Assembly (NCBI GenBank): GCA_003435055.1
Contig: QUMM01000017.1
Location: 1-64,000, forward strand
Length of the DNA stretch: 64,000 nt
Direction: 5' to 3'
Origin: Lachnospiraceae bacterium OF09-6
GTDB lineage: Bacteria > Bacillota > Clostridia > Lachnospirales > Lachnospiraceae
A model generated the notes under the pieces. That model saw only the letters and a list, made by a program, of their open reading frames with translations, made no database searches and had not been told where the DNA came from. A program made the position numbers and the translations under genes. This document shows, one piece after another, positions 1-64,000 of this stretch. How positions within the stretch are numbered: the stretch's first letter is position 1; every line of letters starts with the position of its first letter.

Positions 1-37
1 TTTTTTATTACTATTATTTTTATTCAAACATAAACTA

Positions 38-76
38 AGCCAGAGGAATTAAAGTTTTACATCAATTCCTCTGGCT
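38..76. terminator. Hairpin, possible bidirectional terminator
   Basis: A 13-bp perfect stem (AGCCAGAGGAATT pairing with AATTCCTCTGGCT) has a 13-nt loop. A short T run follows on the plus side. It lies downstream of the small minus-strand exported-protein gene, so it probably ends that transcript. Confidence 0.55.
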
Positions 77-157
77 ACATTTTTCCAATCTACATTTCTA
101 ACAAATACAAATTAATCTATAGCTATATGCTGTAATGAAACAAATATATTTGATTTT

Positions 158-415
158 TTATAGATTTTTCCATTCTGGATCAACCCATCTATTCTTCGTG
201 GCATTCCATCTACGATATTGGACTACCCCCTTATATACTCTGTATTTGATTTCAATTTTATCAGTAGCTCGTGAATTACTATTGGTACGTTGTTCCATGT
301 TCATTTCCATTTCTGCTGAATAAACGATTTCATTTTCAGACTGCGCATTTGCCAAACAAGTCATTGAAAAACTTACATTCAGTGACAATACCATAATTAC
401 TATATAACGTTTCAT
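158..415 (-). CDS. Small exported protein of unknown function
   Basis: An 85-residue protein starting with a typical signal peptide (KR, then a hydrophobic stretch, then a cleavage-like ANA site around residue 25). The mature part is short and polar, and its C-terminal half is rich in Tyr, Trp, Arg and Lys (YKGVVQYRRWN). The start is set at the ATG seven bases after a clear GGAGG; the ATG two codons earlier is too close to it. It lies downstream of, and in the same direction as, a BlaI/BlaR1-like pair, with a terminator hairpin between them, so it is probably a separate unit. I recognise no named family. Export is inferred from the leader. Confidence 0.6.
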   Translation of the reverse strand: MKRYIVIMVLSLNVSFSMTCLANAQSENEIVYSAEMEMNMEQRTNSNSRATDKIEIKYRVYKGVVQYRRWNATKNRWVDPEWKNL

Positions 416-546
416 ACCCATTCCTCCATAATCTGTAATACCTCTATATCAAAAATATATCATAAATAATGTTTATAGTCAATATTTTATATAACTGATA
501 AATAAGTTTTATTATTATATTTTTGCTAACTGTAGGATAATAATTT

Positions 547-585
547 AGCCGGGAAAATCAAAGAATCATATTGATTTTCCCGGCT
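547..585 (-). terminator. Hairpin terminator after the M56 gene
   Basis: A 15-bp perfect stem (AGCCGGGAAAATCAA and its complement) with a 9-nt loop lies just beyond the stop of the M56 sensor gene. There is no long T run on the minus strand. Confidence 0.6.
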
Positions 586-588
586 TTC

Positions 589-1716
589 TCAATTTTTTAT
601 CAGAACCTGCAATTTTTTTACTGTATCGGAGTCTTCCGCATATTCGCAAATGAAGTTGCCATTTTCATCAAGTAGCTCATATTTTCCATCTACATAAATC
701 AGCATACAATTTTGCAAATCCAAATCCTGAGCGCCGTCCTCCTCAATTTCGCTGATCGGCGCACCATATTGAGCTACTGGCAGAACACAATATGATAAAA
801 GAAATATCATCCCCGCCGTTATAGCCATCACTTTGTGTTTATTTTCTTTCTTACCCGTTTTGTTGCACAGAATGGAAATTCGTTCTTTTAATCTTTCTGT
901 TGATGTGTCTCCTAATGATGTCATCGCCATTGATTTCATACTTTTCTCATTCTTTTTATTCTGGACAACATGTACCAGTGTCATCATATACTGACTCTTT
1001 TCTTCTGCAGATAATTGGCTGGTTATCTGTGTATCACATCGCACCTCAATGCCATGACTGATCAGATCTTGAACTTTTCTAAATAAGGGATTCCACCACA
1101 GAATACAGCAGATCATTTCTGTCAAAAATTTTATCAGTAGATCTCCCTCTTTAAAATGCTGAATTTCATGCATTAATATATAATGTAGTTCATCAGCTGA
1201 ATACTTTTGACATGGGAATATAATATATTTATGAAATAGTCCTATTCCACATGGTATTGTTATGTCTCCGCTCATTCGAATATCATATTTCTTTTTATGT
1301 AATGTTTCCACTGACACAATTGGTTCTAATTCTTCTTCTGGATATCGCTTCATTTTGGATATATATATCAATGTTGACCGATATTCCAAAAGAAATTTCA
1401 CAATTTTTATGAATGCCACCACTCCGATGCTCAGAGCTATACCATGCCATACTTCGTATTTTCTTCCAAGGAACATTACATTTTTCATCATTGTTGAACA
1501 CAGATCTGCATATAGACCTTTGAATCTGATCGCATAGGATGATCTTAAGTCAACCGGAAAAAGGATTCTGCAAAAGCATAACATTCCTATCATGATTGCC
1601 GTAATTAATTCTGTTTTCCCCATATGTTCACATTGTTTACAAAAAAGGATCATACAGAAAAGCAATATTCCACTTATCAAAACAGAAAATAACACTGAAT
1701 AAATACTAATACTCAC
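589..1716 (-). CDS. BlaR1/MecR1-type M56 membrane metallopeptidase
   Basis: A 375-residue membrane protein. N-terminal hydrophobic helices are followed by a cytoplasmic zinc-peptidase domain with the HEIQH (HEXXH) motif at residues about 183-187, then a last transmembrane helix near residue 310 and a short extracellular tail of about 50 residues. In the BlaR1 family an outside signal activates the peptidase, which leads to loss of the partner repressor. Here the outer sensor is far shorter than the penicillin-binding domain of true BlaR1, so beta-lactam sensing is not supported. The start is GTG, six bases after the repressor stop, and its Shine-Dalgarno (AAGGA) lies in the end of that gene. 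This indicates translational coupling. Confidence 0.85.
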   Translation of the reverse strand: MSISIYSVLFSVLISGILLFCMILFCKQCEHMGKTELITAIMIGMLCFCRILFPVDLRSSYAIRFKGLYADLCSTMMKNVMFLGRKYEVWHGIALSIGVVAFIKIVKFLLEYRSTLIYISKMKRYPEEELEPIVSVETLHKKKYDIRMSGDITIPCGIGLFHKYIIFPCQKYSADELHYILMHEIQHFKEGDLLIKFLTEMICCILWWNPLFRKVQDLISHGIEVRCDTQITSQLSAEEKSQYMMTLVHVVQNKKNEKSMKSMAMTSLGDTSTERLKERISILCNKTGKKENKHKVMAITAGMIFLLSYCVLPVAQYGAPISEIEEDGAQDLDLQNCMLIYVDGKYELLDENGNFICEYAEDSDTVKKLQVLIKN

Positions 1717-1722
1717 CTCATA

Positions 1723-2121
1723 TCATTCCTTTTTCTGGTTTTTGAACTCTTTTATCATCGTTTCCAACTCACTAATGACCTTATCTCTGTCTCCATCCAG
1801 TTCTTCAAGCAGCGCAACCGTGACCTTAGATATAGAACTTTTTTTCAGATGCATAAGAGAAGCCAACCTAGCTACGTATTCTTCTTTTGTTAATGTTGGT
1901 CTGAACTGCCTTGCATACCTGTTTCCATACAATACTGAGCCACAAGTTTCAATCAGCCCTTTTTCCTGCATTGATTTTAGCATAATGAAAAGATAGCTGC
2001 TTTTCCAGTCGGCTCCATTAGCATATTCTGCTAATTCTAAGCTGGTCATTGGTCTGTTTTCCTTCCAGAATATCTCCATTAACTCACTTTCATTTGTCGT
2101 CAATATCTTTTTTGTATCCAC
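1723..2121 (-). CDS. BlaI/MecI-family transcriptional repressor
   Basis: A protein of about 132 residues with a winged-helix N-terminus (ESELMEIFWKENRPMT is the usual BlaI opening) and a helical dimerisation tail ending in charged residues. The family binds operators as a dimer and is inactivated through its M56 partner. The start is set at GTG (position 2121) because a good GAGGTGA precedes it; an in-frame ATG ten codons upstream has no such site. It is the first gene of a two-gene operon with the M56 sensor. A consensus promoter lies directly upstream, so autorepression is likely but not shown. Confidence 0.85.
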   Translation of the reverse strand: MDTKKILTTNESELMEIFWKENRPMTSLELAEYANGADWKSSYLFIMLKSMQEKGLIETCGSVLYGNRYARQFRPTLTKEEYVARLASLMHLKKSSISKVTVALLEELDGDRDKVISELETMIKEFKNQKKE

Positions 2122-2141
2122 TTTTCTCACCTCATAATTGA

Positions 2142-2171
2142 ATCTTATCACCCCAAAATATCAGCTGTCAA
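2142..2171 (-). promoter_or_regulatory. Sigma-A promoter of the BlaI/M56 operon
   Basis: TTGACA (2166-2171) and TAAGAT (2142-2147) are 18 bp apart on the minus strand, ending about 20 bases before the repressor start. A BlaI operator would be expected to overlap it, but I could not pick out a convincing one. Confidence 0.65.
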
Positions 2172-2222
2172 TATTTTTTATATGCAGTAGCAATTTTCAG
2201 TTTTTTACAACATTACATAATT

Positions 2223-2263
2223 CACCCCATCTGCATGATATCTTTTATCCCGCAGATGGGGTG
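2223..2263 (-). terminator. Hairpin after the DUF4179-like gene
   Basis: A perfect 12-bp stem, CACCCCATCTGC with GCAGATGGGGTG, lies just past the stop of the minus-strand anti-sigma-like gene. Confidence 0.65.
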
Positions 2264-2270
2264 ATAAGGG

Positions 2271-3455
2271 TTATTTTACTGCTACTTCATAATATTCTGG
2301 CTCTTCTGTTTCCGTATCTCCGTTTGTTGTTTCCTTTCGGAACAATACTGCTTCTACCTCTGAAGGATCAATCACACGGTCAAATGCATATCCGGAAATA
2401 TAGGTATTGCTTTCTTCATCCACATAGCCTGCTGTACCGGGACCGCCGTACAGGTTCATGATGGTGCTTCCATCTTTTAATTTCAAGCCACTTGCAAACG
2501 GTGCTTCTGCATAAGACGTAAATATCTGCATTTCTCCATTTTCATCTTCGTATTCTTCGGTCTGTTCCACGCGTGGAAAATCATAGGTTACACGAATCGA
2601 TACCGGGGAAAGTTCTACGCTGGTAACGGTTGCACCAGAATTTCCTAAATCCTGTGTCACTTCTGTATATCTCGATTCATCTGATCCGCCAAGTGTCATA
2701 TCAAGCGCCCAGGTTCCCTCGATGTCCGGCGTATAGTCTGCTTTCGCCAGACTTCCCAGGTTCTGGAATTCCACATGCAGTTTCTTTCCTATAAAGAAGC
2801 CTTTTTCATCGCTCTTTGCCAGTACCATATGATATTCCAGGCTGCCATCATCCATTACATAATTTTCTATTATGGAACCGTCTGCCTCTGTTTCAAGCTC
2901 TGATCCGTCCGCCTTCACTGCCATGCCATTCTCATCTGAAACTGTGCCGTTATAGAAACTGCCACCCCAGCTAATATCATCTTTTCCGTCTACCGTAACC
3001 GATATATTTTCAAATCCAGGCTGTACTCCTTTTTCTACAGAGTATCCATCCACCTTAAAGGAAAGATATGTATAATAATTATCGGTGATGCTCTGCTGTG
3101 CTGTTACGGTTACACCCACATCTGTAACCGATGCATCTGAAAATGCCGCCATGCCATTTTCTTCCAGATTTTTCTGCTGCTCTTCGGAAATACGCAGTTC
3201 TTCTTTCAAGCCTTTGCTCCAGCCTGTATAAGCCGCATAAGCCGTTGCCGTTCCCACTGCCAGAGTTGCTGCAAGCGCAATCATTGCATATTTCTTTTTC
3301 GATCTTTTCACCGGTTTCTGATATGTCACTACTTTATCCCCCTTCTTTTTCGCCTCGTTTCGAATCTGTTCAAATGCCTCGTTTGCTTTTTCTGCTACAA
3401 TATCCGGGATCTCTATATCCTGCTGCAACGTATAAATCGTATCGTTCTTGCTCAT
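2271..3455 (-). CDS. DUF4179-like membrane protein, likely anti-sigma partner
   Basis: A 394-residue single-pass protein. A cytoplasmic N-terminus of about 55 residues ends in KRSKKK, followed by one transmembrane helix (about 57-75) and a large acidic extracellular domain of beta-rich sequence. This is the layout of DUF4179 proteins, which sit beside ECF sigma factors in Firmicutes and are thought to hold the sigma factor at the membrane. The start codon overlaps the sigma stop (ATGA), showing translational coupling. The anti-sigma role is inferred from layout and context. There is no zinc-finger HxxxCxxC motif, and the extracellular ligand is unknown. Confidence 0.7.
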   Translation of the reverse strand: MSKNDTIYTLQQDIEIPDIVAEKANEAFEQIRNEAKKKGDKVVTYQKPVKRSKKKYAMIALAATLAVGTATAYAAYTGWSKGLKEELRISEEQQKNLEENGMAAFSDASVTDVGVTVTAQQSITDNYYTYLSFKVDGYSVEKGVQPGFENISVTVDGKDDISWGGSFYNGTVSDENGMAVKADGSELETEADGSIIENYVMDDGSLEYHMVLAKSDEKGFFIGKKLHVEFQNLGSLAKADYTPDIEGTWALDMTLGGSDESRYTEVTQDLGNSGATVTSVELSPVSIRVTYDFPRVEQTEEYEDENGEMQIFTSYAEAPFASGLKLKDGSTIMNLYGGPGTAGYVDEESNTYISGYAFDRVIDPSEVEAVLFRKETTNGDTETEEPEYYEVAVK

Positions 3456-3966
3456 CCTTCTGCCCTCCTGTGTTTCAGTTCAAAGGTTTCTGTCAGGCGG
3501 TCACGCCCTCTTGCCAGCCTGCTCTTTACGGTTCCTTCCGACAATTCCAGAATCTGGCTGATCTCACTGACCTTAAATCCTTCCACGTAATAAAGCATCA
3601 TTACCAGCCTGTACTTTTCCGGAAGCGAATCCAGTGTCTGCTTCCATTCAATGTTGTCAAACTCGTTTTCCCGATACCCTGTATCTGCTGCCATTTCTTC
3701 CGGTGAAACCATTTTATTCTTTCGAATCAGACCATAGCATTTATTTACCAGAATCCTAGTCATCCAGGTACGGAAATAGTGATTATGTTTCAAACTCCCC
3801 AGCTGTTCCCAGCATGTCAGTATCGTTTCTGAGATTGCATCTGCAATGTCCGCATCCTGGGATAAAATCGATCTTGCAGTTTTATACATATTCTGCATCT
3901 GGGACTGCATCAGATCCGTAAATGCATCCGGATCACCCTTTTTGCTTTCTGCACTAAATCATTCAT
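3452..3966 (-). CDS. ECF-type RNA polymerase sigma factor (frameshifted)
   Basis: A sigma-70 family factor of about 171 residues once one base is restored. Region 2 is seen in the stretch with ETILTCWEQ and RTWMTRILVNKC, and region 4 in SLPEKYRLVMMLYYVEG and SEGTVKSRLARGR. An uninterrupted frame gives only the last 152 residues. The first codons (MNDLVQKAKKGDPDAF) lie in the next frame, after an AGGGG ribosome site. The break falls in a run at about 3936-3943 and needs one extra base. It is coupled to the downstream DUF4179-like gene, the usual sigma/anti-sigma pair. Its targets are not evident here. Confidence 0.75.
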
Positions 3967-4121
3967 GCAACTGCCCCTTTCTTTTTGTCTGTACGTACAG
4001 GAACATCTTTCATGTTCTATCTATTAGATGCATGGGAATGGCAAACGGTTCCATTTATTTAAAAAAACGGCGGAGACGGTGTTTTCGATCATTCACTGTC
4101 CCCGCTGGTTCTTTGCATAGG

Positions 4122-4514
4122 TTATTTTTTGCTCTTTCTTGCAAGAAAGATACTGGTCGGTCCATCTGCACCGCCGATGATTGCTGTTTCCGTTTCGTCC
4201 TGCTCACTGTCCGTATCACTATTTTCAGAAATCTGATCTCCCTGTGATACATCCGGTATCTGGAATCCCGTCAGGTTTCCATCACTGTCCCGTAATGCAA
4301 ATAGATACGTCACATTGTCCTCTGTATCATTTTCTGTCTCTTCTGTTACTTCCGGCTCTGCATTTTCTTCCGCATTTATATAGGAATCGCCCTGTGCCGC
4401 ATCTTCTGTAAGTGAAAAATAATTTTCGTCTTCATAGCATAAAACTGTATTATCCTCTATGCTGATAAAATCCTCCAGAAATACTACCTGTTTCCTCTTC
4501 GCTATGATATTCCT
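4122..4514 (-). pseudogene. 3' remnant of a gene ending in an IIGGADGPTSIFL motif
   Basis: A 130-codon open frame without a convincing start codon or ribosome site, beginning 16 bases after the stop of the AAA-ATPase gene. The sequence is very acidic (many Glu, Asp, Asn), then has YLFALRDSDGNLTGFQIP, and ends in AIIGGADGPTSIFLARK. The last motif resembles the conserved core of Na+-translocating decarboxylase beta subunits, but nothing else of that polytopic protein is present. The frame just upstream (with KEYHSEEE) may be the continuation after an indel. It reads as the surviving 3' end of a lost gene. The 155 bases between it and the sigma gene hold nothing recognisable. Confidence 0.45.
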
Positions 4515-4529
4515 TTATAGTAATTTGTA

Positions 4530-6146
4530 TTATCTAAAAAGTTCCTGTACTTTACACGCATGTACTTTTGTCTTCTTATCATATCCAATTCCGACTGCAA
4601 GAATTTTTCCCGTATATAATGATTTTTCCCCTATTTTCCCTTGGAATTTCAAAGCATAGTTTTTATCTATAATTTGTTGAATTGCCTCTTCTGGTGTATG
4701 GTCTACTTTTAGTTCCAGAATCAGACAATCTGCCGTCTGATCATAAGGATAAAAAATAAAATCTACATATCCAACGCCTGCTTTTTCTTCCCGTTCTACA
4801 CGGTATAAATCCCGTGCTGCAAGATAAATCAAATTCACGATCGCAGAAAGTTCTGTTTCATGATTATAAGACAACAACGGAACTTCCGTGTTATGCACAT
4901 ATTCCAAAATTTCATTCATCGTTTTAGTATCTTGATGCAGTGTTGCATACAACATCCTTTCTGACTCATGTGCCAAACGGTATACATAACCCAAAGAAGA
5001 TTCTTTCCTCAACATAGCCGCAAATTTATCCATTAATTCTTTATTTGGAATACTGACCTTTCCATTTTCATAATTTAAAAATCCATATACAACCATCGCT
5101 GAAAAAATTTCATCTCTTGTCGTAAGCTTCATGGACGTGGCCGCATATTCCTGAATTTGCGCCGGAACGGCTTCCCCTGCTATCATGAGAGCCAGATCAT
5201 TGCGTACATCATCAATATTATGTTCAATATAATAATAAATTTCATCATAAGGACCAGAACTTGTCCAATATGAGGCAAGATTGTTGTTTGTAAGTGCAAA
5301 AACAACTGACCTTGGATTGTACACACTTTCTCCTCGAAAAGTATGATAACCATTGTACCATAGCCTTAGTCCATCACGACTCACATTTCTATGTGCTGTA
5401 TTTTCTTCATAACGCTGATACAATTCATCCACTTCCGGATCTGTAAAGCCAAAAGAATCGCTATATTTTTCCTCTGAAATCATCGTATATTCCATGAACA
5501 TATTGAGTTCAGAACCACTCGAATATTTTGCGATTGGAAGAATGCCCGTAATATATGCAAGCAATACATATGGTCTGTCTTTCAGCAGGCTGCGCAAAAA
5601 TCGTAAATATTCTCTCTTATCTTGTTCCGTAACAAAATCCTGGTGAAAAATAAAATCCCACTCATCAAACACAAAAATAAATCTTGCATTCATATCAGAA
5701 GCATAGATTTCACTTAAAACATCCCAGACTGCCTCATCCTCCGTAATTTCAAGATTTGGATATTCTCTTCGAAGATCCCGGATCAACCTGTTTTCAATCC
5801 TATCAATATATTCCTGATAGGAGTTACAACGCTTGGGAAGATCGTTAAATGAAATATGAATAACAGCATATTGGCTCTGGTATTTCATGTAATCTTTATT
5901 TGCTGATATTTTACATTTGCTGAATATATCATTTGCATTTTTCGCTCTGGAAAAAAATGCTGCTATCATGTTTGCCATAACCGTTTTTCCAAATCTCCGC
6001 GGTCTTGTGATGCAAATATAGTTATTTCCCTCATTTATGATGGGAAACAACTGCTCCAGCATCAAGGTTTTATCTACAAAATATGGTTTTACAGTTTCAC
6101 TTTTATACAGAGTGTATGCCGCTGTCCCATTTAAATAGATTCCCAT
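4530..6146 (-). CDS. AAA-ATPase-like protein with PD-(D/E)XK nuclease-fold tail
   Basis: A 538-residue protein of the type found in many copies in gut Bacteroidetes and Firmicutes (AAA-ATPase-like N-terminus plus PDDEXK_9 C-terminus). The N-terminus has YFVDKTLMLEQL and a Walker A-like RPRRFGKT at about residues 48-55. FVFDEWD is the Walker B-like strand. The last 80 residues contain GYVDFIFYP and LILELKV, matching the D...ExK core of the nuclease fold. The start is placed at the ATG after AAGGAG rather than at the ATG seven codons upstream. It is a single gene with its own promoter. The biological role is unsettled; mobile-element or defence links are often proposed for the family, but nothing here confirms either. 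Confidence 0.8.
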   Translation of the reverse strand: MGIYLNGTAAYTLYKSETVKPYFVDKTLMLEQLFPIINEGNNYICITRPRRFGKTVMANMIAAFFSRAKNANDIFSKCKISANKDYMKYQSQYAVIHISFNDLPKRCNSYQEYIDRIENRLIRDLRREYPNLEITEDEAVWDVLSEIYASDMNARFIFVFDEWDFIFHQDFVTEQDKREYLRFLRSLLKDRPYVLLAYITGILPIAKYSSGSELNMFMEYTMISEEKYSDSFGFTDPEVDELYQRYEENTAHRNVSRDGLRLWYNGYHTFRGESVYNPRSVVFALTNNNLASYWTSSGPYDEIYYYIEHNIDDVRNDLALMIAGEAVPAQIQEYAATSMKLTTRDEIFSAMVVYGFLNYENGKVSIPNKELMDKFAAMLRKESSLGYVYRLAHESERMLYATLHQDTKTMNEILEYVHNTEVPLLSYNHETELSAIVNLIYLAARDLYRVEREEKAGVGYVDFIFYPYDQTADCLILELKVDHTPEEAIQQIIDKNYALKFQGKIGEKSLYTGKILAVGIGYDKKTKVHACKVQELFR

Positions 6147-6221
6147 CGTTTTTCTCCTTTTTCGCATTGTCTGAAATTTAATGTTCTTATTGAGCTATAT
6201 CCTCCAATAAAATATGATTTC

Positions 6222-6250
6222 ATTGTACCATTGAGTAATTCAAATAGCAA
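6222..6250 (-). promoter_or_regulatory. Promoter for the AAA-ATPase gene
   Basis: TTGCTA (6245-6250) and TACAAT (6222-6227) are 17 bp apart on the minus strand, about 75 bases before the chosen start. The short overlapping reading frame here is regarded as spurious. Confidence 0.5.
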
Positions 6251-6357
6251 GTTTGGCTCATATGTCAATTTGAAAATATCAGAATTTTTCGGGTATTGAC
6301 ACATGATATCAGACAACGCAAGAAAACCCATTCTTTTTGTCATGGGTTTTCATTAAA

Positions 6358-7224
6358 TCAGCTATACATTTGCAATATGTTTACATATCCCCAACCGAAT
6401 ATGGTATCATACCCCGGATCTCCTGCATCTACTGCGATTCCTTTCAGATATTCTTCCGCTTTTCCTTTTGTATGATTCTCATTTGGCACTTCAGACAGAT
6501 AATTTGCTAATATGCCACTAATTCTGGGTGCAGCATAAGAAGATCCCTTCTCGCCCTGATAATTGCCATCTGCGGATACAAATACAGCATCACTTTGCAG
6601 ATACCAGAGAGAGCTAACTGGCTCTCCCTGTTCATTCAGATCTGCACCGGACACCCCTATCACCTCTTTCCATGCAGCCGGGTAGACCTCGCTGCCAAGC
6701 GGTGTAGACAGTGACAAATTTCCCGCTGCCGCTACCAGCAACACATTCCGTCCAGCCGCATATGTCATGGCTTCATGCAGTTCTTCATTATCCTGATTTA
6801 AAGTCCAGCTCATATTGATGATATCAGCATCATATATGTCCACTGCATCATAAATAGCCTGAATAATAGCCGAACCTATATCTGTGGCCTTCGAGTGCTT
6901 ACCACCAGTTTCCTGCGTATTTTGAGTCAACGCCATACTACTGTCAAAACATTTCAACATATAAATATCTACATCTGGTGCCGTTTCTTTTAGAATTTCA
7001 TATACACAAGTTCCATGTCCTTCCTGATCCGTCAGATCCTCTGTACCCTCCAGATAATTCTTTCCCTGTCCGTCTGGCAGATTACAGCCAGAATCCAGAA
7101 TGCAGACGGTTACCGCATTGGATGCTTCTTCTAATGGTTCCATTTCTGCCGATGCCCCCACTGTAAGGGGCATCGTTAGAAAGATACCAAACAGAATACC
7201 TGCATAAAAGTGTGTTCTTCTCAT
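6358..7224 (-). CDS. Secreted subtilisin-like serine protease (S8)
   Basis: A 288-residue protein with a signal peptide (MRRTHFYAGILFGIFL to an ASA cleavage-like site) and a compact S8 domain. The catalytic Asp is in ILDSGC (about D44), His in EGHGTC (H70), the oxyanion Asn in AAAGN (N169) and the nucleophile in GSSYAAP (S229, replacing the usual GTSMA). No propeptide of normal length is visible, and no wall anchor. Its start overlaps the stop of the giant InlB-repeat gene by four bases (ATGA), so the two are translated together. It may process the giant protein or a neighbouring surface partner; that is inference. The mature domain is short for the family. Confidence 0.85.
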   Translation of the reverse strand: MRRTHFYAGILFGIFLTMPLTVGASAEMEPLEEASNAVTVCILDSGCNLPDGQGKNYLEGTEDLTDQEGHGTCVYEILKETAPDVDIYMLKCFDSSMALTQNTQETGGKHSKATDIGSAIIQAIYDAVDIYDADIINMSWTLNQDNEELHEAMTYAAGRNVLLVAAAGNLSLSTPLGSEVYPAAWKEVIGVSGADLNEQGEPVSSLWYLQSDAVFVSADGNYQGEKGSSYAAPRISGILANYLSEVPNENHTKGKAEEYLKGIAVDAGDPGYDTIFGWGYVNILQMYS

Positions 7225-10200
7225 GAGTCACCACTATTCTGTACCGGTTCCATGCTCTCAGCAGACTGAATTTCTGCCGCCTGCGTCTCGACTGGCTGTG
7301 GAGGAGCAGAAGTCTCTGCCTGAGGTGCCGCCGTTTCCGGTGCTGGTGGCTCCGTTTGTGGAGCGGATGTTTCTGTCGCAGGCTGCTCCGTTTGTGGTGC
7401 CGCTGTTTCAGGCTGCGGGGCTGTCGTTTCCGGTGCAGAAGTCTCTGGTACCTGCGTCTGTGATGGCTTTGTTTCAGGGGTCTGAGTTTCAGGGGTCTGA
7501 GTCTCAGGCACAGGTGTTTCTGTGGTCGGACTCTCTGTCATGGTTGTCTCCGGTACAGCAAGATCAGATGTTTTACTTTCCGGTTCAGAAGATTCGGTAT
7601 CCTGTGATGAAGTCTGTGATTCCGTAATGGTTTCTGTTGAAAGTTCTGTTTCAGGCTCCATTATCCGGGCTTGTATTTTAGACCTTGCTCTGGTATTGCC
7701 TGTTGCATCTAATGTGATACTCAAATCATTTGGTAATTTTGCATCGGTAAAACTGAATTTAAAAGATTTTTTATCCGGCTGCTCTACCTTAATTCCGTTT
7801 GTAACCGTATTTAATGCTGAAATCTTCTTTTCAATTTGTGCGCCTCCTTCGTTTTTCCATTTTATTGTCGCAGACTTAAAAACTCCAGAATCATATGTTC
7901 CTTTAAGTTCGATTGTAAACGTAGTGTTACCCGGATTCCAGTTCTTCAATATTCCCGTTCTATCCTCGAGTTTGCCTGTACCAATTGTAGGAGCTTTCGC
8001 AATGATTGAATAATGTATTTCGATCGTATTTCTTATTGTTACTTTACAGTTTTTACTTGCGTCAGATGTATACGTATTAGTATCAGAAGGAATAAATCTA
8101 ACGGATTTTTCACCGCTTTGCATAGGAATATAAGTACTGTCTCCCCATACCCAGCTACCATCCAGTACTTCATTTTCGATGTATGGATTATATGCTTTTA
8201 CTGAATCGGCTTTGATCTCCGCATTGGCTATTGTGTGATTTCCACCCTGGTACATGATAGTATCACCCATTTCTCCCACTACATATGGCGTTGTTTTTTG
8301 TACCGTAACCTCAACATATATTTCATAACTGTCCAGATTATTCTGATTATTGCCCGGTGTATATTTTACTTTTATGCTGTGTTTTCCAACTGCCAATGGC
8401 TGTGCCACTTTCTTTTCACCAGATCCAGATTTCTCAAGCAAAAGTTCATCACCATTCGCATTTTTTTCTGTTACCCAACTCCAGATTCCATTTCCTGATT
8501 CTGTTTCTGATACAGACGGATATGTTACCTTAAAGCCCGCTAACATATCTTTTGCAGAATACATTGTCTGGATATCCGAAACATTATTTATTGTTTCTTT
8601 TTTAGAATCACCGGATGTCAGTTTCTGTCCGTAAGAAATAGCTTTCACACTTCCTGTTGTAACCTGAGGCACTGCTTTCAGAATATTGAACTTACGTATA
8701 ATGTCATCCTGTCCCAATCCATTTTCTGTATTTCCACGTCTTTCCATCCATACAGTATTTTTGGTATCCTCCAATCTCAATTTCACATCATAAGTGCCTG
8801 CATCTTGTCCACCATTATTTTCAAGAACAATGTATCCATCGCTGTCAGCATTTGGAAAGGCTGGTTTCTGCGTCTGTCCATTATAATATACTGTTGGAAT
8901 TTCCGGAACATATACATTTTGATAACTCAAAGGAATCGTAACCTCAGCAGTAAACACTGCAAATCCATCTTCGTATTTTTCATCCGCTATAAAATATGCA
9001 GTATGAGAAGCTCCTACATCCGGTTTTTCAGCCAGGACTTTTTCATTCCATTTCCATGTTCCCTGTACTTCTTCTCCCCGGTATTTTACAGAACCTGCCA
9101 AATGAATATCTCCCATGAGCGTTCCGTAAGAATATGAGGTTTTCTCGGTACCTACATTAGAAATCGTTACATCTCTTTGCTGCACCTGTGTAATAGTGGC
9201 CGTCGATGTCGCTGTAGCATTTACCACAACATACGCATCTTCTCCATATAATTCGTTTGAATTTTTAGATTTATCTAATGTATATCCACTGTATTCTACC
9301 CGTTTATCCGGTTCTGCTTTCGCTGATTCAAAGCTCCATGTTCCGCCGGACAAGAATTCTTCTATATCTGTAAACTCTTTTTTTGTGGCATCCCCCTTTT
9401 CGTCTGCATAAAACAATTTTGCGCTTCCTGTTGTCGATGTATCATTATATCGATAAACTCTGCTGTCTGCTGCCGCAGTCACGTATAACCCGATTTGCGT
9501 CAATACAGAGGCTTTTGTTTCAGCTGGTGCGAAATATTCCTCACAGTCAGAATCTGGGGTGAAAATCACTTCATATTCATTTTCTTCTGTACCATTATTT
9601 CTGCCAAATGGAATCTGATCTGCATTCTTCCAGCTATAAGTTCCGGAAGCATTCTGTTCATAATCAAGATCCATATTTGTATAAAGCGCTATGCCTTTTC
9701 CAATGGTTACTCCTTTTGTAATTTCGTTCAATTTCTGTCCAAAGGTTCCTTTCGGTATATCTGGAACAATAAATTTTTCTGCTACCATTTTCTGCAGCTG
9801 CGCCTGGTAATTTGCAATTGTAACCGGATGCCTTTCCCCTGCATCATCCGTATACACTGCTTCTACCTCAAATGTATAAATCTGCTTCTGCTTATCAGAC
9901 CTGCGATCTGTCTTGGTACTCTTTATCTGTATTTCAATCCTGTCACTATAAGCACCAATTTCTCCAGGTCGATAATTGCCAGCCGTACCATCTTCTCTTA
10001 TGAGTTTCTTTAGATAATCTTCCGCATCCTGCGCAACCTTAGGATCTATTATCTTGTATGGATCATCCATAGCCGGTCCACCACCTGCCAGATAAGCGAC
10101 CAGCTCTGATTCATATGGATGAGTCTGTGCCAGTACCTGTATTCTTTCCAGAATGTTCAATACCGAATCAGAACTGATCCAGGTTGCCGTGTAAACACGA

Positions 10201-13200
10201 TTTCCCATAGAACCTTTCGGAATATGTACTTCCATGGTTGGCTGGTCAAGTCCCGTTCCTGTCCAGCCCGCAAATTCATACTTTTCTCTGGTTGGCTGTT
10301 TCAGAATAATCTCGTCGCTTTCTATATTGTAAGATACCGGATTATTCAGATTGTCGAAAGCTCTCTTGTATTCTATGGAATACTCAATCGGTGACCATAC
10401 TGCAGTATAGCTGCGATCACCGCCGGCTCCCGGCTCTATCATAACCTCTACCGTTGGTTCCTCCAGACCGGTTCCCGTCCATCCATCGAATGTATAGCCT
10501 TCTCTGGCCGGCGCAGTCAGTGTGATCGTATCTTCTGTGGTGTAGGTTGCAGGATTTTCCGCCGCTTCTGTTCCACCTGCAAGATCGTAGGTAATCGCAT
10601 AATTGGTTGCCTTCCAGCCCGCATAAAGGGTTGTATTACCGGTAATCGTATCGTTTTGCACATCAAAAGCTACGGTTGCTGCCTTATTTTTGTACCATCC
10701 GGTAAAGGTATAGTACTGTCTTTCCGGTGCATCCGGAATGATCGTGATTGGATATCCTACAAATCCCGTTGTTTCCGCATAGAGCGGTGCATCCGTTCCA
10801 TCATTGCGGTCAAAGTTTACGGCAACCATCTTCGCCCAGCGCGCATAGAGATCCATGCCACCTGACAAACGGTATGTTTCCAGATTGATCGGTTCACCTG
10901 AGAATTCGTCATTGGTATACCATCCCATGAACTGATATCCGTCATATTCCGGAATCTGAATATTCAGCAGTTTTTCTCCCGGTCTTAACGTAGAATAGGT
11001 AAATGCAAAATATTCCTGTGTATCATTTTCAAAAATCAGATGTTCTTCCGGTGCATCTTCTGCCCCCGTCAGATATGCTGCCTTTCCTTTTGCAGGTGTA
11101 AAATGCACAGTTACGTCACAGGTCCAGTCTGCATATAAGGTCACATCTGTCAGCAATTTTTCGCCGAACTGATATGCTTTCCCACTGCCATCTGCAGATG
11201 TGTACCAGCCACGGAACGTCAGTCCGTCAATCTTCGGATCTTCCACCTTCTTTGTTACTTCATTTTCTGCAAAATAGACTTTTTTATAGGTTCCATAGCC
11301 ACCATACTGGTACAGATAAGTAATGCTGTGCAGCCGATAAGCACGCAGTACAATAGACAGATCGCTGTTTGGCATGATAAAGCTTATTTTATTGTCACTG
11401 ATCTGGAACGTCACATCTTCATTTTCTGAAGTTACTTCCAGTCCGCCATAGCCTTCTTCCAGTTCTACCTGAAGCTCCACTTTACTTCCTGGTTTGATGC
11501 CATCTTCTCCATTCAGCTTCTCATCTGTAAACTGATATCCTTTCACTCCTTCACCAAGTTGAATGCCCAGTATTGGCTTGCCAATGGTAATGTCAAAGTA
11601 AACATCCTGCTGATATTCCCGTCCTGTCAGGGTAAATCCGGTCTTTGCTGCCGCTTCCTGATTTACTGACATCATCAGAGGCTGCCTGCTGCCATCGAAT
11701 TGTGTACGTCTTGTTTCCAGAAGATAACTGTGTTCTGCTTCTTTTGTAAATGTCAATGATTTACCGTATGCACTCGGTGCTACCTGGAAGGTATAAGTAT
11801 CCTCTGCATCGTCCCCTTTCAGATTGATATGATAACGAATCGAATCCTCATATCCTTCAAATCTGCGGACATACAGATAATAGGTCACATCATACGCATC
11901 TGTCTGTGGACGCACATCATAACGCACAACTCCATTGGCAGGTGTCATATAGCAGAAGCTGCTGATCTGCGGCACACTATACTGTATCACACCGCTCTGG
12001 GAAGGAGATGGTTCCATCCATTCACAGGTGTACTGACTGATTTCCGGATATTCACTCTGTACCTTTGCAACAATTTCTCCCAGATTCAATGTTCCCGTCG
12101 CAGTTGGCTCATAAGCTCTTCCCAGATTATGTATAGAGGTAAAGGATGTCTCATACACCACTTTGTTATCCCAGTCAGCTGCACTCAGCCCCCAGTTTCT
12201 TGCACACCAGTCATTCAATACAATCTTCACATTCTGTGTCGTTGTTGCCAGCGCACATTTCTTTTTCAAATGGAACGTCTTGGTCTGTTTCTTCACCAGT
12301 GCCGAGGAACTGTTATTCTCATAAGTAACTTCCAGATCCAGCTCTGCCTCTTCGCACAACTGTTCTTCTGCAACCTTTTCATCCATATAGATGAATCCCG
12401 GATTCTGTCCTTTCGATGAATCGCCCACGGTAAATAATGCATTTCTGGCATCTCCTTCCGGGATTGCTTCTCCATTTATCATAAGATTCTTCACCGATAA
12501 AGTGATCTTTACACCTTTACCGGATGATTTTGCGCAAAGAAGATTGTTCTTCTGGCATTTTCCGCCCATCAGATTCCATGTCTTCATCGGAATGGTTTCA
12601 AATCCAAATACTGTCTTATGATCCGCATTCGCACTGGATTTTTCCCAGAGCTTTGCCAGTTCCTCTTCATCCATATAGCTCATGCTGCTGGATACGGAAG
12701 TGGACCACAATGGCCAGCGTCCGGTATAGACCGTCCAGTTCTTGCGTATGGTCTTGAAAATCAATCTTACTTTCAGACCAAGGGATACTACAACATCAAT
12801 ACCTACCTCAAACTTTAATGCTCCAAGATTCGTATTGGCTCCGCTCAAAAGATTCGTGGTATTGAAGAACAGACCTGTCAGCTCTGCATAGGCATACAGG
12901 CTTCCGGTTATATAGGCTGTGGCAATTCCACACATGGTTACTGACAACGTCAGCCGCAGTCCCACGCGGACTCCTACCTTTCCAATCAGATAAATATTGT
13001 TGGTTACGGAGCTCTCCAGCTTCTCCGTATAAGAGCTTCCTTTGAATTTCAGGAAATTGTATTTGAAACCGATGCGTTCCCCGCTTCTGGCTACGATCTC
13101 TACGCCAAAGGTTGCCAGGACTCCCACCTGTCCCACCAGATGAACCTCAAAGCCTACGGTAATAATTCCATAGAAAGAGAATCTCAGATTCAGCAGCAGG

Positions 13201-15791
13201 ATATCAAAAAGATCATTATATTTCAAAGAGGTTGCCACGATGGAGTTCATCGTATCCATCAGATCTGCTACAGACTGATCATAGGATTCATAATCACCCT
13301 CTTGGATTCCTTCCGGTTTGACAATCTCACTTAAGGTATCCTTTGCTTTTGAGAATACGGTTGTTTTTCCACCAGTAGTAGCGGTAACAGTCAGTTCAAT
13401 CTTCGACATGGACCGGATCGTCACAGACATATCGATCCAGACTTTTCCACCGTCTACATTCGTCTTCACGGACAAAGACTGGGTAAAGGACAGCTTCGGC
13501 TGAACAGTCAGCATGTTCTTACCATCTTTTTTAATATTGGCAGTCGCAGAAATGCTGATGTTTGCCGTCACTTCACTGCCTGATACTTTCAGCTTCACCA
13601 CCGGCCTGCCAGGTGTCAGAGTTGCCGTCATACCTGCCAGCGCATACGTGCCTTCCCCGTACAGGTCATCCAGCATATCCTGCGTCTCCGGCGCACTCAT
13701 GACGGATACCAGCATCTGAGCTTTCAGTTCTTCATTTTCTTCTACCTGCCTGGAAAGTCTGGATGTCAGCACTTCCAGATCTTCCTCCGACAGCTGCTGA
13801 TCCATCTCCACATTGTCCGTAACGTGAACATCAAAGTCTGCCAGATAATCCTCCGGGCTGGCATATCCATAAGTCAGATGTATCCCATCTGCCGTATCTT
13901 CCACACTCAGGATCTGTGCAAACAGTACATATCCATCAAAAGCCCCTTCTGTATATGCATCGATATTTTTTTCATCTCTGCCAATCTCACCATCATAGAA
14001 GGCTACTATATCACCTTCCTGATATGTGGTATCACTGTTTTTTACCAGAATTTCGCCAGGAATATACGCTGCCTCTTCCACTTCCCCGGCATCTGCACCA
14101 TCAGGATCTGCTACCGCCTGATTGCTTTCTGTCTCTGTTTCTGATCCCTCTTCTGCGACAGTTTCCAATTCTGTTTCTTCCATTTTCTCTGTCTCAGAAA
14201 ATGCTTCTGTCTCTAAATCCGTCTCTTCTTCAGATGCTTCATCCACAGATACCACCGGCTGATATTCCATCACATCATCCCAGAGTACGTAGGTCATATC
14301 ATCAGAAAAGCCGACTACTTCTACCTGCTTTTTATATACAGATACCACTGCCGTATCGGTATCATCTGAATAATCTGCAAAATGCACACCTCCAGATACA
14401 ATAATGCTGAATGTTGCTCCCGGCTCAAATCCTGTCTCACCATCTTTTTCATAATAAGATCCAGAAATAGCAAACCCATCTTCAGTTTCTTTAATATCCA
14501 GCTCCGGATCCAGCGCACCTGAGCCAGCCTCCACACGGACATTCTTTTTCACTTCATCCAAAGTCATTTCTTCCTCTGTCCGAAGTGGAATGGTTCCCTG
14601 CCAGTCAAAATCTGCCAGGTCCGCTGATGTTCCGTCTTTTTCTGTTTCCTGCGCCTCTTCTGATACAAAGAAAGCATACAGCGTCAGAGACTCTTCCAGT
14701 GGCTCTGTATAGGAAAATGCCGTGGTACATTCCGGATCTGTACACCAGCCGCCAAATGTATACCCTTCCTTCTCAGTATAAATCTCATTGATCGGTCTGG
14801 TTAACAGGTTTTCTCCTTTTGCGAAGATCTGTGGCTCCAGTTCACGGCCTCCCATGGTATCAAAGGTTACTTCGATTGCCTCCGCTGCATCCACAAATCT
14901 TGCATAAAGTGTAGTCTCTCCTTCTGCCACTGCAAACTGAGAGCAGTTTTCCGTAAACGCCTCATCTTTATACCAGCTTGTGAAAATAAATCCATCTTTT
15001 TCCGGATTCTGTTCCGGGAAAGGAATGGTTTCCCCAGGCTTCGCCATTTTACTGTCATAGATTTGTCCGTCTGCTATAAAAGTCACCTGATAAGATGACA
15101 GCACCAGTTCCTCCTGCTGACCAGATGCCAGTGTCATCTGATTTCCTTCTGGCATTTCAAGCTGAACCGACTGTCCAGATTCATTGATCACAGAACATGT
15201 GGCTCTGACCGTTACCTCTTCTAATGCACCTGTCACGCGTATGATACCCAGTGCGCCATTGCCTTCCAGCAGGACACTTCCTTCTCCTTCCAGAAAGATT
15301 TCCGGAATCTTTGTCTCTGCATCCATACGCAGCGTCACACTCTGGTCCTTTGCAGTCTGAACATACAGCTGTTCCAGTTCTGTTCCATTTAGCCGCAGTT
15401 CACTGACCTGATCTGCTGTAAATCTTTTTGCTTTCACATCTGACAGATCCAGCTTATCTGTAGCAGACGCTGCAATTTCACCATAGTCCAGCCCAGACAA
15501 TGTACACTCTTTTGCAGTAATCAGCAGATTCTTCGATTCATCCTGCGTCCGAAGCGCGTCTGCTTCCTGTTGTGTAGCAGCCGTCTCATATTCCCCTCCC
15601 CATTCTTTTACACGATCAGGCAATATGATCTCTTCCGCTGTTGTCTCGGTCTCCCGTGTCGATCTATGATCCTGTGCTGCATGGCTTTCCGTCTGCAGTG
15701 ACTGTGCCAGCCCGGTGCTCCCCATTGTACTGGCCAGCATGACCACTGCCATCAGCATAGCGATCCAACGTTGTCTTCGTTTTCTCTTCAT
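7221..15791 (-). CDS. Giant secreted InlB-repeat protein, 2,856 residues
   Basis: The start follows a strong GGGAGGAAAGG site. The signal peptide (KRKRR, hydrophobic core, cleavage around residue 30-38) is followed by a leucine-rich-like stretch, two InlB B-repeats at about 235-377 (GYTFGGWC type), and an acidic Glu/Thr-rich linker. A central region at about 860-1015 has strongly alternating hydrophobic residues. Further InlB-type repeats lie at about 1490-1870 (FTGWYKN, FDGWTGTGL), then Ig-like modules and a Ser/Thr/Pro/Glu tail from about 2705 with PETQT-type repeats. No LPXTG motif, sortase tail or final transmembrane helix is seen, so the protein is probably released or held non-covalently. 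It has its own promoter region behind a terminator and is co-translated with the subtilase. The function is unknown; adhesion or surface display is likely. Confidence 0.85.
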   Translation of the reverse strand: MKRKRRQRWIAMLMAVVMLASTMGSTGLAQSLQTESHAAQDHRSTRETETTAEEIILPDRVKEWGGEYETAATQQEADALRTQDESKNLLITAKECTLSGLDYGEIAASATDKLDLSDVKAKRFTADQVSELRLNGTELEQLYVQTAKDQSVTLRMDAETKIPEIFLEGEGSVLLEGNGALGIIRVTGALEEVTVRATCSVINESGQSVQLEMPEGNQMTLASGQQEELVLSSYQVTFIADGQIYDSKMAKPGETIPFPEQNPEKDGFIFTSWYKDEAFTENCSQFAVAEGETTLYARFVDAAEAIEVTFDTMGGRELEPQIFAKGENLLTRPINEIYTEKEGYTFGGWCTDPECTTAFSYTEPLEESLTLYAFFVSEEAQETEKDGTSADLADFDWQGTIPLRTEEEMTLDEVKKNVRVEAGSGALDPELDIKETEDGFAISGSYYEKDGETGFEPGATFSIIVSGGVHFADYSDDTDTAVVSVYKKQVEVVGFSDDMTYVLWDDVMEYQPVVSVDEASEEETDLETEAFSETEKMEETELETVAEEGSETETESNQAVADPDGADAGEVEEAAYIPGEILVKNSDTTYQEGDIVAFYDGEIGRDEKNIDAYTEGAFDGYVLFAQILSVEDTADGIHLTYGYASPEDYLADFDVHVTDNVEMDQQLSEEDLEVLTSRLSRQVEENEELKAQMLVSVMSAPETQDMLDDLYGEGTYALAGMTATLTPGRPVVKLKVSGSEVTANISISATANIKKDGKNMLTVQPKLSFTQSLSVKTNVDGGKVWIDMSVTIRSMSKIELTVTATTGGKTTVFSKAKDTLSEIVKPEGIQEGDYESYDQSVADLMDTMNSIVATSLKYNDLFDILLLNLRFSFYGIITVGFEVHLVGQVGVLATFGVEIVARSGERIGFKYNFLKFKGSSYTEKLESSVTNNIYLIGKVGVRVGLRLTLSVTMCGIATAYITGSLYAYAELTGLFFNTTNLLSGANTNLGALKFEVGIDVVVSLGLKVRLIFKTIRKNWTVYTGRWPLWSTSVSSSMSYMDEEELAKLWEKSSANADHKTVFGFETIPMKTWNLMGGKCQKNNLLCAKSSGKGVKITLSVKNLMINGEAIPEGDARNALFTVGDSSKGQNPGFIYMDEKVAEEQLCEEAELDLEVTYENNSSSALVKKQTKTFHLKKKCALATTTQNVKIVLNDWCARNWGLSAADWDNKVVYETSFTSIHNLGRAYEPTATGTLNLGEIVAKVQSEYPEISQYTCEWMEPSPSQSGVIQYSVPQISSFCYMTPANGVVRYDVRPQTDAYDVTYYLYVRRFEGYEDSIRYHINLKGDDAEDTYTFQVAPSAYGKSLTFTKEAEHSYLLETRRTQFDGSRQPLMMSVNQEAAAKTGFTLTGREYQQDVYFDITIGKPILGIQLGEGVKGYQFTDEKLNGEDGIKPGSKVELQVELEEGYGGLEVTSENEDVTFQISDNKISFIMPNSDLSIVLRAYRLHSITYLYQYGGYGTYKKVYFAENEVTKKVEDPKIDGLTFRGWYTSADGSGKAYQFGEKLLTDVTLYADWTCDVTVHFTPAKGKAAYLTGAEDAPEEHLIFENDTQEYFAFTYSTLRPGEKLLNIQIPEYDGYQFMGWYTNDEFSGEPINLETYRLSGGMDLYARWAKMVAVNFDRNDGTDAPLYAETTGFVGYPITIIPDAPERQYYTFTGWYKNKAATVAFDVQNDTITGNTTLYAGWKATNYAITYDLAGGTEAAENPATYTTEDTITLTAPAREGYTFDGWTGTGLEEPTVEVMIEPGAGGDRSYTAVWSPIEYSIEYKRAFDNLNNPVSYNIESDEIILKQPTREKYEFAGWTGTGLDQPTMEVHIPKGSMGNRVYTATWISSDSVLNILERIQVLAQTHPYESELVAYLAGGGPAMDDPYKIIDPKVAQDAEDYLKKLIREDGTAGNYRPGEIGAYSDRIEIQIKSTKTDRRSDKQKQIYTFEVEAVYTDDAGERHPVTIANYQAQLQKMVAEKFIVPDIPKGTFGQKLNEITKGVTIGKGIALYTNMDLDYEQNASGTYSWKNADQIPFGRNNGTEENEYEVIFTPDSDCEEYFAPAETKASVLTQIGLYVTAAADSRVYRYNDTSTTGSAKLFYADEKGDATKKEFTDIEEFLSGGTWSFESAKAEPDKRVEYSGYTLDKSKNSNELYGEDAYVVVNATATSTATITQVQQRDVTISNVGTEKTSYSYGTLMGDIHLAGSVKYRGEEVQGTWKWNEKVLAEKPDVGASHTAYFIADEKYEDGFAVFTAEVTIPLSYQNVYVPEIPTVYYNGQTQKPAFPNADSDGYIVLENNGGQDAGTYDVKLRLEDTKNTVWMERRGNTENGLGQDDIIRKFNILKAVPQVTTGSVKAISYGQKLTSGDSKKETINNVSDIQTMYSAKDMLAGFKVTYPSVSETESGNGIWSWVTEKNANGDELLLEKSGSGEKKVAQPLAVGKHSIKVKYTPGNNQNNLDSYEIYVEVTVQKTTPYVVGEMGDTIMYQGGNHTIANAEIKADSVKAYNPYIENEVLDGSWVWGDSTYIPMQSGEKSVRFIPSDTNTYTSDASKNCKVTIRNTIEIHYSIIAKAPTIGTGKLEDRTGILKNWNPGNTTFTIELKGTYDSGVFKSATIKWKNEGGAQIEKKISALNTVTNGIKVEQPDKKSFKFSFTDAKLPNDLSITLDATGNTRARSKIQARIMEPETELSTETITESQTSSQDTESSEPESKTSDLAVPETTMTESPTTETPVPETQTPETQTPETKPSQTQVPETSAPETTAPQPETAAPQTEQPATETSAPQTEPPAPETAAPQAETSAPPQPVETQAAEIQSAESMEPVQNSGDS

Positions 15792-15833
15792 TTCCTTTCC
15801 TCCCGTTCACTCTCTCATGCATAGACAAAGTTA

Positions 15834-15849
15834 TTCTATACTTATAGAA
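15834..15849. promoter_or_regulatory. Perfect palindrome upstream of the giant gene
   Basis: TTCTATA-CT-TATAGAA is a perfect 7-bp inverted repeat with a 2-bp centre, about 45 bases before the giant gene start. It could be an operator or part of a promoter used by the neighbouring sigma factor. No obvious TTGACA-type -35 box is seen at the right distance. Confidence 0.4.
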
Positions 15850-15898
15850 AGTCCCAAAAAGGAAAAACCTTTCATCTGATTGCTGATTTTTTAATAAA

Positions 15899-15930
15899 AA
15901 ATCACTTACGGATTTCTCAGTAAGTGATTT
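15899..15930 (-). terminator. Terminator after the PrsW-like gene
   Basis: An 11-bp stem (AAATCACTTAC with GTAAGTGATTT) overlaps the last codons of the PrsW-like gene and is followed on the minus strand by a T-rich stretch. It separates the regulatory genes from the giant gene. Confidence 0.7.
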
Positions 15931-16544
15931 CGTAATAAACGTATGATATATACAAGCATAATACAAATGACAGGAAACAGGTATCCGCATCTCTGCCATG
16001 TCCCTCCGGCTGTCACCAGCAGATTATAGATTCCATGAAAGACAATGCAAAATCCAAGAATGCCGATGGTTCCAATTACCCGAAGCCATAACCTTTGAAA
16101 TACAAAACCTATACCATATCCGGCAGCAATTCCACCACACAGATGCATGGCTCCGGCAGCAATTCCGCGAAGAAAGAGAAAGTAAAAATTCTGAGCACCA
16201 TTTTCTGCAAGATAGCAGATATTTTCAAAAGTAGCAAATCCTATCGCTATGAACATTGCCACAGATAAGATTTCTTCCTGCTGCGGTTCAAAGATCAAAA
16301 GCCACAGCAAAAATGGCAGAAACTTCAGAATTTCTTCACAAACTGGCGTAATCTCCACCGATGTAACCAGTGCGTCAGCACCATAGATTGCCATAAAAAA
16401 ACTGGTTACATAAGCGGCCAGGAGACAGCAGCACATCCCACAAAGAATAAATCCCAAATATTCTTTCTGTTTTCCCTTCACAAAAAGAAGCGCAAGCAGA
16501 AATGGCACACCAATACAGACCAGAATATTCTCCAGATAACTCAT
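15906..16544 (-). CDS. PrsW-family glutamic intramembrane protease
   Basis: A polytopic membrane protein of 212 residues with the PrsW signature set: PVCEEILKF (E70, E71), ATFENICY (E107), GAMHLCGG (H134) and FHGIYN (H170). PrsW of Bacillus subtilis cuts the anti-sigma factor RsiW within or near the membrane, and PrsW of Clostridioides difficile acts on RsiT. Here the gene overlaps the preceding membrane-protein gene by four bases and ends an operon that starts with a sigma factor. A role in releasing that sigma factor is a strong inference from context. Its likely substrate is the two-helix protein at 17143-17481. Confidence 0.85.
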   Translation of the reverse strand: MSYLENILVCIGVPFLLALLFVKGKQKEYLGFILCGMCCCLLAAYVTSFFMAIYGADALVTSVEITPVCEEILKFLPFLLWLLIFEPQQEEILSVAMFIAIGFATFENICYLAENGAQNFYFLFLRGIAAGAMHLCGGIAAGYGIGFVFQRLWLRVIGTIGILGFCIVFHGIYNLLVTAGGTWQRCGYLFPVICIMLVYIIRLLRNHLLRNP

Positions 16545-17146
16545 TCACGTTCCTCCTTTTTCAGCCAGAAAAACAAACTACACATGGTTGCCATCAGAAG
16601 GAAGTCTACTGCAAAATAAAGGTTGAACTGTGTATAATCTCTTATATGTTCTGACACAATATAAAGGAGCAGCTGCCATACAATCAATCCAATCATAGAA
16701 TAACTGATTCCTCTCCTGTTCTCTTGCACATCAAGTACCGCGTGATAAAAGATCACACCGATTACCATAGCAAAAATAATGGAAAAAGGATACGATGGAC
16801 CAAAAATCCGCTTTCCTATGACAACTGCCACCTCTGTTGCAGTTAATACACAGGCTACTATAGAATGCCGCTTCTGACATTTTCCCGTTATCATCAGACA
16901 CAGTGCCAACAAGAACAGATATGATGCCATCCAGGCAATCTCTGACACGTAGAAGACCTGCGGCACTTTTCCCATAATTACCAGATAAATCAGATAATAT
17001 AAGGTCCCCATAGCAAAACAGGCATAACATCCGGACAGAATCCAGAATCTGCGATCCTGCTTACGTATTCCATGAATCAGAGAAAACAGAGCAAACAACA
17101 GAAACAGGCCAACCTGAATACCATTATCTATCACTTCAAAACTCAT
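16541..17146 (-). CDS. Polytopic membrane protein of unknown function
   Basis: A 201-residue protein with six or seven hydrophobic segments, few charged loops and a short charged tail (FFWLKKEERE). I recognise no family. It overlaps both neighbours by four bases (ATGA at each junction), so it is made together with the two-helix protein and the PrsW-like protease. This suggests a stable membrane complex, possibly the sensor or a scaffold for the protease. No catalytic motif stands out. Confidence 0.7.
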   Translation of the reverse strand: MSFEVIDNGIQVGLFLLFALFSLIHGIRKQDRRFWILSGCYACFAMGTLYYLIYLVIMGKVPQVFYVSEIAWMASYLFLLALCLMITGKCQKRHSIVACVLTATEVAVVIGKRIFGPSYPFSIIFAMVIGVIFYHAVLDVQENRRGISYSMIGLIVWQLLLYIVSEHIRDYTQFNLYFAVDFLLMATMCSLFFWLKKEERE

Positions 17147-17481
17147 AACTTTCGCTCCGCCTGATCTTTTCTGCGTTCTTTGATACGATATAATAAAATC
17201 GTCGCAATACAGCCCAAAGCAAAGGAAAAAATTCCAACTACAATGTACCCCAGCTGAGCCTGACTGGCAATCAGGCTGGCTGCACCTGAATTATGCGTTA
17301 CAGATCCAGATACAGCATGTCCCATGATTCCTGGCATACCAATACCAAGTGCGATAATCAGCACCATACAGGCAGCTACACATCCAACTTCTATCCAACG
17401 CTGTTTTCTTTTTTGCTGCTCTTTCTGAATCTCTTCTGCCCTGCTAAAGATCAGATTCATTCGTTCTTCATTGGTGCGCAT
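17143..17481 (-). CDS. Two-helix membrane protein, candidate anti-sigma factor
   Basis: 112 residues. A charged cytoplasmic N-terminus (MNLIFSRAEEIQKEQQKRKQRW) is followed by a transmembrane helix at about 32-50, an extracellular loop of about 25 residues rich in Ser, Gly and Ala, a second helix at about 76-98, and a basic cytoplasmic tail (RIKERRKDQAERKL). It overlaps the end of the sigma gene by 14 bases, the usual position of an anti-sigma gene. No zinc-finger motif is present. The anti-sigma role and cleavage by the PrsW-like protease are inferred from gene order, length and topology. Confidence 0.65.
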   Translation of the reverse strand: MRTNEERMNLIFSRAEEIQKEQQKRKQRWIEVGCVAACMVLIIALGIGMPGIMGHAVSGSVTHNSGAASLIASQAQLGYIVVGIFSFALGCIATILLYRIKERRKDQAERKL

Positions 17482-18021
17482 AGGTAAATCCCTCCCTTTC
17501 CAGAATTTTCTTTATACTTTTTTTCGCTCTGTGAGCAAGATTGGTAATCTGTGGTACACTTTTGCCCATAACCCTTCCTGCCTCTTCATATTTCATCTCT
17601 TCAAAATACAGCAGGTACAGAACTTCCCGATACTCCTTTTTCACCTGTTCTAATGCCTGGAACAGCTGGCGGTTCTGTTCCTTCCTTAGCAGATCTGCAT
17701 CCGCACTCATGACTCCGGACATCTCAAATCCTGTCTGATGCAGTTCCAGTAATGGAAATCTCTTTTTCTTATTATGACGCAGCGCCAGATTTCGCGATGT
17801 TTTATAAAGGTAGGCTTTAAAGCAATGGTCCTCTGTAACCGGTCGTTTTTTCGCAAACATCTGGCAAACGCCTCAATCATCAAATCCTCCGACTCATGAT
17901 AATCAGAAATATACCCACTGATATAACGAATCAGTGAATCTCCATATCGTTTCACCAATTGCTCCGCAGCTTCTTTTTCACCAAGAAAATAACGCTCATA
18001 TAACCGTTCATCTGTCAGCAT
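17468..18021 (-). CDS. ECF-like RNA polymerase sigma factor (frameshifted)
   Basis: A sigma-70 family protein of about 184 residues after one base is restored. The first part (YFLGEKEAAEQLVKRYGDSL...SEDLMIEAFARC) is region 2. The second frame continues with FAKKRPVTEDHCFKAY, then region 4 (QVKKEYREVLYLLYF and YEEAGRVMGKSVPQITNLAHRAKK). The break is at about 17849, where the TTT run needs a fourth T. The start is chosen at ATG 18021 after AGGAG, not at the earlier ATG inside the promoter -10 box. It leads an operon with the candidate anti-sigma factor, a polytopic membrane protein and a PrsW-like protease. The giant surface protein downstream is the natural target. Confidence 0.75.
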
Positions 18022-18076
18022 TTTTTCTCCTGTCTTATCTTTTAAACTATTCTTCCCATATAAATAGGCTAGAATC

Positions 18077-18105
18077 ATTATAGCCTATGTTGTCTGTGAA
18101 CTCAA
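18077..18105 (-). promoter_or_regulatory. Promoter of the sigma/PrsW operon
   Basis: TTGAGT (18100-18105) and TATAAT (18077-18082) are 17 bp apart, ending about 55 bases before the sigma start. The -10 box lies inside a GGCTA...TAGCC inverted repeat, a possible operator. Confidence 0.65.
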
Positions 18106-18127
18106 TCAAAACAAGGAAAAAATAGAA

Positions 18128-18156
18128 AAGGGCTAAGTCATACTGACTTAACCCTT
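18128..18156 (-). terminator. Terminator after rpmF
   Basis: A 13-bp stem (AAGGGTTAAGTCA with TGACTTAGCCCTT on the minus strand, one G-U pair) with a 3-nt loop is followed by a T-rich run. A strong intrinsic terminator. Confidence 0.85.
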
Positions 18157-18175
18157 GATTCTATCTCTTTTCAAA

Positions 18176-18355
18176 TTAGTCCTGAGCAATGATCTCTTTT
18201 TTGTTGTAAGTACCGCAGTTCTTGCATACTCTGTGAGACATCATCAGTTCGCCGCACTTGCTGCATTTTACAAGGTTTGGAGCTACCATCTTCCAGTTAG
18301 CTCTTCTCTTGTCTCTTCTACCTTTAGAAGATTTATTCTTTGGACAGATTGACAT
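18176..18355 (-). CDS. rpmF: 50S ribosomal protein L32
   Basis: A 59-residue basic protein that opens MSICPKNKSSKGRRDKRRAN, the typical L32 start, and has the zinc-ribbon cysteines C31, C34, C44 and C47 (CSKCG and CKNCG). All four are present, so this is the zinc-binding form rather than a zinc-free paralogue. It follows the DUF177 gene by three bases, the standard yceD-rpmF pair, and is followed by a strong terminator. L32 is part of the large ribosomal subunit near the peptidyl transferase region. Confidence 0.97.
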   Translation of the reverse strand: MSICPKNKSSKGRRDKRRANWKMVAPNLVKCSKCGELMMSHRVCKNCGTYNKKEIIAQD

Positions 18356-18358
18356 GGT

Positions 18359-18886
18359 TTACACCTCCTTAAATTTGTTAAAGATTTCCTGGATCTGTGC
18401 CATCCTGGGATCCAAATCTGTAGGCTCACAATCGCAAGTCTTCAGATTCAAATTGGTCCCGCAGGTATTGCAGAGTCCTTTGCAGTTCTCCTTACATAAT
18501 ACCTTTGATGGCCAACTTACCAGTATCTCTGAACAGACAAGCTTATCCACATCCAGATTGTATCCTTCTATAAAATACTGTTCATCCAATGCCTGAACCC
18601 GTTCTTCTTCATCCAGCTTCATATCAACTTCTTTCTCGAAATCAAGCGGAATCCGCGTATCAACTTCTTCCAGACACCGGTCACAGGGAATAGCCAGAAC
18701 AACTTCTGAACTTCCCTTTATCTGTAAGTTCCGATCTCCTTTGTTCACAATCTCCAGAGATACCGGACTCTTACGAACGATAGGATAATCACCAAACGTT
18801 CCATGGAACTGATCCATCTCCAGTTCAGCATTTACCTGCATCTTTTTTCCGTCGATTTTCAAAATATCATGTAAATCAACCTGCAT
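18359..18886 (-). CDS. DUF177 (YceD-like) protein
   Basis: A 175-residue protein of the DUF177 family that nearly always precedes rpmF. The centre has IPCDRCLEEVDTRIPLDF, and the C-terminus carries a second Cys cluster (CKENCKGLCNTCGTNLN and CDC), the usual metal-binding-looking end in Firmicutes. In plants and bacteria the family is tied to 23S rRNA accumulation and large-subunit assembly; the exact activity in this group is not settled. It shares a consensus promoter and a terminator with rpmF. Confidence 0.9.
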   Translation of the reverse strand: MQVDLHDILKIDGKKMQVNAELEMDQFHGTFGDYPIVRKSPVSLEIVNKGDRNLQIKGSSEVVLAIPCDRCLEEVDTRIPLDFEKEVDMKLDEEERVQALDEQYFIEGYNLDVDKLVCSEILVSWPSKVLCKENCKGLCNTCGTNLNLKTCDCEPTDLDPRMAQIQEIFNKFKEV

Positions 18887-18916
18887 AATGCCCTCCTATC
18901 CTATCCATACCTGAAT

Positions 18917-18945
18917 ATTATAACTATCAGTCTTTCATTTGTCAA
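18917..18945 (-). promoter_or_regulatory. Consensus sigma-A promoter of the DUF177-rpmF operon
   Basis: TTGACA (18940-18945), a 17-bp spacer and TATAAT (18917-18922): a perfect consensus, as expected for a ribosomal-protein operon. Confidence 0.9.
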
Positions 18946-18971
18946 TCACAAATTTACATAATTTGCAAAAT

Positions 18972-18997
18972 GAGCGTGGCAACAATCTGCCACGCTC
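18972..18997 (-). terminator. Terminator after ackA
   Basis: A perfect 10-bp GC-rich stem, GAGCGTGGCA with TGCCACGCTC, sits 19 bases past the ackA stop and is followed by ATTTTGC on the minus strand. Confidence 0.8.
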
Positions 18998-19015
18998 TAA
19001 ATGTTCCAACTGATT

Positions 19016-20203
19016 TTATACTAAAGCTACTGTCTCGCGGCAGATTGCAAGTTCTTCGTTTGTAGGAATTACTGCAACTTTTACCTTAGAATCAGCAGTA
19101 GAGATCACACAGTCATCTCCACGTTTTCCGTTTGCTTCTGCATCCAGAGAAATTCCAAGATATCCTAAGTAAGCCAGAACCTTTTCGCGTACCAGAGGAG
19201 CATTCTCACCGATACCAGCTGTAAATGCGATTGCATCTACACCGTTCATAGCTGCTACATAAGATCCGATGTATTTTGCTACTCTGTAGCAGAATACTTC
19301 CAGTGCTGCTGCACAAAGCTTGTTGCCTGCTTCCATTCCGCTTTCCAGATCACGGAAGTCACTGGATACTTTGGAGATACCCTGTACACCAGACTTCTTG
19401 TTCAGTACGTTCATAACACCTGCGATATCCAGGTTTTCTTTCTTTGCGATAAATTCCATGATAGCTGGATCAATATCACCAGAACGTGTTCCCATTACCA
19501 GACCTTCCAGTGGAGTCAGACCCATAGAAGTATCTACGCATTTTCCATTCAGTACTGCACTGATGGATGCACCGTTACCAAGATGAGCAACGATGATCTT
19601 GGAGTTGTCCAGATTCAGTCCCAGGAACTCTGCTGCATGCTTAGATACGAAGCTGTGAGATGTTCCGTGGAAACCATAACGACGTACTGCATATTTTTCA
19701 TAATATTCGTATGGAAGACCATACAGATATGCTTTTTCTGGCATGGTCTGATGGAAAGCAGTATCAAATACAGCTACCATCGGTACTCCTGGCATCAGTT
19801 CACGGCATGCATTGATACCGATCAGGTTTGCCGGGTTATGAAGAGGTGCAAGATCGTTGCATTCTTCGATTGCTTTTAATACTTCGTCATTGATGACTAC
19901 GGAGCTTGCGAATTTTTCTCCGCCATGTACGACTCTGTGACCTACTGCATTTACTTCAGCAAGGCTCTTTACTGCACCTGTCTTTTCGTTTGTCAGTGCA
20001 TTCAGTACCAGCTGGATTGCTTCTTTATGGGTAGGCATAGCAGCTTCTGTTACTTCTTTTTCTCCGCCTGCTTTCTGATAGGTAAGTCTTCCGTCGATAC
20101 CGATTCTTTCACAAAGTCCTTTTGCAAGTACTGCTTCTGTATCGGAGTTGATCAGCTGATATTTCAGAGATGAACTTCCGCAGTTAATTACTAATACGTT
20201 CAT
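19016..20203 (-). CDS. ackA: Acetate kinase
   Basis: A full-length protein of 395 residues. It starts MNVLVINCGSSSLKYQL, the phosphate-binding opening of the acetate/butyrate kinase fold, and carries HRVVHGGEKF, FDTAFHQTMP, RRYGFHGTSH and HLGNGAS, which hold the active-site Arg and His residues. It converts acetyl phosphate and ADP to acetate and ATP, the last step of the main energy-yielding fermentation route. It follows pta by 26 bases, so the two are co-transcribed from the promoter upstream of pta. Confidence 0.98.
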   Translation of the reverse strand: MNVLVINCGSSSLKYQLINSDTEAVLAKGLCERIGIDGRLTYQKAGGEKEVTEAAMPTHKEAIQLVLNALTNEKTGAVKSLAEVNAVGHRVVHGGEKFASSVVINDEVLKAIEECNDLAPLHNPANLIGINACRELMPGVPMVAVFDTAFHQTMPEKAYLYGLPYEYYEKYAVRRYGFHGTSHSFVSKHAAEFLGLNLDNSKIIVAHLGNGASISAVLNGKCVDTSMGLTPLEGLVMGTRSGDIDPAIMEFIAKKENLDIAGVMNVLNKKSGVQGISKVSSDFRDLESGMEAGNKLCAAALEVFCYRVAKYIGSYVAAMNGVDAIAFTAGIGENAPLVREKVLAYLGYLGISLDAEANGKRGDDCVISTADSKVKVAVIPTNEELAICRETVALV

Positions 20204-20229
20204 TGAAATCTATCCTCCAAATTATTATA

Positions 20230-21224
<995 letters not shown>

Positions 21225-21335
21225 GATTCTTTGACTCCTTTCGTATGATATGTTCCTGATCTCTCAGGCGGCACTTTGATGCCATAACACTGCCATATTC
21301 TGACAGCAGACTGTATACAGTCTCTCATAAATCTC

Positions 21336-21364
21336 ATTATATTATTCACAAATTGATTTTTCAA
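21336..21364 (-). promoter_or_regulatory. Promoter of the pta-ackA operon
   Basis: TTGAAA (21359-21364), a 17-bp spacer and TATAAT (21336-21341) on the minus strand, with a leader of about 105 bases before pta. Confidence 0.75.
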
Positions 21365-21451
21365 CCAGGAATCTGTGTTTCATGAATTTTTTTCCAAACA
21401 CTTTATTTTTCTTTTCATATAAAGTCTTTCTGTCTTATAACTCCACACGAA

Positions 21452-21485
21452 AAAAGGCAGGAAATCAGAAGATTTCCCGCCTTTT
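21452..21485 (-). terminator. Terminator after fba
   Basis: A 15-bp stem, AAAAGGCGGGAAATC with GATTTCCTGCCTTTT on the minus strand (one mismatch or G-U pair), with a 4-nt loop and T tail, 12 bases past the fba stop. Confidence 0.85.
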
Positions 21486-21496
21486 GTTTCTTAGGA

Positions 21497-22465
21497 TCAG
21501 ATCTTGTCGTTACTTCCAAGAACGTTAACGATCTTATGAGCAACCATATCTTTTACAGCCTGACGAGCTGGTTTCAGATACTGACGTGGGTCAAAGTGAT
21601 CTGGATGTTCTGCAAAGTATTTACGGATGTTACCTGTCATAGCAAGACGGATATCGGAGTCGATGTTGATCTTGCATACAGCCATTGTAGCAGCTTTTCT
21701 TAACTGTTCTTCTGGAATACCTACTGCATCCGGCATATTTCCGCCGTACTGATTTACCATCTTAACAAATTCCTGTGGTACAGAAGATGATCCGTGAAGT
21801 ACGATAGGGAATCCCGGCAGTCTCTTAGCACATTCTTCCAGAACGTCAAAACGAAGTGGAGGTGGAACAAGGATACCTTCCTCGTTACGTGTACACTGAT
21901 CAGCTGTGAACTTGTAAGCACCGTGGCTTGTTCCGATTGCGATTGCAAGAGAGTCACATCCTGTCTTGTCAACGAATTCTTCCACTTCTTCTGGACGTGT
22001 ATAGCTTTCATGACCAGCTTCTACAACGACTTCGTCTTCAATACCTGCCAGAGTACCAAGCTCTGCTTCTACAACAACACCATGAGCGTGTGCATATTCT
22101 ACTACCTTTTTAGTCAGTTCGATATTTTCTTTAAAAGATTTGGAAGAAGCATCGATCATAACTGATGTAAATCCTCCATCAATACAGCTCTTGCAAAGTT
22201 CAAAGCTGTCACCGTGATCCAGGTGAAGAGCGATTGGGATCTCTGGGTTCTCAATAACTGCTGCTTCTACTAATTTTACAAGGTATGTATGGTTTGCATA
22301 AGCACGAGCTCCTTTGGAAACCTGAAGAATAACCGGACTCTTCAGTTCTCCTGCTGCTTCTGTGATACCCTGTACAATTTCCATGTTGTTAACATTGAAT
22401 GCTCCGATTGCATATCCACCATTGTATGCTTTTTTGAACATCTCGGTCGTAGTAACTAATGGCAT
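21497..22465 (-). CDS. fba: Class II fructose-1,6-bisphosphate aldolase
   Basis: 322 residues from the ATG after AAAGGAGA. The longer frame upstream of this start is not coding-like. Zinc ligands and active-site residues are in LHLDHGDSFE, VEAELGTLAGIEDE, AIGTSHGAYKF and FPIVLHGSSSVP, as in the FbaA/Fba class II family. The enzyme splits fructose 1,6-bisphosphate into dihydroxyacetone phosphate and glyceraldehyde 3-phosphate using Zn2+. It is a single gene with its own terminator. Confidence 0.97.
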   Translation of the reverse strand: MPLVTTTEMFKKAYNGGYAIGAFNVNNMEIVQGITEAAGELKSPVILQVSKGARAYANHTYLVKLVEAAVIENPEIPIALHLDHGDSFELCKSCIDGGFTSVMIDASSKSFKENIELTKKVVEYAHAHGVVVEAELGTLAGIEDEVVVEAGHESYTRPEEVEEFVDKTGCDSLAIAIGTSHGAYKFTADQCTRNEEGILVPPPLRFDVLEECAKRLPGFPIVLHGSSSVPQEFVKMVNQYGGNMPDAVGIPEEQLRKAATMAVCKINIDSDIRLAMTGNIRKYFAEHPDHFDPRQYLKPARQAVKDMVAHKIVNVLGSNDKI

Positions 22466-22676
22466 AATCTTTGTCTCCTTTTTTTGTATTTGACTGTATC
22501 CCATTGTATTTGTTTTGAAACAGTCCTCACCGTCTATTATAAGATTTTTTCCAAAATTATCAATAAGATTCTTTCTTTTTTTTGCAATTTCTTTTCCTTT
22601 TTTTCTATTGCACGTAAAACAGGACATTCTGCCTTGCATCTGCCTGCAAATAATGCTACACTTTTTCTTATATTTT

Positions 22677-22818
22677 GTAACTGTTCAGAGGCAAGCAAAA
22701 TTTCAAAAAACAGGTATAAAATGCTTGCATTTTTAAAACTGTTTTTGAAATTTTATTTGGCGGATACGCCACACCGACGAAATGCGTAGCATTTTGGAGG
22801 CTGGCTCTGAATAGTTAC
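22677..22818. repeat. 142-bp intergenic element with inverted ends (copy A)
   Basis: Ends: GTAACTGTTCAGAGGC (22677-22692) and GGCTCTGAATAGTTAC (22803-22818), inverted repeats of 16 bp with two mismatches. The interior contains AAAATTTCAAAAAACAG pairing with CTGTTTTTGAAATTTT, GGCGGATACGCC and AAATGCGTAGCATTT, so the whole can fold into several stems. There is no reading frame. It fills most of the 378-base gap between fba and tmcAL; the remaining part holds only the fba upstream region. The same ends and the same length recur at 54095-54236. Confidence 0.7.
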
Positions 22819-22843
22819 TATATTTTAAAAATACGGAGGGTTT

Positions 22844-24129
22844 ATGAAAATAGCCGGCATTATTACTGAATATAATCCATTTCATAACGGCCACGCCTAT
22901 CAGATCGAAAAAGTACGCCAGGAAACTGGTTCTGATTATGTGGTGATTGTCATGAGCGGTGATTTTGTGCAGCGGGGGGAACCGGCTGTACTGGATAAAT
23001 ATGTGCGCGCACACATGGCTTTGGAAAATGGCGCTGATCTGGTGCTGGAACTTCCTGTGGCATTTGCCTGCGCCGGAGCCGAATATTTTGCCAGAGGCGG
23101 CGTCTCCATTTTGAACAGTCTTGGCTGTATCGACACTCTTTGTTTTGGCACTGAGCAGGAATGTCTTTCAGACTTTGAACAGGTTGCTTCTCTTCTGTCC
23201 CGGGAGCCTGTCGACTTTCAGCAGTTGCTTCTTTCTTATCTGAAAAAGGGAATGGGATATCCTGCTGCCCGTTCTGCTGCGCTTTCTGATTATCTGCATA
23301 CAGATGTTTCTTTTCTGCGTCTTCCGAATAATATTCTGGCGCTGGAATATCTGTGTGCTTTAAAAAGGTTTCAAAGCCCCATTGCACCACATGCAATCCA
23401 AAGAGTGGGGTCTGGTTATCACAGTCCTGATCTGACCGGGCATTTTTCATCTGCTACTGCAATCCGGAACACACTTCTGCACAAATGCGCACGTATTTCT
23501 GAAGATTCATCCGTTACCTGGCAGAAGATGCTGCATTGCAGGAATATATGCCTGCTTCCGCCTGGATTCTTCTTCAGGCTTATGCCAAAAACTACGGTCC
23601 CATAGAGGCTGAAGATTTTGCTTCAATGATACAGTATCGACTGATGCTGGCTCGCACACCGGAAGAACTTCAGGATTATTTTGATATTGATGCTTTTCTG
23701 GCAAACAGAATCTTTCAGAATCGCTTTTTGTTTCAAAATTTTGCTGATTTTACTGAACTGCTGACCTCCAGGAATCAGACCAGAGGTCATATCCAGAGAG
23801 CACTGTTCCACCTGCTTCTGGATATTCAGGAGCCTGCTGCTCCTGCACTTTTTCTCCCTCAGTACACCAGGATTCTTGGTATGCGCCGAAAATCTTCACA
23901 GATTTTAAGGATAGTCAAGTCACATTCTGACATCCCGGTTCTGACCAAGATGGCAGACGCCCCAAAAAATATCCTGGATTTTCCTTTTCATGATGAAGAG
24001 AGAAAAAAAACTGCCATTTGCCAATTACAGCAAACGACACTTTCCTCTCACATTTATGAATCCGTACTTTCTCAAAAATACCACCAGCCATTTCGGCATG
24101 AAAATACCCGTCAGATTGTGATCCTCTGA
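22844..24129 (+). CDS. tmcAL: tRNA(Met) cytidine acetate ligase (frameshifted)
   Basis: About 428 residues after adding one base. It opens GIITEYNPFHNGHAYQ, the HxGH-type nucleotidyltransferase motif of the YlbM/TmcAL family, with FVQRGEPAV and GADLVLELP next. The frame breaks at about 23515 (TCATCCGTTACC, one T missing) and resumes with YLAEDAALQEYMP to the stop at 24129. TmcAL activates acetate with ATP and acetylates the wobble cytidine of elongator tRNA-Met. It is a single plus-strand gene with a ribosome site (GGAGGG) and a terminator over its stop. Confidence 0.9.
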
Positions 24130-24150
24130 TCTGGTCTGACGGGTTTTTTT
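24107..24150 (+). terminator. Terminator overlapping the tmcAL stop
   Basis: CCCGTCAGA pairs with TCTGACGGG and is followed by seven T. The left arm lies in the last codons of tmcAL. Confidence 0.85.
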
Positions 24151-24157
24151 CATTTTC

Positions 24158-25522
24158 TTAGTTCTTAAAACTGTGAATTGGTGCCGGAATTCTTCCGCCT
24201 CTGTTTACAAAATCTGCACAGGAGAACTGATTTACCGGCATGATCGGTGCATAGCCAAGCAAGCCGCCAAACTGTACAATTTCGCCTACCCCTTTTCCGA
24301 TTACCGGAATTACTCTGACTGCTGTAGTCTTCTGATTTACCATACCAATCGCCATCTCATCAGCAATGATACCGGAAATCGTAGTGGCCGGTGTATCTCC
24401 AGGAATGGCGATCATATCCAGACCTACAGAGCAGACGCAGGTCATAGCTTCCAGCTTCTCAATGCTCAAAGCTCCTGCCTGTACTGCATCGATCATTCCC
24501 TGATCTTCACTGACCGGAATAAAGGCACCACTCAAGCCTCCTACATAAGAAGAAGCCATTACGCCGCCCTTCTTTACCTGATCATTTAACAATGCCAGTG
24601 CAGCTGTCGTACCTGGTGCTCCTGCATACTCCAGACCAATTTCGCAAAGGATATCTGCCACACTGTCTCCAATAGCAGGCGTCGGTGCAAGAGACAGGTC
24701 AATGATACCAAACGGAATATTCATCCTTCTGGATGCTTCCTGCGCTACCAGCTGTCCTACACGGGTTACTTTAAACGCAGTCTTTTTAATCGTCTCGCAC
24801 AGTACCTCAAAGTTCTCGCCTCTTACTTTTTCCAGAGCACGTTTTACTACACCAGGACCGCTGACACCTACATTGATCACCGCATCACCTTCGGTAACAC
24901 CATGGAATGCTCCAGCCATGAATGGGTTGTCGTCCGGAGCATTGCAAAATACCACAAGCTTCGCGCATCCAAGAGAGTCATTCTCTTTTGTCAGTTCCGC
25001 TGTTTCCAGAATCATATCCCCAAGAATTCGAACTGCATCCATGTCAATACCAGTCTTAGTAGAACCCACATTTACAGAACTGCATACCCGTTCAGTTTCT
25101 GCCAGCGCCTGTGGAATCGAACGGATCAGATTTTCATCGCTTCTGGTCATGCCTTTGCTGACTAATGCAGAATACCCGCCAATAAAGTTCACGCCCACTT
25201 TTTTTGCAGCACGATCCAGCGTTCTGGCAATGGTCACATAATCTTCCGGCGTTTTACATGCACTGGCTCCCACCAAAGCAATCGGCGTCACAGAAATTCT
25301 CTTATTTACAATCGGAATACCATATTCATTCTCAATATCCTGGCCAGTTGCTACCAGATTCTCTGCCAGTGTGGTAATCTTCCTGTAAATATTGTCATTT
25401 AATTTTTCCAGATCTGTGTCAATGCAGTCCAGAAGACTGATACCAAGGGTAATGGTACGGACATCCAGGTTCTCTTCAGATATCATTTTATTGGTCTCAT
25501 TGACCTCAAATATATTAATCAT
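24158..25522 (-). CDS. PFL family protein (UPF0210/DUF711)
   Basis: About 454 residues. The sequence is the conserved UPF0210 type, with [13 protein letters not shown] at the start, then [30 protein letters not shown] and [16 protein letters not shown]. The family is structurally related to pyruvate formate-lyase-like barrels, but its reaction is unknown. It lies 15 bases after an ACT-domain gene, a pairing conserved in many Firmicutes and archaea, which suggests that the ACT protein regulates it. Two start codons lie two codons apart; the second has the better distance from GGGG and was chosen. Confidence 0.9.
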
Positions 25523-25537
25523 AATCATCTACCCCGC

Positions 25538-25810
25538 TTAAATTCTGTGCATTTTATTGAAGATCTCTTCATGCTGGCACATAATAACCACACCAATCTC
25601 TTCTCCCAGAGCTTTCAGATCGCCTGCAAGAGCTGCAATATCTTTTTCTGAAGCGGTTGCATCTGTTACCATCATCATGTTAAAAAAACCATCTACAATG
25701 GTCTGTGAAATATCCAGAATATTCACGTTGTTCTCTGCCAGATAAGTACATACCCTGGCGATAATACCTACGGTATCTTTTCCTACTACTGTGATGATTG
25801 TCTTCTTCAT
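25538..25810 (-). CDS. ACT domain protein (UPF0237)
   Basis: 90 residues forming a single ACT domain. It opens KTIITVVGKDTVGIIARVC, followed by NILDISQTIVDGFFNMMMV. Such domains bind small ligands, often amino acids, at dimer interfaces. It stands directly before the PFL-family gene with a 15-base gap, the conserved arrangement of UPF0237 and UPF0210. The ligand is not predictable from the sequence. Confidence 0.92.
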   Translation of the reverse strand: MKKTIITVVGKDTVGIIARVCTYLAENNVNILDISQTIVDGFFNMMMVTDATASEKDIAALAGDLKALGEEIGVVIMCQHEEIFNKMHRI

Positions 25811-25828
25811 AATGTCCTCCTCTTTTCT

Positions 25829-26625
25829 CTATACTGTCACCAGCTGTGAAACTTCGCTGCGTTCTGCGACACGGATCTGAAAATCCGATGCCTTATAAGG
25901 GTTCTCACCCATTGTGACCTCCATACAAACTGTCTCATAAGCAAGCGCATCATAATTGTTTTCCTTGCTCAGATGCCCGAGAAATATATGTTTCAGATTG
26001 TCATGCAATACCCGGCACAAAAGTCTTCCTGCATTCTCATTGGAAAGGTGTCCGTGTGTGCCGAGAATCCGTTGCTTTAAATAATAAGGATACGGGCCTG
26101 CCTGTAACATACGAATGTCATGATTGGCTTCCAGAAGCACTGCATCCAGATCTTTCATATTCTCAATAATGTAATCACTGAATACTCCCAGATCCGTTAC
26201 CACTGCAACAGAAGTCTCTTCGTGACTGATGCGGTAAGCAGATGGCTGGGCTGCATCATGGGGAATCTCAAAGGGATGCACTGTCACATCTCCTACCTGA
26301 AAATCCTCATCTACGTGAATTTCCCGATACAGTCCTGCATCAATCGTGCCTAGCTGCTGCAATTAGCTATGGCATTCAATGTTCCCTTCGTGCCATATAT
26401 AGGAATCCCATATCTTCTGGAAAGAACACCCAGACCCTTTATGTGGTCAGAATGCTCATGGGTAACCAGAATCCCATCTATATCTGTTGCGGCCCGGTCA
26501 ATGCTCTTCAGCCCCTTTTCAATCTGTCTGGCGCTGACCCCTGCATCTACCAGAAGTGCGGTATGATCTGTACCGGTATAGGTACAGTTTCCGCTGCTGC
26601 CGCTTGCTATACTACAAAAATCCAT
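25829..26625 (-). CDS. WalJ/YycJ-like metallo-beta-lactamase-fold hydrolase (frameshifted)
   Basis: 265 residues after adding one base. The N-terminal part carries FCSIASGSSGNC, LLVDAGVS and the zinc motif VTHEHSDH. The frame ends at NAIANCSS and continues in the next frame from QQLGTIDAGLYREI through LLEANHDIRML, GTHGHLSN and LGHLSKENN. The junction at about 26360 is mended by a third A. The family includes WalJ (YycJ), a nuclease-like enzyme linked to DNA replication and cell-wall signalling. Its start overlaps the end of coaE by 14 bases, and the ACT gene follows after 18 bases, so one operon is likely. Confidence 0.88.
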
Positions 26626-27226
26626 GTGTCATTAACCCTCTATCTATTTGCTTATATGTATTTTCTACATTATCACTGCTGTTGTCAATCATAAATTGAC
26701 AGAATCTGCGGAATTCTTCATCACTTTTCTGATTCTTCAGAACTGCTCTTGTCTTCTCCGGTGTATAGCCTCTGGATCTCTGAAGGCGCCTGATCCTTGT
26801 TTCCTCCTCCACATACACATACCAGATCTCGTCACAGATCTCATCATAATGATCTTCCAGAAGCAGTGCAGCCTCCAGCACCACAAAAGGCACTTTTCCA
26901 CTTTCCCGTTCTTTCCGAATCTCTTTTCGAATATAGGCTTTTACCGCCGGATGCACCATATGATTCAGTGCTTCTACTTCCTGACGGTCTGCAAAAACAA
27001 TCCTGGACAAAACCGGCCTGTCAATACTTCCATCCTCTTTCAGAATCTTTTTTCCAAATCGGTCAACGATCTGTTCATAGCAGGATGTCCCAGGCTGCAT
27101 ACAAAGATGTGCTGCTTTATCCAGTTCGATCACTCTGGCTCCATATTGCTGTGCGAGATAAGACAGGATGGTACTCTTTCCGGCACCAACCCCGCCTGTA
27201 ATTCCTAATATCTTAATGTGCTTCAT
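26612..27226 (-). CDS. coaE: Dephospho-CoA kinase
   Basis: 204 residues from the ATG that overlaps the polA stop. It opens KHIKILGITGGVGAGKST (P-loop), followed by VIELDKAAH and the lid region with RIRRLQRSRGYT. It adds the 3'-phosphate in the last step of coenzyme A synthesis. The polA-coaE order is common in Firmicutes. It overlaps both neighbours (polA upstream, the metallo-hydrolase downstream). The longer reading frame that starts inside polA is not the real start. Confidence 0.96.
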   Translation of the reverse strand: MKHIKILGITGGVGAGKSTILSYLAQQYGARVIELDKAAHLCMQPGTSCYEQIVDRFGKKILKEDGSIDRPVLSRIVFADRQEVEALNHMVHPAVKAYIRKEIRKERESGKVPFVVLEAALLLEDHYDEICDEIWYVYVEEETRIRRLQRSRGYTPEKTRAVLKNQKSDEEFRRFCQFMIDNSSDNVENTYKQIDRGLMTHGFL

Positions 27227-29849
27227 ACCAGTCACTTCCACTCTGTATATCAATCTCCATAGATACGGCAAAATCGGTTACTCCCAGCATCTCCTGATGC
27301 AGAATTTCACGCACTCTTGCTTCTTCTTCCTTTGGCGCTTCAATGAGAAGTTCATCATGTACCTGCAACACCAGACGTGCCTGCAGCTGTTCTTCCCGAA
27401 GTCGCTGATCTACCCGAATCATAGCCAGCTTAATGATGTCTGCTGCAGTTCCCTGAATCGGTGAATTCATGGCAATTCGTTCTCCAAAAGAACGCTGCAT
27501 GAAATTACTGGATGCCAGTTCCGGTACCGTCTTCTTCGGTGATAATACGTGGCAATATAACCCTTTTCTTTTGCATCTGCCACTGCCCTGTCCAGGAATT
27601 CCTTAATCTTCGGATAGCTTGCAAAATAACTGTCAATGTACTCCGATGCCTCTTTCCTGGAAATTTTCAGGTCCTGACTCAGCCAAAGGCGCTGATTCCA
27701 TAAACAATGCCAAAATTTACTGCCTTGGCATTTCTTCTCTGAAGTGGCGTCACCTGATCCAGTGGAGTATGGAATACCTGCGAAGCTGTCAGCGTATGAA
27801 TATCAATTCCATTCTGGAATGCATGGATCAACGCTTCGTCTCCTGATAATGCTGCCAGAACGCGCAGTTCGATCTGGGAATAATCTGCATCAATAAAGAT
27901 CCAATTCTCTTTTGGCAAAAATACCTTTCGAAACAGTCGCCCCATTTCGGTGCGGATCGGAATGTTCTGCAGATTCGGATCTGTGCTGCTGATTCTCCCT
28001 GTGGCCGTCACCGTCTGATGGAATGTTCCATGAATTCTTCCATCTTCACCAATAAAAGACGCCAATCCATCCGCATAGGTTGACTTCAGTTTTGCCACCT
28101 GCCGATAATCCAATACTTTTTGAATAATTGGATACTCCGGTGCCAGGTTCTCCAAAATATCCGCAGCCGTAGAATACCCGCTCTTTGTTTTTTTGCTTCC
28201 AGGAATCTGCAGTTTTTCAAAAAGAATCAAGCCAAGCTGCTTCGGAGAATTAATATTAAACTCTTCCCCTGCATCAGTGTAAATTTCCTGTTCCAGCTGA
28301 TGGATTTTCTCTGACAGTTCTCCGGCGTATTCTTTCAAAATACCCGCATCAGCCGGATACCTGCTTTTTCCATAGCGGATAACGCATATACCAGAGGCAT
28401 TTCCATTTCTTCAAAAAGAGAGGCCATCTCTTCTGCTTTTAATTTTTCCAGCATAACCGGCATTGCATGCAAAGCCGTATAACTCTGATAGCAGCCGACA
28501 GCGGACAGGATCTTATCCTCCTCATCCAGATCTTTTAGCTTACTCTTTCCCAGCAATTCTGTTTTTCCAGGAAGCATGGTTGCCAGATAATCCTTCGCCA
28601 TATCCTCATAAGGATATTCTCCTTTTAACGGATTCAGAAGATATGCTGCAATTGCTGCATCCTGAATCTTTTTGCGAACAGATTCTGCCGGTTTCCAGAA
28701 ATGCATCTGTTCTTTTAACTGAATGGTCACCGCCTGTTCTGCCGTCTGCAACAATTCATCCAGTGCCGAAGTCAGATAGCCCTCTGTCAAAAAGCCCTGC
28801 TTGCAGAAGAAAAATGTATCATTTGCTCCACTGACTGCCATTCCGCGAAATGCTTTTTGTTCGTCAGAAAGCAAAAAGAAACCGATTTGCTTTTCTTCTT
28901 TTAGCTGTCCCAGCCACTCTCCTGCCTGTTGCAGATCTGATGTTACATGGAAGCTCTCCGCCACCTGATTCTGCTCACTTTGATCAATCTCAAATCTGGA
29001 AAGCATATTCTTGAATTCCAGTCTTTTGCAAAGTTCAAACGCTTCTTTTGTATACAGATCTGTCATACGAGCCTGCTCCATATCCAGTTCAAAGGGACTG
29101 TGAATATTGATCGTTGCCAGTTCCTTGCTCATCTGCGCCATATCATAATGGTCTCTCAGAGATTCCCTGGCTTTATTCGGCTTAATCTCTTCCACATGCG
29201 CGTAAGCATTCTCAATGCATCCATATTCCACGATCAGCTTTGTTGCTGTTTTTTCTCCCACCCCAGGGATACCCGGAATATTATCAGAAGAATCTCCCAT
29301 CAGTGCTTTTAATTCTATGATCTGGATCGGTGTCACCTGGTACTTTTCCATCACATCTTCCGTGCGATAATTCTCGATCTCGGTACCACCCTTTTTCGTC
29401 TTCGGAATCCGGATCATAATATGATCGGCAGCCAGCTGCAGCAGATCTCGGTCTCCTGATACCACAACTGCCTCCAGGCCATCTGCTTCTGCTTTCTTAG
29501 CCACTGTTCCCAGCAGATCATCTGCTTCATATCCCTCCAGCATCATCAATGGCACTTTCATGGCCGTGAGCATCTCTTTGATCACCGGCACCTGCTGACG
29601 CAGCTCCTCCTGCATCGGTTTTCTGGTTCCCTTATACTGCTCATACATTTTGTGACGGAATGTCGGTGCCTTCAGGTCGAATGCTACTGCAAAATAATCT
29701 GGCTTTTCCTCATCCAGAATCTTGAACATAATATTCAAAAAACCATATACGGCATTGGTATGCAATCCCTCTGAATTAGTCAGATCCGGCACACCATAAT
29801 AAGCCCTGTTCAATATACTATGTCCATCGATTAACACAATTTTTTCCAT
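27213..29849 (-). CDS. polA: DNA polymerase I (three frameshifts)
   Basis: 879 residues when three single bases are restored. Domains in order: 5'-3' exonuclease (VLIDGHSILNRAYYG, EGYEADDLLGT, GDSSDNIPGIPGVGEKTA), a 3'-5' exonuclease-like domain that appears degenerate, then the polymerase domain (TATGRISSTDPNLQNIPIR, DADYSQIELRVLA, RRNAKAVNFGIVYG, QVHDELLIEAP). Breaks are at about 28354 (CCGG), 27683 (GCC) and 27537 (CCGGTACC). Each is repaired by one added G or C, giving family-typical sequence across the joints. The start is the ATG after AGGAG, inside the end of the upstream zinc-finger gene. Three losses in a repair and replication gene point to sequence error. Confidence 0.93.
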
Positions 29850-29883
29850 ATTTTCTGTTATACTCCTGTTCTTACTTGGATCC

Positions 29884-30417
29884 TTAATCCGGTATCGGTC
29901 CCGGCTCCACATTCATCTCCGTCTCCGGCACCGTCACAATAATCTGCCGCTTATGATTCGTCTCCGGTTCCAGTTCTTCTGTCGATTGTAGCTGTAACAG
30001 AGGCATTCTGCCAGACTCTGTCTGCGACTGTTCTTCCTCCGGTGTAATCCACTGATAAACCAGTGTGTTGGGAAGTCCTCCATGAAGCAATGCATCCACT
30101 CCCACAAATGCTGCAATTCCAAGCACCATTCCTACAATCACATAAAAAAACTTTTTCAAAAAACGGACAGATTCATTCTTCTGTAGATGCATCTGCATCT
30201 TTTCCATATCTTTTTTCAAAATCTCCTGCATATCAAAAGACTCTGTATCATCGGAATCCAGCTTCTGCAGCGCATAGTAAATTGTAAAATATACCTCTAA
30301 TTCCTCGCTACAGGACTTACAATGCTGTACATGATCCAGAAAAGCTTCCAGTTCCGCATCCGACAGCTTCCGTTCGATATAAGGCATAATCTTCTGCTGT
30401 ACTGTTCTGCAATCCAT
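29884..30417 (-). CDS. Zinc-finger (anti-sigma-like) single-pass membrane protein
   Basis: 177 residues. The N-terminal H-x3-C-x2-C type motif (LDHVQHCKSCSEEL) resembles the zf-HC2 anti-sigma zinc finger. A transmembrane helix at about 87-110 (FFYVIVGMVLGIAAFVG) and an acidic, Pro-rich outer tail follow. No sigma gene is adjacent; the downstream gene is polA, whose start lies 34 bases past this stop. It may be a stand-alone anti-sigma-like protein or have another membrane role. The zinc-finger call rests on the Cys/His spacing only. Confidence 0.65.
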   Translation of the reverse strand: MDCRTVQQKIMPYIERKLSDAELEAFLDHVQHCKSCSEELEVYFTIYYALQKLDSDDTESFDMQEILKKDMEKMQMHLQKNESVRFLKKFFYVIVGMVLGIAAFVGVDALLHGGLPNTLVYQWITPEEEQSQTESGRMPLLQLQSTEELEPETNHKRQIIVTVPETEMNVEPGPIPD

Positions 30418-30452
30418 TCTTTTAAACCTCTGTCTGTAAACTGTTTTATGAT

Positions 30453-30485
30453 AAAAAAATCCATCATCGCTTAAACGACCATGGA
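30453..30485. other. Hairpin with T run in the leader of the zinc-finger/polA genes
   Basis: TCCATGGTCG pairs imperfectly with CGATGATGGA, followed on the minus strand by seven T. It lies 35 bases before the zinc-finger gene, with no minus-strand gene upstream before the next terminator, so it could be an attenuator. The rest of the 325-base gap up to tRNA-Leu holds only the tRNA promoter. Confidence 0.35.
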
Positions 30486-30691
30486 CTTTTTCAATATCTC
30501 AATCATATCCTATTCTATTCCAAATTTCAATGTCAAAATTTCGCTGTCTGGTCTTCTTTCAATAACGATATATCTTTCTCCAGACTTCTGTTTTACTGCC
30601 TGCGCTTTTTAATAGTATACCATTTTCATTTATTTTTTCTATCTGGTTTACGGGCAAATTGTTTCGTGTTTCATTTTAAAAGAAAAATCAC

Positions 30692-30720
30692 TTGCAAATG
30701 TCATCCAGATATGTTAATAT
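30692..30720 (+). promoter_or_regulatory. tRNA-Leu promoter
   Basis: TTGCAA (30692-30697), a 17-bp spacer and TAATAT (30715-30720), 22 bases before the tRNA. Confidence 0.65.
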
Positions 30721-30742
30721 AATTTTCGGTCACAGACCTCAG

Positions 30743-30825
30743 GCCGGCGTGTCGGAATGGCAGACGAGGCAGACTCAAAATCTGTTGTGGGCAACCACGT
30801 GCGGGTTCAAGTCCCGCTGCCGGCA
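30743..30825 (+). tRNA. tRNA-Leu (anticodon CAA)
   Basis: The acceptor stem GCCGGCG pairs with TGCCGGC (one G-U), with discriminator A. The anticodon stem is GCAGA/TCTGT with loop CTCAAAA, giving anticodon CAA (UUG codons). A long variable arm (class II tRNA) and a T arm GCGGG-TTCAAGT-CCCGC are present. The CCA end is not encoded. Confidence 0.97.
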
Positions 30826-30849
30826 GTTAAAAATGATTCTGACAGTAGA

Positions 30850-30880
30850 AGATACATCAATATTTGATGTGTCTTTTTTT
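30850..30880 (+). terminator. Terminator after tRNA-Leu
   Basis: AGATACATCAA pairs with TTGATGTGTCT (one G-U), with a 3-nt loop and T7 tail. Confidence 0.85.
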
Positions 30881-30899
30881 ATAAATTTTAACCATGACA

Positions 30900-30938
30900 A
30901 AGGAACCAGACAACAGCTATACTGTCGTCTGGTTCCTT
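30900..30938 (-). terminator. Hairpin after the TRAP/URO-D-like operon
   Basis: A long stem (AAGGAACCAGACAACAG with CTGTCGTCTGGTTCCTT, one mismatch) about 45 bases past the stop of the URO-D-like gene, without a long T run. Confidence 0.6.
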
Positions 30939-30982
30939 GCCAAAACTGCTATATTTTATTAATAAGGAGAGAATAAACCGTA

Positions 30983-32107
30983 CTAGCAGTCTTCCCCACG
31001 TGGGTCTGTTTCCGGTTCACCCATCCATGCAGCGACGCAGACGCCAAGATGAACCATGCCTTTCAGATCGATGCCATGGCGGTCACAGCGTCTTGCTTCG
31101 AACTTCGGCATTCCAATGATCTGTACATCTTTATCAATCGTATTTGGATATATAATTTCATCCATTTTATTCATATCAGGCTGGGACATATTCATAGCAC
31201 TTAATCCCTTCAATTCTGCAAAAGATGGCATCAGATGATCTCCATGTCCGCAGAAATGTAATGCTCCGCCGTTGAATGCATCAAAGATTTTCTGATCTGC
31301 TTCCTGAAACAGATCTTCATACATACTTGCTGATATATTACAGGTGGAATCTTCACGGATCATAACTCCGCCTTTATAGGTAAGACCGTAATCAAAAGAA
31401 ATATCATTGTTGCAATATGGGAATTCTTCTTTCCATGCTTCGATATAACGAATAAAGGTATCAGTAACCACTTCGATCAAATCCATGATCGTATCTTCTT
31501 CATCAAACACCAGCAGATAGAAATCACTTCCAACCACCGCTTCTGAAATAGAACAAGGTCCCTGGCTGTCCGGAGCATAAATATGAAGATGCTTTTTCAG
31601 CTTTGGATAATCCTTTAACAGCTCTTCAAAGTGATGTCCGGCATCGATACTTTTCTGTCCCAGTGCAGTTCTGACTTCTGGTTTCTTTCCATTTTTGAAC
31701 TCTTCGATAACCTTAAGAATCTGCTCCCAACTCAGCTTCAGTGGTCCCGGCAGAGAGTTCTGCTCCAATGGCAGAGTCTTAATTTCACATCCAAACATAC
31801 TTGGAATCAGGCCGGTTCCAAAACTTGGGCGTACGGATAAAAGCTCTCCTTTTCCACTTTCCAGCTGGTCATTGCAGCGAAGCAGCTGCTGGTACAGCAT
31901 TTTATCATAATCATCCAGTGTCTCATTGAAATATACATTTGGCCATTCTACCCTGCTCGGTGCCGGCACACGTTTCGGCTCAAAATAGCTTCTGTCTTTC
32001 ATCTCTCTTCTGGCAAACCTGATGTAATCTTCCAGAAGTCTGTCTTCCTGCTCCATATCCAGTCTGCTTTCCAGATCATCCAGATAGGTCTTGATATTGA
32101 ATTCCAT
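30983..32107 (-). CDS. Uroporphyrinogen decarboxylase-fold protein, possible methyltransferase
   Basis: About 374 residues from the ATG after GGTGG. The late part has ALHFCGHGDHLMPSF, an HxC pair placed like the zinc ligands of MtaA/MtbA-type methyltransferases, which share the URO-D barrel. True haem-pathway URO-D has a different N-terminus (RxPVWxMRQAG) that is missing here. It ends an operon with a three-part TRAP transporter, so it probably acts on the imported compound, perhaps removing a methyl group. No corrinoid protein or activase is encoded nearby, so the acceptor is unknown. The fold assignment is moderate; the reaction is inferred. Confidence 0.6.
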   Translation of the reverse strand: MEFNIKTYLDDLESRLDMEQEDRLLEDYIRFARREMKDRSYFEPKRVPAPSRVEWPNVYFNETLDDYDKMLYQQLLRCNDQLESGKGELLSVRPSFGTGLIPSMFGCEIKTLPLEQNSLPGPLKLSWEQILKVIEEFKNGKKPEVRTALGQKSIDAGHHFEELLKDYPKLKKHLHIYAPDSQGPCSISEAVVGSDFYLLVFDEEDTIMDLIEVVTDTFIRYIEAWKEEFPYCNNDISFDYGLTYKGGVMIREDSTCNISASMYEDLFQEADQKIFDAFNGGALHFCGHGDHLMPSFAELKGLSAMNMSQPDMNKMDEIIYPNTIDKDVQIIGMPKFEARRCDRHGIDLKGMVHLGVCVAAWMGEPETDPRGEDC

Positions 32108-32323
32108 CGTTCCACCTTTCCTGCACATATAGCGTGCAATCCTCTTTTTTGTAGTTTTATTGTAACAATATTCGTTTTTTATTTTTTTGCAATATCATCA
32201 CTTTACTTTGCATTTTTCGTTTTTCAAATGTATTTTTTTCAAAATAATATGCCATAAATATTAGTATTTATGGCATATTTCAGAATCACTTTCCAGTCTA
32301 TACTTTTATACTATTTCATCACT

Positions 32324-33619
32324 TTAATATCCGCATAATGTCGGGATAATGAGTGTGATCTGTGGGATAAAACTGATCAGCATCAGTACAATCAACATAG
32401 CCGCATAGAACGGCAGGGTTGCTTTTACAATCTTTTCAATCTTTACTCCAGATACCGCAGATCCAATGAACAGGCAGGTTCCTACCGGCGGTGTCAGAAG
32501 TCCAATACCACAGTTCAGAATCATCATCACACCAAACTGTATCGCTCCGATACCGATGCTTTGCGCCAGTGGAAACAAAATTGGTGTTGCAATCAGAATG
32601 ATCGGCGCCATGTCCATGATACAGCCAAGCAACAGTAAAATCAGATTGATCAGCAGTGTGAGCAGGATTTTATTTGTAGTGATACTTGTGATCGCTGTTG
32701 CTGCCAGATCTGGTACATGCAGGTAAGTCAGACAGTAGCCGAAGATACTGGAAGTACCACAAAGGATCAGAACAATGGACAGCGTCTCAATACATTCTCC
32801 AAGAATTTTCCATACGCCCTTCCAGGTCAGTTCTTTATAAATCGCCAGACTGACAATCAGGCTGTAGATTACTGCAATTGCCGCAGATTCTGTAGCGGTA
32901 AACATACCCATGACAACGCCTACAACTACAATCAGAATTGCCAGCAGTGCCCAGATAGATTTTATCAGTTGACGGAAAAATACCTTTAACTGGAATCCGT
33001 CTCCTCTTGGATAATTTCGTTTCATGGAAATCACATAAGAGAAAACCATCAGTGAAATCGCCAGTAATGCTCCCGGCAGATAGCCTGCCATAAACAGTGC
33101 ACCAACAGATACTCCGCCCGCCGCTGTCGCATAAATCACCATATTATGGCTTGGCGGTACCAGAAGCCCTTCTACAGATGAGGTAATGGTGACTGCAGTG
33201 GAAAAGTCAGCATCGTATCCGGCATTTACCATCATTGGAATCATCAGTTTTCCAATAGACGCCGTATCTGCCGTTGCAGATCCGGAAATACCACCGAAGA
33301 AATAAGAAGCCACAATATTTACCATAGCAAGACCGCCATGCATCCAGCCTACCAGCGAATCCGCCAGTGCAATAATCTTATCCGAGATTCCTCCTGCACC
33401 CATCAGACAGCCCATGGTAATAAAAAACGGTACAGCCATTAAAGAGAAAGAATTCAGTCCCTTCACCATCTGCTGGCAGACATTCGTCAGCGGAAGTCCC
33501 AGATAAAGCAGACATGCGGTAGAGGCAATTCCTACTGCAAATGCAATCTGGATTCTCAGGAGGATCATCACCAGAAATAAGATAAGTAAAATCGCAATTG
33601 CTGTTGTATTTACTTCCAT
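32324..33619 (-). CDS. dctM: TRAP transporter large permease (DctM)
   Basis: A 431-residue protein with about twelve hydrophobic segments, matching the DctM family: GLNSFSLMAVPFFITMG, GISGSATADTASIGKLMIP and LLTPPVGTCLFIGSAV. It forms the channel that uses an ion gradient (usually Na+) to bring in organic acids delivered by the binding protein. It overlaps the small permease gene by one base and is followed after about 215 bases by the URO-D-like gene; that gap is AT-rich with a TATGCCATAAATA palindrome-like stretch. Confidence 0.95.
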   Translation of the reverse strand: MEVNTTAIAILLILFLVMILLRIQIAFAVGIASTACLLYLGLPLTNVCQQMVKGLNSFSLMAVPFFITMGCLMGAGGISDKIIALADSLVGWMHGGLAMVNIVASYFFGGISGSATADTASIGKLMIPMMVNAGYDADFSTAVTITSSVEGLLVPPSHNMVIYATAAGGVSVGALFMAGYLPGALLAISLMVFSYVISMKRNYPRGDGFQLKVFFRQLIKSIWALLAILIVVVGVVMGMFTATESAAIAVIYSLIVSLAIYKELTWKGVWKILGECIETLSIVLILCGTSSIFGYCLTYLHVPDLAATAITSITTNKILLTLLINLILLLLGCIMDMAPIILIATPILFPLAQSIGIGAIQFGVMMILNCGIGLLTPPVGTCLFIGSAVSGVKIEKIVKATLPFYAAMLIVLMLISFIPQITLIIPTLCGY

Positions 33620-34137
33620 TATTCGTTCACCTCCACTCCTCTGAAAGCCTGAATATGCTTATAAATAACTTCCAGTTCAAATAATGCAATGGCAATCCCT
33701 GAAAATGGAATTGGTGCGTACAGCCAGAACTTCGACAGCCATGGAAGGCTGACATAACCGCCTTTGCTTCCCAGCATGGATGCAAACGGGAATCCTACAA
33801 ACACCATCATCAGAGCAAACGCCAGAATCAGGAAATCCGCCACCAGATCCAATGTCTGACACAGCTTCTTTGGAAGATACATATCCAGGGATGTCATACG
33901 GATATGTGCCTGATTCCGAATAGCCAGTGAAGCACTTAAAAATGCCATATAAATCATACAGGTCAGTACAATTTCCTCACTCCATGCCGGATCAGAAATA
34001 AATGGAATGTACTTTCCAACATAGCGCCCCAGCACTGCATAGGAAGTAATGCAGACATCTGCAATCAGAAGCATCTTGCAAATGAACATGACTACCGCAT
34101 AGAGTCCGTCATAGAACTTTTTTATTTTGTTACTCAT
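33619..34137 (-). CDS. dctQ: TRAP transporter small permease (DctQ)
   Basis: 172 residues with four transmembrane segments and the DctQ pattern (YAVLGRYVGKYIPFISDPAWSEEI, AIRNQAHIRM). The start is taken as MSNKIKKFYDG after AGGAAATAAG; the longer frame begins inside the binding-protein gene. It pairs with DctM to form the membrane part of the transporter. It overlaps dctM by one base. Confidence 0.92.
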   Translation of the reverse strand: MSNKIKKFYDGLYAVVMFICKMLLIADVCITSYAVLGRYVGKYIPFISDPAWSEEIVLTCMIYMAFLSASLAIRNQAHIRMTSLDMYLPKKLCQTLDLVADFLILAFALMMVFVGFPFASMLGSKGGYVSLPWLSKFWLYAPIPFSGIAIALFELEVIYKHIQAFRGVEVNE

Positions 34138-34174
34138 TCTTATTTCCTCTTTCATGTATGAATATTCGATACCA

Positions 34175-35176
34175 TTATTTAGCTGTGTCAAGGATTGCCT
34201 GATAGGTATCTTCTACTCCAGAAGTAAACTGAGAAATAACATCTGCACATGCATCTCTCCAAGGTGTTTTATCTTCTACTTCTACAAAATTCACACCTTT
34301 TTCTTCCAGATCTGCCTTGCATTTTTCCTCTTCTTCTGCTGAAATCTTTGCACAATACTCTTCTGTCTGTTTTCCTGCTTCTTTCAGTGCTTCGATCTGA
34401 TCCTCTGACAGTTTATCCAGTGAAGAATCTGCAATTACTACAGATGCAATAGACATGGTATGTTCATCCAGAATCACATTTGGAGCCACTTCATTAAATG
34501 CGTTCGTTGCATAAGCAGCGATTGGCTGTTCAGCTCCATCTACTACTCCAGACTGAAGGCTGGTGTACAGTTCGTTGAAAGATACAACAGTTGGTGATGC
34601 TTTCAGCGCCTCTACCATGCCAGTCATGATCTGATCCTGGGATACACGGATCTTTTTGTCCGCCAGATCGTCTATTGTCTCTACCGGATCTTTAAAGAAG
34701 AAGCTTCGGAATCCATCTTCTATATAAAACAGGCCAGTTACTCCAAGTGCATTATCAGAAAGTTCCGCCAGAACCTCTTCTCCTACTTCAGAGTTTGCAA
34801 ATTTCCAGAAATGGTCACGGCTTTCGAAGACGAATGGAAGTCCCAGTAATGCCGATTTATTGCACTTGTAGTTACCAAATGCGTAGCTGGATACTCTGGC
34901 AATATCAACCGTTCCACTCATGGAAATCATGCCGTCCAACACATCACTTTCATTCCCCATTACGCCACTGGCCTGAATGTCAATCTTTACAGAGCCATTG
35001 GTCAGTTCTTCTACTTTATCCTTAAAAAAGGAAGCATACATACCATCTGTAGAATCCATAGAATTCAGTTCTGCATATACCAGTGTTACAGAATCATCTG
35101 CCAGCACGGTTGGTGCTCCCATAGCTGTTGCTAACATTCCTGCTCCTGCCAGTGTTGCTAAGATTTTTTTATTCAT
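34175..35176 (-). CDS. dctP: TRAP transporter solute-binding protein (DctP)
   Basis: A 333-residue secreted or lipid-free binding protein with a signal peptide ending near TVLA. It carries the family features GLPFVFESRDHFWKF, DKKIRVSQDQIM (the carboxylate-binding Arg region) and SLQSGVVDGAEQPI. It captures an organic acid outside the membrane and hands it to DctQM. It is the first gene of the operon. The substrate cannot be read from the sequence alone, although a conserved Arg implies a carboxylate. No lipobox Cys is visible. Confidence 0.93.
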   Translation of the reverse strand: MNKKILATLAGAGMLATAMGAPTVLADDSVTLVYAELNSMDSTDGMYASFFKDKVEELTNGSVKIDIQASGVMGNESDVLDGMISMSGTVDIARVSSYAFGNYKCNKSALLGLPFVFESRDHFWKFANSEVGEEVLAELSDNALGVTGLFYIEDGFRSFFFKDPVETIDDLADKKIRVSQDQIMTGMVEALKASPTVVSFNELYTSLQSGVVDGAEQPIAAYATNAFNEVAPNVILDEHTMSIASVVIADSSLDKLSEDQIEALKEAGKQTEEYCAKISAEEEEKCKADLEEKGVNFVEVEDKTPWRDACADVISQFTSGVEDTYQAILDTAK

Positions 35177-35367
35177 GTTTCATACCCTCCGCATTTTTTA
35201 CTTTCTATTTAAGATGGCTTTATTATATATTCATATTTACCTGTTTTTTTTACATTCTGTTTTCTTTTTATGACAAAATCATCAATTTGTGGTTATTATT
35301 TATATCTTTATCTGTCATTTTGTTGTTATTTAGACTGAGTACCGGCCAGCCATAATAAAGCTGATGA

Positions 35368-35396
35368 TTGAATTTCTTCTATTCTTCCATTATAAT
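35368..35396 (+). promoter_or_regulatory. Promoter of the AraC-family gene
   Basis: TTGAAT, a 17-bp spacer and TATAAT, ending about 57 bases before the regulator start. The divergent TRAP operon starts 276 bases to the left of the regulator, so operators in this gap could control both. Confidence 0.65.
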
Positions 35397-35452
35397 AATT
35401 ACGTATTACGGATCGATAAGACAAAAAACCAAACAGAGGTTGCGAGACTACT

Positions 35453-36346
35453 ATGAAAGACAGAAGCGTAGAATTTAAAGAAAATTTCCCGGATTATCTT
35501 TGTGTGAAACACAAAATTGCAGAACATACCGAAAAGCAGACTTTTCATCTTCATTCTCAGTTGGAAATTATTTTTACAATCTCCGATAATCTCGTATGTT
35601 TTTATGAAAATGCTGTTATCCGTATTCCGAAATATAGTTTTCTTTTGCTGAATACTATGTGTCTGCACTATGTAGACTCCCTGCCAAACTCCGGTGTCTG
35701 TGACCGTTATGTCATCACCTTTTCCTCTGAATTTCTGAAGGATATTCAATCTTCCGGTGTCAATCTGCTGGGATGTTTTCTGGAACCCGAAGCATCACAT
35801 ATTCTTTTGACTCCACCATCAGAATCTGTACCATGGATTCTACACCTTCTGGACGCCATGGAGACAGAAACGATGCATTCTTCTTTTCATGCATTGTCTG
35901 ATAATATTGATGAACGTTTCAGTACACTGACATTAAAATATCAGCTCGCCAGTCTGTTGACAGAACTGAACCGCCTGTACCTGAGTCATTTTCAGGTTGC
36001 CTCTTCCCTGAAACATCAGCGCTATTCCAGCTTAGTTTCCGATGTATGCAGCTACATTGAGCAAAACGTAGAGAACGAGATCTCTATCGAGGATCTGGCA
36101 CGGCGCTTTGCGGTGAGCAAGACTTTTCTTTATAATATCACCAGAGAATTTCTGAATCTTCCGCTTAGCGACTATATCTCTATGGTGCGGATCAATAAGG
36201 CAAAGTCCTATCTGGCCAATACAGATTATTCCATCGAGATCATCAGTCAGAAAGTTGGTTATTCCAGCATCAGTTCTTTTTCCAGATTTTTTAAGAATAA
36301 TGTTGGAATGTCGCCTTTAAAATATCGTAAAATCACAGAAACCTGA
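35453..36346 (+). CDS. AraC-family transcriptional regulator
   Basis: 297 residues. The N-terminal cupin-like part has HLHSQLEIIFTI and YVITFSSEFL (ligand binding). The C-terminal double helix-turn-helix carries ISIEDLARRFAVSKTFLYN and YSIEIISQKVGYSSISSFSR, ending in GMSPLKYRK. Such proteins usually activate a nearby catabolic operon when their ligand is bound. Divergent placement against the TRAP/URO-D-like operon makes that its likely target. The gene has its own promoter and terminator. Confidence 0.92.
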   Translation: MKDRSVEFKENFPDYLCVKHKIAEHTEKQTFHLHSQLEIIFTISDNLVCFYENAVIRIPKYSFLLLNTMCLHYVDSLPNSGVCDRYVITFSSEFLKDIQSSGVNLLGCFLEPEASHILLTPPSESVPWILHLLDAMETETMHSSFHALSDNIDERFSTLTLKYQLASLLTELNRLYLSHFQVASSLKHQRYSSLVSDVCSYIEQNVENEISIEDLARRFAVSKTFLYNITREFLNLPLSDYISMVRINKAKSYLANTDYSIEIISQKVGYSSISSFSRFFKNNVGMSPLKYRKITET

Positions 36347-36375
36347 TTTTATTTTCAGTCATCGATTTTAGAACG

Positions 36376-36424
36376 AAAAAGGTTATGGAACACTCAGTTT
36401 CGAGCGTCTCATAGCCTTTTTTTT
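36376..36424. terminator. Bidirectional terminator between araC-like and LTA-synthase-like genes
   Basis: AAAAAGGTTATG pairs with CATAGCCTTTTT (one G-U) around a 22-nt loop, with T8 on the plus side and A/T runs suited to both strands. Confidence 0.75.
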
Positions 36425-36429
36425 ATTTC

Positions 36430-38228
36430 TTATTCAAAAAATCCAGACAGCTTTCCGGTTTTGTCGCAAAGATGATTATATACCAGTTTATTGTAATTTT
36501 CTATCCACTCAGACTGAACATCTTTTTCCGGCTCCCGGTCTCCATCTGCTTCCATCACCATATTCGCTGTTATCACCGGCAACTCTGCCTGCATATCTTT
36601 TAAGAACTGCTGATAACCAGTAAGTCCAATTCCAGCCTTTTCCATCAGGAGTCCACTCAGATAATTCAGGCTGATATTCTCCACCTGCGTAGTATCCATA
36701 TCGTAGTTTGACCACATGATATACGGTACAATATAATTGTCAAAATATACATCCTGCGACTCATCCCGATCCAGGTCAAGTTCCCGTAAGATAACATTGG
36801 TGATATAATCCGAAGGCTGGTGATCCCCAAACATCAAAATAATAGTTGGCTCCTTCTGTTTTTCAAAATATTCCACCAGTTCTTTAAATGCCTCATCGCT
36901 CTTCTGAATCAACGTCAGATATTTTTCTGCCGCTCTTACCTGGGTTCCCTGATTCAGTTCATCGGTCAGATATACAGATTCCCTGAAGTCATCGGTATCC
37001 TTACTGTACCCCCCATGATTCTGCATGGTTACTTCAAATGCAAACAGCTTCTCGTCTGCACCTTTTTCCTCATACAGATCGATAATTTTCTGAAATGCAG
37101 ATTCATCACTGATATAGTTCCGGATCTTCTTCGGTGCTGTAAATGCATCCTTAAAAATCATATTGTCAAATCCGAGCAATGGGTACACTGTATTCCGATT
37201 CCATCCGCTTCCATAATATGGATGGATCGCTGTAGTAGTATAGCCGAGTTCTCCCAGCCGGGAGGCCAGACTTGGAATCTTGCTCTTTACATACTGCTGA
37301 TATGGCACACTTCCCGTCGCATAAATGCCATAGAATCTCCGGTAAGAAATTCGAACTCGGAATTCGCTGTATTCCCGCCTTTTACTGATACATACGCATG
37401 CCCCTTCAGCACATTTTTATCCAGAGAATGGATGAATGGCATATCATCTTCACTGGCATGAAAATCACCAAATACGGACAGATCCGAAAATGCTTCATTC
37501 ATAATCACAATGATATTCGGCAAGTCCTTCTTTGCAGTTGTCGTCTCCTGCGTCTGGTAGCTCTGTGCAACCTCCTCTGCTGCTTTTGTAGAATAACCTT
37601 CCGGTTTTTCTACTTTCATAAAACGGATATTTCCTGCAAAACCAGCCAGGAGGCCATTATTTCGATACAATACATTTGGCGTAAATAAGGTAGTATCCAG
37701 CCCCACTGTCTCAATCACCGCATCACTTCCCACTGCTTTTACGTATCCAAATACACAACATATCGAAAGTGCCAGTCCCGCAAGTCGAATGCGAAGCTTC
37801 TTCACTTTTCCCGGCAACACTCTGCCAGGTACTGTCAGAACCAGAAATCCCAGCACCACCCCGATCAGTTTTCCTGTAATATCAATATTATAATTATCTG
37901 CCACTGATACTGCTGTACGAATCGAATAGATATCCCATGGTACAATCGGTGAAGACCGGAAACACACCACACAGTAATTAGCCAGACCGCAGCACATAAA
38001 AAGCAGCGTGGCAAAAGTATAACCTCCTGCCACACCGCCAAATAGGAAGGTTCCAAGCAGATAAATCAGGTAGTAGCCCACCAGATTTAAGATGAAAATT
38101 GGTGGTGTCAGATCCCATGGCACATGAGTATAACTCTCCATCAACATCAGTGCTGCCACCGGAATTGCCAACATCAGCACGGTCATCAGTGCCTTTGATT
38201 TTATCTTATAACGAAAAATTTTCTTCAT
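36430..38228 (-). CDS. LTA synthase/sulfatase family membrane protein (frameshifted)
   Basis: 599 residues after adding one base. Five N-terminal transmembrane helices are followed by an extracellular sulfatase-fold domain: NIIVIMNEAFSDLSVFG, then GGNTANSEFEFLTG with the predicted nucleophile Thr, HNHGGYS-like QNHGGYSKD, and MFGDHQPS. The frame breaks at about 37319 and one C restores SMAFMPTGSVPYQQYV. Family members move glycerol phosphate from phosphatidylglycerol onto lipoteichoic acid or modify surface polymers. Since the gene stands alone, the precise polymer is not known. A rhomboid-like gene lies 26 bases upstream. Confidence 0.85.
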
Positions 38229-38254
38229 AATACTTCCTTCTTGTATTCCTTATA

Positions 38255-39106
38255 TTAATGTCTTCGTATATGCTCATGGGTAAACAGATGATCCTGACAA
38301 TACTCATAGTTTCCCTCACATTTGGAACAGAAACGAAACTCCAGATTGTCTCCGTCCAGCTCCGTTCTTCCGCATACCGCACATTTATGTCTGGTGATAG
38401 TGCCATCTGCATTCTTATGTTCCGTCTTACGTCCCTGATTCATAGCCTTCTGATAATCCCATTTTCGTTTCTGATTCTGATAGGAATATCGCTTGAGATT
38501 CCGGGTACCGATAAAATATACAATAAAGTTCAGCATGGACATCACCATCATGATCTTATAAATCCAGCTGCTGGCAAAGAAATTCAATACAAGAATCACT
38601 GCATAGAAAATACCCAGCCACTTCATCTTAATCGGAATCAGAAAATAAAGCATCACCTGCGTATCAGGATAGGTTGCCGCAAAGGCCAGGAAAATCGAAA
38701 GATTTACATAATAGGTGGTGAACAGGGTTCCAAACATCACATTTCCCCCAAGGATGCCATAAAGAATAAAGGCTCCCACAACCATAGCCAGCACCCCACC
38801 GAAAATATAAACATTATAGCGGAAAGAACCCCAGGTCCGTTCCAGCGTATTTCCTACTGAATAATAGAAAAACAGCATAATAATGGTAAACAGATCCAGT
38901 GAAGATGGCGGCACAAGCAGCCATGTCACAACACGCCACACCTGACCATGGAGAATATAATATGGTTCCAGTGTCAGATAATTGAAAATATCTGGCGTAA
39001 ACACTTCCATCAGATAGCCCGCCACATAAAAGGCAATGATGTAAGCTGACAGATTACGCACTGCATATCTTCCGAACTTTCGTTCCATTTTGTTTAAAAA
39101 CTTCAT
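38255..39106 (-). CDS. Rhomboid-like membrane protein with C-terminal zinc ribbon
   Basis: 283 residues from the ATG after AAGGAG. About six transmembrane segments show a rhomboid-like layout (HGQVWRVVTWLLVPPS, GNTLERTWGSFRYN). The catalytic GxSG and the paired His of active rhomboid proteases are not visible, so it is probably inactive as a protease (pseudorhomboid or derlin-like). The cytoplasmic tail has a Cys-rich ribbon: CAVCGR, then CSKCEGNYEYC and several His. It is co-directional with the LTA-synthase-like gene and may share a transcript with it. Confidence 0.7.
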   Translation of the reverse strand: MKFLNKMERKFGRYAVRNLSAYIIAFYVAGYLMEVFTPDIFNYLTLEPYYILHGQVWRVVTWLLVPPSSLDLFTIIMLFFYYSVGNTLERTWGSFRYNVYIFGGVLAMVVGAFILYGILGGNVMFGTLFTTYYVNLSIFLAFAATYPDTQVMLYFLIPIKMKWLGIFYAVILVLNFFASSWIYKIMMVMSMLNFIVYFIGTRNLKRYSYQNQKRKWDYQKAMNQGRKTEHKNADGTITRHKCAVCGRTELDGDNLEFRFCSKCEGNYEYCQDHLFTHEHIRRH

Positions 39107-39183
39107 CTGTGAACTCCTTTTCTTCAAACTTCTACGTCACATTATAGATTTTTCCTATTTGTTTGTCAACGAAACGAACCTAC

Positions 39184-39212
39184 TTTACAATTATTTCATA
39201 ATTCGTTATACT
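39184..39212 (+). promoter_or_regulatory. Promoter of aroC
   Basis: TTTACA, a 17-bp spacer and TATACT, 30 bases before the aroC start. Confidence 0.7.
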
Positions 39213-39242
39213 AAAAAAGATTGAAAAAATAAGGAGGCTTTT

Positions 39243-40346
39243 ATGTCTGGTTCAATATATGGAAAACATTTTCAGATCTCTACCTGGGGAGAATCCCACG
39301 GAAAGGCTCTCGGGGTTGTTGTAGATGGATGTCCTGCCGGAATTCCCCTCACAGAAGCGGATATTCAAAAATTTCTGGATCGCAGAAAGCCAGGACAGAA
39401 TCGCTACTCTACGCCTCGTAAAGAAGATGATGCCGCAGAGATTCTCTCTGGTGTCTTTGATGGGAAGACCACTGGCACTCCAATCTCCCTGGTCGTGTTT
39501 AATAAACAACAGCGTTCTTCTGATTATTCAGAGATTGCATCTTATTACCGGCCTGGACATGCAGATTATACCTTCGATGAAAAATATGGTTTCCGGGATT
39601 ACCGGGGTGGTGGTCGTTCTTCCGGACGCGAGACCATTGGACGTGTGGCAGCAGGTGCCATTGCCGCTAAGATTCTGGAGACTCTTGGCATCCACATTAC
39701 AGCTTACAGCAAATCGATTGGTCCCATAACCATCTCAGCGGATCGTTTTGACCTTTCCCAACGTGAATGTAATGCTCTGAACATGCCGGATGCACAGGCT
39801 GCTGAAGAAGCATCTGCCTATCTGGATACCTGTAAAAAGAACGGAGATTCCTGTGGCGGCGTTGTTGAGTGCATTGTGACCGGTATGGTTCCAGGCCTGG
39901 GTGATCCGGTCTTTGAAAAGCTATCTGCCAATCTGGCCAAAGCAATGTTCTCCATCGGCGCTGTGAAGTCTTTTGAACTGGGGGATGGCATAGCAGCTTC
40001 CCGTTCATTAGGCAGCGATAACAACGATGCATTTTCTCTTGCTTCTGATGGCAGTGTTCAGAAAACAACCAATCATTCCGGTGGCACGCTTGGTGGTATC
40101 AGTGATGGAAGCGATCTGCTTTTCCGGGTGGGCTTTAAGCCAACGCCTTCCATTTCTGCACAGCAGCATACCGTTAATAAAGATCATGAAGAAATCAATA
40201 TCAGTATCAAAGGACGTCATGATCCTATCATCGTACCGCGGGCTGTCGTTGTGGTGGAGTCTATGGCTGCACTCACCTTAGTGGATGCACTTTTTTCCAA
40301 TATGTACGCTAAGATAGATGACATTGCAGGCTTCTATCACAGATAA
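39243..40346 (+). CDS. aroC: Chorismate synthase
   Basis: A full-length protein of 367 residues. It has STWGESHGKALGVVVDGCPAG at the start, RPGHADYT, GGGRSSGRETIGRVAAGAIA and HSGGTLGGISDG, all diagnostic for AroC. It turns 5-enolpyruvylshikimate 3-phosphate into chorismate with reduced FMN, the last common step to aromatic amino acids. It stands alone here without other aro genes. The ribosome site is AAGGAGG. Confidence 0.98.
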   Translation: MSGSIYGKHFQISTWGESHGKALGVVVDGCPAGIPLTEADIQKFLDRRKPGQNRYSTPRKEDDAAEILSGVFDGKTTGTPISLVVFNKQQRSSDYSEIASYYRPGHADYTFDEKYGFRDYRGGGRSSGRETIGRVAAGAIAAKILETLGIHITAYSKSIGPITISADRFDLSQRECNALNMPDAQAAEEASAYLDTCKKNGDSCGGVVECIVTGMVPGLGDPVFEKLSANLAKAMFSIGAVKSFELGDGIAASRSLGSDNNDAFSLASDGSVQKTTNHSGGTLGGISDGSDLLFRVGFKPTPSISAQQHTVNKDHEEINISIKGRHDPIIVPRAVVVVESMAALTLVDALFSNMYAKIDDIAGFYHR

Positions 40347-40350
40347 CTTG

Positions 40351-40391
40351 AAAAGGACGGCGAAATCTCAAACAGATTTCACCGTCCTTTT
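40351..40391. terminator. Bidirectional terminator after aroC
   Basis: An 18-bp stem, AAAAGGACGGCGAAATCT with AGATTTCACCGTCCTTTT (one mismatch), and a 5-nt loop. It serves aroC on the plus strand and the lactonase-like gene on the minus strand. Confidence 0.85.
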
Positions 40392-40395
40392 GTGT

Positions 40396-41478
40396 CTATT
40401 TGTTTTCCACTGTCTCTTCATCCCCGGACAATTTATAAATCAGAATGCAGTTCGGCGTGTCAACCGAAATTGGTCTGCCCTTCATAATTAATGTATGTTT
40501 CTCATAATCGATGGAAAAGAATCGAATCTCATTGGATTCATGATTCAGTGTGATCAGAGTCCGCTCATCCGGAAATACTTCAATATCTTTCGGATACTTT
40601 CCACTGATTGGCAGCTTCAGGATCTCAGATACCATGCCTGTTTCCTGATTGATCTCATAGATCGCCACACTGTTGTCTCCAGCTGTAGAACAATACAGAT
40701 ATCTTCCACTTGGAGAAATCCGCAGCCCGGAGCTGGCGCATCCAATCTCCTGCACATCCATTCGGGTATCCACTTTCTGAAGCAATTCAAACTTTGGAAT
40801 CTTCTCACTGCCATCATAAGAGTAAACCAGCAGTTCATTGCTCAGCTCACAGTTTACATAGGCAAACCGGCCATCCTTGCCAAATCGGATCAATCTCGGC
40901 CCAGATTCCAGATCACATCGTACAATATCCAACAGAGTCAGTTTTCCGCTGGTTGGGTTTACCTTATAGATATTAATGTGGTCAATTCCGCAATCCACTA
41001 CGCACAGGAACTTACCATCTGGTGTCGGCATTGCACAGCTGATATGAGGCCGAAAATTACGCTCCGCTACACTGAACAGCCCCTTATGAAAAATTCCATC
41101 CATCACACTGCCCAGTCTGCCATCACGATGGGTATGCACTACGGTAATCTTTCCATCATGATAACCAGCCACAAACAAGAACTTTCCCCTCTGATCTGTA
41201 GAGAGAAAACAGCCTCTCATACCATCAATTCCCACTTTATTGATTGCTGTCAGATCGCCGGTCTTCTGATTAATTTTCAGTACCTCTACCCCTTCATCTG
41301 CAATAGAATACAAATACTTTCCGTTAGTAGATGTCGTCAGATGCGATGCATTATTCACCGGAACAACGTTCCTCTCTGTCATATACCCCGCTTCTACATC
41401 CATATCATATACATGAACGCCCACACTGCTTCCATGGGTATACGTACCTACATATGCAACATATCTATCTTTGCCCAT
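40396..41478 (-). CDS. Lactonase family (beta-propeller) protein
   Basis: 360 residues in the seven-bladed propeller family that includes 6-phosphogluconolactonase of the YbhE/Pgl type. It opens RYVAYVGTYTHGSSVGVHVY and has repeated blade motifs such as GRFAYVNCELSNELLVYSY, SPSGRYLYCS and FPDERTLITLNHESNEI. A phosphogluconolactonase role is possible, but many family members have other or unknown substrates and no zwf or gnd is near. It is a single gene with its own promoter. Confidence 0.8.
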   Translation of the reverse strand: MGKDRYVAYVGTYTHGSSVGVHVYDMDVEAGYMTERNVVPVNNASHLTTSTNGKYLYSIADEGVEVLKINQKTGDLTAINKVGIDGMRGCFLSTDQRGKFLFVAGYHDGKITVVHTHRDGRLGSVMDGIFHKGLFSVAERNFRPHISCAMPTPDGKFLCVVDCGIDHINIYKVNPTSGKLTLLDIVRCDLESGPRLIRFGKDGRFAYVNCELSNELLVYSYDGSEKIPKFELLQKVDTRMDVQEIGCASSGLRISPSGRYLYCSTAGDNSVAIYEINQETGMVSEILKLPISGKYPKDIEVFPDERTLITLNHESNEIRFFSIDYEKHTLIMKGRPISVDTPNCILIYKLSGDEETVENK

Positions 41479-41515
41479 ACCAAATATGTCCTTTCACATA
41501 AGTAAATTTGTATTC

Positions 41516-41544
41516 AATATAACATAATTCCTCATTTTTGTTAA
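41516..41544 (-). promoter_or_regulatory. Promoter of the lactonase-like gene
   Basis: TTAACA (41539-41544), a 17-bp spacer and TATATT (41516-41521) on the minus strand. Confidence 0.6.
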
Positions 41545-41586
41545 TACAGTTCCAAATTTTTTTGCGTCTTTTTTGATTTTTTTATT

Positions 41587-42477
41587 CTATAACCTCAGTA
41601 ACTTCGATATATCCGGCTGTCCCCATCCCTGACGGTTACGTTCCATTCCAAGATCTCTGGCTGATTCTTTCAGCCGCATTTTTACTTCCACATTGGTCAG
41701 CCAGGGTTCTTTTTCCAGCAGTAATGCAACTGCTCCGGATATCATAGGCGTTGCCATGGATGTTCCGCTTTTCTGGCAGTAGAATTTCCGTGATCCGGCA
41801 GTGCCAGAACGACCGGTACAAAAAGCATTGCAGGACCAGATCTGGTTTCCCGGTGCCACCAAATCCGGCTTGCAGACACAGGCATAAGTAGGGCCACATC
41901 CAGAATACCAGTTGTGCTGATCTTCTGACATCCCCACCGTAATCACTTTCCGGCTGTTGCCTGGTGCTGTAATCGTGCATGGGTAAGGTCCCAGATTGCC
42001 TGCAGCACATACCACAACAATATTATGATCCCAGGCCTGTTCCACGCTCTCAATGAGTTTCTGATCCTGTTCATTTCCTTCCCGTACACTTCCTACTGAG
42101 ATGTTCATAATGCGAATTCCATAATCTTTACAATGATGAATCACCCATTGTATCCCATGGATTACCTGTTCCCGTTTTCCATTTCCATTTTTATCCAACA
42201 CTTTCAGGCTGATCAGATCCGCTCCGGGAGCAATCCCCCGGTACTCTTTCTGCAAGGTTCCTTCTCCGCAGAGAATCCCGGAAACGTGGGTTCCATGTCC
42301 ATAATCATCGTAGCATGTCTGGGATCCATTTACAAAATCTCTGAAGCAGACCATTCTGTTTTTCAGATCCGGATGCTTTGCCACACCAGTATCCAGCACT
42401 GCTACCCGCACTCCTTTTCCAGTCCATCCTTTCTGCCAGGCTTTTTCTGCCTGTAATACTTTTACTGCCTGTTTCAA
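41587..42477 (-). CDS. Subtilisin-like serine protease (S8), probably intracellular
   Basis: 296 residues with no signal peptide. The complete triad is present: VAVLDTG (D29), YGHGTHVSG (H61) and KSGTSMATPMISG (S240), with oxyanion Asn in CAAGN. The short N-terminus (AEKAWQKGWTGKGV) resembles AprX-type intracellular subtilases with little or no propeptide. It is divergent from the Csp-like protease gene, about 110 bases away, with a 41-bp inverted-repeat element in the gap. A link to sporulation or germination is suggested only by that neighbour. Confidence 0.88.
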   Translation of the reverse strand: MKQAVKVLQAEKAWQKGWTGKGVRVAVLDTGVAKHPDLKNRMVCFRDFVNGSQTCYDDYGHGTHVSGILCGEGTLQKEYRGIAPGADLISLKVLDKNGNGKREQVIHGIQWVIHHCKDYGIRIMNISVGSVREGNEQDQKLIESVEQAWDHNIVVVCAAGNLGPYPCTITAPGNSRKVITVGMSEDQHNWYSGCGPTYACVCKPDLVAPGNQIWSCNAFCTGRSGTAGSRKFYCQKSGTSMATPMISGAVALLLEKEPWLTNVEVKMRLKESARDLGMERNRQGWGQPDISKLLRL

Positions 42478-42533
42478 ATAGATCTCCCCTTTTGACTTTT
42501 TGTCTGCGGCAACATATACTTAAAAAAAAGATG

Positions 42534-42574
42534 GTAGCTGTTCAGAACCCACTGTGAAGGTAATGAACAGATAC
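42534..42574. repeat. 41-bp inverted-repeat element (minimal form, copy B)
   Basis: GTAGCTGTTCAGAACC (42534-42549) and GGTAATGAACAGATAC (42559-42574) are imperfect inverted repeats joined by CACTGTGAA. The arms match the ends of the 142-bp elements. It ends 14 bases before the Csp-like start and so overlaps its leader. Confidence 0.6.
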
Positions 42575-42588
42575 AAAAGGTGTTTTTT

Positions 42589-44312
42589 ATGGCCGCTGAT
42601 ACACTAGAAACAATGGTACTATCTAATACTTATGCAGATCTCATTGTCCCTGTTCAGTCGGATACCGAAGATTTTCTGAAAACTTACCGCTCATTTGGTG
42701 CACAGCTTTTTGGAGGACGTCTTGGAATGCTTCACGTTCCAAGGGAGCATTACGATCTGCAATATCGTGTTTCTTATTCTAATATTCCTAAACTCTATAC
42801 TCCACTGGACTATGAAAGTCTGAATGCTTCCGGTATTCTTCAGGTTCAAATCAGACCATCCCTTGGATATAAAGGAAAAGGCGTTCTTTTAGGATTTCTG
42901 GATACCGGCATCGACTACACCAGGCCAGCTTTTCGTACCACTTCTGGCCAGAGCCGCATTCTTGGCATCTGGGATCAGACGATTTCTTCTTCCGAAACGC
43001 CGTATGACCTGGGCTATGGTACCGCTTATACCAGAGAACAGATTAATCTGGCACTTCAAAGTGAATCTCCTTTTTCACTGCTTCCTTCCCAGGATCTAAA
43101 TGGACATGGCACATTTCTTGCCAGTGTAGCTGCCGGCTCTCCGGATCCGGAGAATCAATTTCTTGGGGCTGCCCCGGAAGCAGATCTGGCTGTTGTCCGT
43201 CTGAAAGAAGCCAAACCATATCTGACGCAATATTTTCTGGTCGACAGCGACCAGCCTGTTTTTCAGGAACCGATATCATGATGGGAATCCGCTATCTGGT
43301 TATTTTGTCAATTCTATATGAAAAGCCACTGGTTATCTGTATGGGACTTGGCACCAGTCAGGGAGACCACAGTGGAAACAGTGCACTGGACCGCCTTCTG
43401 ACCTATTATGTAGATTATCAGAACTGTTTCTGCGCCTGCGCAGCTGGCAATGAGGCCTCATCCGGGCATCACTTTTTTTCTTCTGACAACACCAGGGAAT
43501 CAATGCTGGTAGAACTAAATGTCAGTACTGCTCATCCTGGATTCTGCATGGAATTTTGGGCTCTGTCACCAGCTTTGTACACGCTCTCTGTCACCTCTCC
43601 CCTTGGAGAAACGATTTCAGAAATTACACCACAACAGGGACTTCGCAGTTCCTATCAATTTTTCGGTGAACGCACGGTAATAGAAATTCGATACGAAATT
43701 GCAGAATATCATTCTGGATTTCAACTGATCCTTATCCGCATGCTTACTCCTACGGAAGGCATCTGGACATTTCGTATTCAAAACCGGACTCAGATACAGA
43801 ATACTTTCCATCTGTGGCTCCCTGTCAGCAACTTTTTATCAAAAGATGTCTATTTTCTGACCCCAGATCCTAATACAACAATCACAAATCCCGGCAATAC
43901 AGAAGCATTAATCACCGTAGGAGGCTATGACAGCCGATCTGGCAGCATCTGGCCTGCCTCTGGCAGAGGCTATACACTGAGCAATCAAATCAAGCCAGAA
44001 CTGGCTGCTCCGGCTGTGGATGTCTATGGTTCGGCTGCTGCCGACGGTTCTTCTCAGGAAAGGCCACCCCTTTCACCTTTTATCAGAAAAACCGGAACGT
44101 CTCTCTCCTGTGCACTGACAGCCGGTGCAATTGCTCTTCTGGTTAACTGGGGAATGGAACGATCCTCACTTTTTTACTCTCCACTGACCAATCGTTCTGT
44201 AAAAAATTATCTGATTCGTGGTGCCAGACGCAGCTCTTCTTTTTCTTATCCGAATCAGGAATGGGGATACGGCGAACTGGATCTGTATGGAGTATTTGCT
44301 TCTCTGCTGTAA
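42589..44312 (+). CDS. Csp-like germination subtilase (S8, frameshifted)
   Basis: 574 residues after adding one base. The N-terminal prodomain (YADLIVPVQ...FLKTYRSFGAQLFGGRLGML) is followed by LGYKGKGVLLGFLDTGIDY (D105), RILGIWDQTI, DLNGHGTFLAS (H173), and KTGTSLSCALTAGAIAL (S505). Between His and Ser lies an insert of about 130 residues (VELNVSTAHPGFCMEF to IQNRTQIQNTFHLWL) like the jelly-roll domain of clostridial CspB. All three catalytic residues are kept, so it looks active, unlike CspC. Csp proteases activate the cortex hydrolase SleC during germination. The frame breaks at about 43270 (GAACCG). ATG 42589 was preferred to GTG 42580 because of the AAAGG spacing. Confidence 0.8.
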
Positions 44313-44369
44313 CCAAAGTACTCTCCTTTGCATACAGTGAACTGTATAGAAAAACATGGAGGATTTCTC

Positions 44370-44609
44370 ATGAGTGATTTAACAGCAACAAACTGCGGAT
44401 GTGATAATGGATGCAATTCCGGATGTAGCTCTCTCTTCAACAACAACGGTAACTGCGGATGCTCCATCATCTGGATTCTTCTGCTGCTGAATATCTGCGG
44501 CGGAAACGGCTGCGGCCATTCTTCCTGCGGATGTGGTGAAAACAACAATTGCCTGCTGATTCTTCTGTTGCTTTTATGCTGCAATGGAGACTGTGGCCTG
44601 AACTTCTGA
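44370..44609 (+). CDS. Small Cys/Gly/Asn-rich protein, chorion-like high-cysteine family
   Basis: 79 residues with 14 cysteines, in CGC and GC pairs with Asn and Ser, plus two hydrophobic patches (SIIWILLLLNIC and CLLILLLLLCC). The opening MSDLTATNCGC is like small proteins named in databases as chorion class high-cysteine, found in Lachnospiraceae. The start is set at the ATG after TGGAGG; an upstream in-frame ATG has no site. It is 57 bases after the Csp-like gene and ends at a strong terminator. A spore-coat or surface role is a guess from composition and neighbour. Confidence 0.65.
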   Translation: MSDLTATNCGCDNGCNSGCSSLFNNNGNCGCSIIWILLLLNICGGNGCGHSSCGCGENNNCLLILLLLLCCNGDCGLNF

Positions 44610-44636
44610 TTTCTCAGAATTCTCTTTTTACTAAAG

Positions 44637-44676
44637 ACGGTACGTGCCGGATTTCCGGTACGTACCGTTTTTTCTT
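44637..44676 (+). terminator. Strong terminator after the Cys-rich gene
   Basis: ACGGTACGTGCCGG pairs with CCGGTACGTACCGT (one G-U) around a tiny loop, followed by T6. Confidence 0.9.
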
Positions 44677-44686
44677 TTTGTCAGTT

Positions 44687-44860
44687 CTAATTTTTTTTCT
44701 TCTCGTCATTGTTTTTTCTGTCTTTACGCTGCTGTTTTTTCAGATATTGAGACTGCTCTTTCTTTTCAGGCATTCTTCATCCACTTCATAAAATGCATTT
44801 CCATCTATCACTATATGAGTTTTCACCACATTCCTCCTGATACTTACTCTATAGTATCAG
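44687..44860 (-). other. Possible decayed small gene in the 44610-44916 gap
   Basis: On the minus strand an AGGAGG site is followed by frames reading KTHIVIDGNAFYEVDEE and then, after a shift, MPEKKEQSQYLKKQQRKD to a stop at 44687. At least two frame changes are needed to join a start to these parts, so this is a weak candidate. A TGATACT...AGTATCA inverted repeat lies at 44839-44860. Nothing else is seen in this gap. Confidence 0.25.
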
Positions 44861-44916
44861 CATATGCATCATACATTTTCCTGTAACTGCATATACTAAA
44901 CAAAAAAGGAATTCCT

Positions 44917-45240
44917 ATGGAACCAAATCAGGAACATGATATTCCGGCAGTCGATCAGATTGCAAATGGTGAGAATCTGCAAATGTATAAAGCCATGATT
45001 CCCTACTTTCCTAAAAATATGCAGCGAAGTCTGGCACTGTTGATCAAAATGGTTGAAATGAATCATCTGCTTTCTTTTTATAACAGTCCCATGTCCGCCT
45101 GTGCCATGCCGGAAACTCACAATCCGGAAGAAATTCTTTCTCAGCTGCGGCAATATGGCAATGACAGACAAAACCAGCAGATTGATCAGATCTCCAATCT
45201 GATTACCATGCTGAAGCTTTACCAGACTTATAATGAATAG
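44917..45240 (+). CDS. Conserved-looking small protein of unknown function
   Basis: 107 residues, predicted helical, with no signal peptide or membrane segment. A run of hydrophobic and polar heptad-like positions (KNMQRSLALLIKMVEMNHLL) and a Gln-rich C-terminus (QLRQYGNDRQNQQIDQISNL) suggest coiled coils. It has an AAGGA site eight bases before ATG and is followed after 15 bases by another small gene, so the two form an operon. I recognise no family. Confidence 0.6.
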   Translation: MEPNQEHDIPAVDQIANGENLQMYKAMIPYFPKNMQRSLALLIKMVEMNHLLSFYNSPMSACAMPETHNPEEILSQLRQYGNDRQNQQIDQISNLITMLKLYQTYNE

Positions 45241-45255
45241 AAAGGAGATTCCGCT

Positions 45256-45543
45256 ATGGATCACAACTGGATACACGACAAAGAACTTGCAGGTATTGAT
45301 GCGCAAAAGCTTCAGACACTGGCATCCTTATCAGAACAGGGACATGGGCTGGGGCAAAAAGAGCTGCTGCCATTTCTCATGGCAGCAGCTTCACGTACTG
45401 GTAAACAATCGATTTCTTTTTCAAATCAGGAAATGCAGCTTATCCTGACTGTTCTCAAAAAGGATAAGTCACCGGAAGAACAGGCGAAAATGGATCGTCT
45501 GTTTGCTCTTATGCAGCAAATGCAACATCGAACCAGTTACTGA
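45256..45543 (+). CDS. Small helical protein of unknown function
   Basis: 95 residues with no membrane segment. It has an AAGGAG ribosome site. The pattern LQTLASLSEQGHGLGQKELLPFLM and a Gln/Met-rich end (LFALMQQMQHRTSY) suggest a helical bundle. It is the second gene of a two-gene operon. Its stop overlaps the convergent cinA stop by seven bases, with no terminator between them. I recognise no family and can assign no role. Confidence 0.6.
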   Translation: MDHNWIHDKELAGIDAQKLQTLASLSEQGHGLGQKELLPFLMAAASRTGKQSISFSNQEMQLILTVLKKDKSPEEQAKMDRLFALMQQMQHRTSY

Positions 45544-46685
45544 TCCGCAAGGATGCATTCTCGAAGCAGCAGCAATGCCTGTACCACTGACTGCTCCCGT
45601 ATCTGGCGACGATCACCTTTAAAATGACATTCCCGTACCACCGTTCTGTTCTTATAGCAACAGGCAATGTAAACCAGACCAACTGGCTTTCCTTCCTCCG
45701 CTGCCGGTCCGGCCAATCCTGTAAGAGAAATGCAGGCATCCGCACCGGTGGCGAACACACCATTTTTTGCCATTTCTTTTGCGGTGCGATCACTGACCGC
45801 TCCGTATTCTTTCAAAGTCGTTTTCTTAACATCAAGGAGCTTTCTCTTTGCTCTGTTGCAATAGGTTACAAAGCCCTGTTTAAATACTTCTGATGCTCCC
45901 GGCACTGCTGTGAAACGAGCTGCCAGAAGTCCTCCCGTCAGTGACTCTGCTGTTGTCAAAGTAAGCTCTCGTTCCTTTAACAGGTCAAGTACAGAAGCCT
46001 CCAGAGATACTGTATCATTGGTTGCATAAATGTAAGCACCAAATTTTTCCTGAAAAGTCTTCAACACCGGTTTCAATGCTTTTTTTGCTGAATGATCTTC
46101 TGTGGAACCGGTCATCATTCGGATCTGTATCTCACCCATATAGGCAGTAAGCGTCATCTCCACTGCAGGGTTCTTCTCTTTCAGTTCTGTAATCAGCTTT
46201 CTGACTTCCGCCTCTTCCATACCACACATCTTCACAGTTGCTGAATATACGGTATCCTTCAGTTCTTTTTGAAGCATACGGAATAATTCCTGTTCGAATA
46301 TAGACTGCAGCTCCTCTTCTGGAAGTAAAATCAGCTTTTTTTCTTCCTCTTTCAGGATCACTCCGGCATAACTGCCACCGTGGCGTTCTAAAAGGACATC
46401 CTGCTCAGCCAGCTCATCATTTTTTCGATTCAGCACTTTTTCTGCAATCAGCTTTTTCACTGTTTTCAGATCTTTGCCATTCTGACAGATTATCATTATC
46501 ACAGAAGAACGCTTCCATGCCTGCGCAATGATTTCTGTCAAATGTGTATTCTCCATCGTTACATTCATGCGACTCACTACAGGAGCTCCAAGCTGTGCAC
46601 ATTTTTCCATAACGTAAGCCGCCTGCCTGTCAGAATCTGTTGCAAGTAACAAATCTGCTTCTACTGAAATCAACTCTATATCCAT
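45537..46685 (-). CDS. cinA: CinA-like protein, nicotinamide-nucleotide amidase domain
   Basis: About 382 residues. The C-terminal domain is typical CinA: TLTTAESLTGGLLAARFTAV, GFVTYCNRAKRKLL, EYGAVSDRTAKEMA and ISLTGLAGPAAEEGKPVGLV, which in bacteria deamidates NMN. The N-terminal molybdopterin-binding-like (MoCF/COG1058) domain is weakly conserved: the usual NTN...L motif region is altered (SRMNVTMEN). The start is set at the ATG with the better GGAGG spacing. It lies in a run with pgsA and rimO, as in many Firmicutes. Confidence 0.85.
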   Translation of the reverse strand: MDIELISVEADLLLATDSDRQAAYVMEKCAQLGAPVVSRMNVTMENTHLTEIIAQAWKRSSVIMIICQNGKDLKTVKKLIAEKVLNRKNDELAEQDVLLERHGGSYAGVILKEEEKKLILLPEEELQSIFEQELFRMLQKELKDTVYSATVKMCGMEEAEVRKLITELKEKNPAVEMTLTAYMGEIQIRMMTGSTEDHSAKKALKPVLKTFQEKFGAYIYATNDTVSLEASVLDLLKERELTLTTAESLTGGLLAARFTAVPGASEVFKQGFVTYCNRAKRKLLDVKKTTLKEYGAVSDRTAKEMAKNGVFATGADACISLTGLAGPAAEEGKPVGLVYIACCYKNRTVVRECHFKGDRRQIREQSVVQALLLLRECILADQ

Positions 46686-46741
46686 CATACCCTCCACCTG
46701 AGTTCCGGCCTGCTTTTCAGACCTGTTTTATGCAATTATAT

Positions 46742-47278
46742 TTATGACTGCATGTTTAATACTTTCTTATTCTTCCAGATATAATCTGCCAGAGAGACAA
46801 CTGTCAGTATCAGTGCCACCCACATGAAGATCTGCTCCAGAATAGTAAAGATCCCTCCAAGGTTTGCAATCAGTAATATAATCATGATCATCTGGGATAC
46901 CGTCTTGAATTTTCCCCACCAGCTTGCTGCTATTACAATTCCATTATCTGCTGCAATCAGGCGGAAACCACTGATGGCGAATTCACGGCTGATGATGATA
47001 ATAACCATCCATGCCGGCAGTCGATCCATGGAAACCAGACAAATCATTGCTGCACTGACCAGCAGTTTGTCTGCCAGTGGATCCATAAATTTTCCAAAGT
47101 TCGTCACCAGATGGTTCTTGCGGGCAATATAGCCATCCAGGAAATCTGTCATACTGGCAATGATGAAAATTGCCAATGCTGCAAATCTTCCATTTCCATC
47201 CGGAGTAATCTGCATAATCATAACAAAAGGTACAATTAAAATCATTCTTATGGTTGTTAGCGTATTAGGCAAATTCAT
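46742..47278 (-). CDS. pgsA: CDP-diacylglycerol-glycerol-3-phosphate 3-phosphatidyltransferase
   Basis: 178 residues, polytopic. It opens MNLPNTLTTIRMILIVPFVM and has the CDP-alcohol transferase motif DxxDGxxAR...GxxxDxxxD, seen as DFLDGYIARKNHLVTNFGKF and then MDPLADKLL. It makes phosphatidylglycerol phosphate, the first committed step to phosphatidylglycerol, the donor used by LTA synthases. It overlaps the end of rimO by 14 bases and is translationally coupled. Confidence 0.96.
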   Translation of the reverse strand: MNLPNTLTTIRMILIVPFVMIMQITPDGNGRFAALAIFIIASMTDFLDGYIARKNHLVTNFGKFMDPLADKLLVSAAMICLVSMDRLPAWMVIIIISREFAISGFRLIAADNGIVIAASWWGKFKTVSQMIMIILLIANLGGIFTILEQIFMWVALILTVVSLADYIWKNKKVLNMQS

Positions 47279-48599
47279 CTTCCAACTCTCCTGTCAAATC
47301 GTATTCCAAAGCGCCTGTAATCTTTACTTTTGCAAAGTCACCGGACATTAGTGTCTCAGCTGTATCGATAAACAGATACCCGTCGATTCCCGGTGCATCA
47401 GCGTAGGTTCTGGCCACATATACATTCTCATCAGAAAGATATCCTTCTACCATGGCAAGCATCGTTCTTCCGATCTTTTCCTCATTTTTATCCAGAGATA
47501 CTTCCTGCTGAAGCTCCATCAATTCTTCCTGACGGTCCTTTTTCACCTCTTCATCGATCTGATCTTCCATGGACGCTGCCGGTGTATCCTCTTCCTGAGA
47601 ATAAGTAAATACACCCAGACGGTCAAATTCCATCTCATCCACAAAAGCCATCAGTTCTTCATGATCCTCCTGGGTCTCACCAGGAAATCCTGTGATCAAT
47701 GTAGTACGCAGTGCAATATCGGGTATCTCTCTTCTGAGCTTTTCAATGATCTCTTCCAGCTGTGCTCTGGAGGTACGTCTGCCCATTCGCTTCAAGATCC
47801 GGTCACTTGCATGCTGAATCGGGAGATCCAGGTAATGACAGATCTTTTTCTCATCCCGGATCGTTTCGATCAACTCATCGTATATCTCTTCCGGATAGCA
47901 ATATAATACACGAATCCAGCGAATTCCTTTGATTTCACATAATTTCTTCAGCAGGATGTGAAGTGATTTCTTACCGTAAAGATCTACGCCATAAAGAGTA
48001 GTCTCCTGTGCTACCAGAATCAGTTCTTTCACGCCCTGATCTGCCAGATCCTGTGCTTCTTTTAACAGTCGTTCCAAAGGCACACTGCGATAGCTTCCTC
48101 TGATCTTTGGAATAATGCAATACGTACAATGCTTGTCGCATCCTTCTGCGATCTTCAGATGAGCATAATGACCACCCGTAGTCACCACTCGCTTTGCATC
48201 AATCTCTACCAGTCTGTCTACATCCTGTATATCCAGTTCTTTCTGACCTGCCAGTGTCTTTTCAATTACTTCAAAGATCTCATCATGGGCTGTAGTACCA
48301 ATCACTGCATCCACTTCTTCAATTTCATCCATAATCTCCTGCTTATAGCGCTGTGCCAGACATCCCGTCACAATCAGAGCTTTACAGCGTCCTGACTTAC
48401 GATATTCTGCCATTTCCAGAATATTCTGGATGCTTTCTTCTTTGGCATCATGTATAAAACAGCAGGTATTGATCACTATCACATCAGCCTGTGTCTCATC
48501 ATCTGTCAGTGTGAATCCTTTCTGGGTCAAAAGACCAAGCATCTGTTCTGAATCAACCAGATTCTTGTCACATCCCAGTGATATGAATAAAATATTCAT
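47265..48599 (-). CDS. rimO: Ribosomal protein S12 methylthiotransferase
   Basis: 444 residues: an N-terminal UPF0004 domain (ISLGCDKNLVDSEQML, with cysteines for the auxiliary cluster), a radical SAM core with GCDKHCTYCIIPKIRG (CX3CX2C), and a C-terminal TRAM domain. The opening and SLGCDKNLVDSE are more like RimO than MiaB. It adds a methylthio group to an Asp of ribosomal protein S12. It is co-transcribed with pgsA downstream and lies just after the DUF308 gene. Confidence 0.95.
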   Translation of the reverse strand: MNILFISLGCDKNLVDSEQMLGLLTQKGFTLTDDETQADVIVINTCCFIHDAKEESIQNILEMAEYRKSGRCKALIVTGCLAQRYKQEIMDEIEEVDAVIGTTAHDEIFEVIEKTLAGQKELDIQDVDRLVEIDAKRVVTTGGHYAHLKIAEGCDKHCTYCIIPKIRGSYRSVPLERLLKEAQDLADQGVKELILVAQETTLYGVDLYGKKSLHILLKKLCEIKGIRWIRVLYCYPEEIYDELIETIRDEKKICHYLDLPIQHASDRILKRMGRRTSRAQLEEIIEKLRREIPDIALRTTLITGFPGETQEDHEELMAFVDEMEFDRLGVFTYSQEEDTPAASMEDQIDEEVKKDRQEELMELQQEVSLDKNEEKIGRTMLAMVEGYLSDENVYVARTYADAPGIDGYLFIDTAETLMSGDFAKVKITGALEYDLTGELEDEFA

Positions 48600-48602
48600 C
48601 CG

Positions 48603-49517
48603 CTACTCCTCATCCGGTGTCTCTGTTATCTCCTGCACCGGTTCTGTTGTTTCCATCTTGCTTTCTTCTGTCTCATTTGGCTCAATATCTGCCGCACTCT
48701 CTGTATCAGTCATCTGCTCATCCTCTGTGTCGGTCACAGTTTCTGCAATCTCTGTCTCGCAGTCTTTATATACCGGAAGATCATCTGACTGCCCCTCTTT
48801 GGCTGCTTTTTTACGGAAAAAAGTACTGCTTCCCACAATCTTGCTGCTCTTTTCCTTTTTCGTATGCTTCCTGCTTTCGCTTTTCGCATTTTCCTCAGAC
48901 ACTTCTGTCTCTTCCATATCAATAATATCTGCGCCTCTGGAAGATACGGCATACGGGTCAGCCGGCACTCTCTTCAATCTGCGGAAACGGATACCCGTCC
49001 AGAAAATACTGACCAGATTACCGATTCCATCTGTCAGAAGAGATGCTCCTGTAAGGATCACTACCACCTTTTGCTGCTCGTCAAATGGATTTGCCACCAG
49101 TATGGCTCCCATCGCCAGCAGAACAAGTGCCCATACCAACATAATATACCACCTGACAGCTCCCAGCTTTTTCAGATCCATGGCACTTTGTATCTTTACA
49201 ATACCTCCAAGCAGCGCAACGATTCCCATGGCAAAAGGTATGATCTCCAGCATATATTCCATTTTAAGCAGAATATAACAACCTGTAGAGATACACACCA
49301 CTCCTATGACCAGATCTGGCTGCATCACATTCATAAAACGATCCTTTGTGAAATACAGAATCATATGTGCACCGCCAAAGATGATCATACCTATTCCAAA
49401 TACAAAGCAGAAGGTATGCACGGATATATCCGGCCAGATCACCAGTACCAGTCCCATCACAATGTAAGCAACCGAAAGCAGACAGAAACTTTTCTTCACT
49501 TCTCTGCCATTTTCCAT
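48603..49517 (-). CDS. DUF308 (HdeD-like) membrane protein with acidic tail
   Basis: 304 residues. About six transmembrane helices in the first 190 residues (YIVMGLVLVIWPDISVHTF, LVIGVVCISTGCYILLKM) match the DUF308/HdeD repeat fold. The rest is a charged, Glu/Thr-rich cytoplasmic tail (TETVTDTEDEQMTDTES and similar). The HdeD family in enterics is linked to acid stress; the role here is unknown. It lies between rpoZ and rimO, all in one direction with short gaps. Confidence 0.8.
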   Translation of the reverse strand: MENGREVKKSFCLLSVAYIVMGLVLVIWPDISVHTFCFVFGIGMIIFGGAHMILYFTKDRFMNVMQPDLVIGVVCISTGCYILLKMEYMLEIIPFAMGIVALLGGIVKIQSAMDLKKLGAVRWYIMLVWALVLLAMGAILVANPFDEQQKVVVILTGASLLTDGIGNLVSIFWTGIRFRRLKRVPADPYAVSSRGADIIDMEETEVSEENAKSESRKHTKKEKSSKIVGSSTFFRKKAAKEGQSDDLPVYKDCETEIAETVTDTEDEQMTDTESAADIEPNETEESKMETTEPVQEITETPDEE

Positions 49518-49543
49518 TCTTTTTCCTCCTGCGCAGAATCCTT

Positions 49544-49873
49544 TTACTCTTCTTCTGCTTCCTCTGCAACCGTCTCAAGAACCACTGGTTCTTCCTGCAG
49601 CTCATCTGTCAGGTTAATCTCTGCTGCTTCTGCCTCTTCTTCTGCAGATTCCGGCATAATCTTCAACAGCCCCTTATTCAATTCATCTACTGCGATACTC
49701 AGTGGTTTGTGAATCTTCGGCATAGACATCGGTTCTTTTCCATCAATAATCTGACGTGCTCTCTTGGCAGTTGCAAGAACGATGGAATACCGGCTGTTTA
49801 CTACAGGAGTATCTCCGTCCTCTACCTCGCTGTTTACAACTTTAATTAATTCTGTGTAAGATGGGTGTAACAT
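49544..49873 (-). CDS. rpoZ: RNA polymerase omega subunit
   Basis: 109 residues. The core (RYSIVLATAKRARQIIDG, then KPLSIAVDELNKGLLKI) matches omega, which binds the beta-prime subunit and helps assembly. The tail is unusually long and acidic (EEEAEAAEINLTDEL and a run ending EEAEEE). It follows gmk by 35 bases, the standard remA-gmk-rpoZ order in Firmicutes. Confidence 0.95.
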   Translation of the reverse strand: MLHPSYTELIKVVNSEVEDGDTPVVNSRYSIVLATAKRARQIIDGKEPMSMPKIHKPLSIAVDELNKGLLKIMPESAEEEAEAAEINLTDELQEEPVVLETVAEEAEEE

Positions 49874-49908
49874 AAATTTTTCCTCCTCAATATTATCCTT
49901 CTATTTAT

Positions 49909-50538
49909 TTATAAAAATCTTTTTAACTGCTGTTTCAGATCTGACAGGAATTCTGTTCTCTGATCTACGCGATGATGCTGGCTCTGAATAATCTCATGTG
50001 CCTCATGAATGCAGGTATCCAGGTCATCATTGACAATCAGATAATCATATTTTTCAATGAATTCTGCTTCCTCTACTGCACGGCGAAGCCTTTTTTGCAC
50101 CACTTCTTCTGTTTCTGTTCCTCTTCCTCTGAGCCGGTCTTCCAGCACCTGAGCACTTGGCGGAACCATAAAGAGTAGCAATGTCTCCGGGAACTGCTCT
50201 TTAATCTTCAGCGCCCCCTGAATCTCGATCTCAAGGATCACATCTTTTCCGTTTTCCAGCTGTTCCTGTACATATTCCTTCGGCGTACCATAATAATTAC
50301 CCACATAGCAGGCGTACTCGATCAGTTTTTTCTCCTGAATCATCTGCTCAAATTCTTCTTTTGTTTTAAAGAAATAATGAACACCATCTTCTTCCCCTGG
50401 TCTGGGATCTCGTGTGGTTGCAGATACCGATAACGCATAATTATCATATCTTTTTAGCAGTTCCTGCACCAGGGTACCCTTTCCGGTACCGGCAAATCCT
50501 GAAATTACCAGCAAAATACCTTTTGATCTACAATTCAT
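49909..50538 (-). CDS. gmk: Guanylate kinase
   Basis: 209 residues with P-loop [14 protein letters not shown] and the GMP-binding [16 protein letters not shown] and YYGTPKEYV segments. It converts GMP to GDP with ATP. The start ATG overlaps the stop of remA (ATGAATTGTAG), so translation is coupled. P-loop residue FAG replaces the common PSG. It is followed by rpoZ. Confidence 0.96.
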
Positions 50539-50799
50539 CTGTCTCTCCCTTCAGCTCATCTGCATTAAAATGAAATCTCTTTACCAGTGTCTCTGGCTGC
50601 AGCGCAGACAAAATAATGTGATCTTCTTCTGTAATAATCACAGATTTTGTTCTTCTTCCCTGTGTTGCGTCTATTACTTTTCCAATCTGTTTGGCATTCT
50701 GCACCATACGCTTTACCGGTGCAGCATCCGGCTGACTACCGCCACAATCTTAGCAGTATTTACCACATTTCCAAACCCGATATTCATTAATCTCGCCAA
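50528..50799 (-). CDS. remA: RemA/DUF370 DNA-binding regulator (frameshifted)
   Basis: About 90 residues after adding one base. It opens, with a TTG start after AGGAG, as [20 protein letters not shown], the DUF370 signature. The frame breaks at about 50730 (AGCCGG, one C missing) and resumes with [14 protein letters not shown] and [20 protein letters not shown]. In Bacillus subtilis RemA activates biofilm matrix and osmoprotection genes as a DNA-binding ring. It lies between yicC and gmk, the conserved Firmicutes order, which supports the call. Confidence 0.9.
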
Positions 50800-50810
50800 A
50801 AAACTTTCTC

Positions 50811-51689
50811 CTATTCGATGTTTTGTATCTGTTCCCGGACTTTTTCAATCTCGGTTTTCAGATTAATGGCCCGGTTGGATGTCTCCAGATCATTCGCCTT
50901 AGAAAGAATCGTATTCGCTTCTCTGTTCATCTCCTGGGCAAGGAAATCCAGCTTTCTTCCTACGCTTCCACCACTTAACAGTTCTTCTCGCATACTCTCG
51001 ATATGGCTGCGAAGACGCACTGTCTCTTCGTCTGTGCAGATCTTATCTGCAAATAAAATGACTTCCGCCGCAATCCTGCCTTCTTCCATCTGCGCATCCC
51101 CCAGCAGTTCTTCCACCTTAAGTGTCAGCTTCTCCCGGTATTCTGTCATAATCTGCGGATATCGGTCTTCAATGGCATCTACGTCCCTGATCATACCATC
51201 CAGCTTATCAAACAGATCTTCTTTTAAACGCTCACCTTCTGTTATTCTGCTCTCTACAAACTGCTCACAGGCCTGCTTCAATGCCACTTCCAGGACAGCC
51301 CAGATCTCTTTTTCATCTACAGTCTGTTCTTCCATGGTAAAGACTTCCGGGCAGCGTCCCAACACAGATACACTGATATCATCCCGCAAACCAAACGTAT
51401 CTGCCATCTGGCGGTAGTACTTCAGGTACTGTGCAGCAATGGCTTCATTGTACTTCAGAGATACGTTCTCTTCCGTGAAATCCTCATAAGTAATGAAAAC
51501 ATCTACCTTGCCTCTCTGCATATATCTCTTCAGCAGAGTACGAATCGCTGATTCAAAAAAGCTCAGCTTCTTTGGCATCTTAATACTGACATCAAAATAT
51601 CTGTGATTCACAGCTTTCATTTCCACTGTAAACTTGCGGTTTCCCTGCAGATTTTCAGCTCTGCCGAAACCAGTCATACTTTTTATCAT
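50811..51689 (-). CDS. YicC/YloC family endoribonuclease
   Basis: 292 residues. It opens IKSMTGFGRAE, contains EMKAVNHRYFDVSIKMP, and ends with LDFLAQEMNREANTILSKA, all typical for YicC-like proteins. The family has been shown to have RNase activity in enteric bacteria, and a Bacillus relative (YloC) is also reported as a ribonuclease. It is 11 bases upstream of the remA start and probably heads the remA-gmk-rpoZ operon. Confidence 0.94.
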   Translation of the reverse strand: MIKSMTGFGRAENLQGNRKFTVEMKAVNHRYFDVSIKMPKKLSFFESAIRTLLKRYMQRGKVDVFITYEDFTEENVSLKYNEAIAAQYLKYYRQMADTFGLRDDISVSVLGRCPEVFTMEEQTVDEKEIWAVLEVALKQACEQFVESRITEGERLKEDLFDKLDGMIRDVDAIEDRYPQIMTEYREKLTLKVEELLGDAQMEEGRIAAEVILFADKICTDEETVRLRSHIESMREELLSGGSVGRKLDFLAQEMNREANTILSKANDLETSNRAINLKTEIEKVREQIQNIE

Positions 51690-51780
51690 GATATCTACTC
51701 ATCCTTTTTATTTTGTGGCCTAAATAGCCACGTTAAGTTATTATAAATCAATTTCCAGTAAGCGTCAATTGGATTTGTTC

Positions 51781-53519
51781 TTATTTTGCTGCTTCCTTAA
51801 TATCGGTAATATCCGTAGGTACCAGCATAGAATAGTTGGTATGATATATGACAAATCCTGGTCTGGCTCCGGCAACCTTTTTGACAAACTTCCGTTCTAT
51901 ATAATCGATTTCCGCTTTTTCTGCGCCTCTGTTCTTAGAGTAATAGGCCGCCAGTCTTGCTGCTTCTTCAAAGGTCCGATCTGGCAGTTCCTCTCCATTG
52001 GTCTTCACAATCACATGGGATCCCGGACAGCCCTTGGCATGGAACCACCAGTCATTTCCCGCAGCTACCTTAAAGGTAAGTTCTTCATTCTGGAAATTGT
52101 TCTTGCCCACATACATATGATAGCCATCAGATGAAATATAGTGAAACGGTTTGGAAGTAATCTTTACTTTTTTACCTGTATAATGACGCCTGATATATCC
52201 ATACTCAATCAGTTCTTCCTTGATCTGCACCAAATCCTCTTCTGAACGTGCAATATCCAGTGCCGTACTGATGGATTCCAGATGCTCTATCTCTGATCTT
52301 GTTTCCTCAATCAGCTTGACAGATGCCTCATAGGTTCTTTTTAATTTATTATACTTTTCAAAATAATGCTGTGCGTTTTCCTGAGCAGTCATTGTCTCAT
52401 CCAGAGGATGGTAATCTCTTTGTTTTCATAATAGTTCAGACAGGTCAGCTTTTTTGCGCCCTCTTCCAGATTGTATCCATAAGTATTGATCAGTTCCCCA
52501 TAAACCCGGAACTTTTCTCTCTTCTCAGTATCCTTCAACTGCTTCTGCTGCAAATCATACTTTTTCCGATTGCGGTCCAGCGCCGTCTGGACAACCCTGC
52601 GCAGATCTGAAGATCTCTGACGAATACGGGTAATCACATTTCGTGTCGCATAAAAATGTTCCAGCATACCAGATACCGTATCGAACTTTTCTTCCCGGAA
52701 ATCACCATACTGGGTAAGTGGCACCACGCTGAAATCCACCGGAACCTGCTCCTCATATACAATGTTCGGTGTCAGCTGACCTGATTTCACCGTATCTACC
52801 ACCAGATCAAACTGATGCTCCAGATGAATCAGTTCCGTTTCTGAGAAGCTGTTTGCGCTTCTGCCAGAGTCCAGAGAAGCCCGATGACAGATCTCTTCCG
52901 CAATCAATGGGCTGATTCCTGTCATGGAAGAATAAATACTTTTCGCCAGCGGCATCGGTTTGGATGAGATTGCCGCAATAAAATCCCTGCTTTCATAATC
53001 CAGAGGATTTAATTTTTCCTGAGTCTCCGGAATAAAATAAGTGCGTCCAGGAAGCACCTCCCGGACAGAACTGACCTGGGAGGAAATATGTTTGATACTG
53101 TCAATGATCATCCCCTCTTCGCTGCAGAAAATAATGTTCGAATGCTTTCCCATGATCTCCACAACCAGAGTCTTATGACAGATATCTCCCAGCTCATTTA
53201 AATGCTCAATTTCAAAATTAATAATACGTTCCATCCCCGGCTGCCAGATTCTGGTAAACTTTCCGCCTCCGATATGCTTACGCAAAAGCATGCAAAAATT
53301 CGGTGCTGTCAGGGGTGCTGTCTTATTCTGTTCTGTAAAATAGATCAGCGGGAGACTGGCTCCCGCAGAGATCAGCAGCCGGTACTGCTGACGTCTGTCG
53401 CTTTTGATCGTAAGCATCAGCTCATCCGCTTCCGGCTGCGCAATTTTATTAATTCTGCCGCCCAGAATACAGGCATTCAGTTCCTGTACCATCCCGGCAA
53501 TCACCAGTCCGTCTAATGC
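51781..53519 (-). CDS. rqcH: RqcH/NFACT-family ribosome quality control protein (frameshifted)
   Basis: 579 residues after adding one base. The N-terminal NFACT domain (ALDGLVIAGMVQELNA, GGRINKIAQPEADELMLTI, LGDICHKTLVVEIMGKHSN) is followed by coiled coils and a C-terminal NFACT-R part (YHMYVGKNNFQNEELTFK, AAGNDWWFHAKGCPGSHV). At about 52406 one C is missing (ITIPLDETMTAQ when restored). RqcH binds obstructed 50S subunits and adds alanine tails to stalled chains; related proteins were called fibronectin-binding. Start M7 of the long frame was chosen for its GAGG. Confidence 0.92.
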
Positions 53520-53706
53520 CATGAGAATTATCCTCATCTTTCTGAAAAATATGCAATATGTATATCACTTTCCTGTTCAGTATATCAAAAAAACTTTCAC
53601 TTGTTAAGGCTTTTGTGTTTCTGATATCTGCTTATCATTTTTAGCAGCTGCTGCAGCTTTGCTTTCCTGCGATATTGGAGAACCAGCAAAAAAACAAGGC
53701 AAAAAA

Positions 53707-53952
53707 TCAGATATACACCGCCTCATATTCCGAACTGTCCCAAGAATTCAGACATCGTCCGGTCTGATCTGTAAAACACATACAGGTAGTAGGTTTATAA
53801 ACATCATGTTTTCCATACCAGATATGGCCATTTTTCTGAAGCTTAATCATCCCCAGATTATCTGATGTTTTATTTTCTTCTATGACACTGGTAATCGGGC
53901 ATTCTTATGGAGCATAAACGCTCCCTCCAATTACCAGTTCCGGCTCAGACAT
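53707..53952 (-). pseudogene. Small reading frame interrupted by one stop, downstream of an orphan promoter
   Basis: From ATG 53952 the frame gives MSEPELVIGGSVYAP, then TAA, then continues open for 65 codons (ECPITSVIEENKTS..., HIWYGKHDVYKPTTCMC..., WDSSEYEAVYI) to TGA at 53707. Alternatively a 47-residue protein starts at ATG 53850. The region around the stop can fold: ACTGGTAAT pairs with ATTACCAGT, enclosing a GGAG...CTCC hairpin. It is unclear whether this is a decayed gene, a short leader plus a small gene, or a structured RNA. The 187 bases from 53520 to 53706 hold nothing recognisable. Confidence 0.4.
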
Positions 53953-53997
53953 TTTCTGAGCATGAATTTCGGCACAACCTGTGAGAAAGTTTGTTTT

Positions 53998-54027
53998 ATT
54001 ATAACTTTTCTCTAATTTTGCTGTCAA
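53998..54027 (-). promoter_or_regulatory. Orphan near-perfect sigma-A promoter
   Basis: TTGACA (54022-54027), an 18-bp spacer and TATAAT (53998-54003) on the minus strand, just past the leuS terminator. It points into the region with the small interrupted frame. Confidence 0.8.
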
Positions 54028-54037
54028 TTCTTCTCAC

Positions 54038-54075
54038 AAAAAAACCCGGAATTTCTTTTTTGAAACTCCAGGGTT
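54038..54075 (-). terminator. Terminator after leuS
   Basis: AACCCTGGAGTTTC pairs with GAAATTCCGGGTT (one mismatch and a bulge), with a T7 tail on the minus strand. It lies beyond the 142-bp repeat element that follows leuS. Confidence 0.8.
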
Positions 54076-54094
54076 CTTTTCATTGTTTCTGTAC

Positions 54095-54236
54095 GTAACT
54101 GTTCAGTACCTTCACAGTTACGAGTCAAAATCCATTGAAAATCGCCTACGGCGATGGGATTTTGCCTTGCCTGTCTCGGGATTTTGGCATTTTCATGCCA
54201 AAACACCTCGCGGGACAGTGGGTTCTGAATAGTTAC
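54095..54236. repeat. 142-bp intergenic element with inverted ends (copy C)
   Basis: Ends GTAACTGTTCAGTACC (54095-54110) and GGTTCTGAATAGTTAC (54221-54236) are 16-bp inverted repeats with two mismatches. The interior has three further stems: ATCGCC-TAC-GGCGAT, TTTTGGCAT-TTTC-ATGCCAAAA, and CTGTCTCG with CGGGACAG. The leuS stop codon lies inside the right end. It has the same length and the same ends as 22677-22818, but a different interior. Confidence 0.75.
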
Positions 54237-56638
54237 TTCTGTACAATGTTAATAATCTTCTTCGGTACATAGATCTCTTTTACAATGGTGCCAGTCAGTT
54301 TATCTGCAATGGCTTCTTTTCCTGCTGCGATGGCTGTCTCTTTATCTACATCCAGCGGCAGCTTTACAACTGCTTTGGTCTTACCATTGATCTGAACCGG
54401 AAGTTCTATGGTATTCTCAACAGTTTTGGCTTCATCATATTCCGGCCACTTCTGCTGATACAGATGTCCTTCAAATCCGCAGGCCTGCCAGATCTCTTCT
54501 GTGATATGAGGAGCCACCGGATTCAGCAGTGTCAGGAATGTCTTGTACTCTGCATGATTGATGCCATCCTTGGCAAAATCATTCAGAAGAGCCATCAGTG
54601 CGGCAATTGCCGTATTGTACTTCAGATTCTCGAAGTCATTGCTGACTTTCTTGATCGTCTGATGCATCTTGGTCTCATAGTTGCTTCTGTAGGTATCTCC
54701 TTCTGTCAGGACATCCTGAAGCTTCCATACTCTCTCCAGGAATCTGCGGCAGCCTTTCACACCATTTTCTGACCAGGAAGCACTTAAGTCAAATGCTCCG
54801 ATGAACATCTCATAGGTTCTTAAGGTATCTGCTCCGTAATCCATCACGATATCATCTGGATTTACTACATTTCCTCTGGACTTGGACATCTTCTCGCCGT
54901 TCTCTCCAAGGATCATACCATGAGAAGTACGCTTCTGATATGGTTCCGGAGTCGGTACTACACCCTGATCATACAGGAATCTGTGCCAGAATCTGGAGTA
55001 CAGAAGATGCAGGGTTGTATGCTCCATACCACCATTATACCAGTCAACTGGCAGCCAGTATTTTAATGCTTCCGGACTTGCCAGAGCTTCTGTATTCTTC
55101 GGATCCGTATAACGCAGGAAATACCAGGATGAACCAGCCCACTGAGGCATGGTATCAGTCTCTCTCTGTGCAGGTCCTCCACAGCAAGGGCAGGTAGTGT
55201 TTACCCAATCCTTCATAGCTGCCAGAGGGGATTCTCCATTGTCTGTTGGCATATAGCTCTCTACATCCGGCAGTTCCAGAGGCAGTTCACTTTCTGGAAG
55301 CGGAACATATCCGCATTTATCACAATGTACAATCGGAATCGGTTCTCCCCAGTAACGCTGACGGGAGAATACCCAGTCTCTTAACTTAAAGTTGGTCTTT
55401 CCACGGCCAATGTGTTTCTCTTCCAGATATTCGATCATTTTCTTTTTGGCGTCTGCCACTTCCATTCCATTTAAGAAATCAGAATTGATCAGCTTACCGG
55501 TAGCAACATCTGTAAACGCTTCTTCCTGCACATTCTCTCCACCTGCTACTACTTCAATAATTGGAAGGTCAAATTTCTTTGCAAATTCCCAGTCACGGGT
55601 ATCATGAGCTGGTACTGCCATAATAGCACCTGTTCCATAGCTCATCAGGACATAATCAGACACCCAGATCGGGATCTCTTTGCCATTAACCGGATTCACA
55701 GCCTTCAGACCTTCAATTACCACACCAGTCTTATCTTTGGCAAGCTCAGAACGTTCAAAATCAGACTTTCTGGCAGCCTGTTCCTGATATGCATGAATAG
55801 CATCCAGATTCTGTATATCTGCCTGATACTTTTCCAGCATTGGATGTTCCGGAGATACTACCATATAAGTTGCTCCAAATAAAGTATCTGGTCTTGTAGT
55901 ATAGACCGTCAGATAGTCATCTTTTCCTGAAATGGCAAAGTCTACCTCTGCGCCCTGGCTTTTACCGATCCAGTTCTTCTGAGATACTTTCACTCGTTCG
56001 ATGTAATCCACATGGTCCAGACCTTCCAGAAGTTTGTCCGCATATTCAGTAATCTTCAGCATCCACTGGCTCTTTACTTTACGTACAACCGGTGCGCCAC
56101 ATCGCTCGCAGACACCGTTTACCACTTCTTCATTTGCCAGACCTACTTTACAAGAAGTACACCAGTTAATCGGCATCTCGCTCTTGTAAGCCAGTCCGGC
56201 TTTAAACAGCTTCAGGAAAATCCACTGTGTCCATTTATAATACTCTGGATCTGTGGTATTGATCTCACGATCCCAGTCAAAGGAATAACCCAGAGAATGG
56301 AGCTGTTCCTTGAATCTCTTTACATTATTTGCCGTAACAATCTTCGGATGAATCTTGTTCTTGATGGCATAATTCTCTGTAGGAAGACCAAATGCATCCC
56401 ATCCCATTGGATAAAGCACATTATACCCCTGCATTCTTCTTTTTCTTGCCACAATATCCAGTGCGGTATATGGTCTTGGATGTCCTACGTGAAGTCCCTG
56501 TCCTGATGGATATGGGAATTCAACCAAGGCATAATATTTTGGTTTTGTGTAGTCATTTGTCGCTGCAAATGCCTTTTCCTCATCCCAGATCTTCTGCCAC
56601 TTCTGTTCGATGGCTCTGTGATTGTATGGTACAGCCAT
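54233..56638 (-). CDS. leuS: Leucyl-tRNA synthetase
   Basis: A full-length protein of 801 residues. HIGH-type motif [19 protein letters not shown], the editing (CP1) domain with [14 protein letters not shown] and [15 protein letters not shown], and the KMSKS loop as [15 protein letters not shown]. It charges tRNA-Leu and edits mischarged tRNA. The ribosome site AGGAGG precedes the ATG. The stop codon is formed by the end of a 142-bp repeat element. It is transcribed from a consensus promoter; the leader is too short to hold a T-box, and none is seen. Confidence 0.98.
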
Positions 56639-56690
56639 TCCTTTTTCCTCCTATATTTCATACAGTTTCCTGTAAATTTTCGCTTTTTTC

Positions 56691-56719
56691 ATTCTATGCT
56701 TTTCCCTGTGGTTTGTCAA
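56691..56719 (-). promoter_or_regulatory. Consensus promoter of leuS
   Basis: TTGACA (56714-56719), a 17-bp spacer and TAGAAT (56691-56696). The -35 box sits in the loop of a CCTGTGG...CCACAGG stem just past the recJ stop. Confidence 0.8.
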
Positions 56720-56737
56720 GCATTCCACAGGTTTGTC

Positions 56738-58498
56738 CTACTGATAATCCGATATGACGATCTGAATGGTTCTTTGTCCCCTGAATTCATTCACTGTTGG
56801 ATAGTAAATCACAGAAAGTGTAATCCCGGTCTTCCGGTTCTGGAACAGCTTCTCAACCTCTGTATCGCCGTACTTTTTCTCCAGATAAGCGCGAAATACT
56901 TCTACATCTCCAAAATACAGTGCATCCATCACTGTTCCGGAAGAATCTGCCACCTGCATTTTCACCACATTCCGGTTCTGTCCCAGGATCCGTGCTCCCA
57001 GAATCTGAACATCTTTTTCTGCAAACACCGGCTTCTTATTTGCCGTTCCAAAAGGCTCCAATACATTCAATTCTTCAATCAGATGCTCTGTAATATATCC
57101 GATCGGCATCGGTACATCAATACAGACTTTTTCCATCAGATCTTCCTCTGTCAGATTTGCATTTCTGTTCAGCTGCTCTTTCAGTGGCTGTATATTTTCT
57201 TTTTCCAGAGAACATCCTGCAGCCATAGGATGTCCACCATAATTCAGAAACAGTTCATCGCATTTCTGCATCTCTTCGAACATAGAATAGCCTTCGATGG
57301 ATCTTCCAGAGCCTTTGACCGACTTTTCTCCATTGGTAAGGACAAATACCGGGCGATAATACCGTTCCCGGATTCTGCCGGCAATGATCCCCGCAATACT
57401 CTCATGGCAGTCCGGCAGATAGACGATCAGCACTTTATCTTCTTTCAGCGATGTGGACTCAATCTGCTCCACTGCTTCTTCATAGCCCTTTCTGGTCAGC
57501 TCTTTTCGCTCTGAATTCAGCATCAGCAATTCTTCCGCCAGTACATCTGCTCTCTGCGTATCTCTGCATAACAACAGTTCCAGTGCTTTTTTTGCTGTAG
57601 TCAGTCGTCCACTGGCATTGATGCACGGCCCCAGTACAAAACCGATATGATAAGAATTGATCTCTTTCCCATCCAATCCGTTAGCTCGAATCAGCGCCTT
57701 CAGGCCGATATTTTGTGTCTGATTCAGTCTTTTTAATCCTTCTTTTACCAGTATCCGGTTCTCTCCGGTAAGCTTCATCACATCTCCCACCGTGGCAATG
57801 GCTGCATATTCAATCAGCTCCTCGATCTCCTGAGCCGGGAATCCTGCCATCCGGTATAGTTCCTGCACCAGCTTGTAAGCAACTGCGCCGCCACACAACT
57901 CCTTGTATGGATACGGACAGTCTGGCTGATGAGGATTCACCACCACTTCTGCATCTGGAATCAGGACATGAATTTCTCCATTTTCTTCCCTGGTTCGCAG
58001 TTCATGATGATCCGTTACGATCACTGTCATCCCCAGTTCTTTCGCATAGGCGATCTGCTCCAATGCTGAGATTCCATTGTCACAGGTGAGGATTGTGTCG
58101 ATCCCATCCTCCCAGGCAGCCTGCACCAACTGGCGATTGATTCCATATCCGTCACGGATTCTGTCCGGGATCTCATAATCTACCGCCGCTTTGCACTTTT
58201 TCAGACCAGTATATAAGATATAAGTGGATGTCACACCATCAATGTCATAGTCACCGATAATGCGAATTCTGGCATTTTCCCGGATTTTTTGCAGAATCAG
58301 CTCCGAAGCCGCAACGATTCCCTTCATCTGCTCTGGATCATGCAGATCGTCAATCGTACCATACAGGTATTCTCGGATCGCCTCATCTCCTACCACGTCC
58401 CGGTTACGGATCAGACGGGCCGTCACCTGATCGATGTGGTATTTTTCTCCTATTGCTTTAAAGTCTGCCCGTTTGGCAGTTACAACCCATTTTTTCAT
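56738..58498 (-). CDS. recJ: Single-strand DNA exonuclease RecJ
   Basis: 586 residues. DHH motifs are seen in RIIGDYDIDGVTSTYIL, CDNGISALEQI and VIVTDHHELR, then DHHA1 (GGHPMAAGCSLE) and an OB-like C-terminal part. It degrades single-stranded DNA 5' to 3' in recombination and repair. The length is at the short end for bacterial RecJ but contains the whole core. It lies between secDF and leuS. Confidence 0.95.
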   Translation of the reverse strand: MKKWVVTAKRADFKAIGEKYHIDQVTARLIRNRDVVGDEAIREYLYGTIDDLHDPEQMKGIVAASELILQKIRENARIRIIGDYDIDGVTSTYILYTGLKKCKAAVDYEIPDRIRDGYGINRQLVQAAWEDGIDTILTCDNGISALEQIAYAKELGMTVIVTDHHELRTREENGEIHVLIPDAEVVVNPHQPDCPYPYKELCGGAVAYKLVQELYRMAGFPAQEIEELIEYAAIATVGDVMKLTGENRILVKEGLKRLNQTQNIGLKALIRANGLDGKEINSYHIGFVLGPCINASGRLTTAKKALELLLCRDTQRADVLAEELLMLNSERKELTRKGYEEAVEQIESTSLKEDKVLIVYLPDCHESIAGIIAGRIRERYYRPVFVLTNGEKSVKGSGRSIEGYSMFEEMQKCDELFLNYGGHPMAAGCSLEKENIQPLKEQLNRNANLTEEDLMEKVCIDVPMPIGYITEHLIEELNVLEPFGTANKKPVFAEKDVQILGARILGQNRNVVKMQVADSSGTVMDALYFGDVEVFRAYLEKKYGDTEVEKLFQNRKTGITLSVIYYPTVNEFRGQRTIQIVISDYQ

Positions 58499-58562
58499 CT
58501 TGTCTCACTTTCTTCTGAAATTTTATCTCTGTCAGGGCGCTTCTGGCGCATGAAAACTATTT

Positions 58563-58589
58563 ATATCTGTTCAGTACCTTCACAGTTAC
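58563..58589. repeat. Half copy of the inverted-repeat element (copy D)
   Basis: On the minus strand GTAACTGTGAAGGTACTGAA (and CAGATA), almost identical to one end of the element at 54095 and the right arm at 42559-42574. No matching left arm is seen. It lies in the gap between secDF and recJ. Confidence 0.5.
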
Positions 58590-58621
58590 AACTATTTTTC
58601 TTCTGTATTTTCCATGTATCA

Positions 58622-58648
58622 GAAACGCCCCGGCATTGCTGTCGGGGC
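58622..58648 (-). terminator. Terminator after secDF
   Basis: GCCCCG pairs with CGGGGC, with a 10-nt loop, then GTTTCT on the minus strand, 11 bases past the secDF stop. Confidence 0.6.
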
Positions 58649-58659
58649 TGGTTTCATTC

Positions 58660-60807
58660 TTATTTCTTCTTTTTATCTTTGATCTTCGTCTTCATCACAT
58701 ACCACAGTGGACCTGTAATACAAACAGATGAATAACCACCGCAAAGTACGCCTACCATCAGAGGCAGTGCAAACTCACGAATCGAGCTTACGCCCATGAT
58801 GAACAGAACTGCAATCATAACAAAAGTTGTAAAAGAAGTATAGATACTTCTGGTCAGTGTCTGTGTGATACTGGCATTTACAATCTCTTTATAATCCTTG
58901 CCTTTCATGATCTTCATATTCTCTCTGATACGGTCAAAGATAACAATCGTTGCATTGATAGAGTAACCTACCAGAGTAAGCATGCAGGCAATGAAGGTAT
59001 TACCGACACTGATCCACAGTACAACGTAGCACATCAGCACTACCAGCACATCATGAAGAAGTGCAATGACCGCACTGGTTGCAAAACGTACATCTTTGAA
59101 TCGGAACCAGATGTATAACAACATACAGATGGTTGCAATAAGCACTGCTACAATCGCATCAGATTTCATCTCTGCACTGACAGTGGAAGAAATACTTTCT
59201 TCTGAAATTGTAGATGCATCTACACCAAATTCATCTACCAGCTTCTGCTCCAGTTCCTGTCTTTCATCTACAGACAATTCTCTTGTCTTGATGATGACCT
59301 GATTGCCTCCGGTTACTTTCTGCATCTGAATGTTGGCATCTCCTGTTACTTCCTGTACCACTGGTGATACTTTTTCATCCAGTTCTTCAATCGAGAAGTC
59401 TTCATTGAAAGTAACTGTGGTAGAGGTTCCGCCCATGAACTCCAGACTGTAGTTCAGAATCTTGCCGTCATTTTTTTCATGCATCAGCATACCTGCCGGT
59501 CCAATAAGAATCACTACGATAGAAACAATAAAGAAGATCTTTCTCTTTCCGACGAAATCAACGGCCTTTCTCTCTTTTGCAGTTCCATAATATTTGGCAT
59601 CTTTTATCCCCAGTGTATAGACTGCATTCACAATCAGTCTGGAGACTACCAATGCTGTGAACATGGATAATACAATACCAAGTGCAAGAGTCTGCGCAAA
59701 TCCCTGTACACTTCCGGTTCCCTTATATGCCAGAATCGCTGCTGCAATCAATGTAGTAATGTTACCATCCAGGATTGCAGATAATGCTTTCTGGAAACCG
59801 ATCTTAATAGCTACTTTTACTGTCTTGCCATCTGCAATCTCTTCCCGGATGCGCGCATAGATGATAACGTTAGCATCTACCGCCATACCAATGGAAAGGA
59901 TAATACCTGCGATACCAGACAGCGTCAGTGTCAGATCAAATGCATTTAAGCATACCAGAATCAGTCCGGTATAAATCAGCAGAGATACACTGGCTACGAT
60001 ACCAGGTACCAGATATACAATACACATGAAGATCATAACGATGATCAGACCGATTGCTCCTGCCTTAATACTGGTGCTGATGGCTGCTGATCCAAGCTGT
60101 GCTCCTACAACGTTGGAACGAAGTTCTTCCAGTTCCAGTGACAGAGAACCGATACGGATGGAAGATGCCAGATTCTCTGCTTCTTCCCGGTCTGCCATTC
60201 CGGTGATCTGTGCTGTACCGCCTGTAATATGAGACTGAACAGTCGGTGCACTGATTACCTGATTATCATAGATGATATAAATACGTTTTCCGATGTTAGC
60301 TTCTGTAGCATCTGAGAACTTCTTTGCTCCTTCGTCTGTCAACTGAAGCTCTACCACGTTCTGTGAGTTTCCAAGACTGTCTGCGGAGGTTGCAGCCTGA
60401 GCTGTCTGCACATCGGTTCCCTCCAGAACCGTAGTTCCATCTTCTGTCTGGAATGTCAGGGAACCTGGCTTACCAAGTTCTTCCAGAATCTTATTGGCAT
60501 CCGTCACACCTGGAATCTCAATGTTGATACGGTCATCGCCTTCCTGATAAACCTGTGCTTCCGTACTGTATCCGGCAACACGCTGCTGCAGCTTGTATAT
60601 GGTATCCTTCATATCTTCGGCAGAAGGGGTACCATCACTGATGGCACGGTATGTAATGCTGACACCGCCGGACAGATCCAGACCGGTGATGATATTCCGG
60701 GCAGCACCGGTACCTGTTGGTCCGAAACCGACAATCGTGGTAAAGCCCAGTAATATCGTAAGAACAATGGTGCCAATGATCACTGCGATTGATTTGTTCT
60801 TATTCAT
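58660..60807 (-). CDS. secDF: Protein export membrane protein SecDF (fused)
   Basis: 715 residues, joining SecD and SecF. The first half has GLDLSGGVSITYRA, QLTDEGAKKFSDAT, a periplasmic P1-like domain and six helices (GIAGIILSIGMAVDANVII). The second half has LEFMGGTSTTVTF, SAVIALLHDVLVVL and LVGYSINATIVIFDRIREN, the SecF markers. It uses the proton or sodium gradient to help pull proteins through SecYEG. It follows the SCIFF maturase gene by 40 bases, an arrangement kept in many Clostridia. Confidence 0.97.
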   Translation of the reverse strand: MNKNKSIAVIIGTIVLTILLGFTTIVGFGPTGTGAARNIITGLDLSGGVSITYRAISDGTPSAEDMKDTIYKLQQRVAGYSTEAQVYQEGDDRINIEIPGVTDANKILEELGKPGSLTFQTEDGTTVLEGTDVQTAQAATSADSLGNSQNVVELQLTDEGAKKFSDATEANIGKRIYIIYDNQVISAPTVQSHITGGTAQITGMADREEAENLASSIRIGSLSLELEELRSNVVGAQLGSAAISTSIKAGAIGLIIVMIFMCIVYLVPGIVASVSLLIYTGLILVCLNAFDLTLTLSGIAGIILSIGMAVDANVIIYARIREEIADGKTVKVAIKIGFQKALSAILDGNITTLIAAAILAYKGTGSVQGFAQTLALGIVLSMFTALVVSRLIVNAVYTLGIKDAKYYGTAKERKAVDFVGKRKIFFIVSIVVILIGPAGMLMHEKNDGKILNYSLEFMGGTSTTVTFNEDFSIEELDEKVSPVVQEVTGDANIQMQKVTGGNQVIIKTRELSVDERQELEQKLVDEFGVDASTISEESISSTVSAEMKSDAIVAVLIATICMLLYIWFRFKDVRFATSAVIALLHDVLVVLMCYVVLWISVGNTFIACMLTLVGYSINATIVIFDRIRENMKIMKGKDYKEIVNASITQTLTRSIYTSFTTFVMIAVLFIMGVSSIREFALPLMVGVLCGGYSSVCITGPLWYVMKTKIKDKKKK

Positions 60808-60847
60808 CTTCTTTTCCTCTTTTCTATTTTTTAGAGACAGACATCTC

Positions 60848-62215
60848 CTATGACTCTTCCGAATCAGCCAGAGCTGCCTTGATCATGATGGCACATTCGA
60901 TTCTCTTCTGCTGGAGCTTACATCCGATATCGTATGCATCATTGATACTTCCATGGAAATTGTATGAATTTGCTGCACAGCCTCCGCTGCAGTAAAATCT
61001 TGCAAAGCAGTCACGGCATTTTTCCTTGGCATACACGTTGCAGCACTTGAATTCATCACGAATATCCAGTCTCTTAAGTCCTTCGTCCACATTACCCATC
61101 AGGAATTCTTCCTGACCTACGAACTGATGACACGGATAGAAATCCCCCCATGGCGTCACGGCCAGGTATTCGGTACCTGATCCGCATCCGGACAGTCTCT
61201 TGTAGACACATGGCCCCCCGGTCAGGTCAATCATGAAATGGAAGAAGTTAAATCCTCTGCCTTCTTTTTCACGCCTGATCATCTCTTTTGCCAGCTTGTC
61301 ATATTCTTCGCAGATCTGTGGGATATCCTCCTCACGGATACTGTAGTCTTCTGATTCCTGCGCTACTACCGGTTCTACAGAGATCTGTTTAAATCCCAGA
61401 TCTGCCAGATGCAGGACATCTTTGGAAAAGTCCAGATTATTTCGTGTAAAGGTACCTCTCACATAATACTTTTCCTGGTTCCGGCTCTCTGCAAACTTCT
61501 GAAACTTCGGAATGATCAGATCGTAGCTTCCCTTTCCTTTGCGGAACGGACGCATCAGATCATGAATTTCTTTTCTTCCGTCAATACTCAGAACCACGTT
61601 GGCCATCTCTTTATTGCAGAACTCCATCACTTCATCATTCAGTAATACTCCATTCGTAGTCAAAGTAAAACGGAACTTCTTATCATGAAGCTTCTCCTGC
61701 TCTCGTCCATAATTCACCAGGTCTTTTACTACCTGCCAGTTCATCAGTGGTTCCCCACCAAAAAAATCCACTTCCAGATTCCTTCGGCTTCCAGAATTCG
61801 CAATCAGGAAATCCAGTGCCTTTTTTCCAACTTCAAAGCTCATGAGTGCTCTTCTGCCATGATATTCTCCCTCTTCGGCAAAACAGTACTTACAGGCCAG
61901 ATTACAGTCATGGGCAATATGAAGGCATAATGCCTTTACAACTGTCTGACGTGCTTTGAAATCAATAATGGCATCTCTGTAGATGTCTTTTGTGAAAAGC
62001 TGACCTGCTTCTTCCAGTTCATGGCACTCGCTGATCGCCTCTTTCACATCTGAATCAGAATAGGAAGTACTCAGTTCCCGGCAAATGGATTCACTGTCTT
62101 TTCCCTGATCCAGAAGTCCAATGACATCATATACCAGGTCATCTACCACATGCACTGCACCACTGTTTGTGTCCAGCACAATGTTGTATCCATTATTCTT
62201 ATACTGATGTATCAC
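60848..62215 (-). CDS. scfB: SCIFF radical SAM maturase (thioether-forming)
   Basis: 455 residues. An N-terminal peptide-recognition-like region, then a radical SAM core with CNLACKYC (C104, C108, C111) and FFGGEPLMNW. The C-terminal SPASM domain has many cysteines (SGCGSGTEYLAV, FYPCHQF, KCCNVYAKEKCRDCFARFYC, GGCAANSYNF). Such maturases link Cys sulfur to neighbouring residues of the SCIFF peptide. The substrate gene lies 130 bases upstream. The N-terminal length and Cys pattern match the SCIFF-specific subfamily. Confidence 0.93.
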   Translation of the reverse strand: MIHQYKNNGYNIVLDTNSGAVHVVDDLVYDVIGLLDQGKDSESICRELSTSYSDSDVKEAISECHELEEAGQLFTKDIYRDAIIDFKARQTVVKALCLHIAHDCNLACKYCFAEEGEYHGRRALMSFEVGKKALDFLIANSGSRRNLEVDFFGGEPLMNWQVVKDLVNYGREQEKLHDKKFRFTLTTNGVLLNDEVMEFCNKEMANVVLSIDGRKEIHDLMRPFRKGKGSYDLIIPKFQKFAESRNQEKYYVRGTFTRNNLDFSKDVLHLADLGFKQISVEPVVAQESEDYSIREEDIPQICEEYDKLAKEMIRREKEGRGFNFFHFMIDLTGGPCVYKRLSGCGSGTEYLAVTPWGDFYPCHQFVGQEEFLMGNVDEGLKRLDIRDEFKCCNVYAKEKCRDCFARFYCSGGCAANSYNFHGSINDAYDIGCKLQQKRIECAIMIKAALADSEES

Positions 62216-62240
62216 TATTTATCCCCTTTCATTGTTGCTA

Positions 62241-62281
62241 ATTACTGTTCCGCATCAACTGTGAAAGTGCAGAACAGATAC
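62241..62281. repeat. 41-bp inverted-repeat element (minimal form, copy E)
   Basis: ATTACTGTTCCGCATC then AACTGTGAA and a right arm ending GAACAGATAC. It has the same length and layout as copy B (42534-42574), but a more diverged left arm. It lies between scfA and scfB. Confidence 0.5.
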
Positions 62282-62288
62282 ACTAACC

Positions 62289-62323
62289 GATAATAAGCAG
62301 CGAATAAACATCCGCTGCTTATC
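62289..62323 (-). other. Hairpin between scfA and scfB
   Basis: GATAAGCAGCG pairs with CGCTGCTTATTATC (bulged) and has no T run. It could be a stabiliser or partial terminator giving more peptide mRNA than maturase mRNA. Confidence 0.5.
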
Positions 62324-62345
62324 TCGTAAAACCTATTTTCTTTTC

Positions 62346-62489
62346 CTATTTTGCGTTTTCGCAGCTCTGATTTCCTACTGTACAGGATGTTTTACATGCT
62401 GACTGGCAGGATGTCTGGCATTCACCGCAACCACCTTTTTTCAGTGTTTTCTGCAGGCTCTGTGTATTTAATGTTTTGATATGTTTCAT
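62346..62489 (-). CDS. scfA: SCIFF ribosomal peptide precursor
   Basis: 47 residues starting MKHIKTLNTQSLQKTLKKGG, with six cysteines in the last 27 residues (C21, C24, C28, C32, C36, C43). This is the six-cysteines-in-forty-five-residues family, which is conserved across Clostridia and modified to thioether rings by the adjacent maturase. A strong GGAGG stands eight bases before ATG. The N-terminal 20 residues form the leader. The function of the mature product is not known. It is too short to be found by usual length cut-offs. Confidence 0.95.
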   Translation of the reverse strand: MKHIKTLNTQSLQKTLKKGGCGECQTSCQSACKTSCTVGNQSCENAK

Positions 62490-62654
62490 AAAACTGTTCC
62501 TCCAACTTATATTTTTAGCTAATTTAGTATACCATGCTTTCTATGGAATCTCAATAATTTTTTTAATTTTCAAATTCATTTTCAATTTTTCACACATCCG
62601 CCATCATTTTATGATATAGTAAGTTTATCTAATTGCAAAAGAAAGGATAAATTT

Positions 62655-63800
62655 ATGAAAAAAAAATATTTATTTTCCTTCGCTGTTATTCTGACTGCTT
62701 CTGCACTGACCGGTTGCGGAAAAGATGACAGTTCTGAGTCCTATGAAAAATATGTCACACTGGGTGACTATACCGGTATGACAATTGATCGGATCAAGAC
62801 AACCGTTACAGATGATGACGTACAGGAAGAAGTCCAGAATGATCTGTATGCCAATGCTGACTATACTGAGGTCACTGATCGTGCAGCTCAGAACGGTGAT
62901 ACTGTTAATATTGATTATATCGGGAAGATTGACGGCGCAGAATTTGACGGTGGTTCTGATGCCGACTTTGATCTGGAACTTGGCTCTGGTACTTTTCTTT
63001 CTGACTTTGAAGACGGCATTGTTGGTATGAAGACAGGGGAAACAAAGGATATCACAGTTACTTTTCCAGAAGATTATGACGGTGAACTGGATGGAAAAAC
63101 AGCCGTCTTTTCTGTGACTGTCAACTCAATTACAGAGGTCACTCTTCCGGAGTATAATGATTCTTATGTTCAGGATAATTATGGATTTGATACTACTGCC
63201 GAATTTGAAGCCTCTTTAAAGTCCGATCTTCAGGAACAGTATGATGAGGATGCACAGTACACAGCGTGTGCCGATGCTCTTACCCAGGCCGTTGACAATG
63301 CCTCTTTTGATGGCTACCCACAGGAGCTGTATGATACCACTAAGACGCAGGTTGAATCTGATAATCAGGCTTTTGCAGAGCAGCTTGGTATCGAATGGAC
63401 AGATCTGGTCGGCGAAGACTATGATATTGAAGATGATGTACTCAGTGCCATTCATGAAAAGATGGTGGTTTGCGTTATCGCAGATAAGGAAAAGCTGACG
63501 ATTACAGATGATGAGCTAAACAGCTATATCGATGATAACTGGGAATTGTATGAATACGATTCCAGAGATGCCTTTGTAGAAGATAACGGAGAAGATGCTC
63601 TGCGTTATACTCTGTTGTATGATAAAGTGCTGGATTTCCTTGGCGAGAATAATACATTCAATGATATAGATGCTGATGATTATTATGAAACAGAAGAAGA
63701 AGACGGGAACATCGATCTGAATGAAGAAGATACCGAAGCAGAAGAAACATCTAAAACAGATACAGATCGTATCGAGGAGGAAAGTGACAGTAATGCGTAA
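62655..63800 (+). CDS. Trigger-factor-like peptidyl-prolyl isomerase lipoprotein
   Basis: 381 residues. The signal peptide has a lipobox-like LTGC (Cys about 21), so it is lipid-anchored outside. An FKBP-type domain (GDTVNIDYIGKIDGAEFDGG, DFEDGIVGMKTGETKDI, FPEDYDGELDGKTAVFSV) is followed by a helical trigger factor C-terminal-like domain, then a Glu/Asp/Thr-rich tail. It probably helps folding of exported proteins. It starts divergently from scfA and overlaps the start of the TraX-like gene by eight bases. Confidence 0.88.
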   Translation: MKKKYLFSFAVILTASALTGCGKDDSSESYEKYVTLGDYTGMTIDRIKTTVTDDDVQEEVQNDLYANADYTEVTDRAAQNGDTVNIDYIGKIDGAEFDGGSDADFDLELGSGTFLSDFEDGIVGMKTGETKDITVTFPEDYDGELDGKTAVFSVTVNSITEVTLPEYNDSYVQDNYGFDTTAEFEASLKSDLQEQYDEDAQYTACADALTQAVDNASFDGYPQELYDTTKTQVESDNQAFAEQLGIEWTDLVGEDYDIEDDVLSAIHEKMVVCVIADKEKLTITDDELNSYIDDNWELYEYDSRDAFVEDNGEDALRYTLLYDKVLDFLGENNTFNDIDADDYYETEEEDGNIDLNEEDTEAEETSKTDTDRIEEESDSNA

Positions 63801-64000
63801 GCCGGTTGTTTCCTTTTCCGGCGGTACACTGAAAATGCTTGCCATTATCACCATGCTGATTGACCACTGTGGGGCCTCTATTGTAGGTCCCCTGCGTCAT
63901 AAGCTCCTGACGGGAGCCAGCTTGGTGATTTTTGTCAGATAATTTATCCGCATATGCGTAATATCGGTCGTCTGGCTTTTCCCATTTTCTGTTTTTTGCT
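63793..64000 (+). CDS. TraX-like membrane protein, partial (frameshifted)
   Basis: The start of a TraX family gene cut by the window edge. VVSFSGGTLKMLAIITMLIDHCG is the common opening, with a GGAGG site before ATG. At about 63925 a G is missing; restoring it joins LTGASLGDF to CQIIYPHMRNIGRLAFPIFC, the next conserved segment. Family members are polytopic, related to the F-pilin acetylase TraX. In Clostridia they are chromosomal and of unclear role. It overlaps the upstream lipoprotein gene. Confidence 0.8.

Follow-up and report, generated by a model that had tools for sequence, protein, structure and literature searches.

Our comparison of the window (the whole 64-kb stretch of DNA that was analysed) with related loci from Clostridia indicates, from sequence, that the genes for an ECF sigma factor, a two-helix membrane protein (hairpin 1), a seven-helix membrane protein (7TM) and a PrsW-family intramembrane protease are a conserved block, which recurs beyond chance in the majority of the 80 related loci retained (the best 80 of 249 relatives). 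A promoter-like motif lies between this block and the next operon, which in many loci encodes a giant secreted protein, and its location is nearly exclusive to such sites in the genomes scanned. We consider it probable that the block is a dedicated signalling cassette with a single target.

Gene layout in the window

The cassette is on the minus strand, after rpmF (named by eye). Its features are as follows.

18077–18105, minus strand: sigma-70-like promoter preceding sigma (TTGAGT-17-TATAAT), from a consensus scan
17707–18078, minus strand: N-terminal piece of the ECF sigma factor with region 2 (PF04542 22.1 bits, cutoff 24; TIGR02937 weak)
17845–17851, minus strand: heptamer A_AAA_AAC, read from the sequence, in frame with the N-terminal piece
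17468–17860, minus strand: C-terminal piece of the ECF sigma factor with region 4 (PF08281 43.8 bits, cutoff 25.7)
17143–17481, minus strand: hairpin 1, a two-helix membrane protein of 112 aa, predicted anti-sigma factor
16541–17146, minus strand: 7TM protein of 201 aa, predicted sensor or PrsW partner (predicted structure, pLDDT 93.3)
15906–16544, minus strand: PrsW-family intramembrane protease of 212 aa (Pfam profile and conserved residues)
15898–15931, minus strand: intrinsic-terminator-like stem-loop after PrsW (folding energy −15 kcal/mol; z −6.1 relative to 200 shuffled sequences)
15835–15878, minus strand: predicted sigma-dependent promoter of the giant gene, including a palindrome (matrix score 27.0 bits)
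7221–15791, minus strand: giant secreted protein of 2856 aa with InlB/List_Bact repeats (ORF and Pfam)
6358–7224, minus strand: subtilisin-like protease (Peptidase_S8) of 288 aa

The first-pass annotation had described six co-directional genes. All are indeed on the minus strand, but what it took for a single sigma gene running to 18105 is two ORFs, with regions 2 and 4 in separate frames. The overlaps that it reported were found again: 14 bases between the sigma C-terminal ORF and hairpin 1 (17468–17860 and 17143–17481), and 4 bases between hairpin 1 and 7TM (17143/17146), between 7TM and PrsW (16541/16544) and between the giant and the subtilase (7221–15791 and 6358–7224). Pfam matches agreed with the identities proposed for PrsW, the repeat-bearing giant (List_Bact_rpt) and the subtilase. 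The terminator placed after PrsW folds as a stem-loop, and it is absent among the 4 sites listed by a consensus terminator scan.

PrsW matched PF13367 with 67.8 bits (Pfam cutoff 23.5), as a member of the family would, and scored 33.4 bits against the NCBIfam PrsW equivalog, below the cutoff of 225. Its catalytic-type residues E70, E71, E107, N108, H134, H170 and N174 are invariant across 34 aligned sequences, the window's included. Neither another Pfam family nor the fused C-terminal toxin domain of a polymorphic toxin was found in its ORF, and sequence comparison with solved structures gave one chance-level match (E 0.22). The same comparison found no PDB relative of the 7TM protein. Retinal-binding rhodopsins carry a lysine in the middle of helix 7; in the 7TM protein the lysines of helix 176–200 (helix 7) are at its end only and none is central, which ruled out this identity. 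The window's giant contains 7 List_Bact_rpt stretches and a Pro/Thr/Glu-rich C-terminus, and no surface anchor was recognised in it.

Both the N and C ends of hairpin 1 are K/R-rich, and its loop is without charge. Its N-terminal 29 residues include no Cys and no His, so that it lacks the zinc-type HxxxCxxC motif of class I anti-sigma factors. The hairpins, which include a second class found in relatives (hairpin 2), matched no anti-sigma family in Pfam or NCBIfam at E<1. For the window's hairpin, sequence comparison with solved structures gave 8 matches, among them designed coiled coils with a best E of 0.001, which we judged non-specific.

The sigma gene itself is broken in the window. Regions 2 and 4, which an ECF sigma factor carries in one ORF, are in different frames there (ORFs 17707–18078 and 17468–17860), and the likely start of the N-terminal piece is the ATG at 18021 (by eye). 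In relatives with both parts matched, nearly all have them in one frame (L022 is an exception), as does P0076, an intact close homologue of 203 aa with 97% identity over the query, from a cluster of 200 member sequences. Another homologue, P0092 from a Blautia MAG, is 73% identical. The A_AAA_AAC heptamer, which follows the slippery-heptamer rule, lies just inside the overlap of the two ORFs. A −1 slip at this heptamer could lead into the C-terminal frame and leak some product, or the heptamer may be ordinary coding sequence. Because the relatives' sigma is in one frame and P0076 is intact, we ruled out programmed frameshifting as a conserved device for the split gene.

The break is either a true mutation or an assembly error. 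With the frame broken, the window's copy is probably off, or else the assembly is at fault; and since hairpin 2 is also absent from the 64-kb window, where only the hairpin 1 class was found, this copy of the system may be inactive or in decay. One explanation is that the locus is a decaying remnant in this genome, with a broken sigma, a lost hairpin 2 and a giant that is silent or transcribed from another promoter. Such decay would account for the missing hairpin and for a frame break that is not seen in close full-length sigma homologues, but the other genes are open, the 2856-codon frame of the giant is intact, the promoter site is kept and a small assembly error is possible at the sigma break. 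We regard decay as unlikely, and a signalling cassette with one target as the better reading of the locus.

Conservation of the block and its neighbours

A search with PrsW against 5.8 billion proteins returned 74 matches, and the window's protein is 72–95% identical to its immediate protein relatives. Genomic context was obtained by scanning species-genome contigs with PrsW and keeping the best 80 of 249 relatives, from Clostridia loci; the PrsW proteins seen in this context are at most 57% identical to the window's, and the 72–95% relatives are outside this comparison. Identity was at most 53% in 397 genomes of one family, 64 of one genus and further genera (8, 47, 5 and 2 genomes) picked by a DNA search that scored all but 34 of the 397.

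Using profiles made in this analysis on loci with enough flank among these best 80 of 249 relatives, we found the sigma factor in 65/68 loci, hairpin 1 in 64/68 and the 7TM protein in 75/76. Hairpin 2, a paralogue of hairpin 1, lies 3′ of PrsW in 59/73 of them. The two classes were separated: all 149 sequences had their best match within their own class, with the hairpin 2 of L006 dropped beforehand as misassigned. A few loci, such as L032 and L045, keep hairpin 2 without hairpin 1, so either hairpin may be the inhibitor. The distribution is patchy: a PrsW match was found in 32 of the 397 sampled genomes of one family, and the sigma-7TM-PrsW block in 21 of 30 loci among the matches listed from that sample.

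The co-occurrence of sigma and PrsW genes with giant genes in related genomes, a check that the first-pass annotation had named, was confirmed. A same-strand ORF of at least 700 codons starts within 1.8 kb of PrsW in 39/61 loci, compared with 250/2650 random upstream points. A Pfam scan of 27 of the 52 downstream ORFs of at least 450 codons revealed List_Bact repeats (PF09479) in 13, divergent InlB in 9, Big_2 in 8, SLH in 6 and fn3 in 6. These proteins resemble the InlB/List_Bact surface proteins of gut Bacillota (PF09479, PF18998), and the window's giant, which also carries PF09479, is ordinary among them except that it seems to be privately controlled by a sigma cassette. The 27 include at least one that is no surface protein, probably L066, which is regulator-like with BTAD. 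Some loci have different targets, namely an LD-carboxypeptidase together with an oligopeptide-binding protein (L024; L002 and L001 in part) or sugar-nucleotide genes (L026).

Another explanation is that the hairpins, 7TM and PrsW serve to secrete or process the giant, in which case PrsW and the hairpins would act on the exported protein and the sigma factor would merely co-regulate. Hairpin 2 directly precedes the giant and its class is conserved, and passages of PMC3482391 propose PrsW as a processing or export peptidase in polymorphic toxin systems. In those passages PrsW is fused to the toxin, whereas here it is a separate gene. Furthermore, hairpin 1 is encoded with sigma and not with the giant, and many giants have signal-peptide-like starts, some with sortase-like tails (by eye), SLH or LysM domains, all of which argues against a dedicated apparatus. 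We find this explanation very unlikely and retain a regulatory role for the block.

The subtilase, which had been proposed as a fixed partner, was rejected as one. At tblastn E 0.01 it was found within the flanks of 0/80 loci (the best 80 of 249 relatives), and in 18 whole genomes there were weak matches only, in 3, with 30–33% identity and none on the PrsW contig. By these comparisons the subtilase is a local accessory or addition and is not conserved.

The promoter motif and a proposed mechanism

The palindromic promoter region noted earlier before the giant contains the 16-nt palindrome TTCTATAAGTATAGAA, read directly from the sequence. In the related loci we found a motif, G(G/A)TGRRAG-N15-GTNYYT, with constant spacing between the terminator and hairpin 2. 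An A/T-rich block follows the motif, and 39/83 gaps contained a match to a regular expression written for the motif. ECF promoters have a GGAAC-like −35 and a GTC/CGT-like −10 element with a spacing of 15–17, and the motif, by analogy, appears to have the right layout for one. We built a matrix of 44 columns from 27 unique sites of other loci, with the window left out and one site (the second match of L059) spurious. Its top site on both strands of the window (128 kb) was 15878–15835, 44 bp before the giant, with 27.0 bits against 5.8 for the next, and the maximum over 20 Markov-simulated windows was 12.5 bits. Training on either of two promoter classes alone gave the same top site (26.2 versus 9.0 for the next with one class, 7.8 versus 0.0 with the other), and with a class-only matrix several sites of the other class score poorly.

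The matrix exceeded 12.5 bits in 46/73 loci only. In distant clades the form differs but is visibly related, GGGGAGA...TGTATCTATATAAGTG (by eye), and some loci are without any form. Some of the conservation of the motif also reflects descent among near-identical cassettes. The earlier proposal that the sigma factor drives the giant and its protease agrees, as far as the giant is concerned, with the shared motif directly before it; the subtilase is not a conserved partner.

We then considered the pattern across the 18 whole genomes. There were 23 matches, in 16 genomes, compared with 4 for a reversed-pattern control. These genomes contain 20 PrsW genes, and 18/23 matches are just downstream of one. 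Three more precede hairpin 2-giant units, in G524, where a second motif copy is inside the cassette, in G002, at a contig edge, and in GAM79 (G523), a complete genome. There, only one PrsW gene is present and a second motif lies far away, before a hairpin 2-giant pair; because the single PrsW gene lies elsewhere, this unit stands alone. It sits behind a transposase-like gene (by eye). The remaining 2/23 matches have one mismatch each and are chance-like, and two of the 20 PrsW genes (G521, G527) have no pattern match nearby. With 21/23 matches at cassettes or hairpin-giant units, the location of the pattern is near-exclusive in these sequences.

The motif does not precede the sigma gene itself. 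In the 150 nt upstream of sigma, the cassette promoter matrix found a site in 0/67 loci, with a best score of −3.2 bits. The sigma-70-like promoter ahead of the window's sigma gene is weak evidence, because 11 such sites were found in the stretch and 6.3 were expected.

These results bear on whether the locus is instead a general envelope-stress sigma system, like SigW-RsiW-PrsW, with the giant as one of many targets or a mere neighbour. The PrsW and ECF sigma factors belong to the families found in SigW systems, non-giant genes follow PrsW in some loci, and a degenerate pattern can miss weaker sites elsewhere in the genomes. Against a general stress system, 21/23 matches in the 18 genomes, which together contain 20 PrsW genes, fall at cassettes or hairpin-giant units, and the 67 loci lack a motif site before sigma. 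A general stress system is thus, in our judgement, quite unlikely.

We propose the following mechanism for the dedicated cassette. At rest, hairpin 1, with its charged cytoplasmic N-terminal helix, would hold the ECF sigma factor at the membrane. An envelope signal, perhaps via the 7TM protein, would cause PrsW to cut hairpin 1 and release sigma, which would recognise the motif and transcribe the next operon from a single private promoter, which lies behind the PrsW terminator. This operon mostly encodes, in relatives, hairpin 2, probably a feedback anti-sigma factor, and a giant secreted surface protein; in the window, it encodes the giant and the subtilase. Hairpin 2, also a predicted sigma inhibitor and PrsW substrate, would reset the switch while the giant is made.

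Bacillus subtilis SigW-RsiW-PrsW combines an ECF sigma factor, a membrane partner and a PrsW-family protease. The cassette has all three kinds of component, but here PrsW is inside the sigma operon, the 7TM protein and hairpins replace RsiW, and a private promoter precedes one operon with no motif before sigma. Ho and Ellermeier in 2011 reportedly connected CsfT/CsfU of Clostridioides difficile with PrsW, and the cassette, likened by description, is similarly a Clostridia ECF sigma tied to PrsW. For CsfT/CsfU we know of neither a cassette of this kind nor a hairpin pair or giant cargo. To our knowledge, the regulation of the largest surface proteins of commensal Clostridia is mostly unknown, and the cassette would provide a concrete rule for when some of them are made, with a promoter motif ready for testing. 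With one sigma for one promoter and its paired anti-sigma-like hairpins, the cassette would be unusually simple to dissect as a PrsW system, and it might serve as an orthogonal switch in gut anaerobes. Among open-licence PMC papers we found no description of the cassette. Excerpts of PMC7438776 and PMC9044953 cite Ho and Ellermeier 2011, and PMC3482391, in the part concerned, gives B. subtilis PrsW as the site-1 protease of RsiW. The polymorphic toxin systems in that part of PMC3482391 likewise have PrsW near variable large proteins with a conserved head and an exchangeable tail, but in them PrsW and the variable protein are fused, and here PrsW has its own gene, with a transcriptional link.

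Exchange of the giant genes

DNA that is at least 85% identical is shared across genera. In many pairs the shared blocks extend from roughly 60 to 540 nt upstream of sigma to the vicinity of the giant's start, and a few pairs (for example L070/L072 and L036/L052) share far more upstream DNA. In L005, L007 and L013 (Oliverpabstia, Holdemania and Oscillibacter by record title), sigma, 7TM and PrsW are 97–100% identical and the DNA is 97–99% identical over most of the cassette, and the giants align over 29 residues only, which are the signal peptide. In L047, L048, L062, L064, L072 and L074 the DNA similarity likewise ends inside the signal peptide or immediately after it. Exchange is not universal, since the giants are related (59–82%) in the pairs L011/L019, L020/L023 and L054/L056.

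Because some near-identical cassettes in different genera precede unrelated giants, the locus resembles a mobile cassette that regulates a single private target and whose surface cargo can be exchanged. The stretch that starts shortly before sigma and ends at the signal peptide of the giant would move between species as a constant unit, with the giant behind it exchangeable, which suggests a route of surface-repertoire diversification. A plausible though tentative extension is a plug-in regulator, in which a constant cassette of sigma, paired hairpins, 7TM receptor and PrsW, with its own orthogonal promoter and a fixed docking point at the signal peptide, has its giants swapped among gut Bacillota. 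If true, the cassette would be an expression site for interchangeable surface proteins under one private signal.

Three observations lie outside the first-pass annotation: the sigma frame break, the absence here of a hairpin 2 that is usual elsewhere, and the swapping of giants while the cassette stays constant.

A search with PrsW of plasmids and viral contigs gave no match, and no mobility gene was identified among the neighbouring genes scanned beside the window's copy. A phage carrier was rejected, as the PrsW match in the fecal 'Bacteriophage sp.' record MT835688 sits in DNA that resembles a bacterial chromosome (gene names by eye; a second record, MT838012, was left out). The nearest called upstream gene encodes a relaxase in L013, a Lysozyme_like protein in L005 and a CHAP protein in L007, which suggests conjugative elements. 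In L013, the promoter region is present in two copies, with a gene for a CBAH-type hydrolase inserted between them.

Split and variant sigma genes

The ECF sigma gene of the cassette, which is frame-split in the window, is also broken in a related locus, L022, from Anaerobutyricum hallii DSM 3353:

L022 8326-8989, sigma gene in two pieces

This break is independent of that in the window and occurs in a second species. The sigma factor may have been lost recurrently. Separately, we observed that two sigma homologues, P0075 and P0113, are near-identical except that the N-terminal half diverges or an internal segment is deleted; these are either natural recombinants or metagenome chimeras.

Promoter motif at L013 and L139

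The promoter region was found doubled in another related locus, L013, where an inserted gene separates the two copies and the motif is present in both:

L013 5419-7264, choloylglycine-hydrolase-family gene with the promoter region duplicated on either side

At L139, a second site in the complete genome GAM79, a unit of hairpin 2 (the second two-helix membrane paralogue) and the giant gene is preceded by its own promoter motif, with a transposase-like gene upstream. The sole PrsW gene of GAM79 lies distant from this unit, which is possibly a target served in trans.

Other window genes near the cassette

Window 4530-6167 (-), AAA-ATPase_like / PDDEXK_9 protein, immediately 3' of the subtilase
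Window 4122-4313 (-), short acidic reading frame
Window 3452-3910 (-), second ECF sigma gene
Window 2271-3455 (-), DUF4179 protein
Window 589-2151 (-), paired BlaR1-type M56 peptidase and BlaI-type repressor

The second sigma gene and the DUF4179 gene overlap by 4 bases, and together (2271-3910) they likely form a separate sigma/anti-sigma pair. The C-terminal stretch of the acidic frame, IIGGADGPTSIFLA, weakly matches the profile of the Na+-pump decarboxylase beta subunit.
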